Origin: Hyunsoonleella aquatilis
GTDB taxonomy: Bacteria; Bacteroidota; Bacteroidia; Flavobacteriales; Flavobacteriaceae
NCBI RefSeq assembly: GCF_014270105.1
Contig: NZ_JACNMF010000004.1
Span: 124,001-188,000 of the forward strand
DNA: 64,000 nucleotides
Reading direction: 5' to 3'
Part shown: in pieces, positions 1 through 64,000 of the stretch
How positions within the stretch are numbered: position 1 is the stretch's first letter
Layout of the letters: each line of letters begins with the position of its first letter
Translations under genes and position numbers: made by a program
Notes under the pieces: model-generated
Database searches by the model: none
Seen by the model: only the letters and a program-made list of their open reading frames with translations
What the model was told of the DNA's origin: nothing

Positions 1-50
1 TTTGTAATTTTGAAAAGTTCGTGCAATTACAAAGTAATGGTGTGAATTAA
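1..50 (+). other. Possible C-terminal end of a plus-strand gene cut by the window edge
   Basis: Frame 3 of the plus strand is open from the window edge to a TAA at 48-50 and would encode a 15-residue tail ending QLQSNGVN. It is followed by a hairpin with a T-run at 87-117 that would suit a plus-strand terminator. The fragment is too short to identify. The same bases also carry an inverted repeat (TTTGTAATT at 1-9, AATTACAAA at 25-33), so non-coding DNA is equally possible. Confidence 0.25.
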
Positions 51-84
51 GTTTTTACTTCCCTCCTAAAAGAAGTAAACTAGT

Positions 85-165
85 TTAAAAAGGATAGGCG
101 TGCACCTGTCCTTTTTTTATTTTACAGCCATGTGAAATAGAGTTTTTTGTAAGATGGTTAGACAT
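85..165 (-). CDS. 26-codon leader or microprotein ORF behind an alginate-type operator
   Basis: The ATG at 163-165 follows the AACTAAACTAA leader that precedes several real genes in this window. The ORF has 26 codons, begins MSNHLTKNS and ends HAYPF, and its stop lies in the 3' arm of the hairpin at 87-117. It sits directly downstream of the promoter and operator at 195-247, which has the same layout as the promoters of the two alginate operons. It could be a leader peptide in front of a gene beyond the left edge, a microprotein, or a chance ORF in a small RNA. No family is recognisable. Confidence 0.3.
   Translation of the reverse strand: MSNHLTKNSISHGCKIKKGQVHAYPF
87..117. terminator. Bidirectional hairpin terminator or attenuator
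   Basis: The arms AAAAAGGATAGG and CCTGTCCTTTTT pair with one mismatch around a CGTGCA loop. The plus strand ends in a run of seven T. The minus strand ends in TTTTTAAAC. It could end a plus-strand gene entering from the left, and also the short minus transcript that starts near 210. Confidence 0.55.
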
Positions 166-194
166 TTAGTTTAGTTTTTTACTGGTTATCCAAA

Positions 195-247
195 TTGGTT
201 TACCAGTTTGGTTTTCCAAATATATGTTATTTTTTTGTTAAAACAAA
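195..247 (-). promoter_or_regulatory. Alginate-type promoter and operator, copy 1, pointing left
   Basis: The operator at 195-220 holds two TGGTnnACCA-like dyads 13 bp apart (TTGGTTTACCA, then TTGGTTTTCCA). On the minus strand the -7 box TATATTTG (217-224) overlaps it, and TTTG (244-247) lies 19 bp further upstream. Geometry matches the copies at 2983 and 12861. It lies beyond the stop of kdgF, so it cannot serve that gene and must act leftward. Confidence 0.7.
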
Positions 248-311
248 TTATATTTTAATTTTAACATACTTATCCCAAAAAATATGCTTTAAATATCTAA
301 TAATTAACTTC

Positions 312-689
312 TTATGACTGTTTATCCCCAAAATAGGAAACCCCTCCCCCAGTTAAGAAATCTTCTCTTACAGGACTAAACGTGTCAATTAGTATACCTT
401 CTTCCAAACAAACTGCACTATGTAATAAATTAGGTTCAATATACACGCCGTCCCCAGCTTCTACAATTTGCTTTACGCCATCAATTTCAAACTCAAATTT
501 CCCGGAGACACAATAGGTAGCTTGCGTGTGAAAATGTTGGTGCGGCGAACCCAATGCGCCCTTATCAAATTTTACTTTTACCATCATGATTTGGTTATCG
601 TAGCCTAAGAACTTTCTTGACACGCCACCCCCAAGCTCTTCCCATTCCATGTCTTTTGTTATGATGTACTTTTCGCTAAATCGTTTCAT
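312..689 (-). CDS. kdgF: KdgF-like cupin, unsaturated uronate ring-opening enzyme
   Basis: Small single-domain cupin of 125 residues without a signal peptide, so cytoplasmic. The metal-binding set is visible: H50, H52 and Q56 in the HQHFHTQ motif, and H90 in the second cupin motif. Known KdgF proteins convert 4,5-unsaturated monouronates from pectin or alginate into the open-chain ketonised form (for alginate, DEH). It is the second gene of operon B, 6 bp behind the PL17 lyase that makes this substrate, which fits well. The length is typical of the family. The downstream DEH reductase is not in the window. Confidence 0.88.
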   Translation of the reverse strand: MKRFSEKYIITKDMEWEELGGGVSRKFLGYDNQIMMVKVKFDKGALGSPHQHFHTQATYCVSGKFEFEIDGVKQIVEAGDGVYIEPNLLHSAVCLEEGILIDTFSPVREDFLTGGGVSYFGDKQS

Positions 690-695
690 ATGCTT

Positions 696-2966
696 TTATT
701 TTATGTTTATTAATGTATATGCACCTTTCCATTGATGTGTTCTACCTCCTACGGTTAGGCTATGTTGCACATCTTTATCATTGTTTTCATTTGAAATAAG
801 GAATATATTTTCCTTTCCATTTTTTGTTTCAATTTGTACGGCTGTATATGCTTCTGATTCATGAACTATAGAAACATTATTAATGTTACTATAAGCGTTA
901 ACTGCAAATTCTGATACCGGGCTATAAGTACCGTGCGACTCAATAATTGACACAAACAATGCGTCCTTAGCATTCTTTTTTCTGAGAATTAAAGTTGGTT
1001 CATTTCTAAGATTATATTCAGGGTCGTTAGCTCCTATCCTGCCAAAAATAATCTCGTCATTAGCTGATGTTATGGCTGTATAAGTATAGAACTTGTTGTT
1101 GAGCAACCAATTTAGTTTTATAGGATTTCCATCTGAAGATGCTGTAGCTTCTTTATATAAATGTTGATACCCATGTTTTTTTCCTAAAACTTCTGGAATT
1201 GCCAATTTTGAATACTCAAAGCTGGTTTTCATAATCTGTCCTAAATAATAGAAAGGCAAATCGTATTGATTTGAAGTTTCCGAAGTTACGCGCAGAATGT
1301 CCAATACATAAGGGTTCTCGTAATCTTCACCTTTAATTGTTACAAAAGTTCTATGAAGTTGTGTTCCCGGATATGCGTTATTTTCTTTAGCACTCGCAAC
1401 TTGTAAAATGTCGTTTTCAGAACTAAAAATGTACTTCTCTGAGTGGTATTGGCTTCCAATATCGTATTTCCCTTGAAAATGAGAGGTTTCATTCTGAACC
1501 AATGTGTTATGTGCAATGGTTTGTTTTGCCCAAGTTTTGTTTTCCTTTAGATAATTGCCTCCACCTTTTTGCTCAATATTTACAAAACGTGCCAGTCCAT
1601 AGTCCTGAACCACTTCATCACCTTCATCAAATAACGAATAGGATAACTTATCAAAGTGTCCATGGCTTAAACCATGTGCCGTATATTTGAATACCAATTC
1701 CAAATCACCACTTCTTAAGATACCCACCGCACCTTGATCTCCATTGGGACCATCGGATAACTCGAAAGACTTTTTAACGAATGGTTTGGCCTTCCCCTCT
1801 TTTATACCCACAGCAACGGCAAAGCCTGCATCATCCAAAGCGACCTGGCCCTGCTTTTCGGCAATACTTAGCAACCCGGGATTGTTACCTCCGTAGTGAT
1901 AGGCAATATCAACGGCAGACACCAACGATCGTGCGTAATACGACATGCCTTTTTGGGCATCATTTAATAAGAAGAATTCACCATCGGCATCCGAAAGGTT
2001 GATTAGGGCGTTAACGCTTTTTAAAAGTACACCGTCCTTATATTGAAATACATTTAATTCAGGTTTCTTATTTTGAAGTGCCTGTGCAAAAATTAAAAAG
2101 GGGTACGAAGCGTAACGCTGATAATAGGGACCCTCGGTAAAATAGCCATCAGGCGAAAATGGCTCTTCAAGGTTTGCATAGAAGCCCATTTTACCATCTT
2201 TATTTATATAGCCTCCATCATTGTCCTTCATATTCGGATCAAGGTTTACATCCTTTACGCCATAAAGTGCCCGTTGCAATAAACTATCATCATCCATGGC
2301 CAAAGCTATCATCCCTACGGCCACATTTCCCCAGGTACTATGATTATGAACCCTGTTAAAAAACTGCGGGTTTTCTTTTGAAATGAAATCGGCAAAAGGT
2401 CTAAATAAGTTAGTCTCGAGGGTATATCGTTCTTCTTCTGTTAAATAATTATAGATACAATCATAAGCTTGACTAACATACACCAACCAATTAGAGTCGT
2501 TCAAACACTGCCAGAAAATTTTACCTCTTGCATACGAGCGTGGTTTTGGGTGTACGGGCAATGTTGGATACATTTTTGCGTATTCAAACAACATATCCTT
2601 CACATATTTTGCATAGCTTTCATCGTCTAAAATCTGATATAAAAACCCCGCTTTTTGAAGTACAAAAAAATTCTTTTTGTGCCTTTCGTGCGTATAGCCC
2701 CCGGAGTAATCCTTTGGAACAGGAACTTCAATTCCATTTTTAATTTCAGCATCAATTTCGGCTTTTGTTTCTGCCAAAGTTGAATCGAAAATAGGAACTG
2801 AGCCTAGCTTAGTTTTTATTTCATTAACCCCTTGGCTAGTCAAAATCAAACCTGGATGTTCCGTCTTGGAATCCAAGTTTGCGTTATGATTAATTTCATT
2901 TTTACATCCTGCGACTACTGAAATCAGTAAAAGAAAAGTAAATCGAAATAAAATAGGATGCTTCAC
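696..2966 (-). CDS. PL17 alginate (oligoalginate) lyase, lipoprotein
   Basis: Protein of 756 residues with a lipoprotein signal (VVAG then C21), so membrane-anchored and probably periplasmic. The N-terminal alginate-lyase (alpha/alpha toroid) part carries N208-H209 and W212 in NHSTWGN, and the tyrosine-rich GPYYQRYA motif at 279-286. The second half is a heparinase II/III-like beta domain with the GHFDKLSY motif. PL17 enzymes act exolytically on alginate oligosaccharides to release unsaturated monouronate. It heads operon B and is followed by kdgF. The start is GTG at 2966; no in-frame ATG lies between it and the promoter. Operator copy 2 is 16 bp upstream, implying substrate-controlled repression. 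Confidence 0.9.
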   Translation of the reverse strand: MKHPILFRFTFLLLISVVAGCKNEINHNANLDSKTEHPGLILTSQGVNEIKTKLGSVPIFDSTLAETKAEIDAEIKNGIEVPVPKDYSGGYTHERHKKNFFVLQKAGFLYQILDDESYAKYVKDMLFEYAKMYPTLPVHPKPRSYARGKIFWQCLNDSNWLVYVSQAYDCIYNYLTEEERYTLETNLFRPFADFISKENPQFFNRVHNHSTWGNVAVGMIALAMDDDSLLQRALYGVKDVNLDPNMKDNDGGYINKDGKMGFYANLEEPFSPDGYFTEGPYYQRYASYPFLIFAQALQNKKPELNVFQYKDGVLLKSVNALINLSDADGEFFLLNDAQKGMSYYARSLVSAVDIAYHYGGNNPGLLSIAEKQGQVALDDAGFAVAVGIKEGKAKPFVKKSFELSDGPNGDQGAVGILRSGDLELVFKYTAHGLSHGHFDKLSYSLFDEGDEVVQDYGLARFVNIEQKGGGNYLKENKTWAKQTIAHNTLVQNETSHFQGKYDIGSQYHSEKYIFSSENDILQVASAKENNAYPGTQLHRTFVTIKGEDYENPYVLDILRVTSETSNQYDLPFYYLGQIMKTSFEYSKLAIPEVLGKKHGYQHLYKEATASSDGNPIKLNWLLNNKFYTYTAITSANDEIIFGRIGANDPEYNLRNEPTLILRKKNAKDALFVSIIESHGTYSPVSEFAVNAYSNINNVSIVHESEAYTAVQIETKNGKENIFLISNENNDKDVQHSLTVGGRTHQWKGAYTLINIK

Positions 2967-2982
2967 AGTAATGATATTTTAA

Positions 2983-3034
2983 TTGGTTTACCAGTTTGGT
3001 TAACCAAATATACGATAATTATTCTATTATCCAA
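2983..3034 (-). promoter_or_regulatory. Alginate promoter and operator, copy 2 (operon B)
   Basis: Operator at 2983-3008 with two dyads 13 bp apart (TTGGTTTACCA, TTGGTTAACCA). The minus-strand -7 box TATATTTG is at 3005-3012 and the -33 TTG at 3032-3034, with a 19-bp spacer. The operator covers the -7 box and the likely transcription start, which is what a repressor site would do. The PL17 gene starts at 2966. Confidence 0.78.
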
Positions 3035-3128
3035 GCATGTATTTATAATAGCTTATCCAATTGATTAAATAAATGATAATCTGGACATCAAATTGGTGAA
3101 ATGAAGGACAGCAACTTTAAATAATTAA

Positions 3129-4193
3129 TTAATCATTTTTTATAAAATAACCTTCATTTGATACTGAGGCATCGCTTACGGTTACGCTTGCTTTGTTAAA
3201 CCAAACTTCGGCATAATTTCCAGTTTCATACTGTTTACCAATATTGCCTCCATAAGTTTCACCACCAGTCGTTACGCCATTGGTTTGATTGTAACAACCT
3301 TGTTTAAAAAAACAGCCTTCTCCCGCATATGCATTTTCTCGCTCTACTCCGTCTCTACCTCTTCCAGCATATAATTCTCTTGTTTGCAAAGGAATATCAG
3401 CTTTGGAATTATATTCTGATTCAATTATATTTTTTGAAAATGTTTTCGTCTCGTGGCCATCGCTTGTGAATTTTAAGTTCATGATACCATCTTTAACAAC
3501 CACTTCATAACTAAATTCTTCACCTATTTCAATTCCTTCCTTAGGTTCTTCTGGATAACTATTTTTATCGGCACCAACTACAGAAAAATCATTGCCCCAG
3601 ACTGCAGTGGAATAATCCCATCTTCCCGAATTATCATCACCTTTTGTGTTGATTTCGTAATTCCAAAAAACGGAACCTTTGGTATGTCCCGGAAATTTTT
3701 TGTAGTATATCTTGAGTGGTTCATTCTCATGTCCATCGGCACTATGAATTTGCCCAACGACTACTGAAAATGCCCCTCCTTTTGTAGCATCTCCTGAAGT
3801 TGACACATTCATTACTTTTAGTGTTGCTGTTAGTTTGTCATTAGCGCTTTTTGGATACCATTTTTTTGTTTGGGCTAATTCAGTTCTAGTATTTTTGGAT
3901 GTGCCATGTGTATTGCCTCCATTTGGCGACTTATAAACTACCCAATTTTCGGAGTCATCGTTTGTTGTATAAAAGTAATCCTTATGTTCATATTTTAGTG
4001 GTTGACCAACATTGGCCCCGTCACCCAAAACTAATTTGAAATGATTAAAGATTGGAATAATTTCACTAGGGTAAACGGTTTTCTCTACTTCTTTTATGTC
4101 TAATTTTTTAGTCTCATTTTTACAACTAATTAATGTTAGGAAAGCACAAATGCTTAAGGCCGGTACTAACGAAGTAATATTTTTTTTATTCAT
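3129..4193 (-). CDS. PL7 alginate lyase, lipoprotein (copy 1)
   Basis: Protein of 354 residues with a lipobox (LISC, C24), so lipid-anchored. The jelly-roll alginate lyase 2 domain covers about 40-350. PL7 signature elements are present: RTEL at 103-106, QIH at 148-150 with the catalytic-type histidine, and a late FFKQGCYNQ segment matching the family YFKxGxYxQ box. QIH in PL7 enzymes often goes with guluronate acceptance. It is the last gene of operon A. Similar in length and sequence to the PL7 at 7459-8496, indicating a duplication. Probably cuts alginate or oligoalginate at the surface or in the periplasm. Confidence 0.9.
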   Translation of the reverse strand: MNKKNITSLVPALSICAFLTLISCKNETKKLDIKEVEKTVYPSEIIPIFNHFKLVLGDGANVGQPLKYEHKDYFYTTNDDSENWVVYKSPNGGNTHGTSKNTRTELAQTKKWYPKSANDKLTATLKVMNVSTSGDATKGGAFSVVVGQIHSADGHENEPLKIYYKKFPGHTKGSVFWNYEINTKGDDNSGRWDYSTAVWGNDFSVVGADKNSYPEEPKEGIEIGEEFSYEVVVKDGIMNLKFTSDGHETKTFSKNIIESEYNSKADIPLQTRELYAGRGRDGVERENAYAGEGCFFKQGCYNQTNGVTTGGETYGGNIGKQYETGNYAEVWFNKASVTVSDASVSNEGYFIKND

Positions 4194-4247
4194 TTTTAAA
4201 AATTTATTTATTCTAATAATCTTTATTTAGATATCTGTTTGAATGTC

Positions 4248-5522
4248 TTAAAAATAATCTAGCAATGCTAAAATTCCGTTGTATGAAATCACTAGAGAAA
4301 AGAACAGCGCCGCATACATCCCGATATAAACACCAAGGCTCGTTTTATAGTCCTTCATTATCTTTTTACTACTTAGCATAAGTATGATTCCTAGCACTAC
4401 AATTGGCAAAACAAACACATTAAATACTTGTGATAGTATTTGAACTTCAATGGGATTGGCCCCAAACACTGGCCCAATTAGTGCCACTAAACAGGCAATG
4501 GCCGTAATAATTCTAAACTGCCGCGAATTAGTGTCCAGTATTCCAGATTGATAATCGGCAACCAACAGCGGTGCTATCAATAAACAAGGAAATATGGATG
4601 ATAAACCTGCACTTAATGCCCCAAAAAAGAATATGGTAACGGCCCACTTTCCGGCAACAGGTTCTAATGTATTTGCCATATCTAATACCTCGGTTACAAC
4701 TTTTCCTTGATGAAATAATGCGCCGCAAGCTACCGCCATTATAGTACCGCTAATTACAAATATTAAAATAGCAGCTGTTATTGAATCCTTTTTTTGTTGT
4801 TGCAGATTTTTAATGGTCCACCCCTTTCCTTTTACAAAAAGTGGGCGAGACAAAAACGTTGCCGCAGCCATAGTGGTACCAACAAAAGCAGCTACTAGCA
4901 TTTTGCCACCAGGAACTTCTGGAATGGTTGGTATTAAACCCTTAACTACATCTATTGGTAATGGTTGCACAAAAAATAAGGACAATAAAAATGATAAGCC
5001 CATTGCGCTAACAAATATGACCAGGATTTTTTCGAAAAATGTGTACTTACCTACCAGCATCAATAAGTAAAAAGTAACTATGATTATGATAGCAGTTATC
5101 AATACGGTTTCATATTTAAATGCACTTAAACCCTCAAAATTTACAGCCAGTATTTCAAAAATGATGTTGGATGAAATTCCCAAAATTCCCATTAGGGAGT
5201 TCCATTGCCCGAACGTGATTCCTACAATAATTAAAATTGCTAAAACCTTACCAAACTTTAAATGCTTTTTAAACCCGTAAAGCGCAGTTTCACCTGTAAT
5301 CAAAGCATAATTGCCATACGCAAACATTAAGACCCCTGAAAAAAAACAGCTTAGCAAAAGCACCCATAGCAATTGCATACCAAATTTGCTTCCTGCAACA
5401 ATCATGGATGTTACACTGCCTGTGCCAATGGTATAACCAATGGCAAAAATTCCTGGGCCAAAACCCAAGATAATTGCAATAACTTTTTTTAAAAAAGACT
5501 TTTTGTTTTCGGATGTTGGCAT
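4248..5522 (-). CDS. NRAMP-fold membrane transporter lacking the metal-binding motifs
   Basis: Protein of 424 residues with about eleven hydrophobic segments; the opening GFGPGIFAIGY is that of NRAMP helix 1. In true NRAMP metal transporters helix 1 continues DPGN and helix 6 has MPH; here they read TIGTG (31-35) and MAAATF. The metal-coordinating Asp and Asn are therefore absent. Seen: the fold signature and the loss. Known: these residues bind Mn/Fe in MntH/NRAMP. Inferred: it moves something else, plausibly an alginate-derived uronate or keto-acid, since it lies between PL7 lyases, the gluconate-type fusion and KdgK. The ATG at 5522 follows an AACTAAACTAAA leader. Confidence 0.75.
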   Translation of the reverse strand: MPTSENKKSFLKKVIAIILGFGPGIFAIGYTIGTGSVTSMIVAGSKFGMQLLWVLLLSCFFSGVLMFAYGNYALITGETALYGFKKHLKFGKVLAILIIVGITFGQWNSLMGILGISSNIIFEILAVNFEGLSAFKYETVLITAIIIIVTFYLLMLVGKYTFFEKILVIFVSAMGLSFLLSLFFVQPLPIDVVKGLIPTIPEVPGGKMLVAAFVGTTMAAATFLSRPLFVKGKGWTIKNLQQQKKDSITAAILIFVISGTIMAVACGALFHQGKVVTEVLDMANTLEPVAGKWAVTIFFFGALSAGLSSIFPCLLIAPLLVADYQSGILDTNSRQFRIITAIACLVALIGPVFGANPIEVQILSQVFNVFVLPIVVLGIILMLSSKKIMKDYKTSLGVYIGMYAALFFSLVISYNGILALLDYF

Positions 5523-5545
5523 GGTGACTGTTTTAGTTTAGTTGG

Positions 5546-7426
5546 TTATTTCCAGTTGGTATGGTAAAATTTTCCCGAGTCGTCATCCGTTCTTTGGTAG
5601 GTATGCGCACCAAAATAATCGCGTTGCGCTTGAATGATATTTGCCGATGAATTTGCAGTAATGTATGCGTTTAAAAAGTTAACAGATTCACTTAAACAAG
5701 GAATTGGCAATTCCTTTAAAACGCATTCCGCCACCACTTTATTTGTTGATGGCTTCAATGCTTTTAACTGACTGATAATTGATTGATTGGTTAATATATT
5801 ACCATTTTCTTTTAAAACTGGAATCAATGCTTCCGCAAAATCAGACTTTATAATACAGCCATTTGTCCAAATTCTGGCAATTTCGCTTAAATTTAAAGTC
5901 CAATTATAAGCTTTTCCAGCTTCTGAAATCAATTTAAATCCTTGATAATGATTAATGATTCTAGCAAATTGATATGCATTTAGCACATCACCTGAATTAA
6001 GGTTTAAATCTGAAGGTGTAATTCCAAAATTTTCACTCGCACTAAGCCTTTCTTCTTTATAAAATGATGTATAACGGGCAAATAAAGCTGAAGCTATTAA
6101 AGTGCTTGGAGCTCCCAGTTGTGCAGTGGCAATGGTGGTCCAATTGCCTGTGCCTTTATTGCCAGCTTTATCTACAATCTTGTTTAAAAGCCAATCGTTT
6201 CCTTCTTTCTTCCTCAAAATATCGATAGTGACTCCTAATAAATAACTATCAACTTTAGATTTCCAAGACTCCAAAATACGCGCGATGTCTTCTGGATTTT
6301 TACCCATGGTTTTAAAAATGCTGAACACCTCTGCCAATAATTGCATTTCAACATATTCAATACCATTATGAACCATCTTTACAAAATGTCCGCTACCCTC
6401 TTCACCAACATAGGTACAACATGGTAAACCATTGGCGTCTTTAGCAGCTATACTTTCGAGATAAGGTTTTACCAACTCGTAGGTTTCTTTATTTCCACCC
6501 GGCATAATTGATGGTCCTTTAAGAGCTCCTTCCTCTCCTCCGGAAACACCAACGCCAATAAAATTTATGTACTTTGATTTTAAATAATCGTAACGCTCCT
6601 TAGTCTTCAAATAGTTAGAGTTCCCTCCATCTATCAGAATATCACCATCAGACAAAAAGGGAATTAAATCTTCAATAACCATATCGGTAATCTTACCTGC
6701 ATTCACCATTAGCATGATTCTTCTTGGTGTTTGCAGAGAGTTCACAAAAGCTTCAACATCAGAAAATGGTTGAGATTTTTCCAGTTCAGGATGGGCATTC
6801 TTAAAATCTTTAGCAACGTTTTCTTCAGATCCTTTTACCTCTCGATTGAATATAGAAATATTGAACCCTTTCTGAGCTAAATTTCTACTTAAACTCCTAC
6901 CCATAACACCTAAACCAAATAAACCAAACTCCGATTTCATATCTAATTCTTTCACAATTTTTTTTACAATATCTTGAGGTTTTAAACTAATATCAACTCG
7001 TAAAGCGTCATTAGGCTGTTCTAAAGTATCAAACTGAGATTGCAACAACCCCGAGCTCATAAAATGATGCTCCCTTTTGTTGATTCGCTCTAAAATCTGT
7101 TCAAAACTGCCAGACAGATGTACCCATTTTATATGGCTTTCAATTCCTTTTGACAATATCTCTCGATAGCTTTGTTTTAGTGCAGAACAAACAATAACAC
7201 AGCTACTTTTATTCAACTGCTTTTTAGCTAACATATTCAATGTTTGCAACCACCCGAAACGGTCTTCATCATTAAGCGGTATGCCTTTGGACATTTTAGC
7301 AACATTGGCTTCGGGGTGAAAATCATCGCCATCAAAAAACGGAATTTTCAAAGCTTGTGATAACATATTTCCAACTGTACTCTTTCCGCTACCAGAAACA
7401 CCCATTATAAAGATTACCTGATTCAT
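5546..7426 (-). CDS. Gluconokinase / 6-phosphogluconate dehydrogenase fusion
   Basis: Protein of 626 residues in two parts. Residues 1-160 are a GntK-type gluconokinase with the P-loop GVSGSGKST (9-17), DGDDFHP and the REHHF motif. Residues 163-626 are a full decarboxylating 6-phosphogluconate dehydrogenase with GLGVMG (171-176), GVGVSGGEEGA and the HFVKMVHNGIEY motif that carries catalytic Lys and substrate residues. M163 is where a stand-alone dehydrogenase would begin, and the linker is almost nil. Expected reactions: gluconate to 6-phosphogluconate, then to ribulose-5-phosphate with CO2 and NAD(P)H. Cytoplasmic. Its place in an alginate operon is unexplained, since alginate normally enters through KDG and KDPG. 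Confidence 0.92.
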   Translation of the reverse strand: MNQVIFIMGVSGSGKSTVGNMLSQALKIPFFDGDDFHPEANVAKMSKGIPLNDEDRFGWLQTLNMLAKKQLNKSSCVIVCSALKQSYREILSKGIESHIKWVHLSGSFEQILERINKREHHFMSSGLLQSQFDTLEQPNDALRVDISLKPQDIVKKIVKELDMKSEFGLFGLGVMGRSLSRNLAQKGFNISIFNREVKGSEENVAKDFKNAHPELEKSQPFSDVEAFVNSLQTPRRIMLMVNAGKITDMVIEDLIPFLSDGDILIDGGNSNYLKTKERYDYLKSKYINFIGVGVSGGEEGALKGPSIMPGGNKETYELVKPYLESIAAKDANGLPCCTYVGEEGSGHFVKMVHNGIEYVEMQLLAEVFSIFKTMGKNPEDIARILESWKSKVDSYLLGVTIDILRKKEGNDWLLNKIVDKAGNKGTGNWTTIATAQLGAPSTLIASALFARYTSFYKEERLSASENFGITPSDLNLNSGDVLNAYQFARIINHYQGFKLISEAGKAYNWTLNLSEIARIWTNGCIIKSDFAEALIPVLKENGNILTNQSIISQLKALKPSTNKVVAECVLKELPIPCLSESVNFLNAYITANSSANIIQAQRDYFGAHTYQRTDDDSGKFYHTNWK

Positions 7427-7458
7427 GATTTATTCTTTTAGCTCTCGCCGAAGGACAA

Positions 7459-8496
7459 TTACTCTTTGGTTGGTAATGTTCCAACACCTAAAGTTGCTTC
7501 TTTAAACCACACTTCAGCATAACTTCCATTTGCATATTGTTTGGCTATGTTTCCGTTATAGGTTTCTGATTTTGTCGATTTTCCGTTGGCTTGATTGTAA
7601 GCACCTTGCTTAAAAAACTGTTTTTCACCAGCGTAGGCATTTTCACGTTCAACTCCAACCCGTCTTTTTGACGAATACCAATCCAACACTTGTTGCGGAA
7701 TATCTGATGCTTTAGCAAAATCTGATTTTAATAAGTTTTTAGTGAACCTTTTTGTTTCATGACCTTCACTCGTAAAAGTTAAATACATTATACCTTTATA
7801 AACATTAACTTCATAACTGAATTCTTCCCCTAAAGCTATGCCGTCTATAGGTTCCTCTGGATAACTATTTGGACTTGGACCTAGTATAGAAAAATCATGT
7901 CCCCAAACGGCGGTAGAGAAATCCCAACGACCATCGTTATTACCTTCTGTATTGATTTCATAATTCCAAAAAACAGAGCCTTTTTTGTGTCCCGGGAATT
8001 TCTTGTAATAGATTTTTAGCGGTTCATTTTCGTGTCCTTCATCACTGTGTATTTGTCCGACTACCACAGAGTAAGAAGAGCGAGCCGTTGCATCACCTGT
8101 TGTTGACACATGTTTAACTTTTAAGGTGCCAGTAAGTTTTCCCCCTTCTTCAGGTATCCATCGCCTTTTTTCTCCTAGTTCAGTTCTGGTATTACTTGAA
8201 TTTGGAGAAGTAATTCCTGAATTTGGAGTTTTGTACACTACCCAATCGGTTCCAGCTTCTTTTTCAACGTAAAAAAATCCTTGCTTTGCATAATTTATAA
8301 GTGAATCGGAGCGAGTACCATCTCCTAAAAGAATTTGCCATTTATTCATAAAAGAGATAACATCACTTGGATACGTCACCTTTTGTTTTTCAGGTTTATC
8401 ATCTTTCTTTACTTTTTCCTTACAACTACTTAAAGTCAAAATGAAGGCCATGAATAAAAATAAATGGAATGTAGATTTAATAGCTTTAGTTCTCAT
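7459..8496 (-). CDS. PL7 alginate lyase, lipoprotein (copy 2)
   Basis: Protein of 345 residues with a lipobox (LSSC, C25). The alginate lyase 2 domain shows RTEL at 104-107, QIH at 148-150 and the C-terminal FFKQGAYNQ box. It shares long identical blocks with the PL7 at 3129-4193 (for example VVVGQIHS and EPLKIYYKKFPGH), so the two are tandem-type paralogues separated by two genes. They may differ in endo/exo action or in preference for guluronate or mannuronate; the sequence alone does not decide. It lies between the PfkB kinase and the gluconokinase fusion in operon A. Confidence 0.9.
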   Translation of the reverse strand: MRTKAIKSTFHLFLFMAFILTLSSCKEKVKKDDKPEKQKVTYPSDVISFMNKWQILLGDGTRSDSLINYAKQGFFYVEKEAGTDWVVYKTPNSGITSPNSSNTRTELGEKRRWIPEEGGKLTGTLKVKHVSTTGDATARSSYSVVVGQIHSDEGHENEPLKIYYKKFPGHKKGSVFWNYEINTEGNNDGRWDFSTAVWGHDFSILGPSPNSYPEEPIDGIALGEEFSYEVNVYKGIMYLTFTSEGHETKRFTKNLLKSDFAKASDIPQQVLDWYSSKRRVGVERENAYAGEKQFFKQGAYNQANGKSTKSETYNGNIAKQYANGSYAEVWFKEATLGVGTLPTKE

Positions 8497-8525
8497 ATCA
8501 TTAGTTAATCGTTAGTTCTTTTTCA

Positions 8526-9527
8526 TTACCTCCTCAAAGCTCCAGAAGTATCCCCTTCCATAAGGTTTTGTACATTTTCAAGAGAAACGGTATTCACGTC
8601 TCCTGGAACGGTATGCTTTAGAGCGCAGGCGGCTGAAGCAAAATCTAAAGCTTGCTTATCTTCATAGTGCAATAATCCATAAATGAGACCCGCCGCAAAA
8701 GCATCACCTGTTCCAACACGATCTATTATGTGTGAGATATTAAGCATATCAGTTTTAATATACGCTTTGCCATTCCAAAGTTTACCTTGAATCTGGTGAT
8801 GCGAAGCGCTTATAGTTCTTCTTGTTTTCTTAACAATTTTTTTGATATTAGGATAAACATCTATCAATTTCTTGGCTAATATTTGGAATTTATCACCAGG
8901 ATCTCCCAATCCAAACATCTGGTTTATTCCATTACTACTTGTAATCACCACATCGCAGTGTTCTACCAAATTTGGAATGACTTCTTGCATGGTCTTTCCA
9001 TATTTCCACATGTTACTCCTAGAATTGATATCTCCAGAAACTGTAATCCCCATTTCATTGGCTGTTTTGATAGCATCGAGACAACACTTTGCTGCTCCTT
9101 CTGAAATTGCTGGTGTTATGCCTGTCCAATGAAACCAATCGGCATCCTTTAGAACATCTTCCCAATTCACCATAGAAGGTTCTATTAAAGAGAATGCGGA
9201 TCCTTCTCTTTCGTAAATAACCTCACTAGGCCTGTGCACAGCTCCCTTCTCTAAAAAGTACTTCCCAATCATATCATCACCATAAATAACATGCTCAGTG
9301 CTTAACCAATGTCTTCGCAAAAACTGTGTCGCTGCTTTACCAAGGGCATTATTTGGAAAGCGTGTAACATGGGATGCTTTCATACCCAAATAAGCACATG
9401 AGATGGCAACATTTGCTTCACCTCCTCCATAAACAAGATCAAAAGAAGATGCCTGAGAAAATTTTTCGTAACCTGGAGGTGATAAACGCATCATTACCTC
9501 ACCAAATGTTATTAATTTTTTAGCCAT
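8526..9527 (-). CDS. kdgK: 2-keto-3-deoxygluconate kinase (PfkB family)
   Basis: PfkB/ribokinase-fold kinase of 333 residues, cytoplasmic. Visible: the N-terminal GGGEANVA motif (34-41) and the ATP/catalytic signature DRVGTGDAFAAG with D275 as the probable base. In alginate catabolism KDG kinase makes KDPG, which an aldolase splits. Gene order (lyases on both sides) supports KDG as substrate. Because the carrageenan block encodes a galactonate dehydratase and an aldolase but no kinase of its own here, this enzyme may also serve 2-keto-3-deoxygalactonate; that is inference. The spacer to the PL6 gene upstream is only 5 bp, indicating co-transcription. Confidence 0.88.
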   Translation of the reverse strand: MAKKLITFGEVMMRLSPPGYEKFSQASSFDLVYGGGEANVAISCAYLGMKASHVTRFPNNALGKAATQFLRRHWLSTEHVIYGDDMIGKYFLEKGAVHRPSEVIYEREGSAFSLIEPSMVNWEDVLKDADWFHWTGITPAISEGAAKCCLDAIKTANEMGITVSGDINSRSNMWKYGKTMQEVIPNLVEHCDVVITSSNGINQMFGLGDPGDKFQILAKKLIDVYPNIKKIVKKTRRTISASHHQIQGKLWNGKAYIKTDMLNISHIIDRVGTGDAFAAGLIYGLLHYEDKQALDFASAACALKHTVPGDVNTVSLENVQNLMEGDTSGALRR

Positions 9528-9532
9528 AATTT

Positions 9533-11845
9533 CTAGTACATCAACTTCATTTTAAGGTTTTCTTCAACAACTATTTTTCCAGAATTGATAACTGTATTGT
9601 TGGTATGGGAATTATTCTTGGCTCCCCAAAGCAGGGCCACCAATTTTACAGGGTTATTCTTAAATGTGTTATTTGAAATATCTACATTCACGATACCTCC
9701 GGTATTTATTAAAATACCGTTCTCTTCTTTTGCACCACAATTTGTGAATGTACTATTAGAAACAAGAAGGTTTCCGCCAATGGTGGATTCGTCATACCCC
9801 CCTCGGTAGTAATCGATAACATTTTGTTTTACGTTTGAAAAATGGCAATTGTCTATTGTTAAATACTCGGTGTTGTAATCGCCTTTATCGTTGGTTTCTT
9901 CTGATAATTCCAAACCATTTTCACAATTGGAAATAGAGGTATTTTTAAAGGTGATACGCTCTGCAAACGATTGTTTATATACTTTTAGAGCAAAGTTAAA
10001 ATCACTGATGTTGCTACTCGAAACCGATAGTCCAAAATGGGTGTACATATTCTCTTTAAGGGTAGCAAATGCGTGTTGATTTCCTGTTCCTTTTAAAGAA
10101 ACCTCTTCAAGCGTTAAGAACCCTTCGGGATGCAATTCGAACAAAGGCGTGTTGTTTTCCTCTCCATAAAAAAGAACTGCCTTTGACTTGTCTTTCATTT
10201 TGATGGTGATACTTTTATTGATAATTAAAGGATTTGAAATAGCATGTTTTCCATTTCCTAAAACGATAATATCCCCATTTTCGGCTTTATCAATTTTTTC
10301 TTGAAGATTATCATTGATTTCAACAGTAATGATTGCGGGTTCCCTAGCTTCAACTTCATCTGAAAACCATGAGGGACCATATTTGGATTTATCTAAAATA
10401 GAAGGCACATTTGTATCAACATCAACCACCGCACCAATACTATTATTTTCATTTCTGGAATTACCAAAAAGGTCTTTTGATATGTTTTCAAACTCAAAAC
10501 CTTGATAAGGTTCTATATCAATATTTGATGACGGTAAGAATATATTTTCAGCAACTTTCTTCAATTCAAAATTGACACTTTTAATACCATCATCGTAGTT
10601 TTTATAAGGCACACCTTGGTTATTAATTGCATTGCTTTTAAAGGTAACGCCCTCAGCTTCATCATGTTCCACAACAGGAGATTTATCGCCTGTCTCGTTA
10701 TAAAGCACATTATTGGCTATCAAGGTTCTTAAAGGTCTTGCAGAACGAATTTCCGAAGGAGGCAGCACATCTTTTTGAGCTAAATTTTGCCCCACGCCAA
10801 ATTGCCATGGCGAATCACAATTCACATAGGTGTTATAGGCAACCACAACGTCCGTTACCTGATTGTAACGATTTAAAGGCGATTTTGGAATACCGTTCAT
10901 TACGGCCAACGGACTTCTAAAACTCTTTCCTTTTAGGTTGTAGAAATAATTGTTGGTCACCCAATGCCCAGTATTAATAATTCTGATGCCACCAATATTT
11001 CCATTTTTACCGTCACCTATAAAATAATTCCCGTCAATGGTACAGTAATTACCGTGCCTCGTTACTAAAGACCCTTCGCTTTTGTAAAACACGTTATTTC
11101 TAAACTCGTTGAAATTGGTTTTACTTGAAATAATTTCGACCTCGCCATTACATTCCTCAAACAGATTATTGGCCACTAGCGTATAACTTGGCGACATAGA
11201 CGAATAACTATCGCCAATCTGAATAGTTTCTCCACTGGCACCACCTTTAGGCGGACGTGGCCCAAAATGGTTATTTAGAATTTGATGGTAATTGTTGATG
11301 TGTTCATTGCCTTTTAAATCCACACGAATGGTAGGCCCACGATTGGTTTTACCCCTGATATAGCAATTGCTCAAGGTATTATGTCTACCCCAAAATTGTA
11401 CCCAGCGATCTGAATCATCACGATTCATTTTATTGAAATCTTCTATAACACAATTTGTAACCGTACAATGATTTCCAATAGTCTCATCGTCTATTCGAAA
11501 CTCCACCACGGCATCGCTTGGCGAATAGCCATTTCTAAAATGAAGGCCGTCAACTACTAAATGGCTCCCTCCAAATTTTAAATTGGAAACACCTTCAATA
11601 AATACCTTTCCAGGGGTTTCTGCTTGGATAATAATGGGGTTACTTTCTGTCCCTTCGGCATCAAATTTTATCTCAACATCCTTCCAAACTCCATTGGTCA
11701 AAATAATATGATCGCCTTCTTTACTGTTGTCAATGGCCTCATTAAGTTCTTCAATATTAGATACTTGAATTAAACTTGTTAATTTTTTCTGTTCGCATGA
11801 AGTTAAAGCAAACGCTATAAGAATAATTGTTAATATTTTTTTCAT
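9533..11845 (-). CDS. PL6 alginate lyase, two-domain beta-helix lipoprotein
   Basis: The start is placed at the ATG at 11845, which gives a clean lipoprotein signal (ILIAFALTSC). A longer in-frame start at 11902 would overlap the upstream gene. The product has 770 residues. The N-terminal right-handed beta-helix is PL6/chondroitinase-B-like: NHFG at 192-195, GGASGETIQIG at 201-211, E235, E237, K242 and R263. The E-E-K-R spacing equals that of E243/E245/K250/R271 in chondroitinase B, so the catalytic Lys/Arg pair and calcium ligands are intact. A second beta-helix fills about 500-770, as in longer PL6 enzymes. Probably depolymerises alginate, often MG-rich stretches. Confidence 0.9.
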   Translation of the reverse strand: MKKILTIILIAFALTSCEQKKLTSLIQVSNIEELNEAIDNSKEGDHIILTNGVWKDVEIKFDAEGTESNPIIIQAETPGKVFIEGVSNLKFGGSHLVVDGLHFRNGYSPSDAVVEFRIDDETIGNHCTVTNCVIEDFNKMNRDDSDRWVQFWGRHNTLSNCYIRGKTNRGPTIRVDLKGNEHINNYHQILNNHFGPRPPKGGASGETIQIGDSYSSMSPSYTLVANNLFEECNGEVEIISSKTNFNEFRNNVFYKSEGSLVTRHGNYCTIDGNYFIGDGKNGNIGGIRIINTGHWVTNNYFYNLKGKSFRSPLAVMNGIPKSPLNRYNQVTDVVVAYNTYVNCDSPWQFGVGQNLAQKDVLPPSEIRSARPLRTLIANNVLYNETGDKSPVVEHDEAEGVTFKSNAINNQGVPYKNYDDGIKSVNFELKKVAENIFLPSSNIDIEPYQGFEFENISKDLFGNSRNENNSIGAVVDVDTNVPSILDKSKYGPSWFSDEVEAREPAIITVEINDNLQEKIDKAENGDIIVLGNGKHAISNPLIINKSITIKMKDKSKAVLFYGEENNTPLFELHPEGFLTLEEVSLKGTGNQHAFATLKENMYTHFGLSVSSSNISDFNFALKVYKQSFAERITFKNTSISNCENGLELSEETNDKGDYNTEYLTIDNCHFSNVKQNVIDYYRGGYDESTIGGNLLVSNSTFTNCGAKEENGILINTGGIVNVDISNNTFKNNPVKLVALLWGAKNNSHTNNTVINSGKIVVEENLKMKLMY

Positions 11846-11886
11846 GATTAGTTTAGTTTTACTTTTATGGTGTTCAAAGCTTTTGG

Positions 11887-12843
11887 CTATGCGGATTGCC
11901 ATAACTTTTGAACCGTATTCAGATCTCTTTTCATGGCGTCATAAACCACTTTTTTGTCTATTGAAATTTTACTATGCCCCTTTTCCGCGCCACCCAAATC
12001 ATATTCCAAATGCAGTGAGACAGGTGGATTTAATTTATGCTTTTTAAGAAGCTTAAAGTATTTTGAGAAATCTACCATTCCATCGCCCATTGGCACGTTA
12101 ATAGGCTTCCATTGGCCATTAACTTTTCCCCATTTAAAGTCCTTCAATACGATAGTTTTTATTTTTGGATGCAGAAGCTGAAAGCCGTTTTCCCATGAAA
12201 ATCCACCTTCCACAATAGCGTGCCTTATATCGTATTGTGTTCCAAAATAATCAGGATTTACAGTTTTTAACATTTCATGTATTTCCCAAAAAGATGCCCC
12301 TATACTAGTACCAGCATGATTTTGATAGCACCCTACGACACCAAGTTTTTTATTAAGTTCTCCAAGTTTTTTGATTTCATTCTGATAATGATTTAAGGAT
12401 TCCTTTAGGGATAAATCTTTCTTAAATTTAAACCAATTTGTTCTGTAATACTCAATTCCCAAAGTTGAGGCAGTATTCAATATTTGAACATCTAAAGGAT
12501 TCTCAACGCTCCCAATACTAGTCGTAATCATTTTACACACCGCACCACCTTCTTTAATTTCGGTAATGGCCTTTGGCAAGTCTAATACTACTGATTCAGG
12601 AAGTACATGACCATTCGGGCGCACAGTTAAATCTACTCCATTAAAACCCATCTCAGAAGCCATGGCTCCAGTTTCCTTATAATCCAAAAATTGCAAGTGT
12701 TTGGAGAAAATATGAACCGATAATTTATCATCGTATGAAACATTTTCTAGAGCAAAAAGAGGATTTAGGATATTAACAAAAGGAATTATACTTCCCACAA
12801 GGGCGGTTTTCTTGATAAAATCTCTTCTATTTTGATGTGGCAA
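11887..12843 (-). CDS. Tat-exported sugar phosphate isomerase/epimerase-like TIM barrel protein
   Basis: First gene of operon A, 318 residues. The start codon is TTG at 12843; a stop codon lies two codons upstream and no ATG precedes the conserved part. The N-terminus has a twin-arginine signal (RRDFIKKTAL, then a hydrophobic run to LFA). The rest is a xylose-isomerase-like TIM barrel (AP endonuclease 2 family) with a metal-site-like EYDLGGAEKGH stretch near the C-terminus. The substrate is unknown; in this operon it may isomerise or epimerise a uronate or unsaturated sugar in the periplasm. Family clear, function not. Confidence 0.7.
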   Translation of the reverse strand: MPHQNRRDFIKKTALVGSIIPFVNILNPLFALENVSYDDKLSVHIFSKHLQFLDYKETGAMASEMGFNGVDLTVRPNGHVLPESVVLDLPKAITEIKEGGAVCKMITTSIGSVENPLDVQILNTASTLGIEYYRTNWFKFKKDLSLKESLNHYQNEIKKLGELNKKLGVVGCYQNHAGTSIGASFWEIHEMLKTVNPDYFGTQYDIRHAIVEGGFSWENGFQLLHPKIKTIVLKDFKWGKVNGQWKPINVPMGDGMVDFSKYFKLLKKHKLNPPVSLHLEYDLGGAEKGHSKISIDKKVVYDAMKRDLNTVQKLWQSA

Positions 12844-12860
12844 TTTAGCTTAATTTTAAA

Positions 12861-12913
12861 TTGGTTTACCAGTTTGGTTTACCAAAAGTAATAATATTTT
12901 TTGAGCGACCAAA
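12861..12913 (-). promoter_or_regulatory. Alginate promoter and operator, copy 3 (operon A)
   Basis: Operator at 12861-12886 with two TTGGTTTACCA half-units 13 bp apart. The minus-strand -7 box TACTTTTG is at 12883-12890 and the -33 TTTG at 12910-12913, with a 19-bp spacer. It drives the seven-gene operon A, whose first codon is at 12843. Overlap of operator and -7 box suggests repression, lifted by an alginate-derived inducer. The regulator (a GntR-type protein would suit) is not in the window. Confidence 0.8.
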
Positions 12914-13304
12914 TTTTTTAACACGAAAGCCTGAAAATTAAACCATCTTGACTAGAACAAGAAATGCCTTTTGGTGTTAGCTTTGAGCCGAGCTATCGAA
13001 AACCTGCATATTTTCGAATTTAAAAAAATATCTAAGCGAGTGGGCCATTTAATGCCCCATAATACAAAACGGAGTAGATAAAAAAACGGAGGACCTGTTA
13101 ATTTTAACAAATTCTCAGTTCTAGTGACCTCAAAAGGGAAAAGTTCAAACTTTTTAAAAGACATCGGATCGCTCAAAGAGTTTTAATATTTCCATTATAA
13201 TTTAAATATAAAATTATGAATATACAGTGTAATTACTGGATAATTAAGACATAATACTTGAGGCAACAACTCATTATATTTGAGGTATTTAATCATGATT
13301 TAGA
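12914..13304. other. Intergenic region between the divergent alginate operon and the 13305 gene
   Basis: About 390 bp. TATATTTG at 13275-13282 is a good -7 box for the plus-strand gene at 13305, but no -33 box at the right distance was found. A 74-codon minus ORF at 12952-13176 has no recognisable domain, no credible leader and an unusual composition; it was not called as a gene. Nothing else was recognised. Confidence 0.5.
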
Positions 13305-14474
13305 ATGAAAACCATATTTCAGAGGATCCTAATTTGTATTGTCTTAATTTCAACCAGCATTGGATATTCCCAAAACGATAAGATCGAAATCAACGGAATT
13401 ATTTTGGACGAAGCACAGATGCCCGTTCCATTTGTGGCCGTCGGTATTGTTAAAAAATACATAGGTACTTCGAGTACGGAAGACGGTGAATTTTCATTTT
13501 TTGTAACAAAAAATGAGCTGCAGGATTCGCTTTCAATCTCAAGTTTGGGCTTTGACCCTTACAGTATAAAAGTTGCCGATTATTTAAAACTTGAAAAGAA
13601 GGAAATTGTACTAAAAGAAACGATTACTGAATTGGATGTGGTTAAACTTTTAACTCCAAAAGACTACGTAATTAATGCCATGGAGCGCCTGAAGGAAAAC
13701 ACCTTATCAGAACCCCACAGGCTTGAAATGCTATACAGAAGGACAACTACGGAGGCTGATAAGCCAAAATTCTTAATTGAGAATTATATTTTATTGAGAG
13801 ACAAGGGTCCTGCTTACGGCCCAAGTGTCATTCAGGTTGCAGAATCCCGAAAATCGGCAGATTATCGCATTTGGAAGGGTAAGCAATGGCAACATTCCGT
13901 AAACAGCCTGTTTAATTTAAATCCTTTTAGGCCTCACCAATCCCAACATAAAAGAAATCTAAAAAAATTTAATTGGAAAAAGATCGGGGAATCATCCTAT
14001 GAAGGTGAAGATGTATTGGTAATCAAAGGGCAAAATCCAGATATTGATTGGGAAAAAATAACAATGTATATCGGTGTTGATTCTTATAAAGTGTATCGCA
14101 TTGAACGCGGTCCCTCCCTTTTCATTTACAAAAAGCACAACAGCGGAAAACTTGTTTTAAGCTACTTTAAAAACGAGTGGAAACTTAAAAAACATATGGT
14201 TCCCAAGGAATACCACAATACTGATGCCGAAACCTCGCATTATAAAACCGAGGCATTTGTTTACAGCACCAGTACGGATAAAAAAGAAGTTCGAAAGGTT
14301 TACCCTTTTGGTGGCGATACAGATATGGGAATTATTGAATTGCCATATAATCCCGATTTTTGGAAAAACCTGAGTATGCCACCAGACACTAAATTTTATA
14401 AAAGTCTTAAAGAAGGATTGGAGAGCAATTACGGAGTGCCTTTGGAAACCCAGTTTGAATTGGTGAATCAATAA
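13305..14474 (+). CDS. Secreted carboxypeptidase-regulatory-like domain protein
   Basis: Protein of 389 residues with a signal peptide (cleavage near GYSQ). Residues 25-105 are a carboxypeptidase-D regulatory-like beta-sandwich (GIILDEAQMPVPFVAVGI, then the GEFSF turn). The rest resembles the uncharacterised C-terminal half of many Bacteroidetes proteins of this type. It is one of only two plus-strand genes, and its stop is 25 bp from the stop of the GH82 gene (tail to tail). It probably separates the alginate and carrageenan blocks and need not belong to either. No catalytic motif was seen. Confidence 0.6.
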   Translation: MKTIFQRILICIVLISTSIGYSQNDKIEINGIILDEAQMPVPFVAVGIVKKYIGTSSTEDGEFSFFVTKNELQDSLSISSLGFDPYSIKVADYLKLEKKEIVLKETITELDVVKLLTPKDYVINAMERLKENTLSEPHRLEMLYRRTTTEADKPKFLIENYILLRDKGPAYGPSVIQVAESRKSADYRIWKGKQWQHSVNSLFNLNPFRPHQSQHKRNLKKFNWKKIGESSYEGEDVLVIKGQNPDIDWEKITMYIGVDSYKVYRIERGPSLFIYKKHNSGKLVLSYFKNEWKLKKHMVPKEYHNTDAETSHYKTEAFVYSTSTDKKEVRKVYPFGGDTDMGIIELPYNPDFWKNLSMPPDTKFYKSLKEGLESNYGVPLETQFELVNQ

Positions 14475-14499
14475 TAATTTTTCAAAATCTGTGGTTGGC

Positions 14500-15855
14500 T
14501 TACTTAAAAGTAGATTGTAATGGGTTTTGAGTATTTCGCTCTTTAGGTTTAATAAAAATTGTGGCTGATCGCTGATTCTCGCAATTCTCAAAATCGTTCA
14601 AGGTGCTACTGGTTATAAATCCATTTTTAGGTACTTCTGGTGAGAATCCTGAGTGTTTTACATCATCTACATCAATCTGATAAGTTCCTTCTGGATTATT
14701 AAAAGATTTGTAACCATCTAATGATGTATAGTACACCGCAGATAGAGCTGGTGCTTTGTAAGATTCATTATCAAGATTTTTTTCAACACTTATATACTCG
14801 CGCAAAGCGCAGGGAATAAACTTTAATCGCATAGCCCTTACCTGGGCTTGGTTACCGTATTCTGCAAAAACATTTGCAATTACAGAGTCTTCTGAAAATG
14901 TACCTGCAACGTGCCCTGTACCTAGCTGATCTTTTTTCCGGGAAAGGAACCCAAAATTAATGGCTACGGAAGCTTCGCAACTAATAGTGCTTATATTTCT
15001 TATATCTACAACACCTTGATGAATGGTATGTGGAGATATCATAACAGCATGAGCACCATTCTTGCAAGAAATATTTCTACCGTATATATTATTCATTACT
15101 ATTGTCTTATCGGTAAGATATCTATCAGCCAAACCTTTATAACCTGATTCCAGTCGTAGTGTTACGCCACCTATACCTTGTAAATTTCTAAACAATAAGT
15201 CCTGCCCTACCTGAATTTGAACAACACCATACCCATAGTGTGCATTTTCAACTCCAATATTTTCTATAATACCAAATGAAGGAAAAAAAGCTGGTGTACC
15301 GCCAACAGCCTCTGACGTAATGGCGTTAAACTTAGTATTGTTATCAATAACCTTAAAATCCGCAATCTTAAAATTCTGTGCGTTACCAAGTTGAAACGCC
15401 CTAATTTTTTCGTTCGGTTTAAAATTTGAAAAATCGAAAGTAAACGTTCCTTTATCAAAACCTTGAAAACTCCAATTTGTTACCTTATTAAATCCATTTT
15501 GGTATCCAGCCCTAAACAGAGCATTCTTAGGGGTTTTGGTTTTGAAAATCGTACCTGACTCTACTTTGATATGTACATTGGACTTCATGTGTATTTGTTC
15601 CAGAACATAAGTGTCAGACTTAATTATGAGAACCCCACCACCCCGGCTTTCAAGTTCATCTATTTTGTATTGCAAACTCCTACTATCATTAAAAGCGTTA
15701 GAAAATTCTAAAATATTAACATCGTGAACAATTGGATTAAAGAAATAACTATCATCTGGAAGTTTTCTATCCAGCGGACTACTTTGAGACACTCCATGCA
15801 AAGAGCATATCAGAAATAATATTTTTATAAATATTTGATTTTTTTTATTTATCAT
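14500..15855 (-). CDS. cgiA: GH82 iota-carrageenase-like beta-helix enzyme with one substituted catalytic position
   Basis: The start is taken at the ATG at 15855 (clean signal peptide to GVSQS, no overlap); a longer in-frame start at 15918 would run into the upstream gene. The product has 451 residues. It is recognisably GH82 by comparison with Alteromonas CgiA as I remember it: QIHMKSNVHIKVES, the FSFQG/VDF region, GYGVVQ, GGVTLRLES and MISPHTI. Equivalents of CgiA Q222, E245 and H281 are Q213, E236 and H276. The CgiA D247 position is G238, so one reported catalytic acid is missing. Expected to attack iota-type or hybrid carrageenan outside the cytoplasm, or to have shifted specificity. It is the last gene of the 28634-14500 operon. 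Confidence 0.8.
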   Translation of the reverse strand: MINKKNQIFIKILFLICSLHGVSQSSPLDRKLPDDSYFFNPIVHDVNILEFSNAFNDSRSLQYKIDELESRGGGVLIIKSDTYVLEQIHMKSNVHIKVESGTIFKTKTPKNALFRAGYQNGFNKVTNWSFQGFDKGTFTFDFSNFKPNEKIRAFQLGNAQNFKIADFKVIDNNTKFNAITSEAVGGTPAFFPSFGIIENIGVENAHYGYGVVQIQVGQDLLFRNLQGIGGVTLRLESGYKGLADRYLTDKTIVMNNIYGRNISCKNGAHAVMISPHTIHQGVVDIRNISTISCEASVAINFGFLSRKKDQLGTGHVAGTFSEDSVIANVFAEYGNQAQVRAMRLKFIPCALREYISVEKNLDNESYKAPALSAVYYTSLDGYKSFNNPEGTYQIDVDDVKHSGFSPEVPKNGFITSSTLNDFENCENQRSATIFIKPKERNTQNPLQSTFK

Positions 15856-15862
15856 ATTTAGC

Positions 15863-16990
15863 TTATAATCTACTTTTATTCTTTTGATAAAATACCTCCA
15901 AATCTTGTTCATTTGCATTCAAGGCTTTATGATTTTTTAAAAACCAATATACTCGTCTGGCTATTAAAAAATCTGATTCTAATAAAGGAACTACATTATT
16001 TAAAAGTATCTCTGAGTAGTGTTGTTTCTTTTCCATAAGATTCAGAAGCATTGATACTTCTTGATAAGAGCTTAAACTACCAAATGTTGTACTCAAATCA
16101 TCTAATTGGATTTTTGGAACATCAGAAGCATTTTGCAATGATTGTATTACTACCAATTTTTGTTTTTTACTACCTTCAAAAAATAGTCGCTTTGTTGCAT
16201 CATAATACAATTCAGAAGGTGCCTTCTCAAAATAACCAAATGCTTTCTTCAACAAAGCTTCATCTTTCAAAACTTTAAGAATAATGGTGTCGATAATTTC
16301 TTTTGAAAACAAATCCCTTCTATTCAATTCGTTAATAGCAATATTGAAATAGGTTTCATTTTCTTTTAAAATAAAATCTTGAAGTTGTGTGAGCGACAAG
16401 GATTTTCCCGTTATATTTTTAATTTTTGAAACCACCTCTCCATTCGCCCAATGCCAAAGGGTATAACAGGTTAAAGCGGCCCCAGGCACGGTGTCCTTTT
16501 CGTCCAGTTCTAAAGCAGTTGGGCCAGAAACTGCATCCAGGTCATCAATATCCGATTCTTGAGGAACCGAAAGGATTTCGTCGTAGTACACATCCTTAAA
16601 TGGCGAATTAGGATTCGCCATAATACTTTGAATTTTTAGGTAATCTTCAGGTTCGAAAAGATCGGCTTCATATTTTTCAAGAGTCCGGCCTTTAGCAATT
16701 TTATACTTTTGATATTCTCCTATGTTGTTCCAATATAACGTTACAGGAATCTCTTTGCATACTTGCTTCAAACAGATAACAGAATAAACGTCCATCACAT
16801 ACTGAACGGGATATCCATCTTCATTTTGAATTTCTTGAAGAATCGCATTTACCGGTTTTTTTTCTCCTGGATGATTTATAAGTACGTCATGCAAAATTGT
16901 TTTGTTGATTGCTTGCCTCTTTTCAAAATTGTAGAGCAATAAAATTGGCAAAAACAACCACAAGTATGTTTTAACAAAAGATATCATCAT
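15863..16990 (-). CDS. Unknown membrane-anchored protein with an FMN-binding-like segment and helical C-terminus
   Basis: Starts at ATG 16990, overlapping the stop of the FAD oxidoreductase gene (ATGA), so translation is probably coupled. The product has 375 residues. Residues 4-20 form one hydrophobic N-terminal anchor or signal. Two cysteines sit in ICLKQVCKE (C73, C78). Residues 150-181 read DLDAVSGPTA followed by VPGAALTCYTLWHW; DAVSGPTA resembles the DxVSGAT segment that carries covalent FMN in NqrC/RnfG-type domains, with Pro for Ala. The C-terminal half is helical and HEAT-like. Family and function are unknown; a redox partner of the neighbouring flavoprotein is inference. Confidence 0.55.
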   Translation of the reverse strand: MMISFVKTYLWLFLPILLLYNFEKRQAINKTILHDVLINHPGEKKPVNAILQEIQNEDGYPVQYVMDVYSVICLKQVCKEIPVTLYWNNIGEYQKYKIAKGRTLEKYEADLFEPEDYLKIQSIMANPNSPFKDVYYDEILSVPQESDIDDLDAVSGPTALELDEKDTVPGAALTCYTLWHWANGEVVSKIKNITGKSLSLTQLQDFILKENETYFNIAINELNRRDLFSKEIIDTIILKVLKDEALLKKAFGYFEKAPSELYYDATKRLFFEGSKKQKLVVIQSLQNASDVPKIQLDDLSTTFGSLSSYQEVSMLLNLMEKKQHYSEILLNNVVPLLESDFLIARRVYWFLKNHKALNANEQDLEVFYQKNKSRL

Positions 16991-18909
16991 GCATAGCAAC
17001 GGATTTCAAAAAGTTTTACGTTTTCAACGCCGTAAGTTTCGGTCATTATAAGTTTGACCGCCGTAATTTGTATGGGTTTAAAATTGAATTTAATCAATCT
17101 TGTTCGGTTTTCTGAAATATTGCCCAAGTCTATCCATTTTCCATTGGCTCTTCCTTGAAGACGCATTGCTTTTAGCATTTCCTTAGGTACGCTATTGCTG
17201 AAAAGTTCATCGTTTCTGCTATCCTTTCGCATCATAATGTTGCGATTGACATTGGTATCGCACTTAAGTTCTACTTTGGAAATAGAAATAGGATTTTCCC
17301 ATTCCAACTGAAGCTCTGCAGGCAAACCATCAGATTGCCAATGGTTTATTTTTCCATAGATATCCCGGGAAATACCGTTTAAAAGGTTTTTAGCATCACC
17401 CGAAGATGTTGTGGATGCAAAAATTAAACTTGCATTTTTAGCTAAATCCAATGGGTCTTGAGCGGGACGTTTTGGAATGTAAACATCATCCCGCATTAGC
17501 TGTTCCTGCAATTCATTTATATGATTTTGATAAACGCCTCTCGGAAGAACATTGTGTTTTTTACAAAGCATTGCTGCCGTACCCACGGCTTGCCCTTGCA
17601 ATGCGCAAGTGGCCATAATTCTTGAGGAGGACAGCGCAATATGTGTTTGACTTACATTTCTACCAGCAAACATGAGATTGGGTACATTCTTAGAATACAA
17701 ACTTCTAAATGGAAACTCATATACTTCCTTAAAGTGATAGTGGAAATAACTTGGTGGCTCCGAAATATTTTCGATGCCTCCCGGATTGTGTTCATCTAAA
17801 GACCACCCTCCAAATGCTACGGCATCTTCAAAATGTTTATGCTCTGTCATATCGCGTTCTGATACGATATAGTCGCCTAAAAAACGGCGGGACTCCCTCC
17901 GTCCAGGAACAGAACCTACCCAATCTAAAGCCAAATTTTCTGCTTCAGGAAAATGACCAGAATTCTTAATATAATCCCAAACGCCATGAAGATAAGCCAT
18001 CAACTTATGCCTGTTTTCCTCTGCATCTCCAATAATATCATCATCGCTTCCTATTTCAATCCACCAAATACCATCTTCGTACCATTTGAAATGTCTGCGA
18101 GGATGTGCGCCTTCATGCGTATATTTTATCGCATAAGAAGGCGGACTGTATTTCATGGGTCTTCCCATATCTTTTGAAGACATCAATAATGATGCCCCCA
18201 TTTGCCACCCATCTGGTTCATCGGGCGCATAAGTTTCATTAAATTCTGCTTTTCCTTCCCTACCTGTTCTATATTCAGCTCCTGCGGTGGCCGCTAATAG
18301 CCCGTCACCTGAACAATCGATAAAAATTGGTGCATTTATGGTAAACATTTTTTCGGTAGTAGCTTGCCAACACATTGCAGATTTTATGGTATTCCCATCC
18401 ATAACCGCCTCAACAGCCTGTGTATTCAACATCAAGGTTAAGTTTGGCTCTCGAACTACAAAATCGTACATCACATGATCAAAAACAGGAAAAGATTCCT
18501 GTGCATTTTCAAAGCGGTTGTGCAATAAAATTTCTTCGATAATTCCTGTTTCCCGTTCAGCTTTTCCTTTTAAATCGTTCACCCCATTTAAGTGTACCCT
18601 TATTTCACTTGAAGCATTACCGCCCAAAACAGGCCTGTCCTGAACCAACACTGTCTTAGAACCATTTCTTGCCGCCGCTACTGCTGCACATATTCCTGCA
18701 GCACCGCCACCAACAACGACTACATCATAGTCTTTAGTTATTTTTCTTTTAGGTGTACCCGTTTTTCCCGTGCCGAGGTGATACCATTTATCTTTGGGTT
18801 TATCATAAACAATATCATTGGTGCTAGCACAAGATGTAAAAATTAATGGCACGGAACCAGCCGCAATGGCCGCGGTTGTTCCTTTTTTAAAAAAATCTCT
18901 TCTTTTCAT
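16987..18909 (-). CDS. Tat-exported FAD-dependent oxidoreductase, lipoprotein
   Basis: Protein of 640 residues. Its N-terminus is a twin-arginine signal (MKRRDFFKKG) ending in a lipobox-like TSC (C27), so it is exported folded and probably anchored. The FAD-binding Rossmann motif is VVVVGGGAAGICAA (63-76), and GGNASSEIRVHLNG is typical of the FAD_oxidored family. The last ~150 residues look like a beta-sandwich, discoidin-like. Enzymes of this family occur in polysaccharide loci, but no substrate is established. It could oxidise a carrageenan-derived sugar in the periplasm, and it is coupled to the unknown gene downstream. Confidence 0.72.
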   Translation of the reverse strand: MKRRDFFKKGTTAAIAAGSVPLIFTSCASTNDIVYDKPKDKWYHLGTGKTGTPKRKITKDYDVVVVGGGAAGICAAVAAARNGSKTVLVQDRPVLGGNASSEIRVHLNGVNDLKGKAERETGIIEEILLHNRFENAQESFPVFDHVMYDFVVREPNLTLMLNTQAVEAVMDGNTIKSAMCWQATTEKMFTINAPIFIDCSGDGLLAATAGAEYRTGREGKAEFNETYAPDEPDGWQMGASLLMSSKDMGRPMKYSPPSYAIKYTHEGAHPRRHFKWYEDGIWWIEIGSDDDIIGDAEENRHKLMAYLHGVWDYIKNSGHFPEAENLALDWVGSVPGRRESRRFLGDYIVSERDMTEHKHFEDAVAFGGWSLDEHNPGGIENISEPPSYFHYHFKEVYEFPFRSLYSKNVPNLMFAGRNVSQTHIALSSSRIMATCALQGQAVGTAAMLCKKHNVLPRGVYQNHINELQEQLMRDDVYIPKRPAQDPLDLAKNASLIFASTTSSGDAKNLLNGISRDIYGKINHWQSDGLPAELQLEWENPISISKVELKCDTNVNRNIMMRKDSRNDELFSNSVPKEMLKAMRLQGRANGKWIDLGNISENRTRLIKFNFKPIQITAVKLIMTETYGVENVKLFEIRCYA

Positions 18910-18924
18910 TTTGTCTAATCTAGC

Positions 18925-20583
18925 TTATGTTTTTGGTATATTTCCTTGCCAACTTTTATTGAATTGAATCATAAGTTTTTCAACTATGTCAGGATGCACC
19001 TCTGCAATATTTTTAGTTTCTAACGGATCGGTATTGTGATCGTATAATTCTATAAAAACAGGTTCTTTTTCAGAGTTTTCTCTGTCTTTCCAAACGATAA
19101 AGCGATAGTCTTTTGTCCGCATGGCGTAGCCCATAAGATTGTTTTCAAATAAATTCCTATCCCATGTATCACCTTGTTGTTTGATAATTCGTTCTTCAAC
19201 TTCCTCGAGTAATGGCCCGAAATAGGTCTCGCGCATTGCAGGCCTGATTGGAAATGCGCCCCATTCCCGTAATGCCGGTGAAGGAAACTGACTGAATACA
19301 GCCGGTTTCCAATCCAAATCTGGGTTTTCAATTAAAGGTTTAAAACTTGTACCCTCAACATGTGTTGGCATTTCTAAACCAGCCAAATCTGCCAATGTAG
19401 GATACATATCGATTAATTCTACCAACGCATCGGTGGTTTTTCCTTGACTTCCTTTTGGCATATCATGTGTCCAAATCATCATGGGAACTCGCGTCGCAAT
19501 TTCATAATTGGTAGCCTTTCCCCAAATGCCCATATCGCCTAAATGCCAACCGTGGTCGCTCCAAACGATAATGATGGTGTTATCTCTAATGCCTGCTTCT
19601 TCCAAAGCGGAAATCATTTTCCCTATTTGGGCATCTACATAGCTTATACAGGCCAAATAGGCGTGCTTCAAGGTAACCGCTAAAGAATCCTTTATTTTAC
19701 CTTTCTTTGGAATTCCACTTCTAACGCGTAATTCAAACGATGGGTGCAATCCCACTTGGGCACCCTTTTCAGGGCTTTTGGTTTGTGTTGATAGTTTGAT
19801 ATCCTCCCTGTTGTATAAATCCCAATACTTTTTTGGCGACACCCAATTTAAATGTGGTTTGTTAAAGCCTAAACCCAAAAAAAATGGTTTCTCTGGATTG
19901 CTTTTTAGCATCTCCTTCATGGTTGCGATAGCCAATTCGGTGTTGTAACCATCATGATAGGTGTTATCTGGAACATCAGCACTTTCGTAAGCCTGCCCCA
20001 TGGCCAAACCATATTTGGCAACCTCTCCATATTTTTCCATCATGGTCTTTCTCGTTGCAAAGCGTTCCTCAATATTTTCTTTTAACGCAAATCCAATAGG
20101 ATTTTTTATGCCTTTTGAAGTCATACTATCTATTGCGGGTAATTTACTCCAAGACTTTTCATCATCTAAATCACCATGATGAAATATTTTACCCGTGTAG
20201 ACGGTTTCATACCCATTATTTTTGAAATGCTGAGGAAGTGTAACAACATCAGGATTAGCTTCCCTAAATTTGATATAATTATGAAACACACCACTGGTTT
20301 CGGGCCGAATTCCAGTTAGTAAACTGGCCCTGGAAGGCCCACATATAGCTTGTTGGCAATACGCCTTTTCGAATAGTAAACCCTGACTAGCCAATTTATC
20401 CAAATTGGGGCTTATTGCAATTTCTGAACCATAGCATCCTAATTCTGGACGCAAATCGTCAATACCAATAAAAAGGATATTAGGTTGTTTTTGAACCGCT
20501 TCCTTCTTTTCTTCACAACCTAAAAAAACAAAAACTAATAGGCTGAAAATTATTGCCTTACTATAAATATCCTTATTTAACAT
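18925..20583 (-). CDS. S1 sulfatase, iduronate-2-sulfatase-like, lipoprotein (paralogue A)
   Basis: The start is taken at ATG 20583; the longer reading frame would start with TTG inside the upstream GH16 gene. The product has 552 residues. Lipobox at LGC (C23). The formylglycine cysteine is C81 in CGPSRASLLTG, with the calcium-site D42-D43 in GIDDLRPE and a later WSDHGWHLGD motif. The ELGCYGS and WSDHGWHLGD features match the iduronate-2-sulfatase-like S1 group. Probably desulfates carrageenan oligosaccharides in the periplasm, after maturation by an anaerobic or FGE-type system not seen here. Close paralogue of 26985-28634 in the same operon. Confidence 0.9.
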   Translation of the reverse strand: MLNKDIYSKAIIFSLLVFVFLGCEEKKEAVQKQPNILFIGIDDLRPELGCYGSEIAISPNLDKLASQGLLFEKAYCQQAICGPSRASLLTGIRPETSGVFHNYIKFREANPDVVTLPQHFKNNGYETVYTGKIFHHGDLDDEKSWSKLPAIDSMTSKGIKNPIGFALKENIEERFATRKTMMEKYGEVAKYGLAMGQAYESADVPDNTYHDGYNTELAIATMKEMLKSNPEKPFFLGLGFNKPHLNWVSPKKYWDLYNREDIKLSTQTKSPEKGAQVGLHPSFELRVRSGIPKKGKIKDSLAVTLKHAYLACISYVDAQIGKMISALEEAGIRDNTIIIVWSDHGWHLGDMGIWGKATNYEIATRVPMMIWTHDMPKGSQGKTTDALVELIDMYPTLADLAGLEMPTHVEGTSFKPLIENPDLDWKPAVFSQFPSPALREWGAFPIRPAMRETYFGPLLEEVEERIIKQQGDTWDRNLFENNLMGYAMRTKDYRFIVWKDRENSEKEPVFIELYDHNTDPLETKNIAEVHPDIVEKLMIQFNKSWQGNIPKT

Positions 20584-20588
20584 GCACT

Positions 20589-21524
20589 TTATCTCTTTTC
20601 CCAAACCCTAATGTAATCAACATACATAGTTGTTGGCATACCTTCCAACTGCTTTTTAGCATCTTCATTTACCAACGGATTCACTGCTCTATTTGCATTG
20701 TTTGAGAATTCAACAAAAGGCCTTCTTAAGCCTAAAGATGCCGTTACATTCATTGGTCTATACCAATCTGTATTGGGCTTACTGGCAATTTTTACACCAT
20801 CAACATACCAAATGATTTTTGTTGCATTTACCTCGCAACCGTAAACATGATAATTTTTGCTTGGGTCGTCCTCTAATCGGTATTTGTTCAATTGCGATTC
20901 AGGATGTTTTTTTGGTCTGAACCACACGCCCTTTCCGTTTACTTTTTTAACCAAATGAAGGTTATGATCGGTATCTTTTATGTCGTCTTGATGCCCTTTG
21001 TACCAATCAAACTGTTGTAACTCAACCACATCTATTTCACAATATATGGTTTTGCCATCGGCTACATCTCCATCAAAATCACTGTAGAGCCAAAACGAAG
21101 GACAAACGCCCCAGCCGTTTTTGGGACCGGGAACATCTATAACAGCTCCTTTTATTCTTGCTTCTACATAACCCGTTGTAAAGGTTGCTTTAGATTTTAG
21201 TATGCCCGATTTAAAATAGGTTCCGCCGTCTGAAACATTATCGGCATTGTGCCTCATGGTCAATTCTGCTATACCGCTTTTAGCCTTTGCATTGGTTTCG
21301 TTATTCCATTTCCAGCCCGTGGTATTGGGCAAATAAGAGTTTTTATACCACTTTGCCCAATCTATGTCTTCATCGTTAAACTCATCTGACAAGGCGTTTA
21401 CCAATTGCCATGAATCATTGGTATTTGAAGTTGCTAACGGCTGAAATATTTTAGATTGAACACCCTTTTGAACTTTACAATTCGTGATAAGCACAATTAA
21501 AAAAATCCATACTAGCTTCTTCAC
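20589..21524 (-). CDS. cgkA: Kappa-carrageenase, GH16
   Basis: Protein of 311 residues starting at GTG 21524, with a lipobox (LITNC, C16). The GH16 catalytic motif EIDVVE places E163, D165 and E168 at the same residue numbers as the published P. carrageenovora kappa-carrageenase active site. Other segments also match that enzyme as I remember it: DEFN, YVEARIKGA, DHNLHLV, VWFRP, IWYVDGVKIA and LGLRRP. Expected to hydrolyse the beta-1,4 bonds of kappa-carrageenan, acting at the surface or in the periplasm. It sits between the GH42-like gene and a sulfatase with gaps of 32 and 5 bp. Confidence 0.9.
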   Translation of the reverse strand: MKKLVWIFLIVLITNCKVQKGVQSKIFQPLATSNTNDSWQLVNALSDEFNDEDIDWAKWYKNSYLPNTTGWKWNNETNAKAKSGIAELTMRHNADNVSDGGTYFKSGILKSKATFTTGYVEARIKGAVIDVPGPKNGWGVCPSFWLYSDFDGDVADGKTIYCEIDVVELQQFDWYKGHQDDIKDTDHNLHLVKKVNGKGVWFRPKKHPESQLNKYRLEDDPSKNYHVYGCEVNATKIIWYVDGVKIASKPNTDWYRPMNVTASLGLRRPFVEFSNNANRAVNPLVNEDAKKQLEGMPTTMYVDYIRVWEKR

Positions 21525-21556
21525 AGGAAATCAACTTTAGGTGTTATATTTTGAAT

Positions 21557-23935
21557 TTACTTAACCTCTAATAACAATACTTCTTCTGATACCAAATCGA
21601 ATTCAGCCTCCATTTCATTTGATGTCATTAAATCTTTGATGGTTGTTGGTGCACCAGATTTTAAGGACAGTTTAATTTTAGCAGTATTGTGACCTACGTT
21701 TAGTAAATTCACCAAATACGAGCCATCATCTTGTTTCACAACTCTTGAAATTACCGTTTTAAAGTCCAATCCGTTATCAGATTCTACAATCACATCGGGC
21801 ATTTGATCTGCCACTTGCGTTAAAGCAGTTTCTTTAATTTTAGCCATGTCGCCATCTAAGGTGATTAAATTGCCTTTACCAGCGGTTAATTTCTTATTGC
21901 GCTTTTTATCGTATTCGTCCATTGATAAACTCTCAGATGAATCCAAAATTACAGTTCCTCCGCTGTTTAAATAAGATTGTAACGCATCAAATTCTGAGTT
22001 GGTTACATATTTCGTTTTATAAACAACTACGGTATTCCAAGTACTATTATCCTGTTTTTCGATGATGTTCTTCGTAACAAAACCTAACGGAAGCCCTTCA
22101 AAGAACAACGACTTATACATTTTAGTGGCTTCAGTCATATATTTTGGTGTATTGATAGCAGATGTTTCCGAGTAAAACAAACGTAACGGACGTGATTGTC
22201 CACGAAGCGCAATAATTTCTTCTGAAAATGAATTCAAATCGAACATTACTTGGGTAACCTCGTTAGTGATATGCGGTTGCATGTTGTTTGAACCTGCGTA
22301 AGCGCCACCCAAACCCGGATCGAAGAAATTCAATTCGCCTTCTAAACGGTCTTCTGGCGAACCATCTGGGTCGCGCGCCCAAAACCATCCCGTATTGGCA
22401 TCCATACCCATAAGGGTAGCTAACCAATATACGTTTCTAACATAGCTTGTGCGCATATCCAATTTTCTATACATACCCGATGACAAGAAATGAGATTCAG
22501 AATTCACATTAATCTTTTCCGGTGCTACCGACTCCAAAAAATCATGCAAAATGGCCATCCCGTCCCATTTATAAGCATAGTCTTTATGCCAATCAGAGTT
22601 AATATGCGGGCGAATACTTGGGTCTCCCAAGGCTTTTGCATCATGACCAATCATGGTAGTTAATTCTGTAAGTGCTTCAAAATCCATTCCGTGAGAACGG
22701 GAATCTTCATAAAATGTTCGTGGAAATAGTTTAATATGCGTATCTGCCTCGGGGTTAACCGAGTGCAAATTTTCTTGATTAAAAGTGAACCATTCCGTGG
22801 TTCTGTGCATGTTATAACGACACCAATCAAACCAAATGGGTTTTCCTTGAAGTGCTGTGGCTATCGGTATTTCTATTTCAACCTTATTAAAATTGACATA
22901 AGAGGTTTCCCAATTGGCATTCAATTTTTGAATGTTATTATTGTACTTTTTCTTCAACCAACCTCTAAAGTTATTCAGGGTATATGAAGAAATAGCATTC
23001 ATCTCCTGGTATTTAGCCGTCCAATGGCCTTTTTCCGAATACCAGTGCGGTTCGTTAGCAAAAACGTAACCCAACTCCGTAACTTTTTTGCCTTTGGTGA
23101 GTTCACCTGTATGACGAATGATTTTTCCCCATAAATCCTTGGCAACAGGGTTATCAATGTCAAACCCTAAAAACAATGAGCGCCCTTTACGAACTTCTGG
23201 CTCCTTCTTCTCAACCCACTCTGGAATACCCATGCCCCAATAATACAAAAACCCAATATTGGTATCAGGAATACCAGTAAGCTCTTTCATCAATTCTTCA
23301 TCCCAAGTCCCATCCTCTTTCATTAAAAAAGAGTTAATCGCGCGATCGTGATCTACAGGATATAAATTCTCACCTCCATGATACAGCGCCCCTAAATGAT
23401 CGTTATAAACTTGCTCGTTTGTTAACGGTTGCCCCACTGTTTTGGAGAAATAATCATAAGGAAAAATAGGTTTGCCATTACTAACAAACATATTATCACC
23501 AGCTTTGGTGTTTTGCCAATCTACCTTATTAACGGGTCTTCGCTTTATTTTACCATTAAGCTCTTTGTTTAAATCATCAATACTTTTATCTAAAATTTGA
23601 ATCACTTTTTTGCGTTCAAAATCTGGCAACATTTCGGCTAAAGAATCTTTATTGGGCGCATAATAGCGCTCGTAACCAAAAAGCTTTGCTATAGCGTCTT
23701 TATTCGCTTCATCCCAATTTGCAAACTTTATAAATTCCTTGGAAAACCATAATGTTGTTTCTTCTCGTGTTACATCAATGTCTTTAGAACGAGCCTTATC
23801 CATAAGCCTCTCAAGGGTTTCTATTTTAGATAGGGCTTCTTGTTCTAGTGTTTTTTCAGATTCACAAGACAGAATATTGCCTACTAAAAATAGGCCAATA
23901 GCAAGTTTTAATAAATTAGATTTTAAAATATCCAT
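21557..23935 (-). CDS. GH42-like beta-galactosidase (clan GH-A), lipoprotein
   Basis: Protein of 792 residues with a lipobox (ILSC, C24). The TIM-barrel core shows ANEPHWY with E295 as the candidate acid/base, and NVNSES with E480 as the candidate nucleophile. FRGWLKKKYNNNIQKLNANW (323-342) is a GH42 hallmark. An extra N-terminal helical region (about 30-130) and a C-terminal trimerisation/beta domain are present. It could be an exo-beta-galactosidase on carrageenan oligosaccharides; the carrageenan-active GH167 family is a related alternative. I cannot separate the two by eye. Confidence 0.7.
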   Translation of the reverse strand: MDILKSNLLKLAIGLFLVGNILSCESEKTLEQEALSKIETLERLMDKARSKDIDVTREETTLWFSKEFIKFANWDEANKDAIAKLFGYERYYAPNKDSLAEMLPDFERKKVIQILDKSIDDLNKELNGKIKRRPVNKVDWQNTKAGDNMFVSNGKPIFPYDYFSKTVGQPLTNEQVYNDHLGALYHGGENLYPVDHDRAINSFLMKEDGTWDEELMKELTGIPDTNIGFLYYWGMGIPEWVEKKEPEVRKGRSLFLGFDIDNPVAKDLWGKIIRHTGELTKGKKVTELGYVFANEPHWYSEKGHWTAKYQEMNAISSYTLNNFRGWLKKKYNNNIQKLNANWETSYVNFNKVEIEIPIATALQGKPIWFDWCRYNMHRTTEWFTFNQENLHSVNPEADTHIKLFPRTFYEDSRSHGMDFEALTELTTMIGHDAKALGDPSIRPHINSDWHKDYAYKWDGMAILHDFLESVAPEKINVNSESHFLSSGMYRKLDMRTSYVRNVYWLATLMGMDANTGWFWARDPDGSPEDRLEGELNFFDPGLGGAYAGSNNMQPHITNEVTQVMFDLNSFSEEIIALRGQSRPLRLFYSETSAINTPKYMTEATKMYKSLFFEGLPLGFVTKNIIEKQDNSTWNTVVVYKTKYVTNSEFDALQSYLNSGGTVILDSSESLSMDEYDKKRNKKLTAGKGNLITLDGDMAKIKETALTQVADQMPDVIVESDNGLDFKTVISRVVKQDDGSYLVNLLNVGHNTAKIKLSLKSGAPTTIKDLMTSNEMEAEFDLVSEEVLLLEVK

Positions 23936-24027
23936 AATTTTAAATTTTATTGTCAGAATTATAATTTTAGTTTAGTCATTATACAATACAGTTATATGAA
24001 AGTTTAATTGGCTTTAGAGCCAAAAAA

Positions 24028-25062
24028 CTATTCATTTAAATCTAAATATGAAATAGTGTAAGGTTTACTATGCTTTGAATTTATCATACCCTTTGCTACC
24101 ATTAAATCAAAGTTTGAGATAACCAGCTTACCGTTATAAACAATCAAATCCGCAGGTTGATCCAAACCACCTAAAGCGCCATCATTATCTGGATATTGTG
24201 CTAAAAGTTCTATATTTTGATTGGTATCTACTTTAAAAATTTGATTTTGTGCAAACCCTGCTACATATAAATTTCCTTTGTCATCTATATTGATTCCATC
24301 TGGAGCAGAATTGACGGGGAGTTTAGCATAAACCTCGTCCCTTTCTACTTTTCCATCTGCATTTAAAGTGAGTTTATAAATAGTAGCATCTCCAAGATTT
24401 CCAACAAATAATTCTCCTTTTTTATTAAAAACTAAACCGTCTAGCCCTACCTGACGTTTTAAATTTTGGGTTACGGAGGTGTAAATTAAGTTTTTGTCGG
24501 ATCTGTCATTATTAACTCTAATATCTCTTTCAGTTGTTTTAAAACAATAGACTCCTCCAACAACTTTGTCTTTTTTAAGCTTTGGTAAATTAGTTTGTGT
24601 TATATAAACATATCCATTGTTGTATCGAATACCATTAATTGAATTAAAACCATATGCTACGATTTCGGTAGATATCAATTTATTATCATTAAAAACCATT
24701 CTTAACAATCTGCCTTTGTTCTGTTGATTATCACATAGATAAAGCGCTCCTTGATCATCATAGGCAATACCCATTGGGTTTGATTTTCCAGTAGAGGCTA
24801 ATACTGGAATTTCTACTAACTTTGTAACTTTTCCATCCCTTGAAATGCTCATTAAAACACCAGGCTTGGTTTTGTCAGCAAAATTTGGGCATGAAAGTGT
24901 TAAACTTCCATCTGGTGCAATATCAAAAGCATCTGGTGTTGGACAAATGTCTGGTAGTTTTGCAAATAGTTTAGTAGTTAGCAAGTGCTTATTTTGTGCC
25001 GTTGTACTTGCAGTTAGTGCAAAAAAAACAATAGCGAAAAGCGAGATTTTTAGTAAATTCAA
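24028..25062 (-). CDS. SMP-30/gluconolactonase-like beta-propeller, secreted
   Basis: Protein of 344 residues starting at TTG 25062; an in-frame stop lies just upstream. Signal peptide ends at ASTTAQ. The beta-propeller repeats of the SMP-30/gluconolactonase/NHL type are visible: GIAYDDQGALYLCDN, DGLVFNKKGELFVGN and DGINIDDKGNLYVAG. Family members hydrolyse sugar lactones with a divalent metal. In this operon a galactono- or anhydrogalactono-lactone is a plausible substrate, feeding the galactonate dehydratase at 54242. Export to the periplasm means oxidation of the sugar would also have to occur there. Confidence 0.65.
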   Translation of the reverse strand: MNLLKISLFAIVFFALTASTTAQNKHLLTTKLFAKLPDICPTPDAFDIAPDGSLTLSCPNFADKTKPGVLMSISRDGKVTKLVEIPVLASTGKSNPMGIAYDDQGALYLCDNQQNKGRLLRMVFNDNKLISTEIVAYGFNSINGIRYNNGYVYITQTNLPKLKKDKVVGGVYCFKTTERDIRVNNDRSDKNLIYTSVTQNLKRQVGLDGLVFNKKGELFVGNLGDATIYKLTLNADGKVERDEVYAKLPVNSAPDGINIDDKGNLYVAGFAQNQIFKVDTNQNIELLAQYPDNDGALGGLDQPADLIVYNGKLVISNFDLMVAKGMINSKHSKPYTISYLDLNE

Positions 25063-25096
25063 AACTATACTGATTTAATATTTTTGCTTAGAACGG

Positions 25097-26974
25097 CTAA
25101 TTCGTATTATACACTTTATTAACTTCGGATAAATTTAACTTTAAAGATTCTCCATTGCTCCAAGTAACCATGGCTTCTTCAATGGTTGCGGTTTTACCCA
25201 AACCAACATGCAAATAGGTATCTAACCCTTGCGAGTAAGAGGACGATGTTGCTCCAACTGCGCGTTTATAAATCTTTCCATCGGACTTTAAAGTAAGTAC
25301 AGCACCTATTGGTAACGCCTTTCCTGAAGGGGAGTTTCCAACATTCACCACAACAAAATTATTGTCGCTTTTAAGGTTGTTGGTAAACAGATGCCATCGC
25401 CCGCGTTCGTTACAATAAATGATATCCAAATCGCCATCTTTATCGTAGTCAAGAGCATCGGCACCCATGCCTGTTGAACCAATTTCGGTTCTAACTACGC
25501 CGTGATTCTTAATTAGATTGAAATTTTTACCCTCGTTATTCAGAAGTATAAATTGTTCAATTTTTGAAGCTGAATGCCCATATCGAACGACAAACAAGTC
25601 AGACCATCCATCATTATTGAAATCACCAACAGCCGTACTTGAAGTTTGTTCTTTTAAATCGATGCCTAATTTAGCGGTTACGTCTACAAAGGTTCCATTC
25701 TGATTTTCCAATAATTTCGCAGGTAAATCCTTTAGGGAAATGGTTTCTGGTTTACCGATTACATTATGAATTACTGCCGAAGTTGGTGAATCCGTATGCC
25801 CAGATAAGCGCCACTTGTTATTACCCAAATAGCCGATATACAGACCTTCTTTTTCAGTATCCTTGGGAAAGCCCTCCCCTTCTTTTTGAGTAATTGTTAG
25901 ATTTTGTCCACCGTGTTGATCTAGCGTTCTTTCGTATAGGGTTTTATTTTTTCCGATGTTGATATCAAAATGTGGATACGCCATTTGAAGGTTTTCCAAA
26001 ATCAAGTCGCCCTCTACCTGAATTTCATGATGGAATGCTCTTCTTCTATCGAAAAAATGGTACGTTTTAGTTTCTTCGTTATAGTCGCTTTCAGAATCGA
26101 ATGGGTGCTTCGAGCGCGTTAAAAACAAATCGAAATCGCCATCATTATCAAAATCAATTTCCGAAACGCTATTTACTAAATTAGTATTGGTCAGATTCCC
26201 TAAAACCTCTTCTGAAACATCAATAAATTCAAAATTTTCACCACCTTTCACAGCAATAATTTTACTTCCGCCGTAAAATATAAAATCCTTTACGCCATCG
26301 TTGTTAAAATCGATGATAGTAGTCCGCATATTGAATCGATCTGCGTATGGCAAAAGTCCATCAAACACAAAGTCCTTTTCCGTATCCCTTTTGTAAAGGA
26401 AATGTGCTCTCTCCCATTTTTTATTGGGAGGAAAGGCCGATAAAATCAAATCCTGTTCACCATTGTTGTCAGCATCAAAGAATTTTACCGCTCGCCCGCG
26501 ACTCGCTTCAAAATGCTTGAATTCATTCTCTTCGGAAACAGTTCTGTCTTTATAAATGGTATAGGCACGCAATTTTCGAGGGTTTTTCCCGTCACCACCA
26601 CCCGGTTGCACCAGTACTTCCTGCAAGCCATCACCATTATAATCCCCAACAGAAATACCGTGTGTATCTCCGAAGATAAATGGTTGCCCGAGTTCATAAG
26701 TGCCTTTATTGTTCCAAAACACTTCAACCCTTCGAGCGTGCTCTGTAAGCAATAGATCCAACCATCCATCTTGGTCCAAATCGGCAATTACGGCATTATC
26801 GAATTTTCTACGAGACCGTTCTTCTTTCGGAAAATCTTTGCTTTCGGAAAAAGATAACATGGTTTGGGTTTGGGTATTCTGGTTTTGAGCTTTGCACCCT
26901 GTATTCATCATTAAAAATGAAACAACGCAGGCTGTAAAACCTATTGTACTAGAATATTTAAAAAAAAGATTCAT
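25097..26974 (-). CDS. FG-GAP/VCBS-repeat protein with ASPIC/UnbV C-terminal domain (copy 1)
   Basis: The ATG at 26974 is chosen because the longer frame would start with TTG inside the preceding sulfatase. The product has 625 residues. Signal with a lipobox-like TGC. Several calcium-binding FG-GAP/VCBS blades (for example DLDQDGWLD, DFNNDGVKD, DFDNDGDFD, DYDKDGDLD) form a beta-propeller. The end (AVGATSSSYSQGLDTYLHVGLGK) is an ASPIC/UnbV domain. No catalytic residues are assigned for the family; sugar binding or lyase/hydrolase activity is possible. A paralogue is in the next operon (31237-33093). Confidence 0.75.
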   Translation of the reverse strand: MNLFFKYSSTIGFTACVVSFLMMNTGCKAQNQNTQTQTMLSFSESKDFPKEERSRRKFDNAVIADLDQDGWLDLLLTEHARRVEVFWNNKGTYELGQPFIFGDTHGISVGDYNGDGLQEVLVQPGGGDGKNPRKLRAYTIYKDRTVSEENEFKHFEASRGRAVKFFDADNNGEQDLILSAFPPNKKWERAHFLYKRDTEKDFVFDGLLPYADRFNMRTTIIDFNNDGVKDFIFYGGSKIIAVKGGENFEFIDVSEEVLGNLTNTNLVNSVSEIDFDNDGDFDLFLTRSKHPFDSESDYNEETKTYHFFDRRRAFHHEIQVEGDLILENLQMAYPHFDINIGKNKTLYERTLDQHGGQNLTITQKEGEGFPKDTEKEGLYIGYLGNNKWRLSGHTDSPTSAVIHNVIGKPETISLKDLPAKLLENQNGTFVDVTAKLGIDLKEQTSSTAVGDFNNDGWSDLFVVRYGHSASKIEQFILLNNEGKNFNLIKNHGVVRTEIGSTGMGADALDYDKDGDLDIIYCNERGRWHLFTNNLKSDNNFVVVNVGNSPSGKALPIGAVLTLKSDGKIYKRAVGATSSSYSQGLDTYLHVGLGKTATIEEAMVTWSNGESLKLNLSEVNKVYNTN

Positions 26975-26984
26975 AATTTTTCCA

Positions 26985-28634
26985 TTAACTTGGAAGATTA
27001 CCTTTCCAACCTTTGTTAAACTGCTCAAGTAATTGCTTTACCAACTCCGGATTATCTTCTGCAATGTTTTTAGTTTCGCCAGGATCTGTTTTGTGATCGT
27101 ACAATTCATAGAACAGAGGTTCACTATCTTTTTTGGTATAATCCTTCCAAACAATAAATCTATAATTTTGAGTACGCATCGCGTATCCCATTAAGTTATT
27201 CTCAAATAAGTCCCGATCCCACTTTTCCTTCATCTGGGCTTTTATTTTGGCCTCAACTTCTTCTATCAGAGGTCCAAAATAAGTTTCTCGCATTCCTTGA
27301 GATAAGGGGTTAGCGGCCCATTCTCTTAAAGCCGGTGTTGGAAACTGGCTAAATACAGCGGTTTTCCATTGTTGATTTGGGTTTTCTACCAAAGGTGCAA
27401 AACTATATCCCTCCAAATGTTGCGGTTTTTCTAATCCCGCAAACTCGCACAATGTGGGATACATATCTACAAGCTCCACTAATGCATTGGATTTTGAACC
27501 ACGGGTTTCTTTTGGCATATCTGGTGTCCAAACTATTAGTGGGACTCTGGTGGCAATTTCATAATTGGTAGCCTTGCACCAAATTCCCATATCTCCTAAG
27601 TGGAAACCATGATCGCTCCACAGCATAATGATAGTGTTGTCCCTTACCCCTGCTTCTTCAAGGGCATCAATCATTTTGCCTATTTGAGCATCGATGTAGC
27701 TCACACAGGCCAAATATGCATGCTTTAATGTTCGCGCCATTTCATCGTCGATGGGACCTTTTTTGGGTATGCCATATCTGGCGCGTAGCTCAAATGAAGG
27801 ATGCAATCCCATAGACGCTCCGTTTTCGGGTGCTTCAGTTAAGGTTGCCAACTCAATTTTCTCGGGATCATACATATCCCAATATTTTGAAGGTGCTGTC
27901 CAGTTTAAATGAGGCTTCTTCATACCCATGCCCAAAAAGAAAGGTTTATCGGGGTGTTTTTCCAGCATATCCTTCATGGTAGCTATGGCCAATTCTGCAT
28001 TATAACCATCTTCATAAAACGTATCTTCTACATCTGCTTTTTCGTAAGCAGGACCTTTCCCCAGTCCATTTCTTGGAGCATCTTTACCATATTTGGCAAT
28101 AACTTCCTCAGTTGCTTTTTTGGAATATTCCTGATTTTGAGGTAAAGCGTATCCTCCGGGAGTTTTGCTTTTTTCAACGGTCATTTTATCATGGGCAGGG
28201 CTTCTACTCCAGGATTTTTCATTATCTGCCCAGGCTGGTTTATGGAAAATCTTTCCCGTATGCACTGTTTCGTAGCCATTATTTTTAAAATGTTGTGCTA
28301 CTGTAACTATATCCGGATTGGCTTCCCTGAAATACGTAAAGTTTTCAATGACGTTAATGCTCTCCGGTCTTGCCCCGGTCATCAAGCTTGCCCTGGAGGG
28401 ACTGCAAATAGGCTCTTGACAATACGCTTTATTGAACAACAGCCCATCGGATGCAAGCTTATCAATGTTTGGAGTTATTGCAATTTCTGATCCATAGGCT
28501 CCAATTTCAGGTCGCAGATCATCTACGGCCAGAAACAAAATATTTGGTTGTTTCTTGGGCTCCTCTTGGGGTTTTTTGCCTTGTTTGCACCCCCACATGA
28601 AAAATAGTGCGAATACGATATAATATATCTTCAT
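26985..28634 (-). CDS. S1 sulfatase, iduronate-2-sulfatase-like, lipoprotein (paralogue B)
   Basis: Protein of 549 residues with a lipobox (MWGC, C16). Formylglycine site C77 in CSPSRASLMTG; calcium-site D38-D39 in VDDLRPE; WSDHGFHLGD later. Aligned with paralogue A (18925-20583) it is strikingly similar over the whole length, but has Ser in place of Gly after the modified Cys. It is the first gene of the nine-gene carrageenan operon. A TTTACCCTA box lies 93 bp upstream. The two paralogues may remove sulfate at different positions or from different oligosaccharides. Confidence 0.9.
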   Translation of the reverse strand: MKIYYIVFALFFMWGCKQGKKPQEEPKKQPNILFLAVDDLRPEIGAYGSEIAITPNIDKLASDGLLFNKAYCQEPICSPSRASLMTGARPESINVIENFTYFREANPDIVTVAQHFKNNGYETVHTGKIFHKPAWADNEKSWSRSPAHDKMTVEKSKTPGGYALPQNQEYSKKATEEVIAKYGKDAPRNGLGKGPAYEKADVEDTFYEDGYNAELAIATMKDMLEKHPDKPFFLGMGMKKPHLNWTAPSKYWDMYDPEKIELATLTEAPENGASMGLHPSFELRARYGIPKKGPIDDEMARTLKHAYLACVSYIDAQIGKMIDALEEAGVRDNTIIMLWSDHGFHLGDMGIWCKATNYEIATRVPLIVWTPDMPKETRGSKSNALVELVDMYPTLCEFAGLEKPQHLEGYSFAPLVENPNQQWKTAVFSQFPTPALREWAANPLSQGMRETYFGPLIEEVEAKIKAQMKEKWDRDLFENNLMGYAMRTQNYRFIVWKDYTKKDSEPLFYELYDHKTDPGETKNIAEDNPELVKQLLEQFNKGWKGNLPS

Positions 28635-28873
28635 TTAGTTGTTTTTTAAGAGTAATGTTTTGATGTGACAAGTTTTAAAAAATAAGGCAATATCTATGAA
28701 ACATATATATCATAAAATACAACTAATTTACCCTAATTGTAATTGGTGAAAAACCCGCTTCTACGCATCAATTCGAAACCAAAATTTTAGTATCGTTTGA
28801 ATCACGGCCAATCAAATAATTTGTACTATCGCAAAGAACTTAGCAAATACCATAGCCAAAGTTTCGGCTAAAT
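28635..28873. promoter_or_regulatory. Probable promoter region of the nine-gene carrageenan operon
   Basis: 239 bp between an aldolase gene and the sulfatase at 28634. TTTACCCTA at 28727-28735 matches boxes found upstream of both SusC genes and of araC. No convincing -7/-33 pair was found. The rest is AT-rich with nothing else recognised. Confidence 0.45.
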
Positions 28874-29620
28874 CTATTTATGCACTTCATCCACAATGCT
28901 CTTACATGCGCTGTAATAAATTCCAACGTCAACAGCGTAGGAAATATATTTAACACCCAAATCTATCCATTGTCTTGCTGATTCCGGGCTTTCGACAAAA
29001 GTCCCTACAACTTTACCCAATTTACTAGCTTTTTCAACAATTTCTTTCATTTGGGAAATGACTTTTGGGTGGTTCACCTGGCCAGGTACGCCACAGGATT
29101 GAGACATATCATAAGGACCTATAAAAATGATATCAATACCATCAACAGCTAAAATTTGGTCTATATTCTTAAAGGCAATATTTCCCTCAATATGAATAAT
29201 AACACCTGTAGATTGGTTGGCATTTCCAAAATAATATTCTTTGTGCATAGACGAATAATCGGCCGCCCTTACATAACGGCAAACGCCCCTAGCGCCTTCG
29301 GGGAAAAACTTTGAAGCCTTCACGACGCGTTCTGCGTCTTTCGCTGTTTCTATTTGGGGTACTTGAACGTAATCGGCACCAATATCCAGTGCTTTTGAAA
29401 TCATATTTTCGCTGATTTCTGGAACACGCACTACTGGCACCACTCCTTTAGCTTGTGCCGCTCTTACATGACCTTGAATTGTCTCAAAAGTACTAGGGCC
29501 ATGCTCTAAATCTATGATAACGAAGTCAAAACCGGCAAAAGCAGCTACTTCCACTAAAGCGGGGTCGCTTACTTTCATAAATGGCCCTACTACAAATTTT
29601 TTATTTTCGAATAAACTCAT
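28874..29620 (-). CDS. HpcH/HpaI-type class II aldolase
   Basis: Protein of 248 residues, cytoplasmic. The family residues are in place: D37 and H40 in DLEHGP, R65 in VVRVP, metal ligands E145 (IEG) and D171 (FIGPYDMS). Their spacing matches the HpaI set D42/H45/R70/E149/D175 with an offset of four or five. Such aldolases cleave 2-keto-3-deoxy acids to pyruvate plus an aldehyde. It ends the operon with a sugar porter and GH127, so 2-keto-3-deoxygalactonate (or its 6-phosphate) from carrageenan is the likely substrate. Confidence 0.82.
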   Translation of the reverse strand: MSLFENKKFVVGPFMKVSDPALVEVAAFAGFDFVIIDLEHGPSTFETIQGHVRAAQAKGVVPVVRVPEISENMISKALDIGADYVQVPQIETAKDAERVVKASKFFPEGARGVCRYVRAADYSSMHKEYYFGNANQSTGVIIHIEGNIAFKNIDQILAVDGIDIIFIGPYDMSQSCGVPGQVNHPKVISQMKEIVEKASKLGKVVGTFVESPESARQWIDLGVKYISYAVDVGIYYSACKSIVDEVHK

Positions 29621-29643
29621 GTTTTTAAGTCAAGTGGTTATAT

Positions 29644-31212
29644 TTATTTTCTTTGAAGTTTTGCCTGTATCTCTTCTAAGGAAAGCCCTTTAGTTTCTAC
29701 AAGATATTTATAAAGAATAATAACGCCTACAAGTACAATGGCTGCGTAAATTATGAACGTTATAGTTGCCCCAAAGTGTTCCATTTCTAAAGGAAACAGG
29801 AACTGGACTAACGCACTAACTGTACTAGAAATTAATGCAAATAGAGGTATGGCCACGCCTCGATTGGAGATTGGGAAAATCTCTGAAAGCAACACCCACA
29901 TAATAGGCCCTATAGAAAAATTAAAAGCGGCGATAAAAGTTAAAATGCTCAGTAATATTAACATGGCATTCATGTGTGCGGTTTCTTTAAAAATTACCCC
30001 TGAATTATCGCGCGCTGACTCTACACCTAGAATTTCAGCTAAAGTATTTTTAAATACAATATCACTATCGAATTCCTTTCCTACGATAACACCTAGCTTA
30101 TCGATATCCGGAATATCCTTCATTTGAACAATAGCATCTTGGGTTACTTTATATGTGGCTTGTTTAAATCCGTAAGACACCGTTGCTATACTTAAAATAA
30201 TGACAACTAAACCACCAAGTACTAATGGTCTACGTCCAAATCTATCAATTAAGGATAGAGATATCAAAGTAGATACTAAACCAATTACGCCAATCCAAAT
30301 GGTACTAGAAAATGCGGCATCTGTCCCCAAACCTAATTGCTCAAACATCGTTGGGGCATAAATCATAACAGCATTCATTCCCGTAAATTGTTGCACTACG
30401 GCAAGCGTAAATGCTATGATTAATACAATCCGCATTTTACTACTGAAAATCTCTTTAAATTGACCCATTGTTGAAGAACTGCTGGTATCTGAATCTTCTA
30501 CACTTTCAATCATTTCTTGCACCTGCTGTTCAACTTTATCCTCTGGATATACTTTACTTAATGATTTTTTTGCATCATCAACTCTACCTTTATAGACTAA
30601 CCAAGCCGGACTTTTTGGAATCATATACAACAACAAAAACCAAATAACAGCAGGAACTATTTCTATAGCAAGCATCCAGCGCCAGCCGGTTTCAGCTAGA
30701 TTCAAATCTTGAACCCATTGGGCATCAGAACCCATTTTTTGTAAAATCCAATAATTTATTAAATAGGCCGCTGTAAATCCAATTCCCATATTTATTTGTA
30801 GCGTTGAAACCAGCTTACCTCTTTGCTCTGCAGGTGCCACTTCACCAATATACATTGAAGCTAAAGTCACCGAGCTAAAGGCTAAGCCTCCTAAAAACCT
30901 AAACCAAAATAATGATAAAAACGATGGTGCTAAAGCAGAACCTACTGCAGAGACAATATAAAAGACTGCTATGATTTGTAGGGTTAGTTTTCTACCCAAT
31001 TTGGTTGCTGAATACGCTGTCAGAGGCAACGCTATCAAAACACCAATACCTGGTCCTGAACCAATTAAACCAACTTGAGAAGCTGTTAAATTAAATTCTT
31101 GAGTAATAAATTTGAAGCCTCCTGAAATTAATACAGCATCTAAACCAAAGACAAAAGATCCTATAGCAACTATAAGGGCGTATAAGAATGCATTTCTTGT
31201 GTATTTATTCAT
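29644..31212 (-). CDS. MFS sugar porter
   Basis: Protein of 522 residues, about 12 membrane helices, of the sugar porter family. Signatures: GFDAVLISG-like GLDAVLISGG in helix 1, GRK, RFLGG, PKSPAWLVYKGR (the PESPRWL motif), QQFTGMNAVMIY, and PIMWVLLSEIFP. A hydrophilic insertion of about 65 residues lies between the later helices (roughly 355-415). Likely imports galactose, anhydrogalactose or a short neutral oligosaccharide by proton symport across the inner membrane. Follows the VCBS gene by 24 bp. Confidence 0.88.
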   Translation of the reverse strand: MNKYTRNAFLYALIVAIGSFVFGLDAVLISGGFKFITQEFNLTASQVGLIGSGPGIGVLIALPLTAYSATKLGRKLTLQIIAVFYIVSAVGSALAPSFLSLFWFRFLGGLAFSSVTLASMYIGEVAPAEQRGKLVSTLQINMGIGFTAAYLINYWILQKMGSDAQWVQDLNLAETGWRWMLAIEIVPAVIWFLLLYMIPKSPAWLVYKGRVDDAKKSLSKVYPEDKVEQQVQEMIESVEDSDTSSSSTMGQFKEIFSSKMRIVLIIAFTLAVVQQFTGMNAVMIYAPTMFEQLGLGTDAAFSSTIWIGVIGLVSTLISLSLIDRFGRRPLVLGGLVVIILSIATVSYGFKQATYKVTQDAIVQMKDIPDIDKLGVIVGKEFDSDIVFKNTLAEILGVESARDNSGVIFKETAHMNAMLILLSILTFIAAFNFSIGPIMWVLLSEIFPISNRGVAIPLFALISSTVSALVQFLFPLEMEHFGATITFIIYAAIVLVGVIILYKYLVETKGLSLEEIQAKLQRK

Positions 31213-31236
31213 TTAATTAGTATTAGTTAGTTGATA

Positions 31237-33093
31237 TTATTTTCCTATTGGTATCGTATTATTCATTTTTGTGATGGTCTGCTCCTTTGTCTCTCCATTG
31301 GACCAAATGACCTTTACCTTTAAAGGCGATGAACTAGAGTCTACACCAAAATGTACCAAGTTATTAAAGCTAAGAGAATATTGAGCTCCAGTTGTTCCTA
31401 CGCGTTTAGTTTGAATAGTATTTCCCGATTTAAGAGTGACAAAAGCTCCAAGAGCAGTAGCCTTTTTTGATGGCGAATCTCCTACATCAATCACCACATA
31501 ACTATTACTATTTGAAATTTCATTTTCAAACAAATGCCACTTACCTCTTTCATTACCCAAAACCAAATCTACCTTTCCATCGTTATTGTAATCCAAGTTT
31601 TCTACGGCCATTCCGATGGCTCCCAATTCAGGTGAAATTATGGCGTGATCGTGTTTTCTTTTGAATGTGCCATCACCTAGATTAAGATAAAGGATACATT
31701 TATTTTCACGCACCAACTCTCCCCTTGGAACCACTAAAATATCTTGATAGCCGTTATTATCAAAATCGGCAATCGTTGAAGCCATGGAATGCTCCTTGAA
31801 CAGTAAATTTGTTTTAGCAGTGGCATCCTGAAACTTACTGCCTTTATTCTCTAAAAGGACATTCTCAAGACCTTCCGGATGATTATATTTAGGATAATCT
31901 TCCACATCGTGGATGACCCCAGTGGACGGTGCAAACAGAAAACCGGCTATACGCCATTTTCGATTGCCTATGTATCCGATATACCAGCCTTTTTTCTCTT
32001 TATAATCTGCATTGTCCGGAAAACCAAGGGCATCACTTACCACCAATTCTATGTCCTTTCCTGAATGGGTTTCGCCTTCAAATTCATAATCGTACGAAGC
32101 CTCTCCAATATAATACGTATTTGCATTTGGCCATTGCGACTGGAAATTCTCCATATTCAAAACGTCGCCTACTTCAATATTATCAAATAGGAATTCGCCC
32201 CTTTTTGTGAAAAGTCCGAGGGTTTTGGTCTCCTTATTGTAAAAGGTTTCGCCTTTTTCGAATTCTAAACCCCTAGTAAAATACAAGTCGAAATCCCCAT
32301 CGTTATCGTAATCTATTTCTGCAACGCCAGTTACTTCATCAATATCCTTTGGCATTACTTTTTTGGTGACATCCTCAAACGAGAAGCCATCACCGCCCTT
32401 GTACATTTTAACATTTCCATGGCCGTACATGACGATATCCAGTATTTCGTCTCCGTTGAAATCGGTAACCAATACTTTTTGTCCATTTGCTTTGCTTGCG
32501 GGCAAGGTAGAATTTAAGATAAGTTCACCTTTTCCATTATTTTTATACAGATAGTTTTCCGTTTGACCTTCTTTGGCATTGTCCGGAAAGGCAAAATTTA
32601 TCAGGTCTAAATCGCCGTCATTATCCATATCCACAAAGCCAACCGTCCTGCCACGCATTAAAGCCAAGGGTTCGTCAAAATCGCCCATCGGTACAAATTC
32701 CCTTCCCACTACACGATACATTTTCGAGTTTCGGGCATTGCTCCCCGAGCCACCACCACGGGACATAATGACTTCGATATTCCCATCGAAATCAAAATCG
32801 CCAGCAGAAACCCCATGCAAATCACCCATGATAATGTCGTAGGGTTTTGCAAATTTCCCTTTGTTGTTCCAACACACTTGAACGCCAAAACCGTGATCGT
32901 TTATCAACAAATCCAAATAGCCGTCCTGGTCCAAATCGGCCACAACGGGGGCATCCCATTTTCTTAGATTTTTCTCCTGCCGTGGAAATTCTTTAAAGAC
33001 CTCCCTAAAAGAAATTTTAGGATTTGATTGCCCGCTTAGAATGTTCAGAAACAGAAAGGCAATTACAAAAAACCAAATGACAATTTTATACAT
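31237..33093 (-). CDS. FG-GAP/VCBS-repeat protein with ASPIC/UnbV C-terminal domain (copy 2)
   Basis: ATG at 33093 (the longer frame begins with TTG at 33108). The product has 618 residues. Hydrophobic signal ending near LSGQS. Calcium-loop repeats such as DLDQDGYLD, DFDFDGNIE, DMDNDGDLD, DYDNDGDFD and DYNNDGKVD form a propeller; the C-terminal ASPIC/UnbV part ends with VHFGVDSSSSPLKVKVIWSNG. It shares many segments with copy 1 (KWRIAGFLFAPSTGVIHDV versus KWRLSGHTDSPTSAVIHNV). The presence of a copy in each of two carrageenan operons argues for a role in the pathway, possibly substrate binding or an undescribed activity. Confidence 0.75.
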   Translation of the reverse strand: MYKIVIWFFVIAFLFLNILSGQSNPKISFREVFKEFPRQEKNLRKWDAPVVADLDQDGYLDLLINDHGFGVQVCWNNKGKFAKPYDIIMGDLHGVSAGDFDFDGNIEVIMSRGGGSGSNARNSKMYRVVGREFVPMGDFDEPLALMRGRTVGFVDMDNDGDLDLINFAFPDNAKEGQTENYLYKNNGKGELILNSTLPASKANGQKVLVTDFNGDEILDIVMYGHGNVKMYKGGDGFSFEDVTKKVMPKDIDEVTGVAEIDYDNDGDFDLYFTRGLEFEKGETFYNKETKTLGLFTKRGEFLFDNIEVGDVLNMENFQSQWPNANTYYIGEASYDYEFEGETHSGKDIELVVSDALGFPDNADYKEKKGWYIGYIGNRKWRIAGFLFAPSTGVIHDVEDYPKYNHPEGLENVLLENKGSKFQDATAKTNLLFKEHSMASTIADFDNNGYQDILVVPRGELVRENKCILYLNLGDGTFKRKHDHAIISPELGAIGMAVENLDYNNDGKVDLVLGNERGKWHLFENEISNSNSYVVIDVGDSPSKKATALGAFVTLKSGNTIQTKRVGTTGAQYSLSFNNLVHFGVDSSSSPLKVKVIWSNGETKEQTITKMNNTIPIGK

Positions 33094-33111
33094 ATATCTG
33101 AGTTTCAATGT

Positions 33112-35085
33112 TTACCAAACAACGGGCATAAAAACTGTCATTTCTGCCTGCCCCCTATTGCTCCAAGCAAAGTATGGCACCAACTGCGTTTTATAAGCGT
33201 TTAAAACTGGTTTGGTAACCGCCTGATACATGTCGTCGTTTTTATCTTCCCGTAGCAGTAATTCAGTATTCACCACGGTGATACCTCCCAAAAAGTCAGC
33301 TTTATGTTCAGCTACCAAATCCGCATCACCTTTAATGTAAACATCCAAAATAGAGGTGTTTTCAGGTAAATCTGACGACTCAATACAGTACACAATTGGT
33401 CCTCTTTTGATGGCTATCTGATTTCTTACTTCCTCAATTCTATTATGTCCTTCAATACGTTTTACCTCCATTGGCATGTCCAGAACAATGATATCTCCTG
33501 CTTTCCAAGTACGCTCAATTACTGCAAATTTACCTGGAGTAACATCAACACCGGCATCTTCCCCGTTCACTTTTAGGGTGCTACCAATTGCCCATTTCGG
33601 GATTCTAACCTTAATATCGAAAGCTGAACCTTTACATTCGTCAACGGTTATTTTAACCAGTCCTTTCCATGGATATTCCGTGTCTTGTGATAACTTTAAC
33701 GGAGAGTCGTCCAACATTGTGGTATCCAATTTATTTCCGCCAAATAAAATCACAGCAACGCCATTTTCAGATAAATTGTAGGCCCAACCCGAGCTTTTAC
33801 AAATAGTTCTTACCAAGTTTGGCGGACAGCAAAAACATTCTAAATAAGGCTGTCTTACCGGGCTTTCGGTTTCATTTTCATGTACACCATACTCCCTTGA
33901 ATTATTCACCATTCTTAATGGGTTGGAATAGAAATAATCCTTTCCTTCAATACTGATTCCTGATAAGCCACTGTTGTAAAGTACCAATTCTATAATATCG
34001 GCATACCTTGATTCTTCTTTTATGCCCATCATCCTATTGCTAAACATGGCATTACATAGGTTGGCACAAGTTTCGTTATAAGCCGTCATGTTCGGCATCA
34101 TGTAAGCATCGATAAAGCCTTCTTCAATCATATCCAAATTGGTAGAAGCCCCATAATGTGCCTGCCCCACGGCTCCGGTAACGTACATTTTTTTACCTGT
34201 TACGTTTTCCCAAAGTTTGTCCAAAGCGTCGATTAATGCCTTTTCGCCTGTTTCGGCATACACATCGGCGGCCCCTGCATAATAGTATAGTGCTAAAACG
34301 GCATGGCCCACGGCCTCCTCAGACTCCCGCAAGGGTGTACGCTCCTGAACCATATCTCCAATGGGATACCCCATTGTAGTAGAATCATGTTCAATTTTGA
34401 ACGTCCCCCTCCTGTTAATAAACTTTTCGGCAAGCTTTAAGTATTTTTCATTTTTAACGGTTCGGTACAGTTCTACCAAGCCCATAATCTGTGTTTGGTT
34501 GAATCCAAAACGCTGATAATGTTTTGTGTCTGGCATGAAATAAACACACAGTAAATCAGCCTGCTTTATGGCAATATCTAAGAAATTACGTTGCCCAGTT
34601 AACCGAAAATGTACACTGGCCGCAATGAATAAATGGCCATAATTGTACATTTCATGGTACTTTCTATTGGAAAAGCGCTCCGCACCTTCTGTAATTTGGA
34701 TGTGCGTATGAATATACCCATCTTCTTCTTGAGCTTTGCCAATCCACTCAATATATTCGTCCAGTTCCTTTAATAAGGCTTCGTTTTTCGTCAATCCATA
34801 AATGTACATTTTGGCTTCCATAAACTTAAAAAAATCGCCATCGTGCCAATAAAATCCTTTATGTTCTCCTTCTTTCGCGCCTGCGGCGATTTTAAAGTTA
34901 TTCAGACCGTGACCGATATCACCACACAATACGTCGCCCATGTAGGGTAACATTCTTTCTTCTGCGACCGTTACTTTTTCAGCCCAAAAGCCCTTATCCC
35001 ATTTACAATCTCCAAAATTGATACTTTTCAATTTTACAAAAGGGCTTTCAGAAGTGTTGGTTATTGCTTTGTTATGTACATTCAT
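33112..35085 (-). CDS. GH127 glycoside hydrolase, probable 3,6-anhydro-D-galactosidase
   Basis: Protein of 657 residues without a signal peptide, so likely cytoplasmic. It keeps the full GH127 site: E322, E338 and C340 at the same numbers as HypBA1 (acid/base Glu and zinc ligands), and C419-C420 in CFCCPPN equivalent to C417-C418, one of which is the nucleophile. HypBA1 itself is a beta-L-arabinofuranosidase; some GH127 enzymes of carrageenan loci act on alpha-linked 3,6-anhydro-D-galactose, which fits the neighbouring GH16 and sulfatases. Specificity is inferred from context. Confidence 0.85.
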   Translation of the reverse strand: MNVHNKAITNTSESPFVKLKSINFGDCKWDKGFWAEKVTVAEERMLPYMGDVLCGDIGHGLNNFKIAAGAKEGEHKGFYWHDGDFFKFMEAKMYIYGLTKNEALLKELDEYIEWIGKAQEEDGYIHTHIQITEGAERFSNRKYHEMYNYGHLFIAASVHFRLTGQRNFLDIAIKQADLLCVYFMPDTKHYQRFGFNQTQIMGLVELYRTVKNEKYLKLAEKFINRRGTFKIEHDSTTMGYPIGDMVQERTPLRESEEAVGHAVLALYYYAGAADVYAETGEKALIDALDKLWENVTGKKMYVTGAVGQAHYGASTNLDMIEEGFIDAYMMPNMTAYNETCANLCNAMFSNRMMGIKEESRYADIIELVLYNSGLSGISIEGKDYFYSNPLRMVNNSREYGVHENETESPVRQPYLECFCCPPNLVRTICKSSGWAYNLSENGVAVILFGGNKLDTTMLDDSPLKLSQDTEYPWKGLVKITVDECKGSAFDIKVRIPKWAIGSTLKVNGEDAGVDVTPGKFAVIERTWKAGDIIVLDMPMEVKRIEGHNRIEEVRNQIAIKRGPIVYCIESSDLPENTSILDVYIKGDADLVAEHKADFLGGITVVNTELLLREDKNDDMYQAVTKPVLNAYKTQLVPYFAWSNRGQAEMTVFMPVVW

Positions 35086-35096
35086 TGGTTTATAAG

Positions 35097-36590
35097 TTAA
35101 TCAGTTAGTGCTCTTATTTCTATATCATCAATAAAAAACTTGGCGGCTTTGGTTTCTGGTAAATTCTCCTTTTTAATTCGGATTATCATACCATCGTCAT
35201 GCGAAGATGCTTCCGATCTGTAAAAGTTCTTATTGATAACTACCCATTCCTTTCTGGGAAGTTTTCTCAAGCCAGAAAAGACCAATTCAGTTTTTGGGTT
35301 AATCAATGTTACATGAATGGAATCCGTAATCCTACCTTGATCCAGCCAGACTTTCATGGACAATTTGAAATTACCTATTGGCAAACCTAAAACCCCATCA
35401 GGCGATTTGACCTCTACTTTTTCTGCCTCCAAATATTCATTTTTACCATAGCCAACAAACCTCAAACTTTCAACACCAGTGGAATAGTGGCCTTCATATA
35501 TTTGCAGGTATTTAGCTGAATCTTCATCAAAAATCCAGAACTTTTGATAATCATTTGCTTCCTTTGTAACTGGCAATAAATCCAATGGCCTAGGATTATC
35601 TTCGAATAAAACCGGACCCTCAAAACCATAGAAAGCCGCGTCTTTAGCAAGGAGGTTATCAGTTGGTTTTTGCCATACCCTCATATATTTCACGCTAAAA
35701 TCTACCGGTAATTCTTCTTCGTGTGGCACTCCAAGCCTTTTAAATATTTCGGAATCCAACCAGATTTCCATTGGATTATTTAATATGAAATCAGTTCCAA
35801 CTTCATCTTGGGTAAACGTTTTGATATGTTTTCCGTCAATATAAAAGCTCAAATAATCCTTGCCCCATTCAGCTCCGTAAACATGAAAGCCACTTGAGGT
35901 ATTAAAATCTAATTTTTCGGAGTGCAGAAAAACTTGTGTTGGCCTTTCTGCCGGTGGGCTCCAATCGTGAACGGTACCGATAAAATGTTCGCCACTTTCG
36001 ATAAAGCCATATTTTTTAGGGTTGCCCATTAATTCGAAAATATCCAGCTCCTGCTCATAACCTATGCCCCAAAACGCTCCTGAAATTGCCGCATATCCTA
36101 CTTGTGCTTCAACTTCCATGTAGCCGTAAAGAAATCTTTTTTTTGTTATGATACCACCCGTGGTTACTGGTAGTGGCTCTCCTTCTAGCATACCGTAAGC
36201 CTCATTTAGTTTTCCATCGGCATATTTCTCATCTGCAAACTCGTAATCTGGTTCCCATTGAGAAGTTATGACCAGTTTACCATTTTTGAGATTGACATTA
36301 TGCGGCACAAATTGCGACGGCGGTCTGCCTTTCCAAATGTAATAATCTCCGTTTTGGCCTTCGATAAACCATTTTGAAGAATCCAGCTTTACACCTTCAA
36401 ATTCATCGCTTATTTCTTCATTCAATACCCATCCACCTTTATTTTCTGGATCTGAAGAAGGGAAAGGGCCTGATTGTTCCATTGCTATTTTTGCATTTTC
36501 ATCTTCTTTGGCTTTTTGTTCACAAGCTATTTGAAGCATTACAAAAAAACACAAAACGACAATCAGTAAATAGCGGTTTAGTTTAGTCAT
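35097..36590 (-). CDS. GH16 carrageenase/agarase-type enzyme with C-terminal domain, lipoprotein
   Basis: Protein of 497 residues with a lipobox (LQIAC, C23). Catalytic ELDIFE with E181, D183 and E186. The GRPPSQF segment and DEFEGVKLDSSKW are shared with the GH16 at 50109-52325, so these two form a subgroup distinct from the kappa-carrageenase. Residues beyond about 330 form an additional beta-rich, probably carbohydrate-binding domain (FEGPVLF ... FFIDDIEIRAL). Probable substrate: kappa/beta-carrageenan, furcellaran or another sulfated galactan. The start follows an AACTAAACTAAA leader. It precedes GH127 by 11 bp. Confidence 0.82.
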   Translation of the reverse strand: MTKLNRYLLIVVLCFFVMLQIACEQKAKEDENAKIAMEQSGPFPSSDPENKGGWVLNEEISDEFEGVKLDSSKWFIEGQNGDYYIWKGRPPSQFVPHNVNLKNGKLVITSQWEPDYEFADEKYADGKLNEAYGMLEGEPLPVTTGGIITKKRFLYGYMEVEAQVGYAAISGAFWGIGYEQELDIFELMGNPKKYGFIESGEHFIGTVHDWSPPAERPTQVFLHSEKLDFNTSSGFHVYGAEWGKDYLSFYIDGKHIKTFTQDEVGTDFILNNPMEIWLDSEIFKRLGVPHEEELPVDFSVKYMRVWQKPTDNLLAKDAAFYGFEGPVLFEDNPRPLDLLPVTKEANDYQKFWIFDEDSAKYLQIYEGHYSTGVESLRFVGYGKNEYLEAEKVEVKSPDGVLGLPIGNFKLSMKVWLDQGRITDSIHVTLINPKTELVFSGLRKLPRKEWVVINKNFYRSEASSHDDGMIIRIKKENLPETKAAKFFIDDIEIRALTD

Positions 36591-36655
36591 ATTTTTAGTT
36601 TAGTTGCTCGAAAAATTAGCAATATTGGTAATCCTTCCTGATTGGAAATTACCTT

Positions 36656-38089
36656 CTATTGCTTAATGTATTTCTCCATTTCTTTTTTTACCAGTTCAGG
36701 GGTTCGGTAACGATCCATTCGATCAATATCGTACTTTTCAAAATCTTGTTTTAAAGTCCACAAGGGGCGTTCGTGTGTTAATTCCCATTCGAATAATTTC
36801 TTGAACATTTCCTTTAAACGTTCAGGATGTTGTGTCGCCAAATTGTTTTGTTCCGTAAGGTCAATGGACAAATCGTAGAGTTCGGCAGGTCTGTCTGCAA
36901 ACCTGATAAGCTTCCAATCGTTATGTCTGTAAACGGCGCGTACATCCTTTTTCCAAAATAAATCTTCATGTGGTCTTCCCTTGACTGTTCCTGTAACAAA
37001 GGGCATAAGGTCAACACCGTCAACATCTTCCAAGTTTTCAACATCACCACCTCCCGCAGCGTAAAACGTAGGCAATAAATCAAACGTACTAACCGGGTAA
37101 TTATAAACTGTTTCCGCCTTAAACTTTTTAGGCCACCTCATCAAGTAAGGCACTCTTAATCCTCCCTCTAAATGGTTTGATTTTGTGCCACTTAATGGCA
37201 GATTTAATGATGCGTTTTTATCGGTTGGCCCACCATTATCATTAGAAAACACAACAAGGGTATTTTCATCTAAGCCTAGTTCTTTTAGTTTGTCCATTAT
37301 TTTGCCACAGGCCCTGTCCAATGCCAAAGTCATTGCGGCAACTTCTTTGCGTTTTCCTATAAGATTTGGGAACTTTGCCAAATCCTCTTCCGTTGCGTCC
37401 ATTGGCGTATGCACAGCGTTAAAAGCTAAATAGATGAAAAATGGGTTATCTTTATTTCTCTTAATAAAAGAGATGGCCTCATCGGCAAAAACATCCGTGG
37501 CATAGCCTTCAGGTTCTTCAAATTGCTCAAAATTACGCTCCATTTTATTGTCATGATGCACACCTTTAAAGTTTTTATAGGGAAAATAACTTCTAGCACC
37601 TCCTCGAAAACCATAAAACTCATCAAACCCTCTTTTTAAGGGATGAAAACGGTCTGCATTCCCTAAATGCCATTTGCCGAATGCGGCGTTTGTATAGCCT
37701 AGTGTTTTTAAGTAATCGGCAATCGTTTTTTGATCCAACGGTAGCCCCATATCATCTCCTAAGTACTTTGAGTTTTCACTCATGTAACCAGGTACGTTGA
37801 TTTCTTGATATCCAAAACGTTGCTGGTATTTACCGGTGATGAGCCCCGCCCTGGAAGGTCCGCAGGTAGCATCTGTTACGTATCCTTGGGTGAACAAAAC
37901 ACCCTGCTCTGCAAGTTTATCCAAATTAGGCGTTATCATAACGTCACTCCCATGAAACCCGAAATCACCATATCCGGCATCATCTACAAATATTAAAATG
38001 ATGTTTGGCTTTTCCTGTGATACACAAGAAAACTGGCTAAACATGGCTAAAATCACCAATGTTCGTATTATTTTTTCTTTATAATTCAC
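36656..38089 (-). CDS. S1 sulfatase, lipoprotein (carrageenan operon 2)
   Basis: Protein of 477 residues starting at GTG 38089, with a lipobox-like FSC (C22). Formylglycine site C76 in [11 protein letters not shown], calcium-site D36-D37 in VDDAGYGD, and the GKWHLG motif with the catalytic Lys/His. It is shorter and of a different S1 subgroup from the iduronate-sulfatase-like pair. Likely the first gene of a six-gene operon running to the aldolase at 28874. A variant box TTTACCTTAAA (38177-38187) lies about 90 bp upstream. Confidence 0.9.
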
Positions 38090-38225
38090 TTGTAAACCTT
38101 TAAATTTTCAACTGGCTTAAAGATAACCTCTTTTAAACTCCATTATTAATCCTGAAATAACCAATTTTTATCTTTATTTACCTTAAAAAAATAATGATTA
38201 ATTCTACTATGTGGCAATTTAAAAA

Positions 38226-38259
38226 GTAAAGCTGTAAACATTAATATTTACAGCTTTAC
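38226..38259 (-). terminator. Rho-independent terminator of the SusC/D/SGBP operon
   Basis: Perfect inverted repeat of 13 bp, GTAAAGCTGTAAA and TTTACAGCTTTAC, with an 8-nt loop. On the minus strand it is followed by TTTTTAAA. It lies 32 bp beyond the stop of the 38291 gene, in the right direction. Confidence 0.85.
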
Positions 38260-38290
38260 CCAACTAAAACAAACTAAATACTCAAATAAA

Positions 38291-40018
38291 TTATCTTGGC
38301 TCTAAGGCAATAACTTGCAAGTTATCTATATAAAATACATGCCTTCCGGTAATTCCGGGGTTATCTTGATTTCTAAAGTTGAAGATTATATTTCCTCCAA
38401 GGATAGCTCCATTGCTGAATTCTCTTTCAATGGTGAACCATTCTCCTGTTCCAGGCGCATTAAGGCTTACCAATTGGGTTCTTGGAGTTCCTTGCTGTAT
38501 AACATTGAAAATAGCATTGAAATTCGAACCGTCCTCGATAAACACATCAAAGGTCAATTTATAGTCCCCTACTGGAATTGCCGAATTTGAAATTATTGTA
38601 TTGGACATACTTAAGAAACCTGCACCCAATGGCATTTCAGCATCAAATTTTATAGAAGCATCGCCGTCACTTGCTCTTTCCGTACTGCGATTAATTTGAA
38701 GTGAACCGTCTGTATTTCTAGCATTGTCCAAGTTATTGCCCCCGCCACCAACAAATAGAAAGTAACCCTGCGTATTTACGTTTCTATCATTATCAATCGA
38801 ATTTTCCATGCTGGGGTTTGACGCATTGGTCAACAAATTCTTATTTACAGGGTCAACCGGCACATCCGAAAACGGCAATAAGGTTCTCGAATCAATTGAA
38901 GTAATACCGGTGCCACTGTATGAAAGCGTTACGGTATCCGAATTTAATATAGGTTGATCCAAAATAAGCTCAATGGCCGTAGAATCATCATTGCTTTTTC
39001 TTGTGGAGGTAACGGTAAAATTTTGGTTGAATCCAACATTTTGGACGTTTACTACAAAATCACCTTCAACATCGCTTACCTCATCGATTTCTCCATTTAC
39101 ATTAAACTGGATTATTGTAGTACCGGCACTTACATCTTCATCGTCTATTGCTTTAGCATTTCCGGCTATTTCGTAAGGTTTGGTAGATGGAATAATCGTA
39201 ATTATTGCTGGCAAGGTTTTGGTCTGCTCAGCATCATCCAATGCCGTACCACGCCTATCGCGAAGTGTAGTTAGTTCCACCAGATATTCCCCCAGTCTGT
39301 TAAATGTTACTACCTGCTTTTCCTCAGTACCTGTTTCTGGCGTCCCGCCTTCAAAATTCCAAATTCTTTCATCTGGTCGTCCAATGGTGGTTACATCAGT
39401 AAACGTTAGGCTTTCCCCAGCTTCGATTGTAATATTTGTAAAACCACTGGTATCATCACTACTTGGATTTTGACTGGAACTAAGCGTTGCCAAAACCTGC
39501 GTGTCATCGGCATTTGATATGGTTGCTTCGGTATTCAAATCGGCATAGACGTCGTAGGTAAGTTGTGTAATCAACAACCACAGTCCATCTGCTTGCTCAA
39601 CCGCATCCGTGCCAAAAAAACTGACAGGTCTATCAAATCTATTTCTCAATGTAACCGTAGTTTCTCCCGGTTGCTGAAAAAGCACGTGAACCGTTTCACT
39701 GCCATTGGTCAGCCCTAATTCAGGATCGATAAATGGTGTTAGATTTAAGCTATCTTTCCTCTCAAACGTTGGCATTAAGTATTTTGAGCCTTCTTCAATT
39801 GTCCAACTTCTTGAAATAACGCCCTGAGAAGCATCAATTACGGAACTAAAGTTATTGATATCTATAGGTATTGGCCTGGCTATGGAATTTTCATTTATAG
39901 TGAAAAGACTAGGTGTGAAAATTTCAGCCTTTGCATAATCTGAAAGAACTTTGAAGTCATCCTTAGCAGTACAACCAATACATATTATAACTAATAATAT
40001 TATACTAATTTTTTTCAT
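38291..40018 (-). CDS. Surface glycan-binding protein-like lipoprotein with PKD and C-terminal binding domain
   Basis: Protein of 575 residues with a lipobox (IGC, C16). A PKD-like domain lies at about 175-260 (FTDVTTIGRPDERIWNFEGGTPETG). A middle SwmB-like beta domain (VNGEIDEVSDVEGDFVVNV, ELILDQPI) follows, and a C-terminal jelly roll (about 425-575, ending RHVFYIDNLQVIALE) resembles carbohydrate-binding modules. It is third in the SusC/SusD operon, where SusE/F-type or other surface glycan-binding proteins are usual. It probably binds carrageenan at the cell surface. No enzyme motif was seen. Confidence 0.75.
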   Translation of the reverse strand: MKKISIILLVIICIGCTAKDDFKVLSDYAKAEIFTPSLFTINENSIARPIPIDINNFSSVIDASQGVISRSWTIEEGSKYLMPTFERKDSLNLTPFIDPELGLTNGSETVHVLFQQPGETTVTLRNRFDRPVSFFGTDAVEQADGLWLLITQLTYDVYADLNTEATISNADDTQVLATLSSSQNPSSDDTSGFTNITIEAGESLTFTDVTTIGRPDERIWNFEGGTPETGTEEKQVVTFNRLGEYLVELTTLRDRRGTALDDAEQTKTLPAIITIIPSTKPYEIAGNAKAIDDEDVSAGTTIIQFNVNGEIDEVSDVEGDFVVNVQNVGFNQNFTVTSTRKSNDDSTAIELILDQPILNSDTVTLSYSGTGITSIDSRTLLPFSDVPVDPVNKNLLTNASNPSMENSIDNDRNVNTQGYFLFVGGGGNNLDNARNTDGSLQINRSTERASDGDASIKFDAEMPLGAGFLSMSNTIISNSAIPVGDYKLTFDVFIEDGSNFNAIFNVIQQGTPRTQLVSLNAPGTGEWFTIEREFSNGAILGGNIIFNFRNQDNPGITGRHVFYIDNLQVIALEPR

Positions 40019-40093
40019 GTGTTTCTTTTTAATGTTTTTTATCTGTCATGCCATCAATTATGATTGAAACAACCACATTGGTTATCAGCTTAA

Positions 40094-41953
40094 TTAATTT
40101 TCAATTTCGTTGTTACTTACAGCCTCTTCTGCTGGTATTGGTAAATAACCACCGTTAGTTGGATAGTTTTGTGCTGAAAACATAAACTCGCTAAAGATGT
40201 TTTGCTGTTCCCTGGTCTCCTCATCGGTTGGAACATCAGCGGGGTCTAATTCGGCTATATCACTTAATGCCCTAGTTATATTGGCTATTGGTCCTCGCGC
40301 TAATTCAGGTGTTACTTGTCTACGTCCATCTTTTGGGTAAAATACTCCTTGATAAAAATGCTGACTAAGTTCATCAAAACGCTCCTGTGCAACACCCCAT
40401 CGGCGTAAGTCTATAATACGTGTGGCATGTCCTTCAGCGGCCAATTCCAATGGTTTTTCAGTAAACATCAAGTGCTCCATTAAACTAGTTTCATCATACG
40501 GTATGCCATCATTTCCTAATTGAGAATTGATATCTAATGGCACCAGGGCCCATCTATTTCTAATTTTGTTAATCTCTGCAATGGCATCGTCCAAACGGCC
40601 ATTGTAAATATAGCATTCGGCCAAATTCAACAATACTTCTGCCAATCTATTGACTACAACGTTTTTACCGGACTTTAATCGGTTGCCGTTAAGTGATGAC
40701 TCTTGTATTACTGCAATATCGTGGTTTGTGTACTTTTTAAATGCCGTAATTGTTAGGTTTCTACTGGCTAAGCCCGTAAACCTACCAGCATTTATCGCAT
40801 TTGGGCCTCCATAAACAGGTGTATCCAAATCGTCATTTAAGAAAATCATATTGGAAGCTCTTAATGAAACGCGGCGTAAATCCGATTCTCCAGCACCATT
40901 AATTACAGTATTAACAGGGTTTGAAGGATCTATGGGTTCAGCTTCATAGGCCAACATAAGCCAAGTTGCTGGTTGCATAAAATCCTGAGCCCCAAAATTA
41001 AAGTGGCCTGACCTTGAGGCAAGTCTTGTATGCGGACTACGCTCATCAAACTCATTAAGTTCCAACCCAAAAGCTGTAGTATAATTAATTTCGAAAATAG
41101 ATTCGCTGTTGAACTCTCCTGCCAAAGTAAACATGTTTGAACCCGTAATTGGATTCACCTCGGTTTCCAAGGCATATCCAAAATCATCGCGCAAACTTTC
41201 GTATAGCGCCATGGCTTTATTGATAAGTTCCATGTTTTGTGTACCCCCCTCAGTGCCTTCGTATAAATAAGAATTTGCCAAAATCATAGTTGCCGCACCC
41301 TTGCTGATACGCCCATCTTCCGAAACCTCAGATGGCATTGGCAGGTGCTCTATGGCTTCCTCCAAATCTTTTCTAAAAAATGCAATAACGTCCTGAGATG
41401 GGGATACGTCCTTATGTCTTTTTGTTACATCTGGCTCATAAAGGTCACGGATAATTATATTTCCATTATTGAAAACCGAATGTAGATAAAAGTGATATGT
41501 ACCTCTAAAAAACAGAGCCTGTGAGCGTTGATGGTTCCATTCATCAATTTCGGCACCTTCCAATCCTGGACGAATTTTATCCAAAGCTGCCAAAGCTTGG
41601 TTTGCGAAGAAAATACCGCGATACAGAGCTCCCCAACGCTGATCAATACGCCTTGTGCTTGGCGAAACTGTTTTAAAATAGAAATCGTTATGTTCATTCA
41701 ACGCACCACCCAAAGGCAACCTCCTATTTCTCATAGATCCAATATCGGCACGATAATTATCCTCTTCTAAGCTTAATAAAAAGTGGTTGAACAAGGAATT
41801 ATAGGCCCCGTTAAGCACTTTTTCTGAATCGTTCAAATTATTAACGGATTCTAAAAGTTCTGGTGCATTTGGATTGGGCTCGTCCAAGTATTCCTCGCAG
41901 GAAAACGTTAGAGCTACCAATACTATCACATATAAATATTTTATCTTTTTCAT
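40094..41953 (-). CDS. susD: SusD/RagB-type nutrient-binding lipoprotein (pair 1)
   Basis: Protein of 619 residues with a lipobox (TFSC, C19). Features of the family: YLDEPNPNAP start, TPR-like helices (NQALAALDKIRPGLEGAEIDEW, AQALFFRGTYHFYL-like segment), and the C-terminal LMFTEKPLELAAEGHATRIIDLRRW block. It follows SusC by 4 bp. It forms the lid of the outer-membrane importer for a carrageenan oligosaccharide. Confidence 0.93.
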   Translation of the reverse strand: MKKIKYLYVIVLVALTFSCEEYLDEPNPNAPELLESVNNLNDSEKVLNGAYNSLFNHFLLSLEEDNYRADIGSMRNRRLPLGGALNEHNDFYFKTVSPSTRRIDQRWGALYRGIFFANQALAALDKIRPGLEGAEIDEWNHQRSQALFFRGTYHFYLHSVFNNGNIIIRDLYEPDVTKRHKDVSPSQDVIAFFRKDLEEAIEHLPMPSEVSEDGRISKGAATMILANSYLYEGTEGGTQNMELINKAMALYESLRDDFGYALETEVNPITGSNMFTLAGEFNSESIFEINYTTAFGLELNEFDERSPHTRLASRSGHFNFGAQDFMQPATWLMLAYEAEPIDPSNPVNTVINGAGESDLRRVSLRASNMIFLNDDLDTPVYGGPNAINAGRFTGLASRNLTITAFKKYTNHDIAVIQESSLNGNRLKSGKNVVVNRLAEVLLNLAECYIYNGRLDDAIAEINKIRNRWALVPLDINSQLGNDGIPYDETSLMEHLMFTEKPLELAAEGHATRIIDLRRWGVAQERFDELSQHFYQGVFYPKDGRRQVTPELARGPIANITRALSDIAELDPADVPTDEETREQQNIFSEFMFSAQNYPTNGGYLPIPAEEAVSNNEIEN

Positions 41954-41957
41954 CTTT

Positions 41958-44900
41958 CTAGAAATTTAATCTTACACCTAAATTATAACTGGCAGTAATT
42001 GGTATCAAACCACGGTCAATACCTTTTAATTGAATATTGTTTCCTCCAACTTCTGGGTCAAGACCAGTGTATTTTGAAATTGTCAGCATATTCTGGGCAT
42101 TGGCAAAAATTCTTGCCCTGACCAGCCCAAGCTTTTTAATTACATCATTTGGTAGGCCATAAGATACTACTACGTTTCGTAATCTTATAAAAGAACCATC
42201 TTCTACAAAGAAATCAGAACTACCATTGAAGTTTGTGTCGCCCCTGTCATTATCCCTATATGCCGGAATTGGAGTATTTTCATTTACGCCAGGGATGTAC
42301 TGATATAGTAAATCCTTATGGCGTCCTTGACGCATTGCGTTGGCCCGTGTGGCATTATACACCTCATTGCCGAAGGAACCGTACCAGTTCATTACAAAAA
42401 ACCAGTTTTTATATGTTGCCTGAATGTTAAGCCCCAATTCATAATCTGGAAGCCCACTTCCTTTATAGACTCTATCACCTTCGCCTCTTAATGAACCGTC
42501 GCCGTCCCTATCAACATACCTTAAGTCTCCCAATTGTGCATTTTCGCCAAATCGATTATTATAGTCGGCAACTTCTTGATCCGTCCTTAGCAAGCCATCG
42601 GTCTCCCATAATAAGAACGACCCTGCTTCCCTGCCAACTTGCAACCCTGAGACTAAAGACTCAATATCGCCAAAGATACTTAAGGTACTAAACATAAGTC
42701 GGTCATTATCTCCGTTGATACTTGTAACCCTGTTCTTGTTTGTTGTGAATGTTCCCAACAAATTCCAACGCACTTTCCCAGTGACTGGACGGTAACGCAA
42801 TGAGGCTTCAAAACCTTCATTGGTCATATTTCCAATATTAAAAACTGCAAAGTTAGATCCTTGAAAACGCTCTACAGTAGCGGGTGCCCCAAAGCTTGGG
42901 TTCAATCGAATGTTTGATAACAAATCCTTTTTATCCGTGTTATAATAGTCCGCAGTAAACGTTAGTTTATTTTTCCACATATTGATATCCACCCCTATAT
43001 TGCGCTGGGTAGTAACCTCCCACTTTAATGCAGGGTTACCAAAGGATTGCTGAACAATGCCCGGAGCTTCGTTTACTCCAGAACCCGACCCAAAATAGGC
43101 ATTATATCCTGTTATCACCGGACTAAAGATTGAATTTGGCGCAAAGCGGTCATTACCGGTAGTACCTATACTACCCCTTAATTTAAAACTGTTAATGGTT
43201 CTTTTTAGTGGTCGCCAAAATTTTTCTTCCGAAATGTTCCACCCTGCCGAAACCGAAGGGAAATAGGCATAACGGTTATCCTTCGAAAATTGGTTGGAGG
43301 CATCCACCCTCATACTAGCACTTAACAGATATTTTTCATCGTAATCGTATTGAATACGGCCAATTGAACCTACACGTTTTATCTTATAATCTGGTTCTAC
43401 ATTAATGACCCCCCGGTTTACACTAATAGTCCCATAGGACAGCGCTTCTGCACCTGTAGTTCCCAACGTAAGGTTAATGGGATCAGAAAAGGACAACCCT
43501 TTGCTTATTGTACCAATGGATGTAAAATTATCCTGTTCAATACTCATTAAGGCTAAAGCACTTAAATTGTGCTTGCCAAAATCCTGTTTGTAGTTTATCC
43601 CGCCGTTCCAGTTGAGTAAAATGGTCTGGTCCCTTCCTTCGAAAACAAAACTATCTTCATCCGATCTTAGGTTATTTCCGGTTGAATCAAACAAATCAAT
43701 TCTTGGTTGAATCTGTTTTTCTTGCTCATGTGTAAATACGCCGGCAATAAGCGTGGTCAATTCAAGTTGGTCGTTAATTCTGTATTTAATGTTTGAACTC
43801 CCCTCAAAACGATATCTGCCTATCTGTCTATCTCTGGTCAAGGCTTCCAAAACTTGCTCGTAAGGGCCTGCACTCTCGTCATTTTCATTAACCACGTTGA
43901 AACTGTCCGGGCCAATTTTATCCAAGTAAGGAAATGCTCTTTGCCCAAGAATTAAAAGGTTAAAGTTAGGACGCTCCCTATCGTCAATAGTAAATCCAAA
44001 ACCGTTATTAAAAGTCCACTTGCTTTTTTCCATATTGAGGTTAGCCCTCAAATTATAGCGCTTAAAGCTTGAATTGATCACAATACCTTCCTGATTGAAA
44101 AGCCCCATAACCACGCTATAGTTTGCGTCTTCATTTCCTCCGGAAATACTAAAATTGTACCTATCAATACGCGCATGGTCGTTTTCTGTCAAATCCCTTA
44201 AATCGTTATCATTCAATAAACTAAACCTGTCCGATCTTGCTGGGCTTCCATTTCTGGTTGGATTGTTCAGGTCAAAGAATATTTGTTCCTTTGTATTCAT
44301 CAAAGGGGTTTGGCGGGTAATTTTTTGAAACCCATTAATCACTTCCAACTCAATAGCCGTGTTGCCTGGCTTACCTTTTTTAGTAGTTACCAAAATTACA
44401 CCTCCGGCGGCTCGAGTACCATAAATGGCAGCAGAGGCAGCATCTTTTAAAACATCAATCGTTTCAATTTCGTTTGGGTTAAGCCCTGGGTCTCCGTTGG
44501 ATTGTGGCACACCGTCAACTACCCATAAAGGCGAATTAGATCCGGTTAATGAAGACACCCCTCTAATTAGGATTCCCGATCCCTCACCAGGCTCTCCACT
44601 GTTGGCAGTAACACTAACTCCTGCAATTTGTCCTTGTAACGCCTGACCAATATCACTGGTCACCACATTTTCAATTTCCTCGGCCTTTACCTGCGCTACA
44701 GCACCTGTAACTTCCTTCTTCTTCTGGGTACCAAAACCAACGACCACAACTTCATTGAGCTCGTCAATTTCAGTATCCATTTGTACATCTAATTTAGGGC
44801 CGGTAACCGGCAATGTAACAGATTTCATCCCGAGATAACTGAAGGTAAGCTTGTCGCCAATATTGGCTTCAATTTCGTACTTCCCATCAAAATCCGTAAC

Positions 44901-45098
44901 GGCTCCGGATGCACTAGCACTTTTCTGTAAAACAACGGCAACGCCTGGTATGGGCACACCGTCTTCAGATCCAGTTACAACACCTTGAACCATTAACGTT
45001 TGGTTTTGTGCTAATGTCAGTCCGTAGAAACATAAGCAAACAAGGAGCAAACAAATGCTTCTAGTCCTTTGAACATCAAAAATCATTTTTAATTTCAT
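41958..45098 (-). CDS. susC: SusC/RagA-type TonB-dependent transporter (pair 1)
   Basis: Protein of 1046 residues. Signal peptide ending LTLAQ; carboxypeptidase-regulatory-like domain at 33-118; plug with the family motif DELNEVVVVGFGTQKKKEVTGAVAQV; SPLWVVDGVP and AAIYGTRAAGGVILVTTKKG are SusC hallmarks; beta-barrel to a terminal aromatic (LNF). Imports carrageenan oligosaccharides with SusD and TonB energy. First gene of its operon; the upstream region carries TTACCC boxes and a -7 box TAATTTTG at 45203-45210. Confidence 0.95.
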   Translation of the reverse strand: MKLKMIFDVQRTRSICLLLVCLCFYGLTLAQNQTLMVQGVVTGSEDGVPIPGVAVVLQKSASASGAVTDFDGKYEIEANIGDKLTFSYLGMKSVTLPVTGPKLDVQMDTEIDELNEVVVVGFGTQKKKEVTGAVAQVKAEEIENVVTSDIGQALQGQIAGVSVTANSGEPGEGSGILIRGVSSLTGSNSPLWVVDGVPQSNGDPGLNPNEIETIDVLKDAASAAIYGTRAAGGVILVTTKKGKPGNTAIELEVINGFQKITRQTPLMNTKEQIFFDLNNPTRNGSPARSDRFSLLNDNDLRDLTENDHARIDRYNFSISGGNEDANYSVVMGLFNQEGIVINSSFKRYNLRANLNMEKSKWTFNNGFGFTIDDRERPNFNLLILGQRAFPYLDKIGPDSFNVVNENDESAGPYEQVLEALTRDRQIGRYRFEGSSNIKYRINDQLELTTLIAGVFTHEQEKQIQPRIDLFDSTGNNLRSDEDSFVFEGRDQTILLNWNGGINYKQDFGKHNLSALALMSIEQDNFTSIGTISKGLSFSDPINLTLGTTGAEALSYGTISVNRGVINVEPDYKIKRVGSIGRIQYDYDEKYLLSASMRVDASNQFSKDNRYAYFPSVSAGWNISEEKFWRPLKRTINSFKLRGSIGTTGNDRFAPNSIFSPVITGYNAYFGSGSGVNEAPGIVQQSFGNPALKWEVTTQRNIGVDINMWKNKLTFTADYYNTDKKDLLSNIRLNPSFGAPATVERFQGSNFAVFNIGNMTNEGFEASLRYRPVTGKVRWNLLGTFTTNKNRVTSINGDNDRLMFSTLSIFGDIESLVSGLQVGREAGSFLLWETDGLLRTDQEVADYNNRFGENAQLGDLRYVDRDGDGSLRGEGDRVYKGSGLPDYELGLNIQATYKNWFFVMNWYGSFGNEVYNATRANAMRQGRHKDLLYQYIPGVNENTPIPAYRDNDRGDTNFNGSSDFFVEDGSFIRLRNVVVSYGLPNDVIKKLGLVRARIFANAQNMLTISKYTGLDPEVGGNNIQLKGIDRGLIPITASYNLGVRLNF

Positions 45099-45403
45099 GT
45101 GTTTTAGTATTAGTTTTTAGTTAGTGCAATTAAAAATTACCTATGGCGAAGTAATCATTACACGAAAAATAATGCGACATTATTCTTATAAAGCCTCAAT
45201 GACAAAATTACTGGCTCTTTTAGTTAGATATTTAGCAATATTTATCTATTACTTATCAAAAATTACCCTTTGGGCAATTGTGTCAGATATGGGATTCTAA
45301 ATTAGATAATTCAGTGCAAGGAAAGGGTAATTTTTTACCCTTTATGTTTTTAGTTTCGCTCTAATTTTGAACATCCATAATTAACTATATAAAACATTTT
45401 ATT
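45099..45403. promoter_or_regulatory. Divergent regulatory region with TTACCC boxes
   Basis: 305 bp between susC (minus) and the T9SS gene (plus). Boxes: ATTACCCTT at 45262-45270 and a perfect inverted pair AAAGGGTAA (45322-45330) / TTACCCTTT (45335-45343). Minus-strand -7 TAATTTTG at 45203-45210 and plus-strand -7 TAATTTTG at 45362-45369 lie on either side, so one activator could serve both directions. No good -33 boxes were found, consistent with activator dependence. Confidence 0.6.
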
Positions 45404-46450
45404 ATGAAAAAAATTTACACAACATTTTTACTTGCTTTTGCCTTTGTTGCATTGGTAAATGCTCAGTCAACTCTTTTCTCTACAGACTTTAGCACTGCGG
45501 ATTACACTACTGGTGGCCCTCAAACGGACTTAGATAGTCACCCTGATTGGAATGCTGGTCATTTTGGCAACGCAAACACATGGGTTGCCTTTACTTCGGC
45601 TGAACCAAGAGAAGTTATTAGAACCGGTGCTTTTTTTACATACGCGTTAGTGGATTCCACTCCTATAACTGCTACTGACGGGGATGTTATTACCATTACG
45701 GTGAATATTGATCTTGGGTTTAATGGACAAACGTACGGAACAGAGCCTGATGAAAACTTAATTTTCATAGGTCTTTTGGATAAAAATAACCCCATGAGCG
45801 GTGCAGAAGCTAATAATGCCAACAGAGATGGCATAATGATTCAAAACAAAGGAACAACCAACGAACTTGCGTTGACCAATAATAACGGAGGAGCAGGTAG
45901 TGGTTTTGGTACAACCGGTGTTTTAGCCAGTGAATTAAACGCCAGAAGATATGAAGTAGTTGTTGAATACCTTATAGGGGCAGATGCCGCTTCTTCAAGT
46001 AAGTCTGCTCAAATTACAAGTATTAATGGTACTGCTGGTTCAGCAGTAACATCATACTCAACTGCACTCAGTGGAGACATTTATACTGAGCTTACTGGCA
46101 CAGGAGCTTATTTCTTTACTTGGGCTTTACGTTTTGGTTTTGGATCAAGTGCCATTAGCCATTTACATATCAATAGCATGTCGGTTACTAAAAACATGCC
46201 CGTTTTATCCACCAACAAAAACAACGCTTTTGAATTTGGCTTGTATCCAAACCCAGTCAATGACGAATTACATATCAATACACAAGAAGCTATCAACAAA
46301 GTTGAAGTTTTGGATTTATTGGGCAGACAGGTATTGTTCCAAGAAAACGTATTAGACACCGTTGATGTTTCTTCTTTAAAAAGTGCGCTGTATATTGTCA
46401 GATTAAGTTCAGACAGAGGTGTTTCCACTAGAAAGTTTCTTAAAAAATAA
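45404..46450 (+). CDS. Secreted T9SS protein, jelly-roll domain, unknown function
   Basis: Protein of 348 residues. Signal peptide to VNAQ; a beta-rich domain (about 22-255) with TDFSTADYTTGG and a late SHLHINSMSVT, resembling PEP-CTERM/choice-of-anchor or CBM-like jelly rolls; then a T9SS type A sorting tail (FGLYPNPVNDELHI ... SALYIVRLSSDRG ... KFLKK). It is exported across the outer membrane and surface-anchored or released. Sharing the divergent TTACCC region with susC suggests co-induction by carrageenan and a binding role. A terminator follows at 46498. Confidence 0.65.
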   Translation: MKKIYTTFLLAFAFVALVNAQSTLFSTDFSTADYTTGGPQTDLDSHPDWNAGHFGNANTWVAFTSAEPREVIRTGAFFTYALVDSTPITATDGDVITITVNIDLGFNGQTYGTEPDENLIFIGLLDKNNPMSGAEANNANRDGIMIQNKGTTNELALTNNNGGAGSGFGTTGVLASELNARRYEVVVEYLIGADAASSSKSAQITSINGTAGSAVTSYSTALSGDIYTELTGTGAYFFTWALRFGFGSSAISHLHINSMSVTKNMPVLSTNKNNAFEFGLYPNPVNDELHINTQEAINKVEVLDLLGRQVLFQENVLDTVDVSSLKSALYIVRLSSDRGVSTRKFLKK

Positions 46451-46497
46451 GTAGTTTTAAGTATTGATCGTTAAGCTAGTTATTTTAGTTAATTGTA

Positions 46498-46529
46498 AAA
46501 TCCCAAGGTTTAAGCTTTGGGATTTTTTT
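46498..46529 (+). terminator. Terminator of the T9SS gene at 45404
   Basis: Inverted repeat AAATCCCAA / TTTGGGATTT with a short loop, followed on the plus strand by a T-run (TTTTTTTG), about 47 bp after the stop. Confidence 0.8.
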
Positions 46530-46915
46530 GTGCCAGCAGTCTCTCTGGTAGTAAAAGTGGTCAATTGCCAACCCTGTATGTGCAAATTGGAATTCATCAA
46601 CTTTAAAAAAGCACCATTGCCCAATTAATTGTATCCTCATAATTTTGGTGCTTTCGATTAGCCACTAAAACTAAATTCGGTTTATTTTTCAGGCTCACAA
46701 TTAAATTTTTGTGCAAGGGTAAGTACAAAATAATGATAATCAGACTGAGTCAGATTATTAAATATCCGTTTTTAAAAATCCTTATCCTGCAAGGTTTTGA
46801 GCACCTTTTGGATATTTTGGTGACAGTATTTTAACTCATACACTGCTAGTTTCATTTAATATAGCTGAATCATAATAATTTGACATAATCCACTAAACAG
46901 ATTTATTTATAGAAA

Positions 46916-46946
46916 GACCGGTCAGGTTTTAAAAACCTGACCGGTC
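46916..46946. repeat. Long perfect hairpin, REP-like or terminator
   Basis: GACCGGTCAGGTTTT (46916-46930) and its exact complement (46932-46946) around one base. Palindromic hairpins with a GGTTTT/AAAACC centre recur between flavobacterial genes. The one at 63405-63438 has the same AACC-type core. It may act as a bidirectional terminator. Confidence 0.6.
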
Positions 46947-47026
46947 CGCAATAATTTTTATCCTATTTTATTTTGATTTAACTATATTTCTTAAGAATTC
47001 TTATCTAAATCAGGCAATAAAAAGAA

Positions 47027-47055
47027 AAGACGCCAGATAATCATCTGACGTCTTT
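47027..47055 (-). terminator. Terminator of the operon ending with the T9SS sulfatase
   Basis: AAAGACGCCAGAT and ATCTGACGTCTTT pair with one mismatch; loop AATC. It lies about 50 bp beyond the stop at 47108. AT-rich tracts on both sides allow function in either direction. Confidence 0.7.
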
Positions 47056-47107
47056 ATTTTCACGAAATGGTAAAAATATATTGCTTGCTATTAATCTTAA
47101 ACCTTTT

Positions 47108-50098
47108 TTAAAGTTTTACTATTTTCCCTATTTGTGAGCTACTGTCCGAGCTAACTTTTATCAAATATATTCCTGAAGGCAAATCAGAAACATCCATTTT
47201 AAAGGATTGATTCTGTTTTGTATTTAATGTCCTTAATACTTTTCCGGTTAGGCTTAATAGCTCAACATTAGCACTTTGGATATTCCCATTTAATTTTACA
47301 TTAAAATAGTCTCTTGTTGGATTTGGAAATAACCTTAATCCCAAATCTATGGCGTTAGCGTCATTTGATGATAACGTGACTTGTCCCAAAAAGATATCTC
47401 CAGCATCAGAATCAACTGTATCACTGTTATTCCAGAGAAAATAAGCATTAGATTCGTTCAGTATCCAATTCGTATAATTGTTGACACTTGCCCTTACCGT
47501 AGCAGGATCTCCAGAAGCATTTCCCGTATATACGCCAAAATTTTGATCATAAGGATTGCTAACATCTCCGCCAGTAACATCTATATCAAATCCAACAAGA
47601 GCCGCGGGCAATTCGCAATACGCATTACCACCTCCAACCGCCCAACCTGCATTCTGAATACTTGCGTTTTCAACACCGTTAGTATTCAAGCCTGTTAACC
47701 ACAGGTTACTATTATCGCTGGGATGTGTATCCGTAGCTCCACTGTACATCAAAACAGAATCGCCCGCCGGAGAAAGATCCCAGTCACCATCTGTACCAAA
47801 TGTCTGCACAGTGTTTCCGACCGCAGTTTCTACATTATTAATCACAGTTGTAACAATACCACTTCTTTCCAGTTTAAAAATAGTACCTGCATTATGCGTA
47901 CTCGTAGCAGTCCAAGAAAACACATCATCAATAGCATAAGGGCTTCCTCCTCCCCCTAAATTAAAGGAGCCATCATCTTTCCAACTTCGGTTGGACATAG
48001 TAATTGAGGTTCCTGGATTAATATCTTTTAAGATGACAAATGCTAATTCAGCAACATTTCCCGCATCAGCTTTGTAGCCAACAATTGCAACATCTCCAGT
48101 GGTTAAGGTAGTTGGCAAAGTAACATCTGAAATATTGATTTGAGCTGGAGTAGTATTAATTGACCCAAAGGATGTACTCACCAATTGAATAACCACTGTT
48201 TCGGTACCTTCTGCCATACCATCTTCACTGGCAACAATTATAATATCGGTACCATTAGTCCCTTCCAAAATTGTTAAAGTTCCTGACAACATTGTATAAT
48301 CTGTACCATTAGTTGCCTCACCACTTACCGTATATGTTACAGTAATATCCGAATCAGCAAGTATGCCCGTTGGCAAGCTCATTGTGAACACGCCATCGGT
48401 TTGCCCTTCCACAGCATCTGTTTCTCCAGTGACACTTATAAGCTCCGGGTCAGTTATCAATGGCATTCCAAAAAAGCCGTCGTAATTTGGGAGTGTGCCA
48501 TCATTCCATAAAAAACTATGTGGATGCCCAGAACCATCGCCGTCATTGTCATAAAAACAGGGCTTTACATCTTGAAACTCTGATACCCACGCCACGCCTT
48601 CGGTAAGCATACCGTCAATTAACGTTTCTGCATTGGGTTCTGTCCCTCTTATATCGGTTGTTTCGCCTGGGTCCGTCATAATATTGTATAATTTAAACCC
48701 TGCTGTTGTATTGTTATTTCCTTTTTTAACGATTTTATAATCGCCCTTCATAATAGCTCCATTGTGAAAACCAAGTTGAGGGCGCATAACGTACATATTT
48801 TCTCCAGGACGTGCATCTTGGTTTGCTACTACTTTATTCATTACGGCCTTTCCTTCAAGCAATTTACCAGCAGGAACTGGTGCCCCAGCTAAATCTAAAA
48901 ATGTAGGATATAAATCTATTGAAGAAATTAGATGGTCATAGGTTTGTCCTGCACTTAATTCATCCGGCCAATGCATAAACATAGGCACGCGATGACCTCC
49001 TTCGTCCACACTACCCTTACCTTGTGTAAGCGGATAATTGACGGCTCCCGCCTGTCTTAACTTACCGCCATTATCACTCATGAATACAATCAGCGTATTG
49101 TTTAAAATGCCGTTTGCCGTTAAGGCATCTACAACTAGACCAATACCTTCATCCATAATGCTGACCATGGTAGCATACACTAGACGATCTTCCACTAGTG
49201 TGGCTCTATACTCTTCGTCAGTTCCCGTCCAACTGCCCGGAATATTTGCATTTAAAATATCTGGGCTATTTGCCACGACCGAAGAAAATGTGCTTCCCGG
49301 AGTACCGTCTCCATTGGCCGCGTCAAAAGCATCAATTTTGGATTGAGGTGCTTGTAACGGCGTATGTGGCGCGTTATAGGCTAAGTACATAAAAAATGGA
49401 TCTGTACTGCCCGCCGTGGATAAACTATCAATATAATCAACAGCTTCTTCGGTAAGAATATCTGTTAAGTATTCATCATTATCAAATTCGTTTGCGGTAA
49501 CATATGTTTGATTTCTTAACAATGGCACACGATATTCATTTGTTACCGTTCCGCCACTATTATACCATTGTGCTTCATAATCGGACTCAAAGTATTGATG
49601 GCCACCGCCTAACATTCCGAAGAAATAATCAAAACCTCTATTATTTGGAATGAAGTCGTTACTAACACCAACGTGCCACTTACCGATAGCGGCTGTATTA
49701 TAATTATTTTCCTGTAAAACCTTGCTGAAGAATTTTTCATTGGTGGTTACTCCATTGGGATCTGCCACACTATTCATTAAATTGTATTGCGCACAAATTC
49801 TATGGGGGTAAACCCCTGTTAATAAGGCCGCTCTACTAGGCCCACAAAAAGGATGGGCAACGTGAGCATTCTGTGCTATCACACCATTGGAGGCCAGGGC
49901 ATCTAACTCCGGAGTGGGTATTACACCATATTCTTCGGGAAAATTTGCGGGCCTATTAAAACCAACATCCGTATAGCCTAAATCATCCGCAAAAATTAGA
50001 ATGATATTAGGTTTTGTGTTTTCGGTTTGCCCAAAGGCATTTGTGATGAAACACGCAAAAATTGCTATGAATACTATATTAAAGGTATAATTCCTCAT
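47108..50098 (-). CDS. S1 sulfatase fused to Calx-beta, a shared beta module and a T9SS tail
   Basis: Protein of 996 residues. Signal peptide to AFGQ. Sulfatase domain at 29 to about 500 with formylglycine site C85 in CGPSRAALLTG, D38-D39 and GKWHVG. Then a Calx-beta domain (about 545-650, GTDYTMLSGTLTI), a beta module of about 230 residues starting TTGDVAIVGYKAD (also present in the GH16 next door), and a T9SS sorting tail (LRLFPNPTRDYFNV ... SGIYLIKVSSDSS). It is exported by T9SS and surface-bound or released, so it desulfates polymer outside the cell, unlike the lipoprotein sulfatases. Last gene of the 56847-47108 operon. Confidence 0.9.
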   Translation of the reverse strand: MRNYTFNIVFIAIFACFITNAFGQTENTKPNIILIFADDLGYTDVGFNRPANFPEEYGVIPTPELDALASNGVIAQNAHVAHPFCGPSRAALLTGVYPHRICAQYNLMNSVADPNGVTTNEKFFSKVLQENNYNTAAIGKWHVGVSNDFIPNNRGFDYFFGMLGGGHQYFESDYEAQWYNSGGTVTNEYRVPLLRNQTYVTANEFDNDEYLTDILTEEAVDYIDSLSTAGSTDPFFMYLAYNAPHTPLQAPQSKIDAFDAANGDGTPGSTFSSVVANSPDILNANIPGSWTGTDEEYRATLVEDRLVYATMVSIMDEGIGLVVDALTANGILNNTLIVFMSDNGGKLRQAGAVNYPLTQGKGSVDEGGHRVPMFMHWPDELSAGQTYDHLISSIDLYPTFLDLAGAPVPAGKLLEGKAVMNKVVANQDARPGENMYVMRPQLGFHNGAIMKGDYKIVKKGNNNTTAGFKLYNIMTDPGETTDIRGTEPNAETLIDGMLTEGVAWVSEFQDVKPCFYDNDGDGSGHPHSFLWNDGTLPNYDGFFGMPLITDPELISVTGETDAVEGQTDGVFTMSLPTGILADSDITVTYTVSGEATNGTDYTMLSGTLTILEGTNGTDIIIVASEDGMAEGTETVVIQLVSTSFGSINTTPAQINISDVTLPTTLTTGDVAIVGYKADAGNVAELAFVILKDINPGTSITMSNRSWKDDGSFNLGGGGSPYAIDDVFSWTATSTHNAGTIFKLERSGIVTTVINNVETAVGNTVQTFGTDGDWDLSPAGDSVLMYSGATDTHPSDNSNLWLTGLNTNGVENASIQNAGWAVGGGNAYCELPAALVGFDIDVTGGDVSNPYDQNFGVYTGNASGDPATVRASVNNYTNWILNESNAYFLWNNSDTVDSDAGDIFLGQVTLSSNDANAIDLGLRLFPNPTRDYFNVKLNGNIQSANVELLSLTGKVLRTLNTKQNQSFKMDVSDLPSGIYLIKVSSDSSSQIGKIVKL

Positions 50099-50108
50099 GT
50101 TATAAACT

Positions 50109-52325
50109 TTATTCGATTATTATTTTTTTTGTTGTCATATTCGTATTAGAACCTAAAGTCATGAAATATACCCCAGGAGCTAAATTCCCTAAAGGCAACT
50201 CTAATGATTCTGTTTCTTTTTTCTGTTCAATTACCTTAACACCGGATATATTATAAACAGATATTTGTGATGTATTTGGGGAAGAAATAGTTATGATTTT
50301 TGAAGATGATTGTCTTACCGGATTGGGATAAATCATTAGGGGTTTGTGAAATTCGTCATTGGCAGTTAAAGTTCCTGAAATTCCGATATCTCCAAAATCT
50401 CCAGATACAGTTTCTGAATGACTCCACAATCTGTAATTGGTGTCTTCATTAAAAACCCAATTACTGCTATTGTTAATTGTGCTTCTTAGCGTGCCAACAC
50501 TACCCATCAATTTCTCCTTATAAACACCATAATTTTGATCAGTACCTACGGTATTTGCATTATTTCCGTTGGAAAGTGCTGTTGGCAATGCACAAAACAC
50601 ATTGCCACCACCAGTGCCCCAACCACCGTTAAGATTTATTCCAGTAATCCAGTTGGAGGCATTTGGATCTGTAGGTTCTGAAAATGTGCCGTAAACTTGA
50701 TAGATTAAAACAGAATCTCCAGAACTAGAAAGGTCAAAATCCGCGTCATCATCAGAGGATACTATTTTGCCGGCAACGTCGTGTGAAGTAGTTCCGACTG
50801 CTGATTCCACATCTGCACTAACCTGCTTCACCTGTCCATCAGAATCCAAAATAAAAATATCTCCAATAGCATGGGAAGCTCCAGCCGTCCAAGTCCAAAC
50901 ATCATCAATACCAAAATCTCCTGTCCAACCATCCTGTGTGCCTTTCCATGATCTGTTGGAAAACGACATTTTAGTGCCTGAAACGATATCCTTTAAAAGC
51001 ATAAAAGCTACCGCACCTCCATTATTGCCTTCAGCTTTCCAACCAACAATAGCTATATCGCCAGCCGTTAAAATTGTAGCCGTATCTGCAATAGTGATTT
51101 CAGCAGGTGTCGTATTTACAACTCCCGAACTTGTAGATGTTAACGTCACTATTACGGATTCATCGCCTTCAAGGTCATTATCACCTATTACATTTACAGG
51201 GATAGAGGCACTGTTATTGCCATTTAAAATCGTTACGCTTCCTGACAACGCATTGTAATCAGTATCAGCTGTAGCAGTTCCAGTTACGTTGTAGTTTACC
51301 GTAATATCCTGAGTGGCCAAAGTACCATTAGGTAAACTGACCTTAAATGCACCATTAGTACTAGGTTCTGCGGCATCCGCAGTGGCTTGCACCGAAATTT
51401 GATTGGTTTGCCAAACCCTTAAATATTCAATTTCGTAATCTGCCGGTAAATCTGCCGCTTCCGGAAGCCCAAGCCATGGAAAGGTTTCAGAATCAAACCA
51501 AATATGATAGGGCACATCTGTCACCCATCTATCAGAATCTTCTCCATTTTGAGTCAATTCTGCTTTGGTAATAGTACCTTGTGGATGCAAAACACCATCT
51601 ATATATACTTTGATGTAATCCGGCGTCCACTCAAAACCATATACATGGAATCCACTAGCGGTTTCATTATCTGCCTGAATATTTCTTGTATGTACTGGCC
51701 CGTTCCCATCCGGCAAATAGTAGGGGTTGTCTGGTGCCCAACTTATGATATTGAACTTTAGTCGTTTTCTCCACGAGGCATTGGTTTTATGTCCGCCAAA
51801 CATTTCAAACATATCCAATTCCGAGCGTTCACTGGTAGCTACCGTAGTAGCATTGGTAGTCCAGAACGAACTGGTTACGGGTGCGTTTGCGGCTTTACAT
51901 TTGGTTTCCATATAGCCAAATTTGAAAACTTGTTTAGTAATTACTGCCGCAGTAGTGATATTTTCGTAGGCTTCACCTGTTTCTGGATGCGTTGTAGGCG
52001 AAAATGGATAGTCCGGTTCCCATCGGGTTTGAATTTTAAGTTTGCCGTCCTCTAGCCTTACGTTATCTGTAGAAAATTGAGAAGGCGGTCTTCCCACAAA
52101 GTTGGATTGGTATTCGCCATTTTTGCCTTGTATGAGCCATTTGGTTTCATCTAAAACTAGTGCTTCAAATTCATCACTCATGCCTGCATTTAAAACCCAA
52201 CCGCCTGTGTTTGAAGGATCAGAAAAGGGATATACTTGTGCTGTCAAACTATTATTCAATACAAGAACAATAGCTAAAGTGAATACTAAATTTTTGAAGT
52301 TTGAAGTAGACTTATTTTTACCCAT
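50109..52325 (-). CDS. GH16 carrageenase/agarase-type enzyme with Calx-beta, shared beta module and T9SS tail
   Basis: Protein of 738 residues. Signal peptide to SLTAQ. GH16 domain to about 300 with catalytic ELDMFE (E169, D171, E174) and the GRPPSQF segment shared with the GH16 at 35097. Calx-beta at about 305-415 (DTDYNALSGSVTI), a beta module starting TAGDIAIVGWKAE at about 418-640 that matches the module in the neighbouring sulfatase, and a T9SS tail (MIYPNPVRQSSSKI ... PGVYFMTLGSNTN). Secreted endo-acting galactanase. Its stop is 10 bp from the sulfatase start, so the two surface enzymes are made together. Confidence 0.87.
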   Translation of the reverse strand: MGKNKSTSNFKNLVFTLAIVLVLNNSLTAQVYPFSDPSNTGGWVLNAGMSDEFEALVLDETKWLIQGKNGEYQSNFVGRPPSQFSTDNVRLEDGKLKIQTRWEPDYPFSPTTHPETGEAYENITTAAVITKQVFKFGYMETKCKAANAPVTSSFWTTNATTVATSERSELDMFEMFGGHKTNASWRKRLKFNIISWAPDNPYYLPDGNGPVHTRNIQADNETASGFHVYGFEWTPDYIKVYIDGVLHPQGTITKAELTQNGEDSDRWVTDVPYHIWFDSETFPWLGLPEAADLPADYEIEYLRVWQTNQISVQATADAAEPSTNGAFKVSLPNGTLATQDITVNYNVTGTATADTDYNALSGSVTILNGNNSASIPVNVIGDNDLEGDESVIVTLTSTSSGVVNTTPAEITIADTATILTAGDIAIVGWKAEGNNGGAVAFMLLKDIVSGTKMSFSNRSWKGTQDGWTGDFGIDDVWTWTAGASHAIGDIFILDSDGQVKQVSADVESAVGTTSHDVAGKIVSSDDDADFDLSSSGDSVLIYQVYGTFSEPTDPNASNWITGINLNGGWGTGGGNVFCALPTALSNGNNANTVGTDQNYGVYKEKLMGSVGTLRSTINNSSNWVFNEDTNYRLWSHSETVSGDFGDIGISGTLTANDEFHKPLMIYPNPVRQSSSKIITISSPNTSQISVYNISGVKVIEQKKETESLELPLGNLAPGVYFMTLGSNTNMTTKKIIIE

Positions 52326-52457
52326 CTATAATTAGCAATTCAATTTTTTTCAAAATTAATTACTGGATTATGTTTTTGGGAGTATAAAGTTATCTACTGT
52401 TAAGCCTATCTTATCCTAAATTATTGTTGAAAAAAGAAATCCGGGATAAAAAGCACA

Positions 52458-54227
52458 CTAATCAAGTTTAATGACGTCTACAAATGAGGGACCTACAGGT
52501 AACCTATCCACTTTTATATAGGCATGGAAATTCCCTTCGCTTTCTGTCAATTCTACATTATCAAAAACAACTTGCTTTTGATTTTTTTTAACTGGTTTTG
52601 TTAAGTGCAACCCATTGTATTTTAAGTGTGCCACACCATCGTTTTTGATTTCAGGTAAATCCAAAGACACTTTATAAATTCCTTTTTTGGTTGTTACGCC
52701 CCAAAAGCCTAATTGGTTATCTTCAATCACTCTCGGCCCACCATAATCAAATCGTGAAATTACGCGCGGGCCTCCCCAATCAAAACGGGATAGTACCACA
52801 TGAGGTTGGCTTTTATTTCCTAAATAAATACGCTGAATTCCTTTGGCGTCTCGTTCCTCTGTTACCTCGTCAAACCAATTTTCATAGCGTTGCAACATTT
52901 CATCTACAATTTCCGGGTGGTCTTTAGCGATATTGATACGTTCGCTTGGGTCTTTTTCTACATCATAAAGCTCCAAATTTTTCAACACATTTTTCAGTTC
53001 AAAATCAGTTGGTTGATGTACGATTCCATGCGGAAAATTATGCGGGCTTACCAATTTATATTTAGGGGTTCTTAATGTGAAATGCATGTATTTAAATGGT
53101 GTTGGTCCATAATGCATTTGTACAAAAAAGTCACGTTCCTTTAAGTTATCGGATTGATTTTTTGTCCATAACGGTAAAAGCGATTGCCCATCAATTTGAA
53201 CATCTTTTGGTGCTTGAATGTTGCTTGCATCCAACAATGTTGGTAATATATCAATGATAGCTCCCATTGTAGAAAATTGCCTATTAGGATCAATTTTATC
53301 CGGCCACATGGCATAAAACGGCACACGGATACCAGCATCATAAACGCTGGTTTTTGTCCCTCTTAAATTGGCTACCCAACGACCGGGGTAGGAATCGTTT
53401 TTTGTTCTGCGATGTCGCGGACCGTTGTCCGACAGGAAAATAACCAGGGTATTCTTTTCAATTCCTAGTGCTTTTAGTTTATCGAGTACCCTACCAACGT
53501 TGTAGTCAATGTTATCAATCATCCCGTATGTTAAGGCATTGTCCTCATGCAAGCCCATTTCCCTAAAAGGTGCCGCTCGAGAATCTGGGACTTGCAAAGG
53601 AAAGTGCGGCAAATTAGTTGCCAAATACGCAAAAAATGGTTTGTCGTCTTCTTTGCATATAAATTCCAAAGTGGCGTCCGTAAAGATATCATCACAATAG
53701 CCTTTGTATGTTTTCGGTGTGCCATTATGCTCCAAAACGGGATCAAAATAAGTGTTCCCCGCAGGTCCTGCGGCTTGACCTATGCCCCCTCCTTTATGTA
53801 CAAGTGCTTCCTGAAAACCTTGGTCAATAGGGCGCATTGGCATGTTATCGCCTAAATGCCATTTTCCAAATATCCCTGTTCTATAGCCATTGTTGCTCAA
53901 AATTTCGGCAATAGTGACTTCAGAAGTATTCATAAAATGATCTACTTGCGTAACCGCAGTTACCCCAGTTCTGTACGGATATCTACCTGTTAACAATGCT
54001 GCTCTAGTTGCCGAGCAATTGGGGTAGGTAAAAAAATGTGTCATTTCGATGCCCTGATCTCCAATGGATTCCATGTGGGGCGTTTTTAAATACGGGTTGC
54101 CGTGTGCTCCTATATCGCCATAACCTTGGTCATCGGTCATCATAATAATGATATTAGGTTTTTCATTGGATTGCGCATACGCCGCACTAAAAACGACTGT
54201 GAAAAGTATTGAGAATAATAGTTTCAT
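52458..54227 (-). CDS. S1 sulfatase with CSATR site and C-terminal beta domain
   Basis: ATG at 54227 chosen (signal peptide MKLLFSILFTVVFSAAYAQ); the longer frame from 54248 overlaps the stop of the upstream gene. The product has 589 residues. Formylglycine site C71 in NCSATRAALLTG, with Ala-Thr rather than the commoner Pro-Ser; this still fits C-x-(A/P)-x-R. D32-D33 and GKWHLGD are present. Near the C-terminal third an 11-residue unit is repeated in tandem (SRFDWGGPRVI, SRFDYGGPRVI), followed by a beta-sandwich. Periplasmic, probably carrageenan-specific. Between the dehydratase and GH16 genes. Confidence 0.9.
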   Translation of the reverse strand: MKLLFSILFTVVFSAAYAQSNEKPNIIIMMTDDQGYGDIGAHGNPYLKTPHMESIGDQGIEMTHFFTYPNCSATRAALLTGRYPYRTGVTAVTQVDHFMNTSEVTIAEILSNNGYRTGIFGKWHLGDNMPMRPIDQGFQEALVHKGGGIGQAAGPAGNTYFDPVLEHNGTPKTYKGYCDDIFTDATLEFICKEDDKPFFAYLATNLPHFPLQVPDSRAAPFREMGLHEDNALTYGMIDNIDYNVGRVLDKLKALGIEKNTLVIFLSDNGPRHRRTKNDSYPGRWVANLRGTKTSVYDAGIRVPFYAMWPDKIDPNRQFSTMGAIIDILPTLLDASNIQAPKDVQIDGQSLLPLWTKNQSDNLKERDFFVQMHYGPTPFKYMHFTLRTPKYKLVSPHNFPHGIVHQPTDFELKNVLKNLELYDVEKDPSERINIAKDHPEIVDEMLQRYENWFDEVTEERDAKGIQRIYLGNKSQPHVVLSRFDWGGPRVISRFDYGGPRVIEDNQLGFWGVTTKKGIYKVSLDLPEIKNDGVAHLKYNGLHLTKPVKKNQKQVVFDNVELTESEGNFHAYIKVDRLPVGPSFVDVIKLD

Positions 54228-54241
54228 TTTATCTAAATAAT

Positions 54242-55408
54242 TTACCAATTGGTGAAAGACCCGTCTTTACGTTTTAAGCGTGGTGTTTCTACCATCTTAA
54301 ATCCTTTTTTAAGGGCAAGCTCCTCATTAAATTCTACACCAAGACCGGGCGCATCTAACACTTTGTATCGATTGCCTTCCAATTTTGGTTGCACAGGATA
54401 ATAATTGACATCGTCCAATCCCGGATTTTCAACTGGAGTATTCATTTCTTCCAGCCATGTAAAATTAGGACATGCGGCCGCCAAGTGAATCGTTGCGGCG
54501 GTACAAATGGGGCCAATGGGATTGTGAGGTAACAAATCAATGTAATGTGCTTCGGCCATACCCGCTACTTTCATTGCTTCTGTTAGGCCGCCAACATTGC
54601 ACACATCGATTCTTGCAAATTGCGTAATGTTATTTTCTATATAGGGCATAAACTGCCATTTACTTCCAAATTCTTCACCAATGGCAAATGGTACATTCAC
54701 CATTTTTCGTAATTCTTGATATACCTCCGGCGATTCATCGCGAATAGGCTCTTCAATAAAATCGAGGGTTCCAACAGGCATGCGCTGTAGAAATGAAACC
54801 GTTTCCGGAACAGACAGCCTATGGTGGTAATCGATACCTATGGTTACTTTTGTACCCACTTCTTTTCGCAAGGCCGTGACCCAATCTGCTATTATTGCAA
54901 TCGAATCCCTGGGTTCAAATTCTGAGGCATATTTCCCTTCTTCATACTCGGCAGGAGCCAACCTTAGCATCCGCCAACCTGCTTCAATCAATACTTTTGC
55001 CCTAGCAATTAATTCTTCTTTGCTACTGAATCTTAATGATGCAAAACATTCTACATAATCTCGTTGTTTTCCTCCTAAAAGTTCATAAACAGGAACTTGC
55101 AATGCTTTTCCCTTGATATCATAAAGTGCAATATCGATGGCCGAAATGGCCGCCGTCAATACCCTTCCGCCTTCAAAATATTGGCCACGATACAAGTCTT
55201 GCCAAATCGCACCAATTTGCATAGGGTCTTTGCCTATCAACAATGGCCGGTAATGTTTTATAGTTCCGATAACCGCCATCTCCCTACCAGTTATACCGGA
55301 TGTGCCCCAGCCGTAAATCCCCGAGTCGGTTTCTATCTTTACATTAAGCTGGCTTCTCCCTGCGATATTTGCCGGAAACACCTTAACATCTGTTATTTTA
55401 ATTTTCAT
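54242..55408 (-). CDS. Enolase-superfamily sugar acid dehydratase, galactonate dehydratase type
   Basis: ATG at 55408 fits the family N-terminus (MKIKITDVKVF); a further in-frame ATG at 55456 would add 16 residues. The product has 388 residues, cytoplasmic. All five E. coli DgoD (GalD) active-site positions appear at a constant +10 offset: metal ligands D193, E219, E245 and catalytic H195 and H295 (DYHHRLS, FIEEP, IGEE, LLPHNPIGP). This strongly supports a D-galactonate-type dehydratase giving 2-keto-3-deoxygalactonate. In a carrageenan block it would process oxidised galactose or anhydrogalactonate. 3,6-anhydrogalactonate cycloisomerase is the alternative, less likely because of the D-x-H motif. 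Confidence 0.82.
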   Translation of the reverse strand: MKIKITDVKVFPANIAGRSQLNVKIETDSGIYGWGTSGITGREMAVIGTIKHYRPLLIGKDPMQIGAIWQDLYRGQYFEGGRVLTAAISAIDIALYDIKGKALQVPVYELLGGKQRDYVECFASLRFSSKEELIARAKVLIEAGWRMLRLAPAEYEEGKYASEFEPRDSIAIIADWVTALRKEVGTKVTIGIDYHHRLSVPETVSFLQRMPVGTLDFIEEPIRDESPEVYQELRKMVNVPFAIGEEFGSKWQFMPYIENNITQFARIDVCNVGGLTEAMKVAGMAEAHYIDLLPHNPIGPICTAATIHLAAACPNFTWLEEMNTPVENPGLDDVNYYPVQPKLEGNRYKVLDAPGLGVEFNEELALKKGFKMVETPRLKRKDGSFTNW

Positions 55409-55524
55409 TTGTTTAATTTTTTTTGATTCCTCAATGTTCAAAAAATTTGAATACATTCAGGTACTCGCATAAATTTTAATCATTTTATTTTGTGAATTTG
55501 AAATGATGAAAATTCATGTTCGTC

Positions 55525-56847
55525 TCATGACCCTATATTTTTAATGTCATCCTTGCCTCCGTCCAATTCAATACGCTTCACCTTACCAACCACCAATAAA
55601 AATGACAGAAATCCGATGACTGTTAGAATCCCTATAAAAAACAGTGCTGGACTAAAATCGCCTTCCTGCACCAGAACTCCGATGACAAATGGTACCACAA
55701 CTGCAGATAAACCTCCGATGAGATTAAACACACCTCCCACTAGCCCTATAATACGTTTTGGTGCTATTAAGGATACAAATACCCAGGTAATGGATGCAAG
55801 CCCGTTACCAAAAAAAGCTATTGTTAAAAACAGAATGATTAAAAATGTACTATCGGTAAAATTGGCGCCGATAATCAATGTTGATAATGATAAACCTATG
55901 AGTACGGGAGCTTTTCTTGCAAACTCGGGGGTTTTGCCTTTTTTAACCAAAAAATCGGATGAAAAGCCTGCTAAAAGCACACCACAAAACGCAGCCAAAA
56001 AAGGTATGGACGCCAAAAATCCGGATTTTATAAAATCGAATCCTCTATATTCAACCAAATAAGTTGGAAACCATGTTAAAAAGAAGATGGACATAGAACC
56101 CATACAGAATTGGCCCAAATAAATGCCCCATAATTTCCTGTGCTTGAAGGCTTCAAAAAAATCATTCCAGTTGAACTTTTCCTTTTCATTTGGAGTCTTC
56201 AGCTTTTTTGAAAAACCACCGCCATCTTTTATCAGTTTTAATTCGACTTTGCTTACTGTTTTATGTTGATCCGGGTCTCTGTAAAACGCATACCATACTA
56301 CTGCCCAAACAATACCTATAATACCCGAAATAATCAATAATCCTCTCCAACCCACTTTATCTTGAATCAATGTTAAAACAGGGAATAAAAAGGCCAACCC
56401 GATAAACTGCCCAGATGTATAAATAGCAATAGCTGAGGCACGTTCCGTCTCTGGAAACCATTTGGTAACTATGGCATTATTTGCTGGATAGGATGGCGCT
56501 TCAAAAACCCCAATACTGGCTCTTAACCCCAATAGCACTTTGAACGAATTCACAAAACCTTGAAATAATGTTGCTACTGACCATAAAAAAAGCATCATAG
56601 CATATAAAAAGCGTAAACGCACTTTGTCGACAATAATACCCCCTGGGATTTGCAACGCCGCATAGGCAATGCCGAATACAGAAAAAATTGAGCCCATTTG
56701 TACGGTACTTAATTCTAAAGACTCGCTAATGGCGGATGCGGCCACAGAAATATTCGTCCGATCGAGGTAGTTTATCACTACCGTACCAAATATTAAAGTT
56801 AGTATGTTATAGCGTTTTTTGGAACTCTTTTTGTTTAATGATGGCAT
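55525..56847 (-). CDS. MFS transporter, anion:cation symporter (hexuronate/galactonate) type
   Basis: Protein of 440 residues with about 12 helices. INYLDRTNISVAA in helix 1, GIAYAALQIPGGIIVDKVRLR, FLFPVLTLIQDKVGWRGLL and LGLRASIGVFEAPSYPANN are typical of the ACS family (ExuT, GudP, DgoT). Likely imports a sugar acid. Placed just before the galactonate-type dehydratase, galactonate or anhydrogalactonate is a reasonable substrate. First gene of the 56847-47108 operon; a terminator for the preceding SusC/D unit lies at 56880-56910. Confidence 0.85.
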   Translation of the reverse strand: MPSLNKKSSKKRYNILTLIFGTVVINYLDRTNISVAASAISESLELSTVQMGSIFSVFGIAYAALQIPGGIIVDKVRLRFLYAMMLFLWSVATLFQGFVNSFKVLLGLRASIGVFEAPSYPANNAIVTKWFPETERASAIAIYTSGQFIGLAFLFPVLTLIQDKVGWRGLLIISGIIGIVWAVVWYAFYRDPDQHKTVSKVELKLIKDGGGFSKKLKTPNEKEKFNWNDFFEAFKHRKLWGIYLGQFCMGSMSIFFLTWFPTYLVEYRGFDFIKSGFLASIPFLAAFCGVLLAGFSSDFLVKKGKTPEFARKAPVLIGLSLSTLIIGANFTDSTFLIILFLTIAFFGNGLASITWVFVSLIAPKRIIGLVGGVFNLIGGLSAVVVPFVIGVLVQEGDFSPALFFIGILTVIGFLSFLLVVGKVKRIELDGGKDDIKNIGS

Positions 56848-56879
56848 GCGGGTTTTGTTTCTTAAGGTTCAAAAAATAG

Positions 56880-56910
56880 AAATACCGAGGCCATTAAACA
56901 CTCGGTATTT
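56880..56910 (-). terminator. Terminator of SusC/SusD pair 2
   Basis: AAATACCGAG and CTCGGTATTT form a 10-bp stem; on the minus strand a T-run (TATTTTTTG) follows. It is between the stop of SusD (56964) and the start of the MFS gene (56847). Confidence 0.85.
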
Positions 56911-56963
56911 CCCAACTAAATACTAAACATAAATGATTAACAAATTACTCTATTTCATTTCTA

Positions 56964-58697
56964 CTAGTATCCATCGTTTTGAATCAGTGCAGGAGCCTTT
57001 TCAACCTCAGACAATGGAATTGGTAAATAATATTGTTTTGTCTCCCATGGACGAGTAACGACAGTATATTCTTCAAATGTCAAAGACTCATCTAGTTGCT
57101 TTGTCCACCTTAAACCTCTTACTTCAAAACCTAAATGATCCTCAAACATCCAACGTCTTTCGTCAAAGAAACTATGCCCTTCAAATGCCAGTTCAACACG
57201 TCTTTCCCTATAAATGGCCTCAAGCAATTCTGCTCCACTGGCGGTAATTGCAGGTTGCAAAGCCCGTGCAGACACCTTATTTAAATACGTCCTTGCTTCA
57301 CCATCATTTCCTAATCGCGCTTGTGCCTCTGCATAATTTAGATAGATCTCCGCCAACCTGTATAAAATGAATGGACGATTGGCTGAAATCCCTGTAACCG
57401 GAATACTTTCATCCTGAAACTTGCGGATGTTATAACCTGTTTTCGAGGCATGTCTAAAATTACCGAAGGCTTGAGCCTGAGACTCTGAGTCCTTTCCATC
57501 GGGCACAACAGTGTTATCGACGGATAGGGCATAATCAATCTCACGACCTCTAAATTGAGCACCTTGAAAATTGATGTTGGCATAGTACCTCATTTCCCTT
57601 CCTGTATTCGGATTCATTGGGTCGTATGTTGCACCTTCAGTTGTGGTTCCATCCGCCATATTGTATTGAAGAATGTAATTGTGAGTTGGGGAAGACAATG
57701 CCCACCCGTCAAAACCTCTTGGAGACTGGGTTTTATCCCAAAGCGAGTTAGCATCCGTTCCAAAATCATACAGTTGGCTACCATATGGCCTTGCAAAAAT
57801 AATATCGTCATTTGGCGATAAAAACAATTTTTGATAGGCATCAGCGCTCCCAACAGCTATTAGGTCCCTGGCTCCAACAAGGTCAATTACGGCTTTTGCC
57901 GCATCGGCAGCATCCTGCCATTTTGATCCCTTGGAATAAGTATAAAATTCTAAATTGGTGGCCTGGGGTGCCATTGCTGGGTCGTGCAAATCACTTGCAG
58001 CATATAACAATGTGCGAGATTTAACAGCCAATGCTGCTAATTTTGAAGCACGTCCAAAATTATCGCCTGTTTGTGTTAGTGGCAATACAGCCGCAGCCTC
58101 GTCCAGCTCCTTAACGATAAAATCCACACACTCTTCATACGTATTTCTAGGAATATTAAAATTATCATCCAGACTAGCAGCGGTTGTTATAATCGGCACA
58201 CCTCCATAGAATTTAATTAATTTACTATAAAGATTTGCTCTTAAAAATTTCATTTCAGCTACCAAAACGGCAACTCTTTCAGGGTCAGCTTGCTGTGCTG
58301 GGCTACCTTCAACAAGTTCAAAGAACAAGTTGGCCTGTCGTACATAAGTCCAATAAGTACTCCACTTGTCCCCAAAAAAACCAACATTCCCAGCGGTCCA
58401 TCCACGTCTTAATCCTAAAATATCAAGATTATTAAAGTTGAATTTTGATTCAAATGAAGCATTTTCAATATTGAATCGTCTTGTCCACCATTTGGATTTG
58501 TTCAAGCCCCAACTCTCAGTACTGTTATAAGTTGAGAACAATAAAAGTTCTACCTGGTCAGGAGTACTGAGCACAAGGTCACTTGCGAAGGAATCGGTTA
58601 CGTTAATATCCAAATCATCATCACAACTATTCACTGTAAAAAGTAATATTACAGTAAAAAATAGATTTAAAAATTTAATATTTTTCATGTTTTTCAT
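56964..58697 (-). CDS. susD: SusD/RagB-type nutrient-binding lipoprotein (pair 2)
   Basis: Protein of 577 residues with a lipobox (VNSC, C25). Typical SusD landmarks: ATNLEFYTYSKGSKWQDAADAAKAVID, RLAEIYLNYAEAQARLG, and AIYRERRVELAFEGHSFFDERRW. An ATG nine bases inside (58688) is a possible alternative start. It follows its SusC partner by 7 bp. No surface glycan-binding gene follows, unlike pair 1. Confidence 0.93.
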   Translation of the reverse strand: MKNMKNIKFLNLFFTVILLFTVNSCDDDLDINVTDSFASDLVLSTPDQVELLLFSTYNSTESWGLNKSKWWTRRFNIENASFESKFNFNNLDILGLRRGWTAGNVGFFGDKWSTYWTYVRQANLFFELVEGSPAQQADPERVAVLVAEMKFLRANLYSKLIKFYGGVPIITTAASLDDNFNIPRNTYEECVDFIVKELDEAAAVLPLTQTGDNFGRASKLAALAVKSRTLLYAASDLHDPAMAPQATNLEFYTYSKGSKWQDAADAAKAVIDLVGARDLIAVGSADAYQKLFLSPNDDIIFARPYGSQLYDFGTDANSLWDKTQSPRGFDGWALSSPTHNYILQYNMADGTTTEGATYDPMNPNTGREMRYYANINFQGAQFRGREIDYALSVDNTVVPDGKDSESQAQAFGNFRHASKTGYNIRKFQDESIPVTGISANRPFILYRLAEIYLNYAEAQARLGNDGEARTYLNKVSARALQPAITASGAELLEAIYRERRVELAFEGHSFFDERRWMFEDHLGFEVRGLRWTKQLDESLTFEEYTVVTRPWETKQYYLPIPLSEVEKAPALIQNDGY

Positions 58698-58704
58698 ATT
58701 TTTT

Positions 58705-61700
58705 TTAGAAACTAAAATTCAACCCGACAGTATACGTTTTTAGCGGTGTATACGTCGCACTTCTAAAGTTGTTATATCCTGTTGCTTCGGGATCTAATCC
58801 CATATCATAAATATCAGAGAACATTGTTAATAAATTGAAACCTCTCACAAATATTTTAAGATCCCCCAACTTAATTTTTTCTTTGGTTAAAGTATATCCC
58901 AATTCAACTTCTTTTAACCTTAAAAAAGATGCATCTTGGTAATATAAATCAGCTCCTTGAAAGCCTGCATTAACATCGGATGTTGGTCCTTCGCTTTGCA
59001 CACCACTATACTGATCGCCAGGAGCGAACGCTCTAGGATAGCTTGCGTTTCTATTATTTGGTGTCCACCTATTATTAAACACGAAATCTGGCTTGGCCCC
59101 ATCTTGGTCAAAGAACACCAAGGTTTCAGCTTCCGCCTGCCCTTGTAACAAGAAATTAAAATTGAAGCCCTGATAGTTTAGGCCTCCGTAAATACCGTAT
59201 TGTATTTCTGGAATGTTTGAAGTATCTGTTCTCACCCGGTCGCCCGCTCCAATTGAGCCGTCATCATCTGTATCTAAATAAATCGGTTCTCCTTCTACGG
59301 TTCCATCCAGCTTAACGTCGGTTGCATCTACTTGAGCCTGGTCTCTAAATATTCCAGCAGTTGGATAAACAATGTAGGAGTCTATAGGACGGCCTTCACG
59401 TTTTAAGAATGGCGAAACATTTGCCGGTTCGGCCAAAAACACTACTTCGTTTCTAGCCTGGGAAAAGTTCGCTCCAATATTATAATCGACCTTACCTATT
59501 CTATCCGCCCATGACAATTCAAATTCAAAACCAAAGTTTTTGGTAACACCTAAATTTTCAGCAGGCAATTGATTACCTGTTAAACCAATGAAATCAGGTA
59601 TCTCAGCACCTCGAGTTATCAAAATACCACTACGTTTTTGATAGAAATAATTTATATCTCCGTTTAGTCTGTTGCCAAATAAGGAAAAATTAAATCCAAG
59701 GTTCTTCATGTCAGCAGTTTCCCAAGTTATATCCGGATTTGCAATCCTTGCCAGTCTGTATGCATTGGAAAACGTTCCATTTTCGCCAAAAACATAATAA
59801 TTCGGTATTGGTGCATTTAATGGGTTGGCTGTTCCGTTATCCGTTCCGTAATCAAACAATGACAAGAATTGGTTTGGACCAATACGGTCGTTACCCATTT
59901 CAGACCAAGATGCTCTTATCTTCAAAGCGTCTAACCAACTTATATTTTCCATAAAAGACTCCTTGTGCAATGCCCAAGAAACAGCAACACTTGGGAAGGT
60001 ACCAAAACGATTTCCGGGACCAAAATTACTAGACCCGTCGTGACGTATTGTTAAATCAATAAAATATTTCTTTTGAAAATCGTATGATAATGAACCAAAG
60101 TAATCCTGTCTTGCAAATTCAGAACTTGAGCCATTGGATGCTTGGTTTTCGGTAGACCCCTGGAACAACTCACCATTACCTGGGTCAGGGAAACCTCCTC
60201 TTTTCTCGGCAAAAAAATTGCGCGTATTGGAATTTAACCTTTCCATACCTATGAATGCATTTACGGAATGATCACCAAACACATTGGAGTAGTGCAATCT
60301 GGCATTGTAAATTTGCTCATCAAATTTCCAGAAACTTTCGCGCAATGTTCTAAGTGTACCTTGTTGGTTTGAACCAATTGCAGTATCAAAACCTCCAGAT
60401 CCATCTGGCACATAATAAGTCCATGGTGTGTACCATGACTTTGTATCATTGTTGAGTCTTCTTAATCCAGCAAAACCTTTAACACTCAAGCCTTCCAACA
60501 ATGAGTCGAGCCCCCAGTCAACAGTAAACCTTGAAGTAAGGGTGTTGCTTATTGTCTTCACAAAACCAGATGCATTGCTTGAAGTAATAACCGGGTTTCC
60601 TTCGTCACCACCTCTAGCCGGTAAACCGTTAGGATAAACCCCAATTTCAGTTGGCGGTATAGTGAATATTAACTTGTAAATATTTGAGTCATTCACGCCT
60701 GGCTCTTCGGTTTTACCAAATCTCCCTGCTACATCAACACCAAATTTAAAATTGTCGGTAATATTCACATCAATATTGGTACGCAATTGATGTTGCTTAA
60801 AACCTAAATCCCTAGATCTATACATACCCTTCTGGTCAATAAAATCACCACTAACGAAATACTTAACATTCTCTGTACCACCTGAGATAGAAAGCGAGTT
60901 TCTGGATTCAGGCGCTGTGTCCGCAAATGTCAAATCCACCCAGTCTGTATTAGGAAAATTTAAAGGATCGCTCCCTGAGGCATAGTTGTTAATCTCCTCT
61001 TGAGTAAAAGGTAATGCATCTCCATTTCTCTCTGCTATCTCATTTCTGTAAATGGCAAATTGTTCAGACGACATTAAACTAGGTCTGACAGTAAATGAAG
61101 AGAAATTCAAAGTACTTGAAAAATTAATTTTTGGCTTGCCCGATTTACCGCGTTTGGTAGTAATCAATATAACTCCGTTAGCCGCTCTTGATCCGTAGAT
61201 AGCGGCAGCACCATCCTTTAGTACAGTTAAGGAAGCAATATCCTGAGGCGCTAATTGAGAAAAGGAACCCGAAGGAATACCATCAATAAGTATTAGGGGA
61301 GAGTTGTTCCCTAAAGTGGATTTTCCGCGAATCAATATAGTTGTAGCATCATCGTTAGTGTTTCCACCAGCACCATTACCTGCCCCGGGATAACCACCAC
61401 GGTCACTAATTATAAGACCTGAAGCTCTACCTGCCAAGGACTTGGCAACATCCTTACTGGAAGATTGCTCAATAGCTTCACTCCCAATCGTGCTTACAGA
61501 TCCCGTAAGCTCCCCTCTGGTTTTAGTAGAGTAACCCACAACCACAACCTCATCTAATCCTGCGATATCCGCTTCCAGAATAACGTTAATTGAAGTTTTA
61601 TTTCCCACAGTTATTTCTTGGGTTTTATACCCTACGTAAGAGAATATAAGCACCGCTTTTTCATTTTCTACCGAAATTGAAAAGTTTCCATCAAAATCTG

Positions 61701-61929
61701 TTTGAGTTCCTTTTGAAGAACCCTTCACTAGGATGTTTACCCCCGGCAAGGGGCCTTCAGTATCGGAGACTGTACCTGATACTTCAATGGTTTGAGTTTC
61801 TTTAGAAATTTCCATAGTTGCAGTTGTGTCCAGCTTTGTTATCTCAGTAATAGAGACAGTTGAGCTGTAACCATAAATACTAAATGCAACTGAGCAGAAG
61901 ACTCCTAAAATTAATTTTAGTTTTTTCAT
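58705..61929 (-). CDS. susC: SusC/RagA-type TonB-dependent transporter (pair 2)
   Basis: The start is ATG 61929, preceded by an AACTAAACTAAA leader (61937-61948); a frame extending to 61962 is less likely. The product has 1074 residues. Signal peptide (KLILGVFCSVAFSIYGYS), carboxypeptidase-like domain (VSGTVSDTEGPLPGVNILVKG), plug motif GLDEVVVVGYSTKTRGELTGSVSTI, SPLILIDGIP and AAIYGSRAANGVILITTKRG; barrel ending in LNFSF. Unlike pair 1, the region before the carboxypeptidase domain is extended by about 30 residues. Likely imports a different oligosaccharide from pair 1. Confidence 0.95.
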   Translation of the reverse strand: MKKLKLILGVFCSVAFSIYGYSSTVSITEITKLDTTATMEISKETQTIEVSGTVSDTEGPLPGVNILVKGSSKGTQTDFDGNFSISVENEKAVLIFSYVGYKTQEITVGNKTSINVILEADIAGLDEVVVVGYSTKTRGELTGSVSTIGSEAIEQSSSKDVAKSLAGRASGLIISDRGGYPGAGNGAGGNTNDDATTILIRGKSTLGNNSPLILIDGIPSGSFSQLAPQDIASLTVLKDGAAAIYGSRAANGVILITTKRGKSGKPKINFSSTLNFSSFTVRPSLMSSEQFAIYRNEIAERNGDALPFTQEEINNYASGSDPLNFPNTDWVDLTFADTAPESRNSLSISGGTENVKYFVSGDFIDQKGMYRSRDLGFKQHQLRTNIDVNITDNFKFGVDVAGRFGKTEEPGVNDSNIYKLIFTIPPTEIGVYPNGLPARGGDEGNPVITSSNASGFVKTISNTLTSRFTVDWGLDSLLEGLSVKGFAGLRRLNNDTKSWYTPWTYYVPDGSGGFDTAIGSNQQGTLRTLRESFWKFDEQIYNARLHYSNVFGDHSVNAFIGMERLNSNTRNFFAEKRGGFPDPGNGELFQGSTENQASNGSSSEFARQDYFGSLSYDFQKKYFIDLTIRHDGSSNFGPGNRFGTFPSVAVSWALHKESFMENISWLDALKIRASWSEMGNDRIGPNQFLSLFDYGTDNGTANPLNAPIPNYYVFGENGTFSNAYRLARIANPDITWETADMKNLGFNFSLFGNRLNGDINYFYQKRSGILITRGAEIPDFIGLTGNQLPAENLGVTKNFGFEFELSWADRIGKVDYNIGANFSQARNEVVFLAEPANVSPFLKREGRPIDSYIVYPTAGIFRDQAQVDATDVKLDGTVEGEPIYLDTDDDGSIGAGDRVRTDTSNIPEIQYGIYGGLNYQGFNFNFLLQGQAEAETLVFFDQDGAKPDFVFNNRWTPNNRNASYPRAFAPGDQYSGVQSEGPTSDVNAGFQGADLYYQDASFLRLKEVELGYTLTKEKIKLGDLKIFVRGFNLLTMFSDIYDMGLDPEATGYNNFRSATYTPLKTYTVGLNFSF

Positions 61930-62131
61930 ACGATAATTTAGTTTAGTTAATAATGTAGTCATGTTAAAATTATTAATGGAAAACCCTTTTGATGCTTAAT
62001 CAAAAAAACGGCTATTAACCATTATGAATTCCTGAACAAAGGAAAAGATTAAATCCGCTAGGGGATAGCAAAAATTTACCCTATGCTTAGTGAATTTTAA
62101 CTAAATCTATATAGTAATTATGAGTCAAATT
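61930..62131. promoter_or_regulatory. Promoter region of SusC/SusD pair 2 with a TTTACCC box
   Basis: 202 bp between susC and the stop of araC. TTTACCCTA at 62075-62083 matches the boxes upstream of the long operon and araC. An AACTAAACTAAA leader precedes the start codon. No clear -7 box was found. Confidence 0.45.
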
Positions 62132-62989
62132 TTAAACAGCCTCTCTATACTGCTTTGGCGTACTGCCCATGATTCTTTTGAATTGCTTATTGAAGTTAGT
62201 AATAGAATTATATCCAACTAAAAAGCAAACATCATTTACAGCAAAGGTTTCCTGAACAAGGATTCTTGAAGCATTTCTGATACGCACCTCATTCAAAAAT
62301 TCGGTAAACGATTTATTAGTTTTTTTCTTGAAGAACCGACAGAAGGAGTTAGGCGTCATGCAGGCGATGTCCGATACATCCTCCAAGGCTATCGTCTTCC
62401 CGTAGTTATCCGAAATGTACCTCAATACTCTGTCTATTCTATGTGCACCTTTTGGGGTATATTGCCTCATGTCAGATGAAGACAATAATTGTTTATCGCT
62501 AACAATTGAAAGCCGGTGCAAAATATCCAACAGTTTTATATACTGTTCCGTGTTGCTTAAACCTGGCAAGCCTATAAGTTCACCCTTCATGGAGTCTGAT
62601 ACATTTTTCCCAAAGCTTATACCGTACTTAGAATCAGATAGCATCCTATTTATTGCTGTAAATTCGGGTGTATCAAAAGTATTTTCCCCTATAAAGTTTT
62701 TATAAAACTTGATGACGACTGTTTTGACCGTTTTTTCACTGCCCTCGCTGTAGTAGGACACATCATTTCTCCATAAATGTGGCAAGTTTGAACCTACGAG
62801 AACCAAATCACCGGGCTCAAAAGGAGAGACACTATCTCCCACAAATCGAATTCCAGTACTTCTGGAAATATACAACAATTCAAATTCCGGATGATAGTGC
62901 CAAGCGGAATCCAAGCAAGGCTTTTCCTTGGTAAAGACGTTCAATCTTGAATTTGTAAAACTCTCGGTATTTTTTAATACTAATTTCAT
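62132..62989 (-). CDS. AraC-family regulator with N-terminal cupin, probable carrageenan regulator
   Basis: Protein of 285 residues. N-terminal AraC-type cupin sensor (HYHPEFELLYISRSTG, then GDLVLVGSNLPHLW), C-terminal double helix-turn-helix at about 193-285 (IALEDVSDIACMTPNSFCRFFKKKT and AVNDVCFLVGYNSITNFNKQFKRIMGSTPKQYR). No signal peptide. Position next to SusC/D pair 2, and TTTACCC boxes upstream of its own gene and of other carrageenan units, suggest that it controls the block and itself. The inducer is probably a carrageenan breakdown product. Confidence 0.85.
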   Translation of the reverse strand: MKLVLKNTESFTNSRLNVFTKEKPCLDSAWHYHPEFELLYISRSTGIRFVGDSVSPFEPGDLVLVGSNLPHLWRNDVSYYSEGSEKTVKTVVIKFYKNFIGENTFDTPEFTAINRMLSDSKYGISFGKNVSDSMKGELIGLPGLSNTEQYIKLLDILHRLSIVSDKQLLSSSDMRQYTPKGAHRIDRVLRYISDNYGKTIALEDVSDIACMTPNSFCRFFKKKTNKSFTEFLNEVRIRNASRILVQETFAVNDVCFLVGYNSITNFNKQFKRIMGSTPKQYREAV

Positions 62990-63404
62990 ACTTCAAAATT
63001 AAGTGAATCGAGCCAAGCCATTTCACCTATAATTACCCCTTTATAGTACAAATTTACCCTATATTACAATTTTACCCTTAAAAAAAGATAAAAACAAACC
63101 AAACTAATACTTAAATAATTGATTTAATGTAAGTTACGTTTTTTTATAGAAAATCAAATAGGTTAATATGCAATAAGGCTCTTTAAAAACCCACTCAAAT
63201 TTAACCATAAACCTAAACAAATGGGGTAAATTTACAATATACACATATACATCGACTTCAATTTGCAGCATTTATAGGACAATAAATGGTAAAATAATGC
63301 TAAAGATTTAAAGAATGTTAGTTAGAATATTGGGTTTACGTTGAGACACATAAGTAAGTCAACCCTTTAATGAAGCATAAAGCTCAAATCACTATTAAAG
63401 AACA
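62990..63404. promoter_or_regulatory. araC upstream region with repeated TTACCC boxes
   Basis: 415 bp without a gene. Boxes: ATTACCCCT 63032-63040, TTTACCCTA 63053-63061, TTTACCCTT 63071-63079, and one in inverse orientation, GGGTAAATT at 63224-63232. The first three are spaced about 20 bp, that is near two helical turns. This is consistent with cooperative binding of an AraC-type protein. The remainder is AT-rich with nothing recognised. Confidence 0.5.
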
Positions 63405-63438
63405 AAAGCCTCACAACCTTTTAAGGTTGTGAGGCTTT
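63405..63438 (-). terminator. Terminator of the right-edge sulfatase gene
   Basis: AAAGCCTCACAACCTT and its perfect complement (63423-63438) around TT. On the minus strand TTTTGTTC follows. Very similar in design to the hairpin at 46916-46946. Confidence 0.8.
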
Positions 63439-63479
63439 ATTCGTATTGCTCAGATAAAATCTCTAAGTTCAAGAATGAA

Positions 63480-64000
63480 CTAATTCAAAGCAAAGGTTTT
63501 ATCAAAATTGGGCATACCATCCGCTCTCCATTGCTCACCTTCTTTTTCAATATGAAACCATTGTGGTTCCACATGGGTCTTGCTCCATCGACTACCCATT
63601 CTAACGAGGTTTGCTAAGATTTCAGGATGCTGGGTGCTTAAATCATTGTTCTCCTCAATATCAGCTTCAATGTCAAATAACCTCCATTTTTGTTGATACA
63701 CCTTCAGGGCTTTCCATCTATCCTGTCGGACTGCCACATCAGAATAGCCTTTTCTATGGCGCATAATAAAGAGTGGGGATTCGGGTCTCGGATTTTCATT
63801 CTTCAGAAAAGGTTTCCAAATATCCTTTCCGTCCAATTGCTTCTCTTCTGGAATTTTGGCGTTTGCTAAACCCGCAAAAGTTGGATAAAAATCAAGGGAT
63901 GATATTGGATAAGTAAATTTTTTTCCTGCAGGCACCACATTGGGCCAGTGCAAAAATGTTGGAACACGGAAACCGCCTTCATACGCGCTTCCTTTTCCTT
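63480..64000 (-). CDS. S1 sulfatase, C-terminal part, cut by the right window edge
   Basis: The open frame runs past the right edge. The visible part begins GKGSAYEGGFRVPTFLHWP, the sulfatase loop that precedes the C-terminal subdomain, continues SSLDFYPTFAGLA, and ends FDKTFALN. The start and formylglycine site lie outside the window. About 173 codons are visible. The gene probably extends the carrageenan or related block to the right; a sixth sulfatase. A terminator follows at 63405-63438. Confidence 0.88.
   Translation of the reverse strand, partial: GKGSAYEGGFRVPTFLHWPNVVPAGKKFTYPISSLDFYPTFAGLANAKIPEEKQLDGKDIWKPFLKNENPRPESPLFIMRHRKGYSDVAVRQDRWKALKVYQQKWRLFDIEADIEENNDLSTQHPEILANLVRMGSRWSKTHVEPQWFHIEKEGEQWRADGMPNFDKTFALN

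Follow-up and report, generated by a model that had tools for sequence, protein, structure and literature searches.

The window analysed here is a stretch of 64,000 nucleotides from Hyunsoonleella aquatilis (NCBI RefSeq assembly GCF_014270105.1, contig NZ_JACNMF010000004.1, positions 124,001 to 188,000). It contains a FAD oxidoreductase gene that overlaps with the gene of a 375-aa protein, next to sulfatase and GH genes, with the following features:

15863..16990, minus strand: gene of the 375-aa protein (hydrophobic helix at the N terminus, then a beta-sheet N domain, the motif loop and a C domain of helical repeats)
15881..16477, minus strand: helical repeat domain, residues 172-370, from the structural model
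16517..16537, minus strand: motif D152-A-V-S-G-P157-T158; SGAT in the closest relatives
16517-16519, minus strand: predicted acceptor Thr158
16520-16522, minus strand: P157 codon CCA
16757..16774, minus strand: C73-x4-C78 pair
16931..16984, minus strand: hydrophobic N-terminal helix, residues 3-20 (membrane anchor or signal), from sequence and model
16987..16990, minus strand: 4-base ATGA stop/start overlap of the two genes
16987..18909, minus strand: FAD oxidoreductase gene (PF12831), export-type, with the twin-arginine N terminus KRRDFF
18925..20604, minus strand: sulfatase (PF00884)
20589..21524, minus strand: GH16, nearest NCBIfam model kappa-carrageenase, below cutoff (232 vs 350 bits)
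21557..23935, minus strand: 792-aa protein, best Pfam match at E 0.077
33112..35085, minus strand: GH127, part of the cluster context

The FAD gene ends with TGC TAT GCA TGA, and the start ATG of the 375-aa gene takes its A from the end of GCA and its TG from the stop codon TGA. This reading of the sequence bears out the coordinates, strand and ATGA overlap given for the two genes in the first-pass annotation. Translation from this ATG places C73, C78 and DAVSGPTA (D152 to T158, followed by A) where they had been reported, and the single hydrophobic N-terminal segment described earlier is found in the model as the helix at residues 3-20.

The FAD enzyme is a full-length match to the Pfam family FAD_oxidored (PF12831; E=1.9e-92, profile 1-416 of 416). 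Direct reading of its N terminus showed MKRRDFFKKG with the twin Arg, followed by a hydrophobic stretch and by Cys27, a pattern from which Tat export is predicted. The enzyme had been called a Tat FAD oxidoreductase lipoprotein; the FAD family holds and the pattern agrees with Tat export, but the lipoprotein assignment is weaker, because the FTSC box before C27 is presumably not the canonical one and some relatives have no Cys within the 32 N-terminal residues inspected.

Searches for relatives of the 375-aa protein revealed a large family. The 133 family ORFs from a first sample (n=55, window included) and a second sample (n=78), which have some genomes in common, were merged by identical C-terminal 250 residues into 119 non-redundant ORFs, with the two pieces of L166 counted apart. 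No family gene was found in 11 genomes of the same genus. A close-relative scan of viral contigs gave no relatives. On plasmids there were two records, one annotated as 'hypothetical protein' and the other unannotated.

The proposed coupling of the FAD enzyme and the 375-aa protein proved to be a conserved unit. Of the 119 ORFs, 106 have a PF12831-type gene as their immediate same-strand neighbour, and 109 have one no more than five genes away. In the first sample, 51/55 ORFs have a same-strand FAD gene at most 50 bases away; in the second, 62/78 have one at most 100 bases away. An adjacent FAD gene is absent for 13/119 ORFs; among the seven members from outside Bacteroidota, as judged by record title, six have none, two of these six lying at contig ends. 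The two partners also diverged together: over 103 pairs, distances between family proteins correlate with those between FAD enzymes (Spearman 0.77, reached in 0/999 permutations).

Export-type N termini are common to both partners. The N-terminal hydrophobic stretch is present in 102/103 partnered family proteins, and a simple rule identified an export-type N terminus in 101/104 family-adjacent PF12831 proteins. RR occurs within the first 30 residues of 78/103 partnered enzymes; the remaining 25 display a hydrophobic stretch only and may use the Sec route. Genome G013 encodes three twin-arginine enzymes (L009, L229, L230) and one gene of the 375-aa family.

A rule that every exported PF12831 enzyme has such a partner was rejected. 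Six export-type PF12831 genes inside family loci stand without such a neighbour, as do seven export-type genes among 16 examined elsewhere, these 16 coming from the 18 PF12831 matches outside family loci.

The DAVSGPTA segment had been likened to the covalent-FMN segment of NqrC/RnfG. Most relatives indeed carry a motif of the ApbE type, D-x-x-[STA]-G-A-T, whereas the window copy has Pro in place of Ala, a departure that the first-pass annotation did not mention; the published flavinylation motif is D-x-x-[S/T]-G-A-[S/T] (PMC12052999). In an alignment of 77 rows, which leaves out two of the 78 second-sample ORFs (the split gene in L166), T158 is invariant (77/77), D152 is present in 76, G156 in 75 and Ala at 157 in 67. 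The residue before G is S or T in 72/77 rows, and position 157 is Glu in 8/77. In the first sample the acceptor is T in 54/55 ORFs and S in one. The pattern D..[STA]GA[TS] occurs in 115/133 family ORFs compared to 5/1313 of the remaining ORFs (100 aa or longer) from these loci, which together with the close same-strand FAD gene is more than chance.

The ApbE-like transferase whose presence had been proposed as a check was found in two copies in the Hyunsoonleella genome. ApbE is encoded in 63/63 carrier genomes searched (clear-match carriers and the genomes of 17 out of a set of 76 loci; the marginal carriers G135 and G529 were left out) compared to 97/148 genomes in a phylum sample, although its presence says little within the bacterial family of the window, because 15/15 phylum-sample genomes of that family have it anyway. 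ApbE lies inside the gene cluster of only 2/119 family members, in the order sulfatase-FAD-ApbE-family gene (L094) and family gene-FAD-ApbE (L088). Judged from the sequences, a flavin is probably bound covalently to the 375-aa protein, which would relay the electrons of the FAD enzyme.

The Pro residue raises the question of whether the family is flavinylated while the window copy, and perhaps the Glu variants, are weakly flavinylated or not at all, so that this pair would be FMN-free or decaying. The window copy reads SGPT where L104-L107 (54-62% identity; L106 is the Algibacter mikhailovii protein) read SGAT, its CCA codon is one base away from an Ala codon, and an Ala to Val exchange at this position halved flavinylation of a model protein (PMC12052999). 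However, none of the 10 rows without Ala has lost the acceptor Thr, the window copy retains an intact reading frame, operon and Cys pair, and FMN_bind proteins of kin genomes have A, G or S at the Ala position, so some variation is tolerated. We regard this reading as rather unlikely; it overlaps with our preferred explanation, which concerns the family.

Membership in the NqrC/RnfG family, as implied by the earlier comparison, was not supported. At E<=1, Pfam gave no match to the 375-aa protein, FMN_bind (PF04205) included. In set A3 (67/78 second-sample ORFs plus the window protein; near-duplicates and partial genes left out), 8/68 members match FMN_bind at E<=0.1 (best 0.0018, none above cutoff) and 1/68 matches NCBIfam rnfG (E 0.00036). 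An hhalign comparison of the family with 30 FMN_bind proteins looked promising (prob 68, E 5e-5; controls E 0.37 and 0.64), but the match vanished when the seven motif columns were masked (E 0.11) and persisted when eleven other columns were masked instead (5.7e-5). Sequence homology beyond the motif is therefore not supported. A PDB sequence search gave 'FMN4 domain 1' as the best of five matches, aligned at the motif and not significant (E 0.25). The N-domain model (pLDDT 83.9) returned nothing at E<=0.001 in Foldseek; NqrC 4xhf_D had the best TM-score among the 50 matches listed (TMq 0.42, rank 5, E 0.92) and RnfG ranked 24 (E 2.4). For the model of the whole protein, ARM-repeat proteins ranked first at E 0.02 or worse, with no match at E<=0.001.

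The 375-aa protein might instead lack flavin and serve the FAD enzyme as scaffold, anchor or maturation factor, with another role for the loop. This reading would suit the weak ARM/HEAT resemblance of the helical repeat C domain, the non-canonical motif of the window and the missing FMN_bind homology outside the motif. It is hard to reconcile with a motif fixed at one column across very divergent sequences, with Thr in every row, and rare in other ORFs, or with ApbE inside two clusters, and we consider it distinctly unlikely. Nor do we favour the C73-C78 pair as the redox carrier, working by thiol-disulfide exchange with the loop as secondary. Both Cys are near-invariant (75/77 and 76/77 rows) and one member, L173, lost them together; Thr158, however, is conserved slightly better, in the models the two Cys sit at a strand-turn-strand, as a structural disulfide would, and thioredoxin has a Cys spacing other than C-x4-C. 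This reading appears very improbable.

The genes around the pair look like a carrageenan-type cluster, judging by the GH16 below the kappa-carrageenase cutoff, the GH127 and the sulfatases. Among 19 orthologous loci (26 before merging), 18 have a sulfatase ortholog as the gene immediately upstream of the FAD ortholog, and 12 have a relative of the 792-aa protein at 150 bits or more. Relatives of the first GH16 of the window are present in 4/19 loci; those of GH127 in 3/19, a count that says little because the gene is 14 kb off and the loci reach ~8 kb. Carrageenan specificity was rejected on the low GH16 count and on the spread of the family over many sulfated-glycan clusters; that the FAD enzyme acts on a carrageenan sugar is a guess. 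Related pairs are present in many marine bacteria degrading sulfated polysaccharides. The 'fumarate reductase/succinate dehydrogenase' gene named in a figure legend of a carrageenan paper (PMC5698469) may or may not be a PF12831 enzyme of this kind. Our literature search returned no work that connects flavinylation, carrageenan or sulfatases with PF12831 or with a gene pair of this type, and none giving a role or electron acceptor for PF12831 enzymes of polysaccharide clusters.

The idea of an extracytoplasmic electron-transfer unit remains the best reading, with the conserved pair and its co-divergence, the motif, ApbE and the export-type N termini in its favour. We think it fairly likely that the family is a new, predicted class of ApbE substrates that serve the exported FAD enzymes in clusters for sulfated glycans as extracytoplasmic electron carriers. 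The PF12831 enzyme would take up FAD in the cytoplasm, exit by Tat and, outside the membrane, oxidise (or reduce) a sugar or sugar derivative made available by the neighbouring sulfatase. The 375-aa protein would be anchored by its N-terminal helix, ApbE would attach FMN to Thr158 in the exposed loop, and the helical repeat domain would probably dock the FAD enzyme. Electrons would pass from FAD to this FMN and on to the respiratory chain via some acceptor; the shared neighbours of the family loci included no recognisable membrane electron acceptor. Flow in the opposite direction, with the respiratory chain reducing the FMN protein and this feeding a reductase as in fumarate-reductase-like flavoenzymes with FMN-binding domains, is unlikely. 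Section 16 of PMC8238504 names characterised flavinylated FAD enzymes, and these are reductases, but the setting here is sugar catabolism with sulfatases and glycosidases, and nothing points to a terminal acceptor, which argues weakly against it.

A bolder version, which could go either way, would make the family an undescribed ApbE-flavinylated class with its own fold and a helical repeat docking domain, the dedicated periplasmic acceptor of exported PF12831 dehydrogenases. Oxidation of desulfated algal sugars by marine bacteria would then take place outside the cytoplasm, with the electrons delivered straight to respiration, and in one lineage a c-type cytochrome would replace the FAD enzyme as partner. 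If the flavin-carrying partner is real, it would link exported PF12831 enzymes of polysaccharide clusters to the respiratory chain, provide one more substrate family for ApbE and add an oxidative step beside sulfate removal in algal polysaccharide breakdown.

The window enzyme is a full-length member of FAD_oxidored (PF12831), but differs in being export-type and coupled to a partner; the seven leaderless ~759-aa paralogues retrieved have none. An N-terminal membrane helix is found in NqrC/RnfG as in the 375-aa protein, and the family shares the D-x-x-S-G-A-T loop with these FMN_bind (PF04205) proteins. It differs from them in its additional C-x4-C pair, its helical repeat domain and its PF12831 partner in place of NQR/RNF. 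Urocanate reductase and other PF00890 fumarate-reductase-like flavoenzymes that have an FMN-binding domain likewise combine an extracytosolic FAD enzyme with a covalent-FMN module (PMC8238504), whereas here the enzyme belongs to PF12831, the module stands alone as a protein from a different family and the setting is sulfated-glycan catabolism. Further precedents are the ApbE substrates DUF2271 and DUF3570, which were recognised by [S/T]GA[S/T] and ApbE gene context instead of an FMN_bind profile and whose flavinylation was proven by co-expression (PMC8238504). The 375-aa family is similarly recognised by its motif, but it is a different sequence family, its ApbE is usually encoded elsewhere in the genome and its flavinylation is predicted from sequence.

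The window cluster is of the sulfated-polysaccharide type and encodes SusC/SusD, several sulfatases, two GH16 proteins, a GH127 protein, an aldolase-family protein and a sugar transporter. It includes three consecutive genes:

18925-20604, minus strand, sulfatase, first of the three
16987-18909, minus strand, FAD oxidoreductase, 15 bases after the sulfatase gene
15863-16990, minus strand, 375-aa protein, overlapping the FAD gene by ATGA at 16987-16990, as the first-pass annotation had described

The FAD protein matches PF12831 over its full length and has a twin-arginine N terminus. An alginate-type cluster (696-11902; chondroitinase-B-like protein, alginate lyases, kinase, dehydrogenase) adjoins the sulfated-glycan cluster. 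Near the pair lies a gene for a xylose-isomerase-like TIM barrel protein (PF01261; 11887-12843) with an RR-type N terminus, for which no relatives were found at 150 bits among 122 loci. Read from its first start codon, the 14500-15918 ORF would run into the end of the 375-aa gene; its product has a weak rhamnogalacturonidase-like stretch and a related protein in 1/122 loci.

An HMM search with the 375-aa protein, one of the checks proposed initially, revealed no Pfam match at E<=1 and a single NCBIfam match (E 0.11), far under the cutoff of that model. Family matches, own genome included, were found in 8/60, 41/397, 9/296 and 9/395 genomes of four mutually overlapping samples, two of them marginal (G135, E 3.8e-4; G529, E 5.1e-6). 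The gene is absent from all 11 same-genus genomes and is therefore accessory within this genus. A pattern scan of named genomes detected 76 loci, mostly from marine Bacteroidota (including Algibacter, Tamlana, Aquimarina, Cellulophaga, Maribacter and Flammeovirga); seven belong by record title to Kiritimatiellota-type, Verrucomicrobia or Planctomycetes bacteria. The following counts draw on 55 first-set ORFs (window included) and 78 second-set ORFs, 119 once non-redundant.

The pairing with a PF12831-type gene proved to be a conserved neighbourhood: such a gene is directly adjacent on the same strand in 106 of the 119 ORFs (three flanked on both sides) and within five genes in 109. By distance, a same-strand partner lies within 50 bases in 51/55 of the first set and within 100 bases in 62/78 of the second, with six more at 114-219 bases; representatives of divergent partner types also match PF12831. 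Pairwise distances of family proteins and FAD enzymes correlate over 103 pairs (Spearman 0.77, partly reflecting shared species history; permutation maximum 0.13), and a strong PF12831 match was found in 7/8 genomes with the family versus 7/52 without (Fisher p 6e-5).

Where the FAD gene is orthologous to that of the window (19 loci), an orthologous sulfatase gene stands directly upstream in 18, with spacings from a 34-base overlap to 48 bases apart. At L066 a second FAD gene stands between the first and the family gene. A sulfatase cluster (representative PF00884) occurs within five genes in 68/119 and a CstA-type transporter at +1 in 25/119 (e.g. L064:8567-10009; PF02554 in the one scanned), both counts resting on BLAST clusters and positions able to count one member twice. 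From gene order alone, we infer that the enzyme may act on a sugar freed by the sulfatase.

An export-type N terminus was assigned by a crude rule to 101/104 partnered enzymes; two of the exceptions are second enzymes in tandem arrays and the third ORF may be mis-started. Family loci also encode six export-type and five leaderless PF12831 enzymes without a family gene within 250 bases, and 16 further PF12831 genes (nine leaderless, seven export-type, judged by eye) had no family gene in any fetched stretch. Export thus appears nearly necessary, yet not sufficient, for an adjoining partner. Seven loci from six genomes (L225-L228, L234-L236) encode a leaderless PF12831 type of about 759 aa without partner protein, directly after a solute-symporter-like gene (the two examples scanned matched Pfam SSF); this type is probably a cytoplasmic branch.

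The 13 ORFs without an adjacent FAD gene are L094 (ApbE, the flavin transferase, in between), one piece of the split L166 gene, L015, L086, L092, L146, L156 (3.2 kb away), L145, L157 and L162 (all at contig ends), L154, L161 and L173. Six of the seven non-Bacteroidota members are among them (L145, L154, L156, L161, L162, L173; only L159 is paired), so that on this evidence coupled pairs are essentially confined to Bacteroidota. This slightly weakens an electron-carrier role and slightly strengthens the unlikely alternative that the 375-aa protein is a flavin-free scaffold, anchor or maturation factor for the FAD enzyme, its loop serving another role.

We consider it rather probable that the pair is an extracytoplasmic dehydrogenase unit with the 375-aa protein as a predicted covalent-FMN electron carrier. 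PMC12052999 gives the minimal flavinylation motif as D-x-x-[S/T]-G-A-[S/T], the last residue being the FMN acceptor, and PMC11334425 gives [S/T]GA[S/T]. Judged by sequence, the family loop is this motif. Alignment of residues 152-158 (window numbering) in 77 proteins, 76 relatives and the window protein, showed D in 76, G156 in 75 and T158 in all; position 155 is S in 60, T in 12 and A in five, and position 157 is A in 67, E in eight, P in one and S in one. In the first set (n=55), the acceptor is T in 54 and S in one, preceded by A in 52, P in two and S in one. The motif expression matched 115/133 family ORFs versus 5/1313 other ORFs of the same loci. Thr158 is retained in 10/10 rows lacking A157, which argues that it still matters. 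GET variants occur in L123, L124, L126, L129, L148, L149, L150 and the second copy of L135, from Aquimarina, Cellulophaga, Croceitalea, Maribacter and Flagellimonas relatives. The six unpaired non-Bacteroidota members keep the motif, or nearly; L173 has lost both cysteines of the C73/C78 pair. The window copy reads D-A-V-S-G-P-T, its nearest relatives (54-62% identity) SGAT in nearly identical surroundings; its Pro codon, CCA, is one base away from alanine. Since an Ala-to-Val exchange at this position of another protein about halved flavinylation (PMC12052999), modification of the window protein itself may be less efficient or even absent.

The expected ApbE-like transferase is present: the own genome has two copies, of which the first lies about 17 kb from the single FMN_bind gene of this genome and the second adjoins a DUF3570 gene. 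ApbE is encoded in 63/63 carrier genomes searched versus 97/148 of a phylum sample; as 15/15 sampled genomes of the host's bacterial family have it anyway, this is a prediction borne out rather than strong proof. Two clusters that themselves contain ApbE weigh more: in L094 it stands between the FAD gene, which a sulfatase gene precedes, and the family gene, and in L088 it comes third, after the family gene and then the FAD gene. L015 and L086, from one genus, encode FAD-less, shorter members. CxxCH-bearing, lipoprotein-like genes adjoin the L015 member and lie one gene further out in L086 (coordinates noted for this arrangement: L015:8930-9616 and 12101-13528, L086:4726-5100), as if a cytochrome replaced the FAD enzyme, which suits an electron carrier. 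A broader proposal, whose chances we put just under even, slightly reduced by the unpaired members outside Bacteroidota, is an undescribed ApbE-flavinylated class with its own fold and a repeat docking domain, acting as periplasmic acceptor of exported PF12831 dehydrogenases; marine bacteria would thereby oxidise desulfated algal sugars extracytoplasmically and pass the electrons into respiration, with a c-type cytochrome replacing the FAD enzyme in one lineage.

The AlphaFold2 model of the 375-aa protein (68 sequences; mean pLDDT 90.8, pTM 0.84) shows an N-terminal helix, five strands with helices, the motif loop (residues 151-158, pLDDT under 50) and helical repeats. Foldseek searches with the whole model and the N domain (pLDDT 83.9) revealed no match at E<=0.001; ARM-repeat proteins ranked first for the whole model (E 0.02), and for the N domain NqrC ranked fifth (E 0.92; TMq 0.42, highest among the best 50 rows) and RnfG 24th. 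Alignment of the family with thirty FMN_bind proteins of kin genomes, in which the Ala position is filled by A, G or S, gave an hhalign E of 5e-5 (reversed alignment 0.37, FAD enzymes 0.64), weakening to 0.11 once the seven motif columns were masked. Of the suggested likeness to the covalent-FMN segment of NqrC/RnfG, the motif stands in most relatives; the profile match vanishes with it. We therefore regard the protein not as a member of FMN_bind but as belonging to a separate family, a predicted ApbE substrate defined by its motif. In this it resembles DUF2271 and DUF3570 at the stage when their role as ApbE substrates was still to be proven (PMC8238504).
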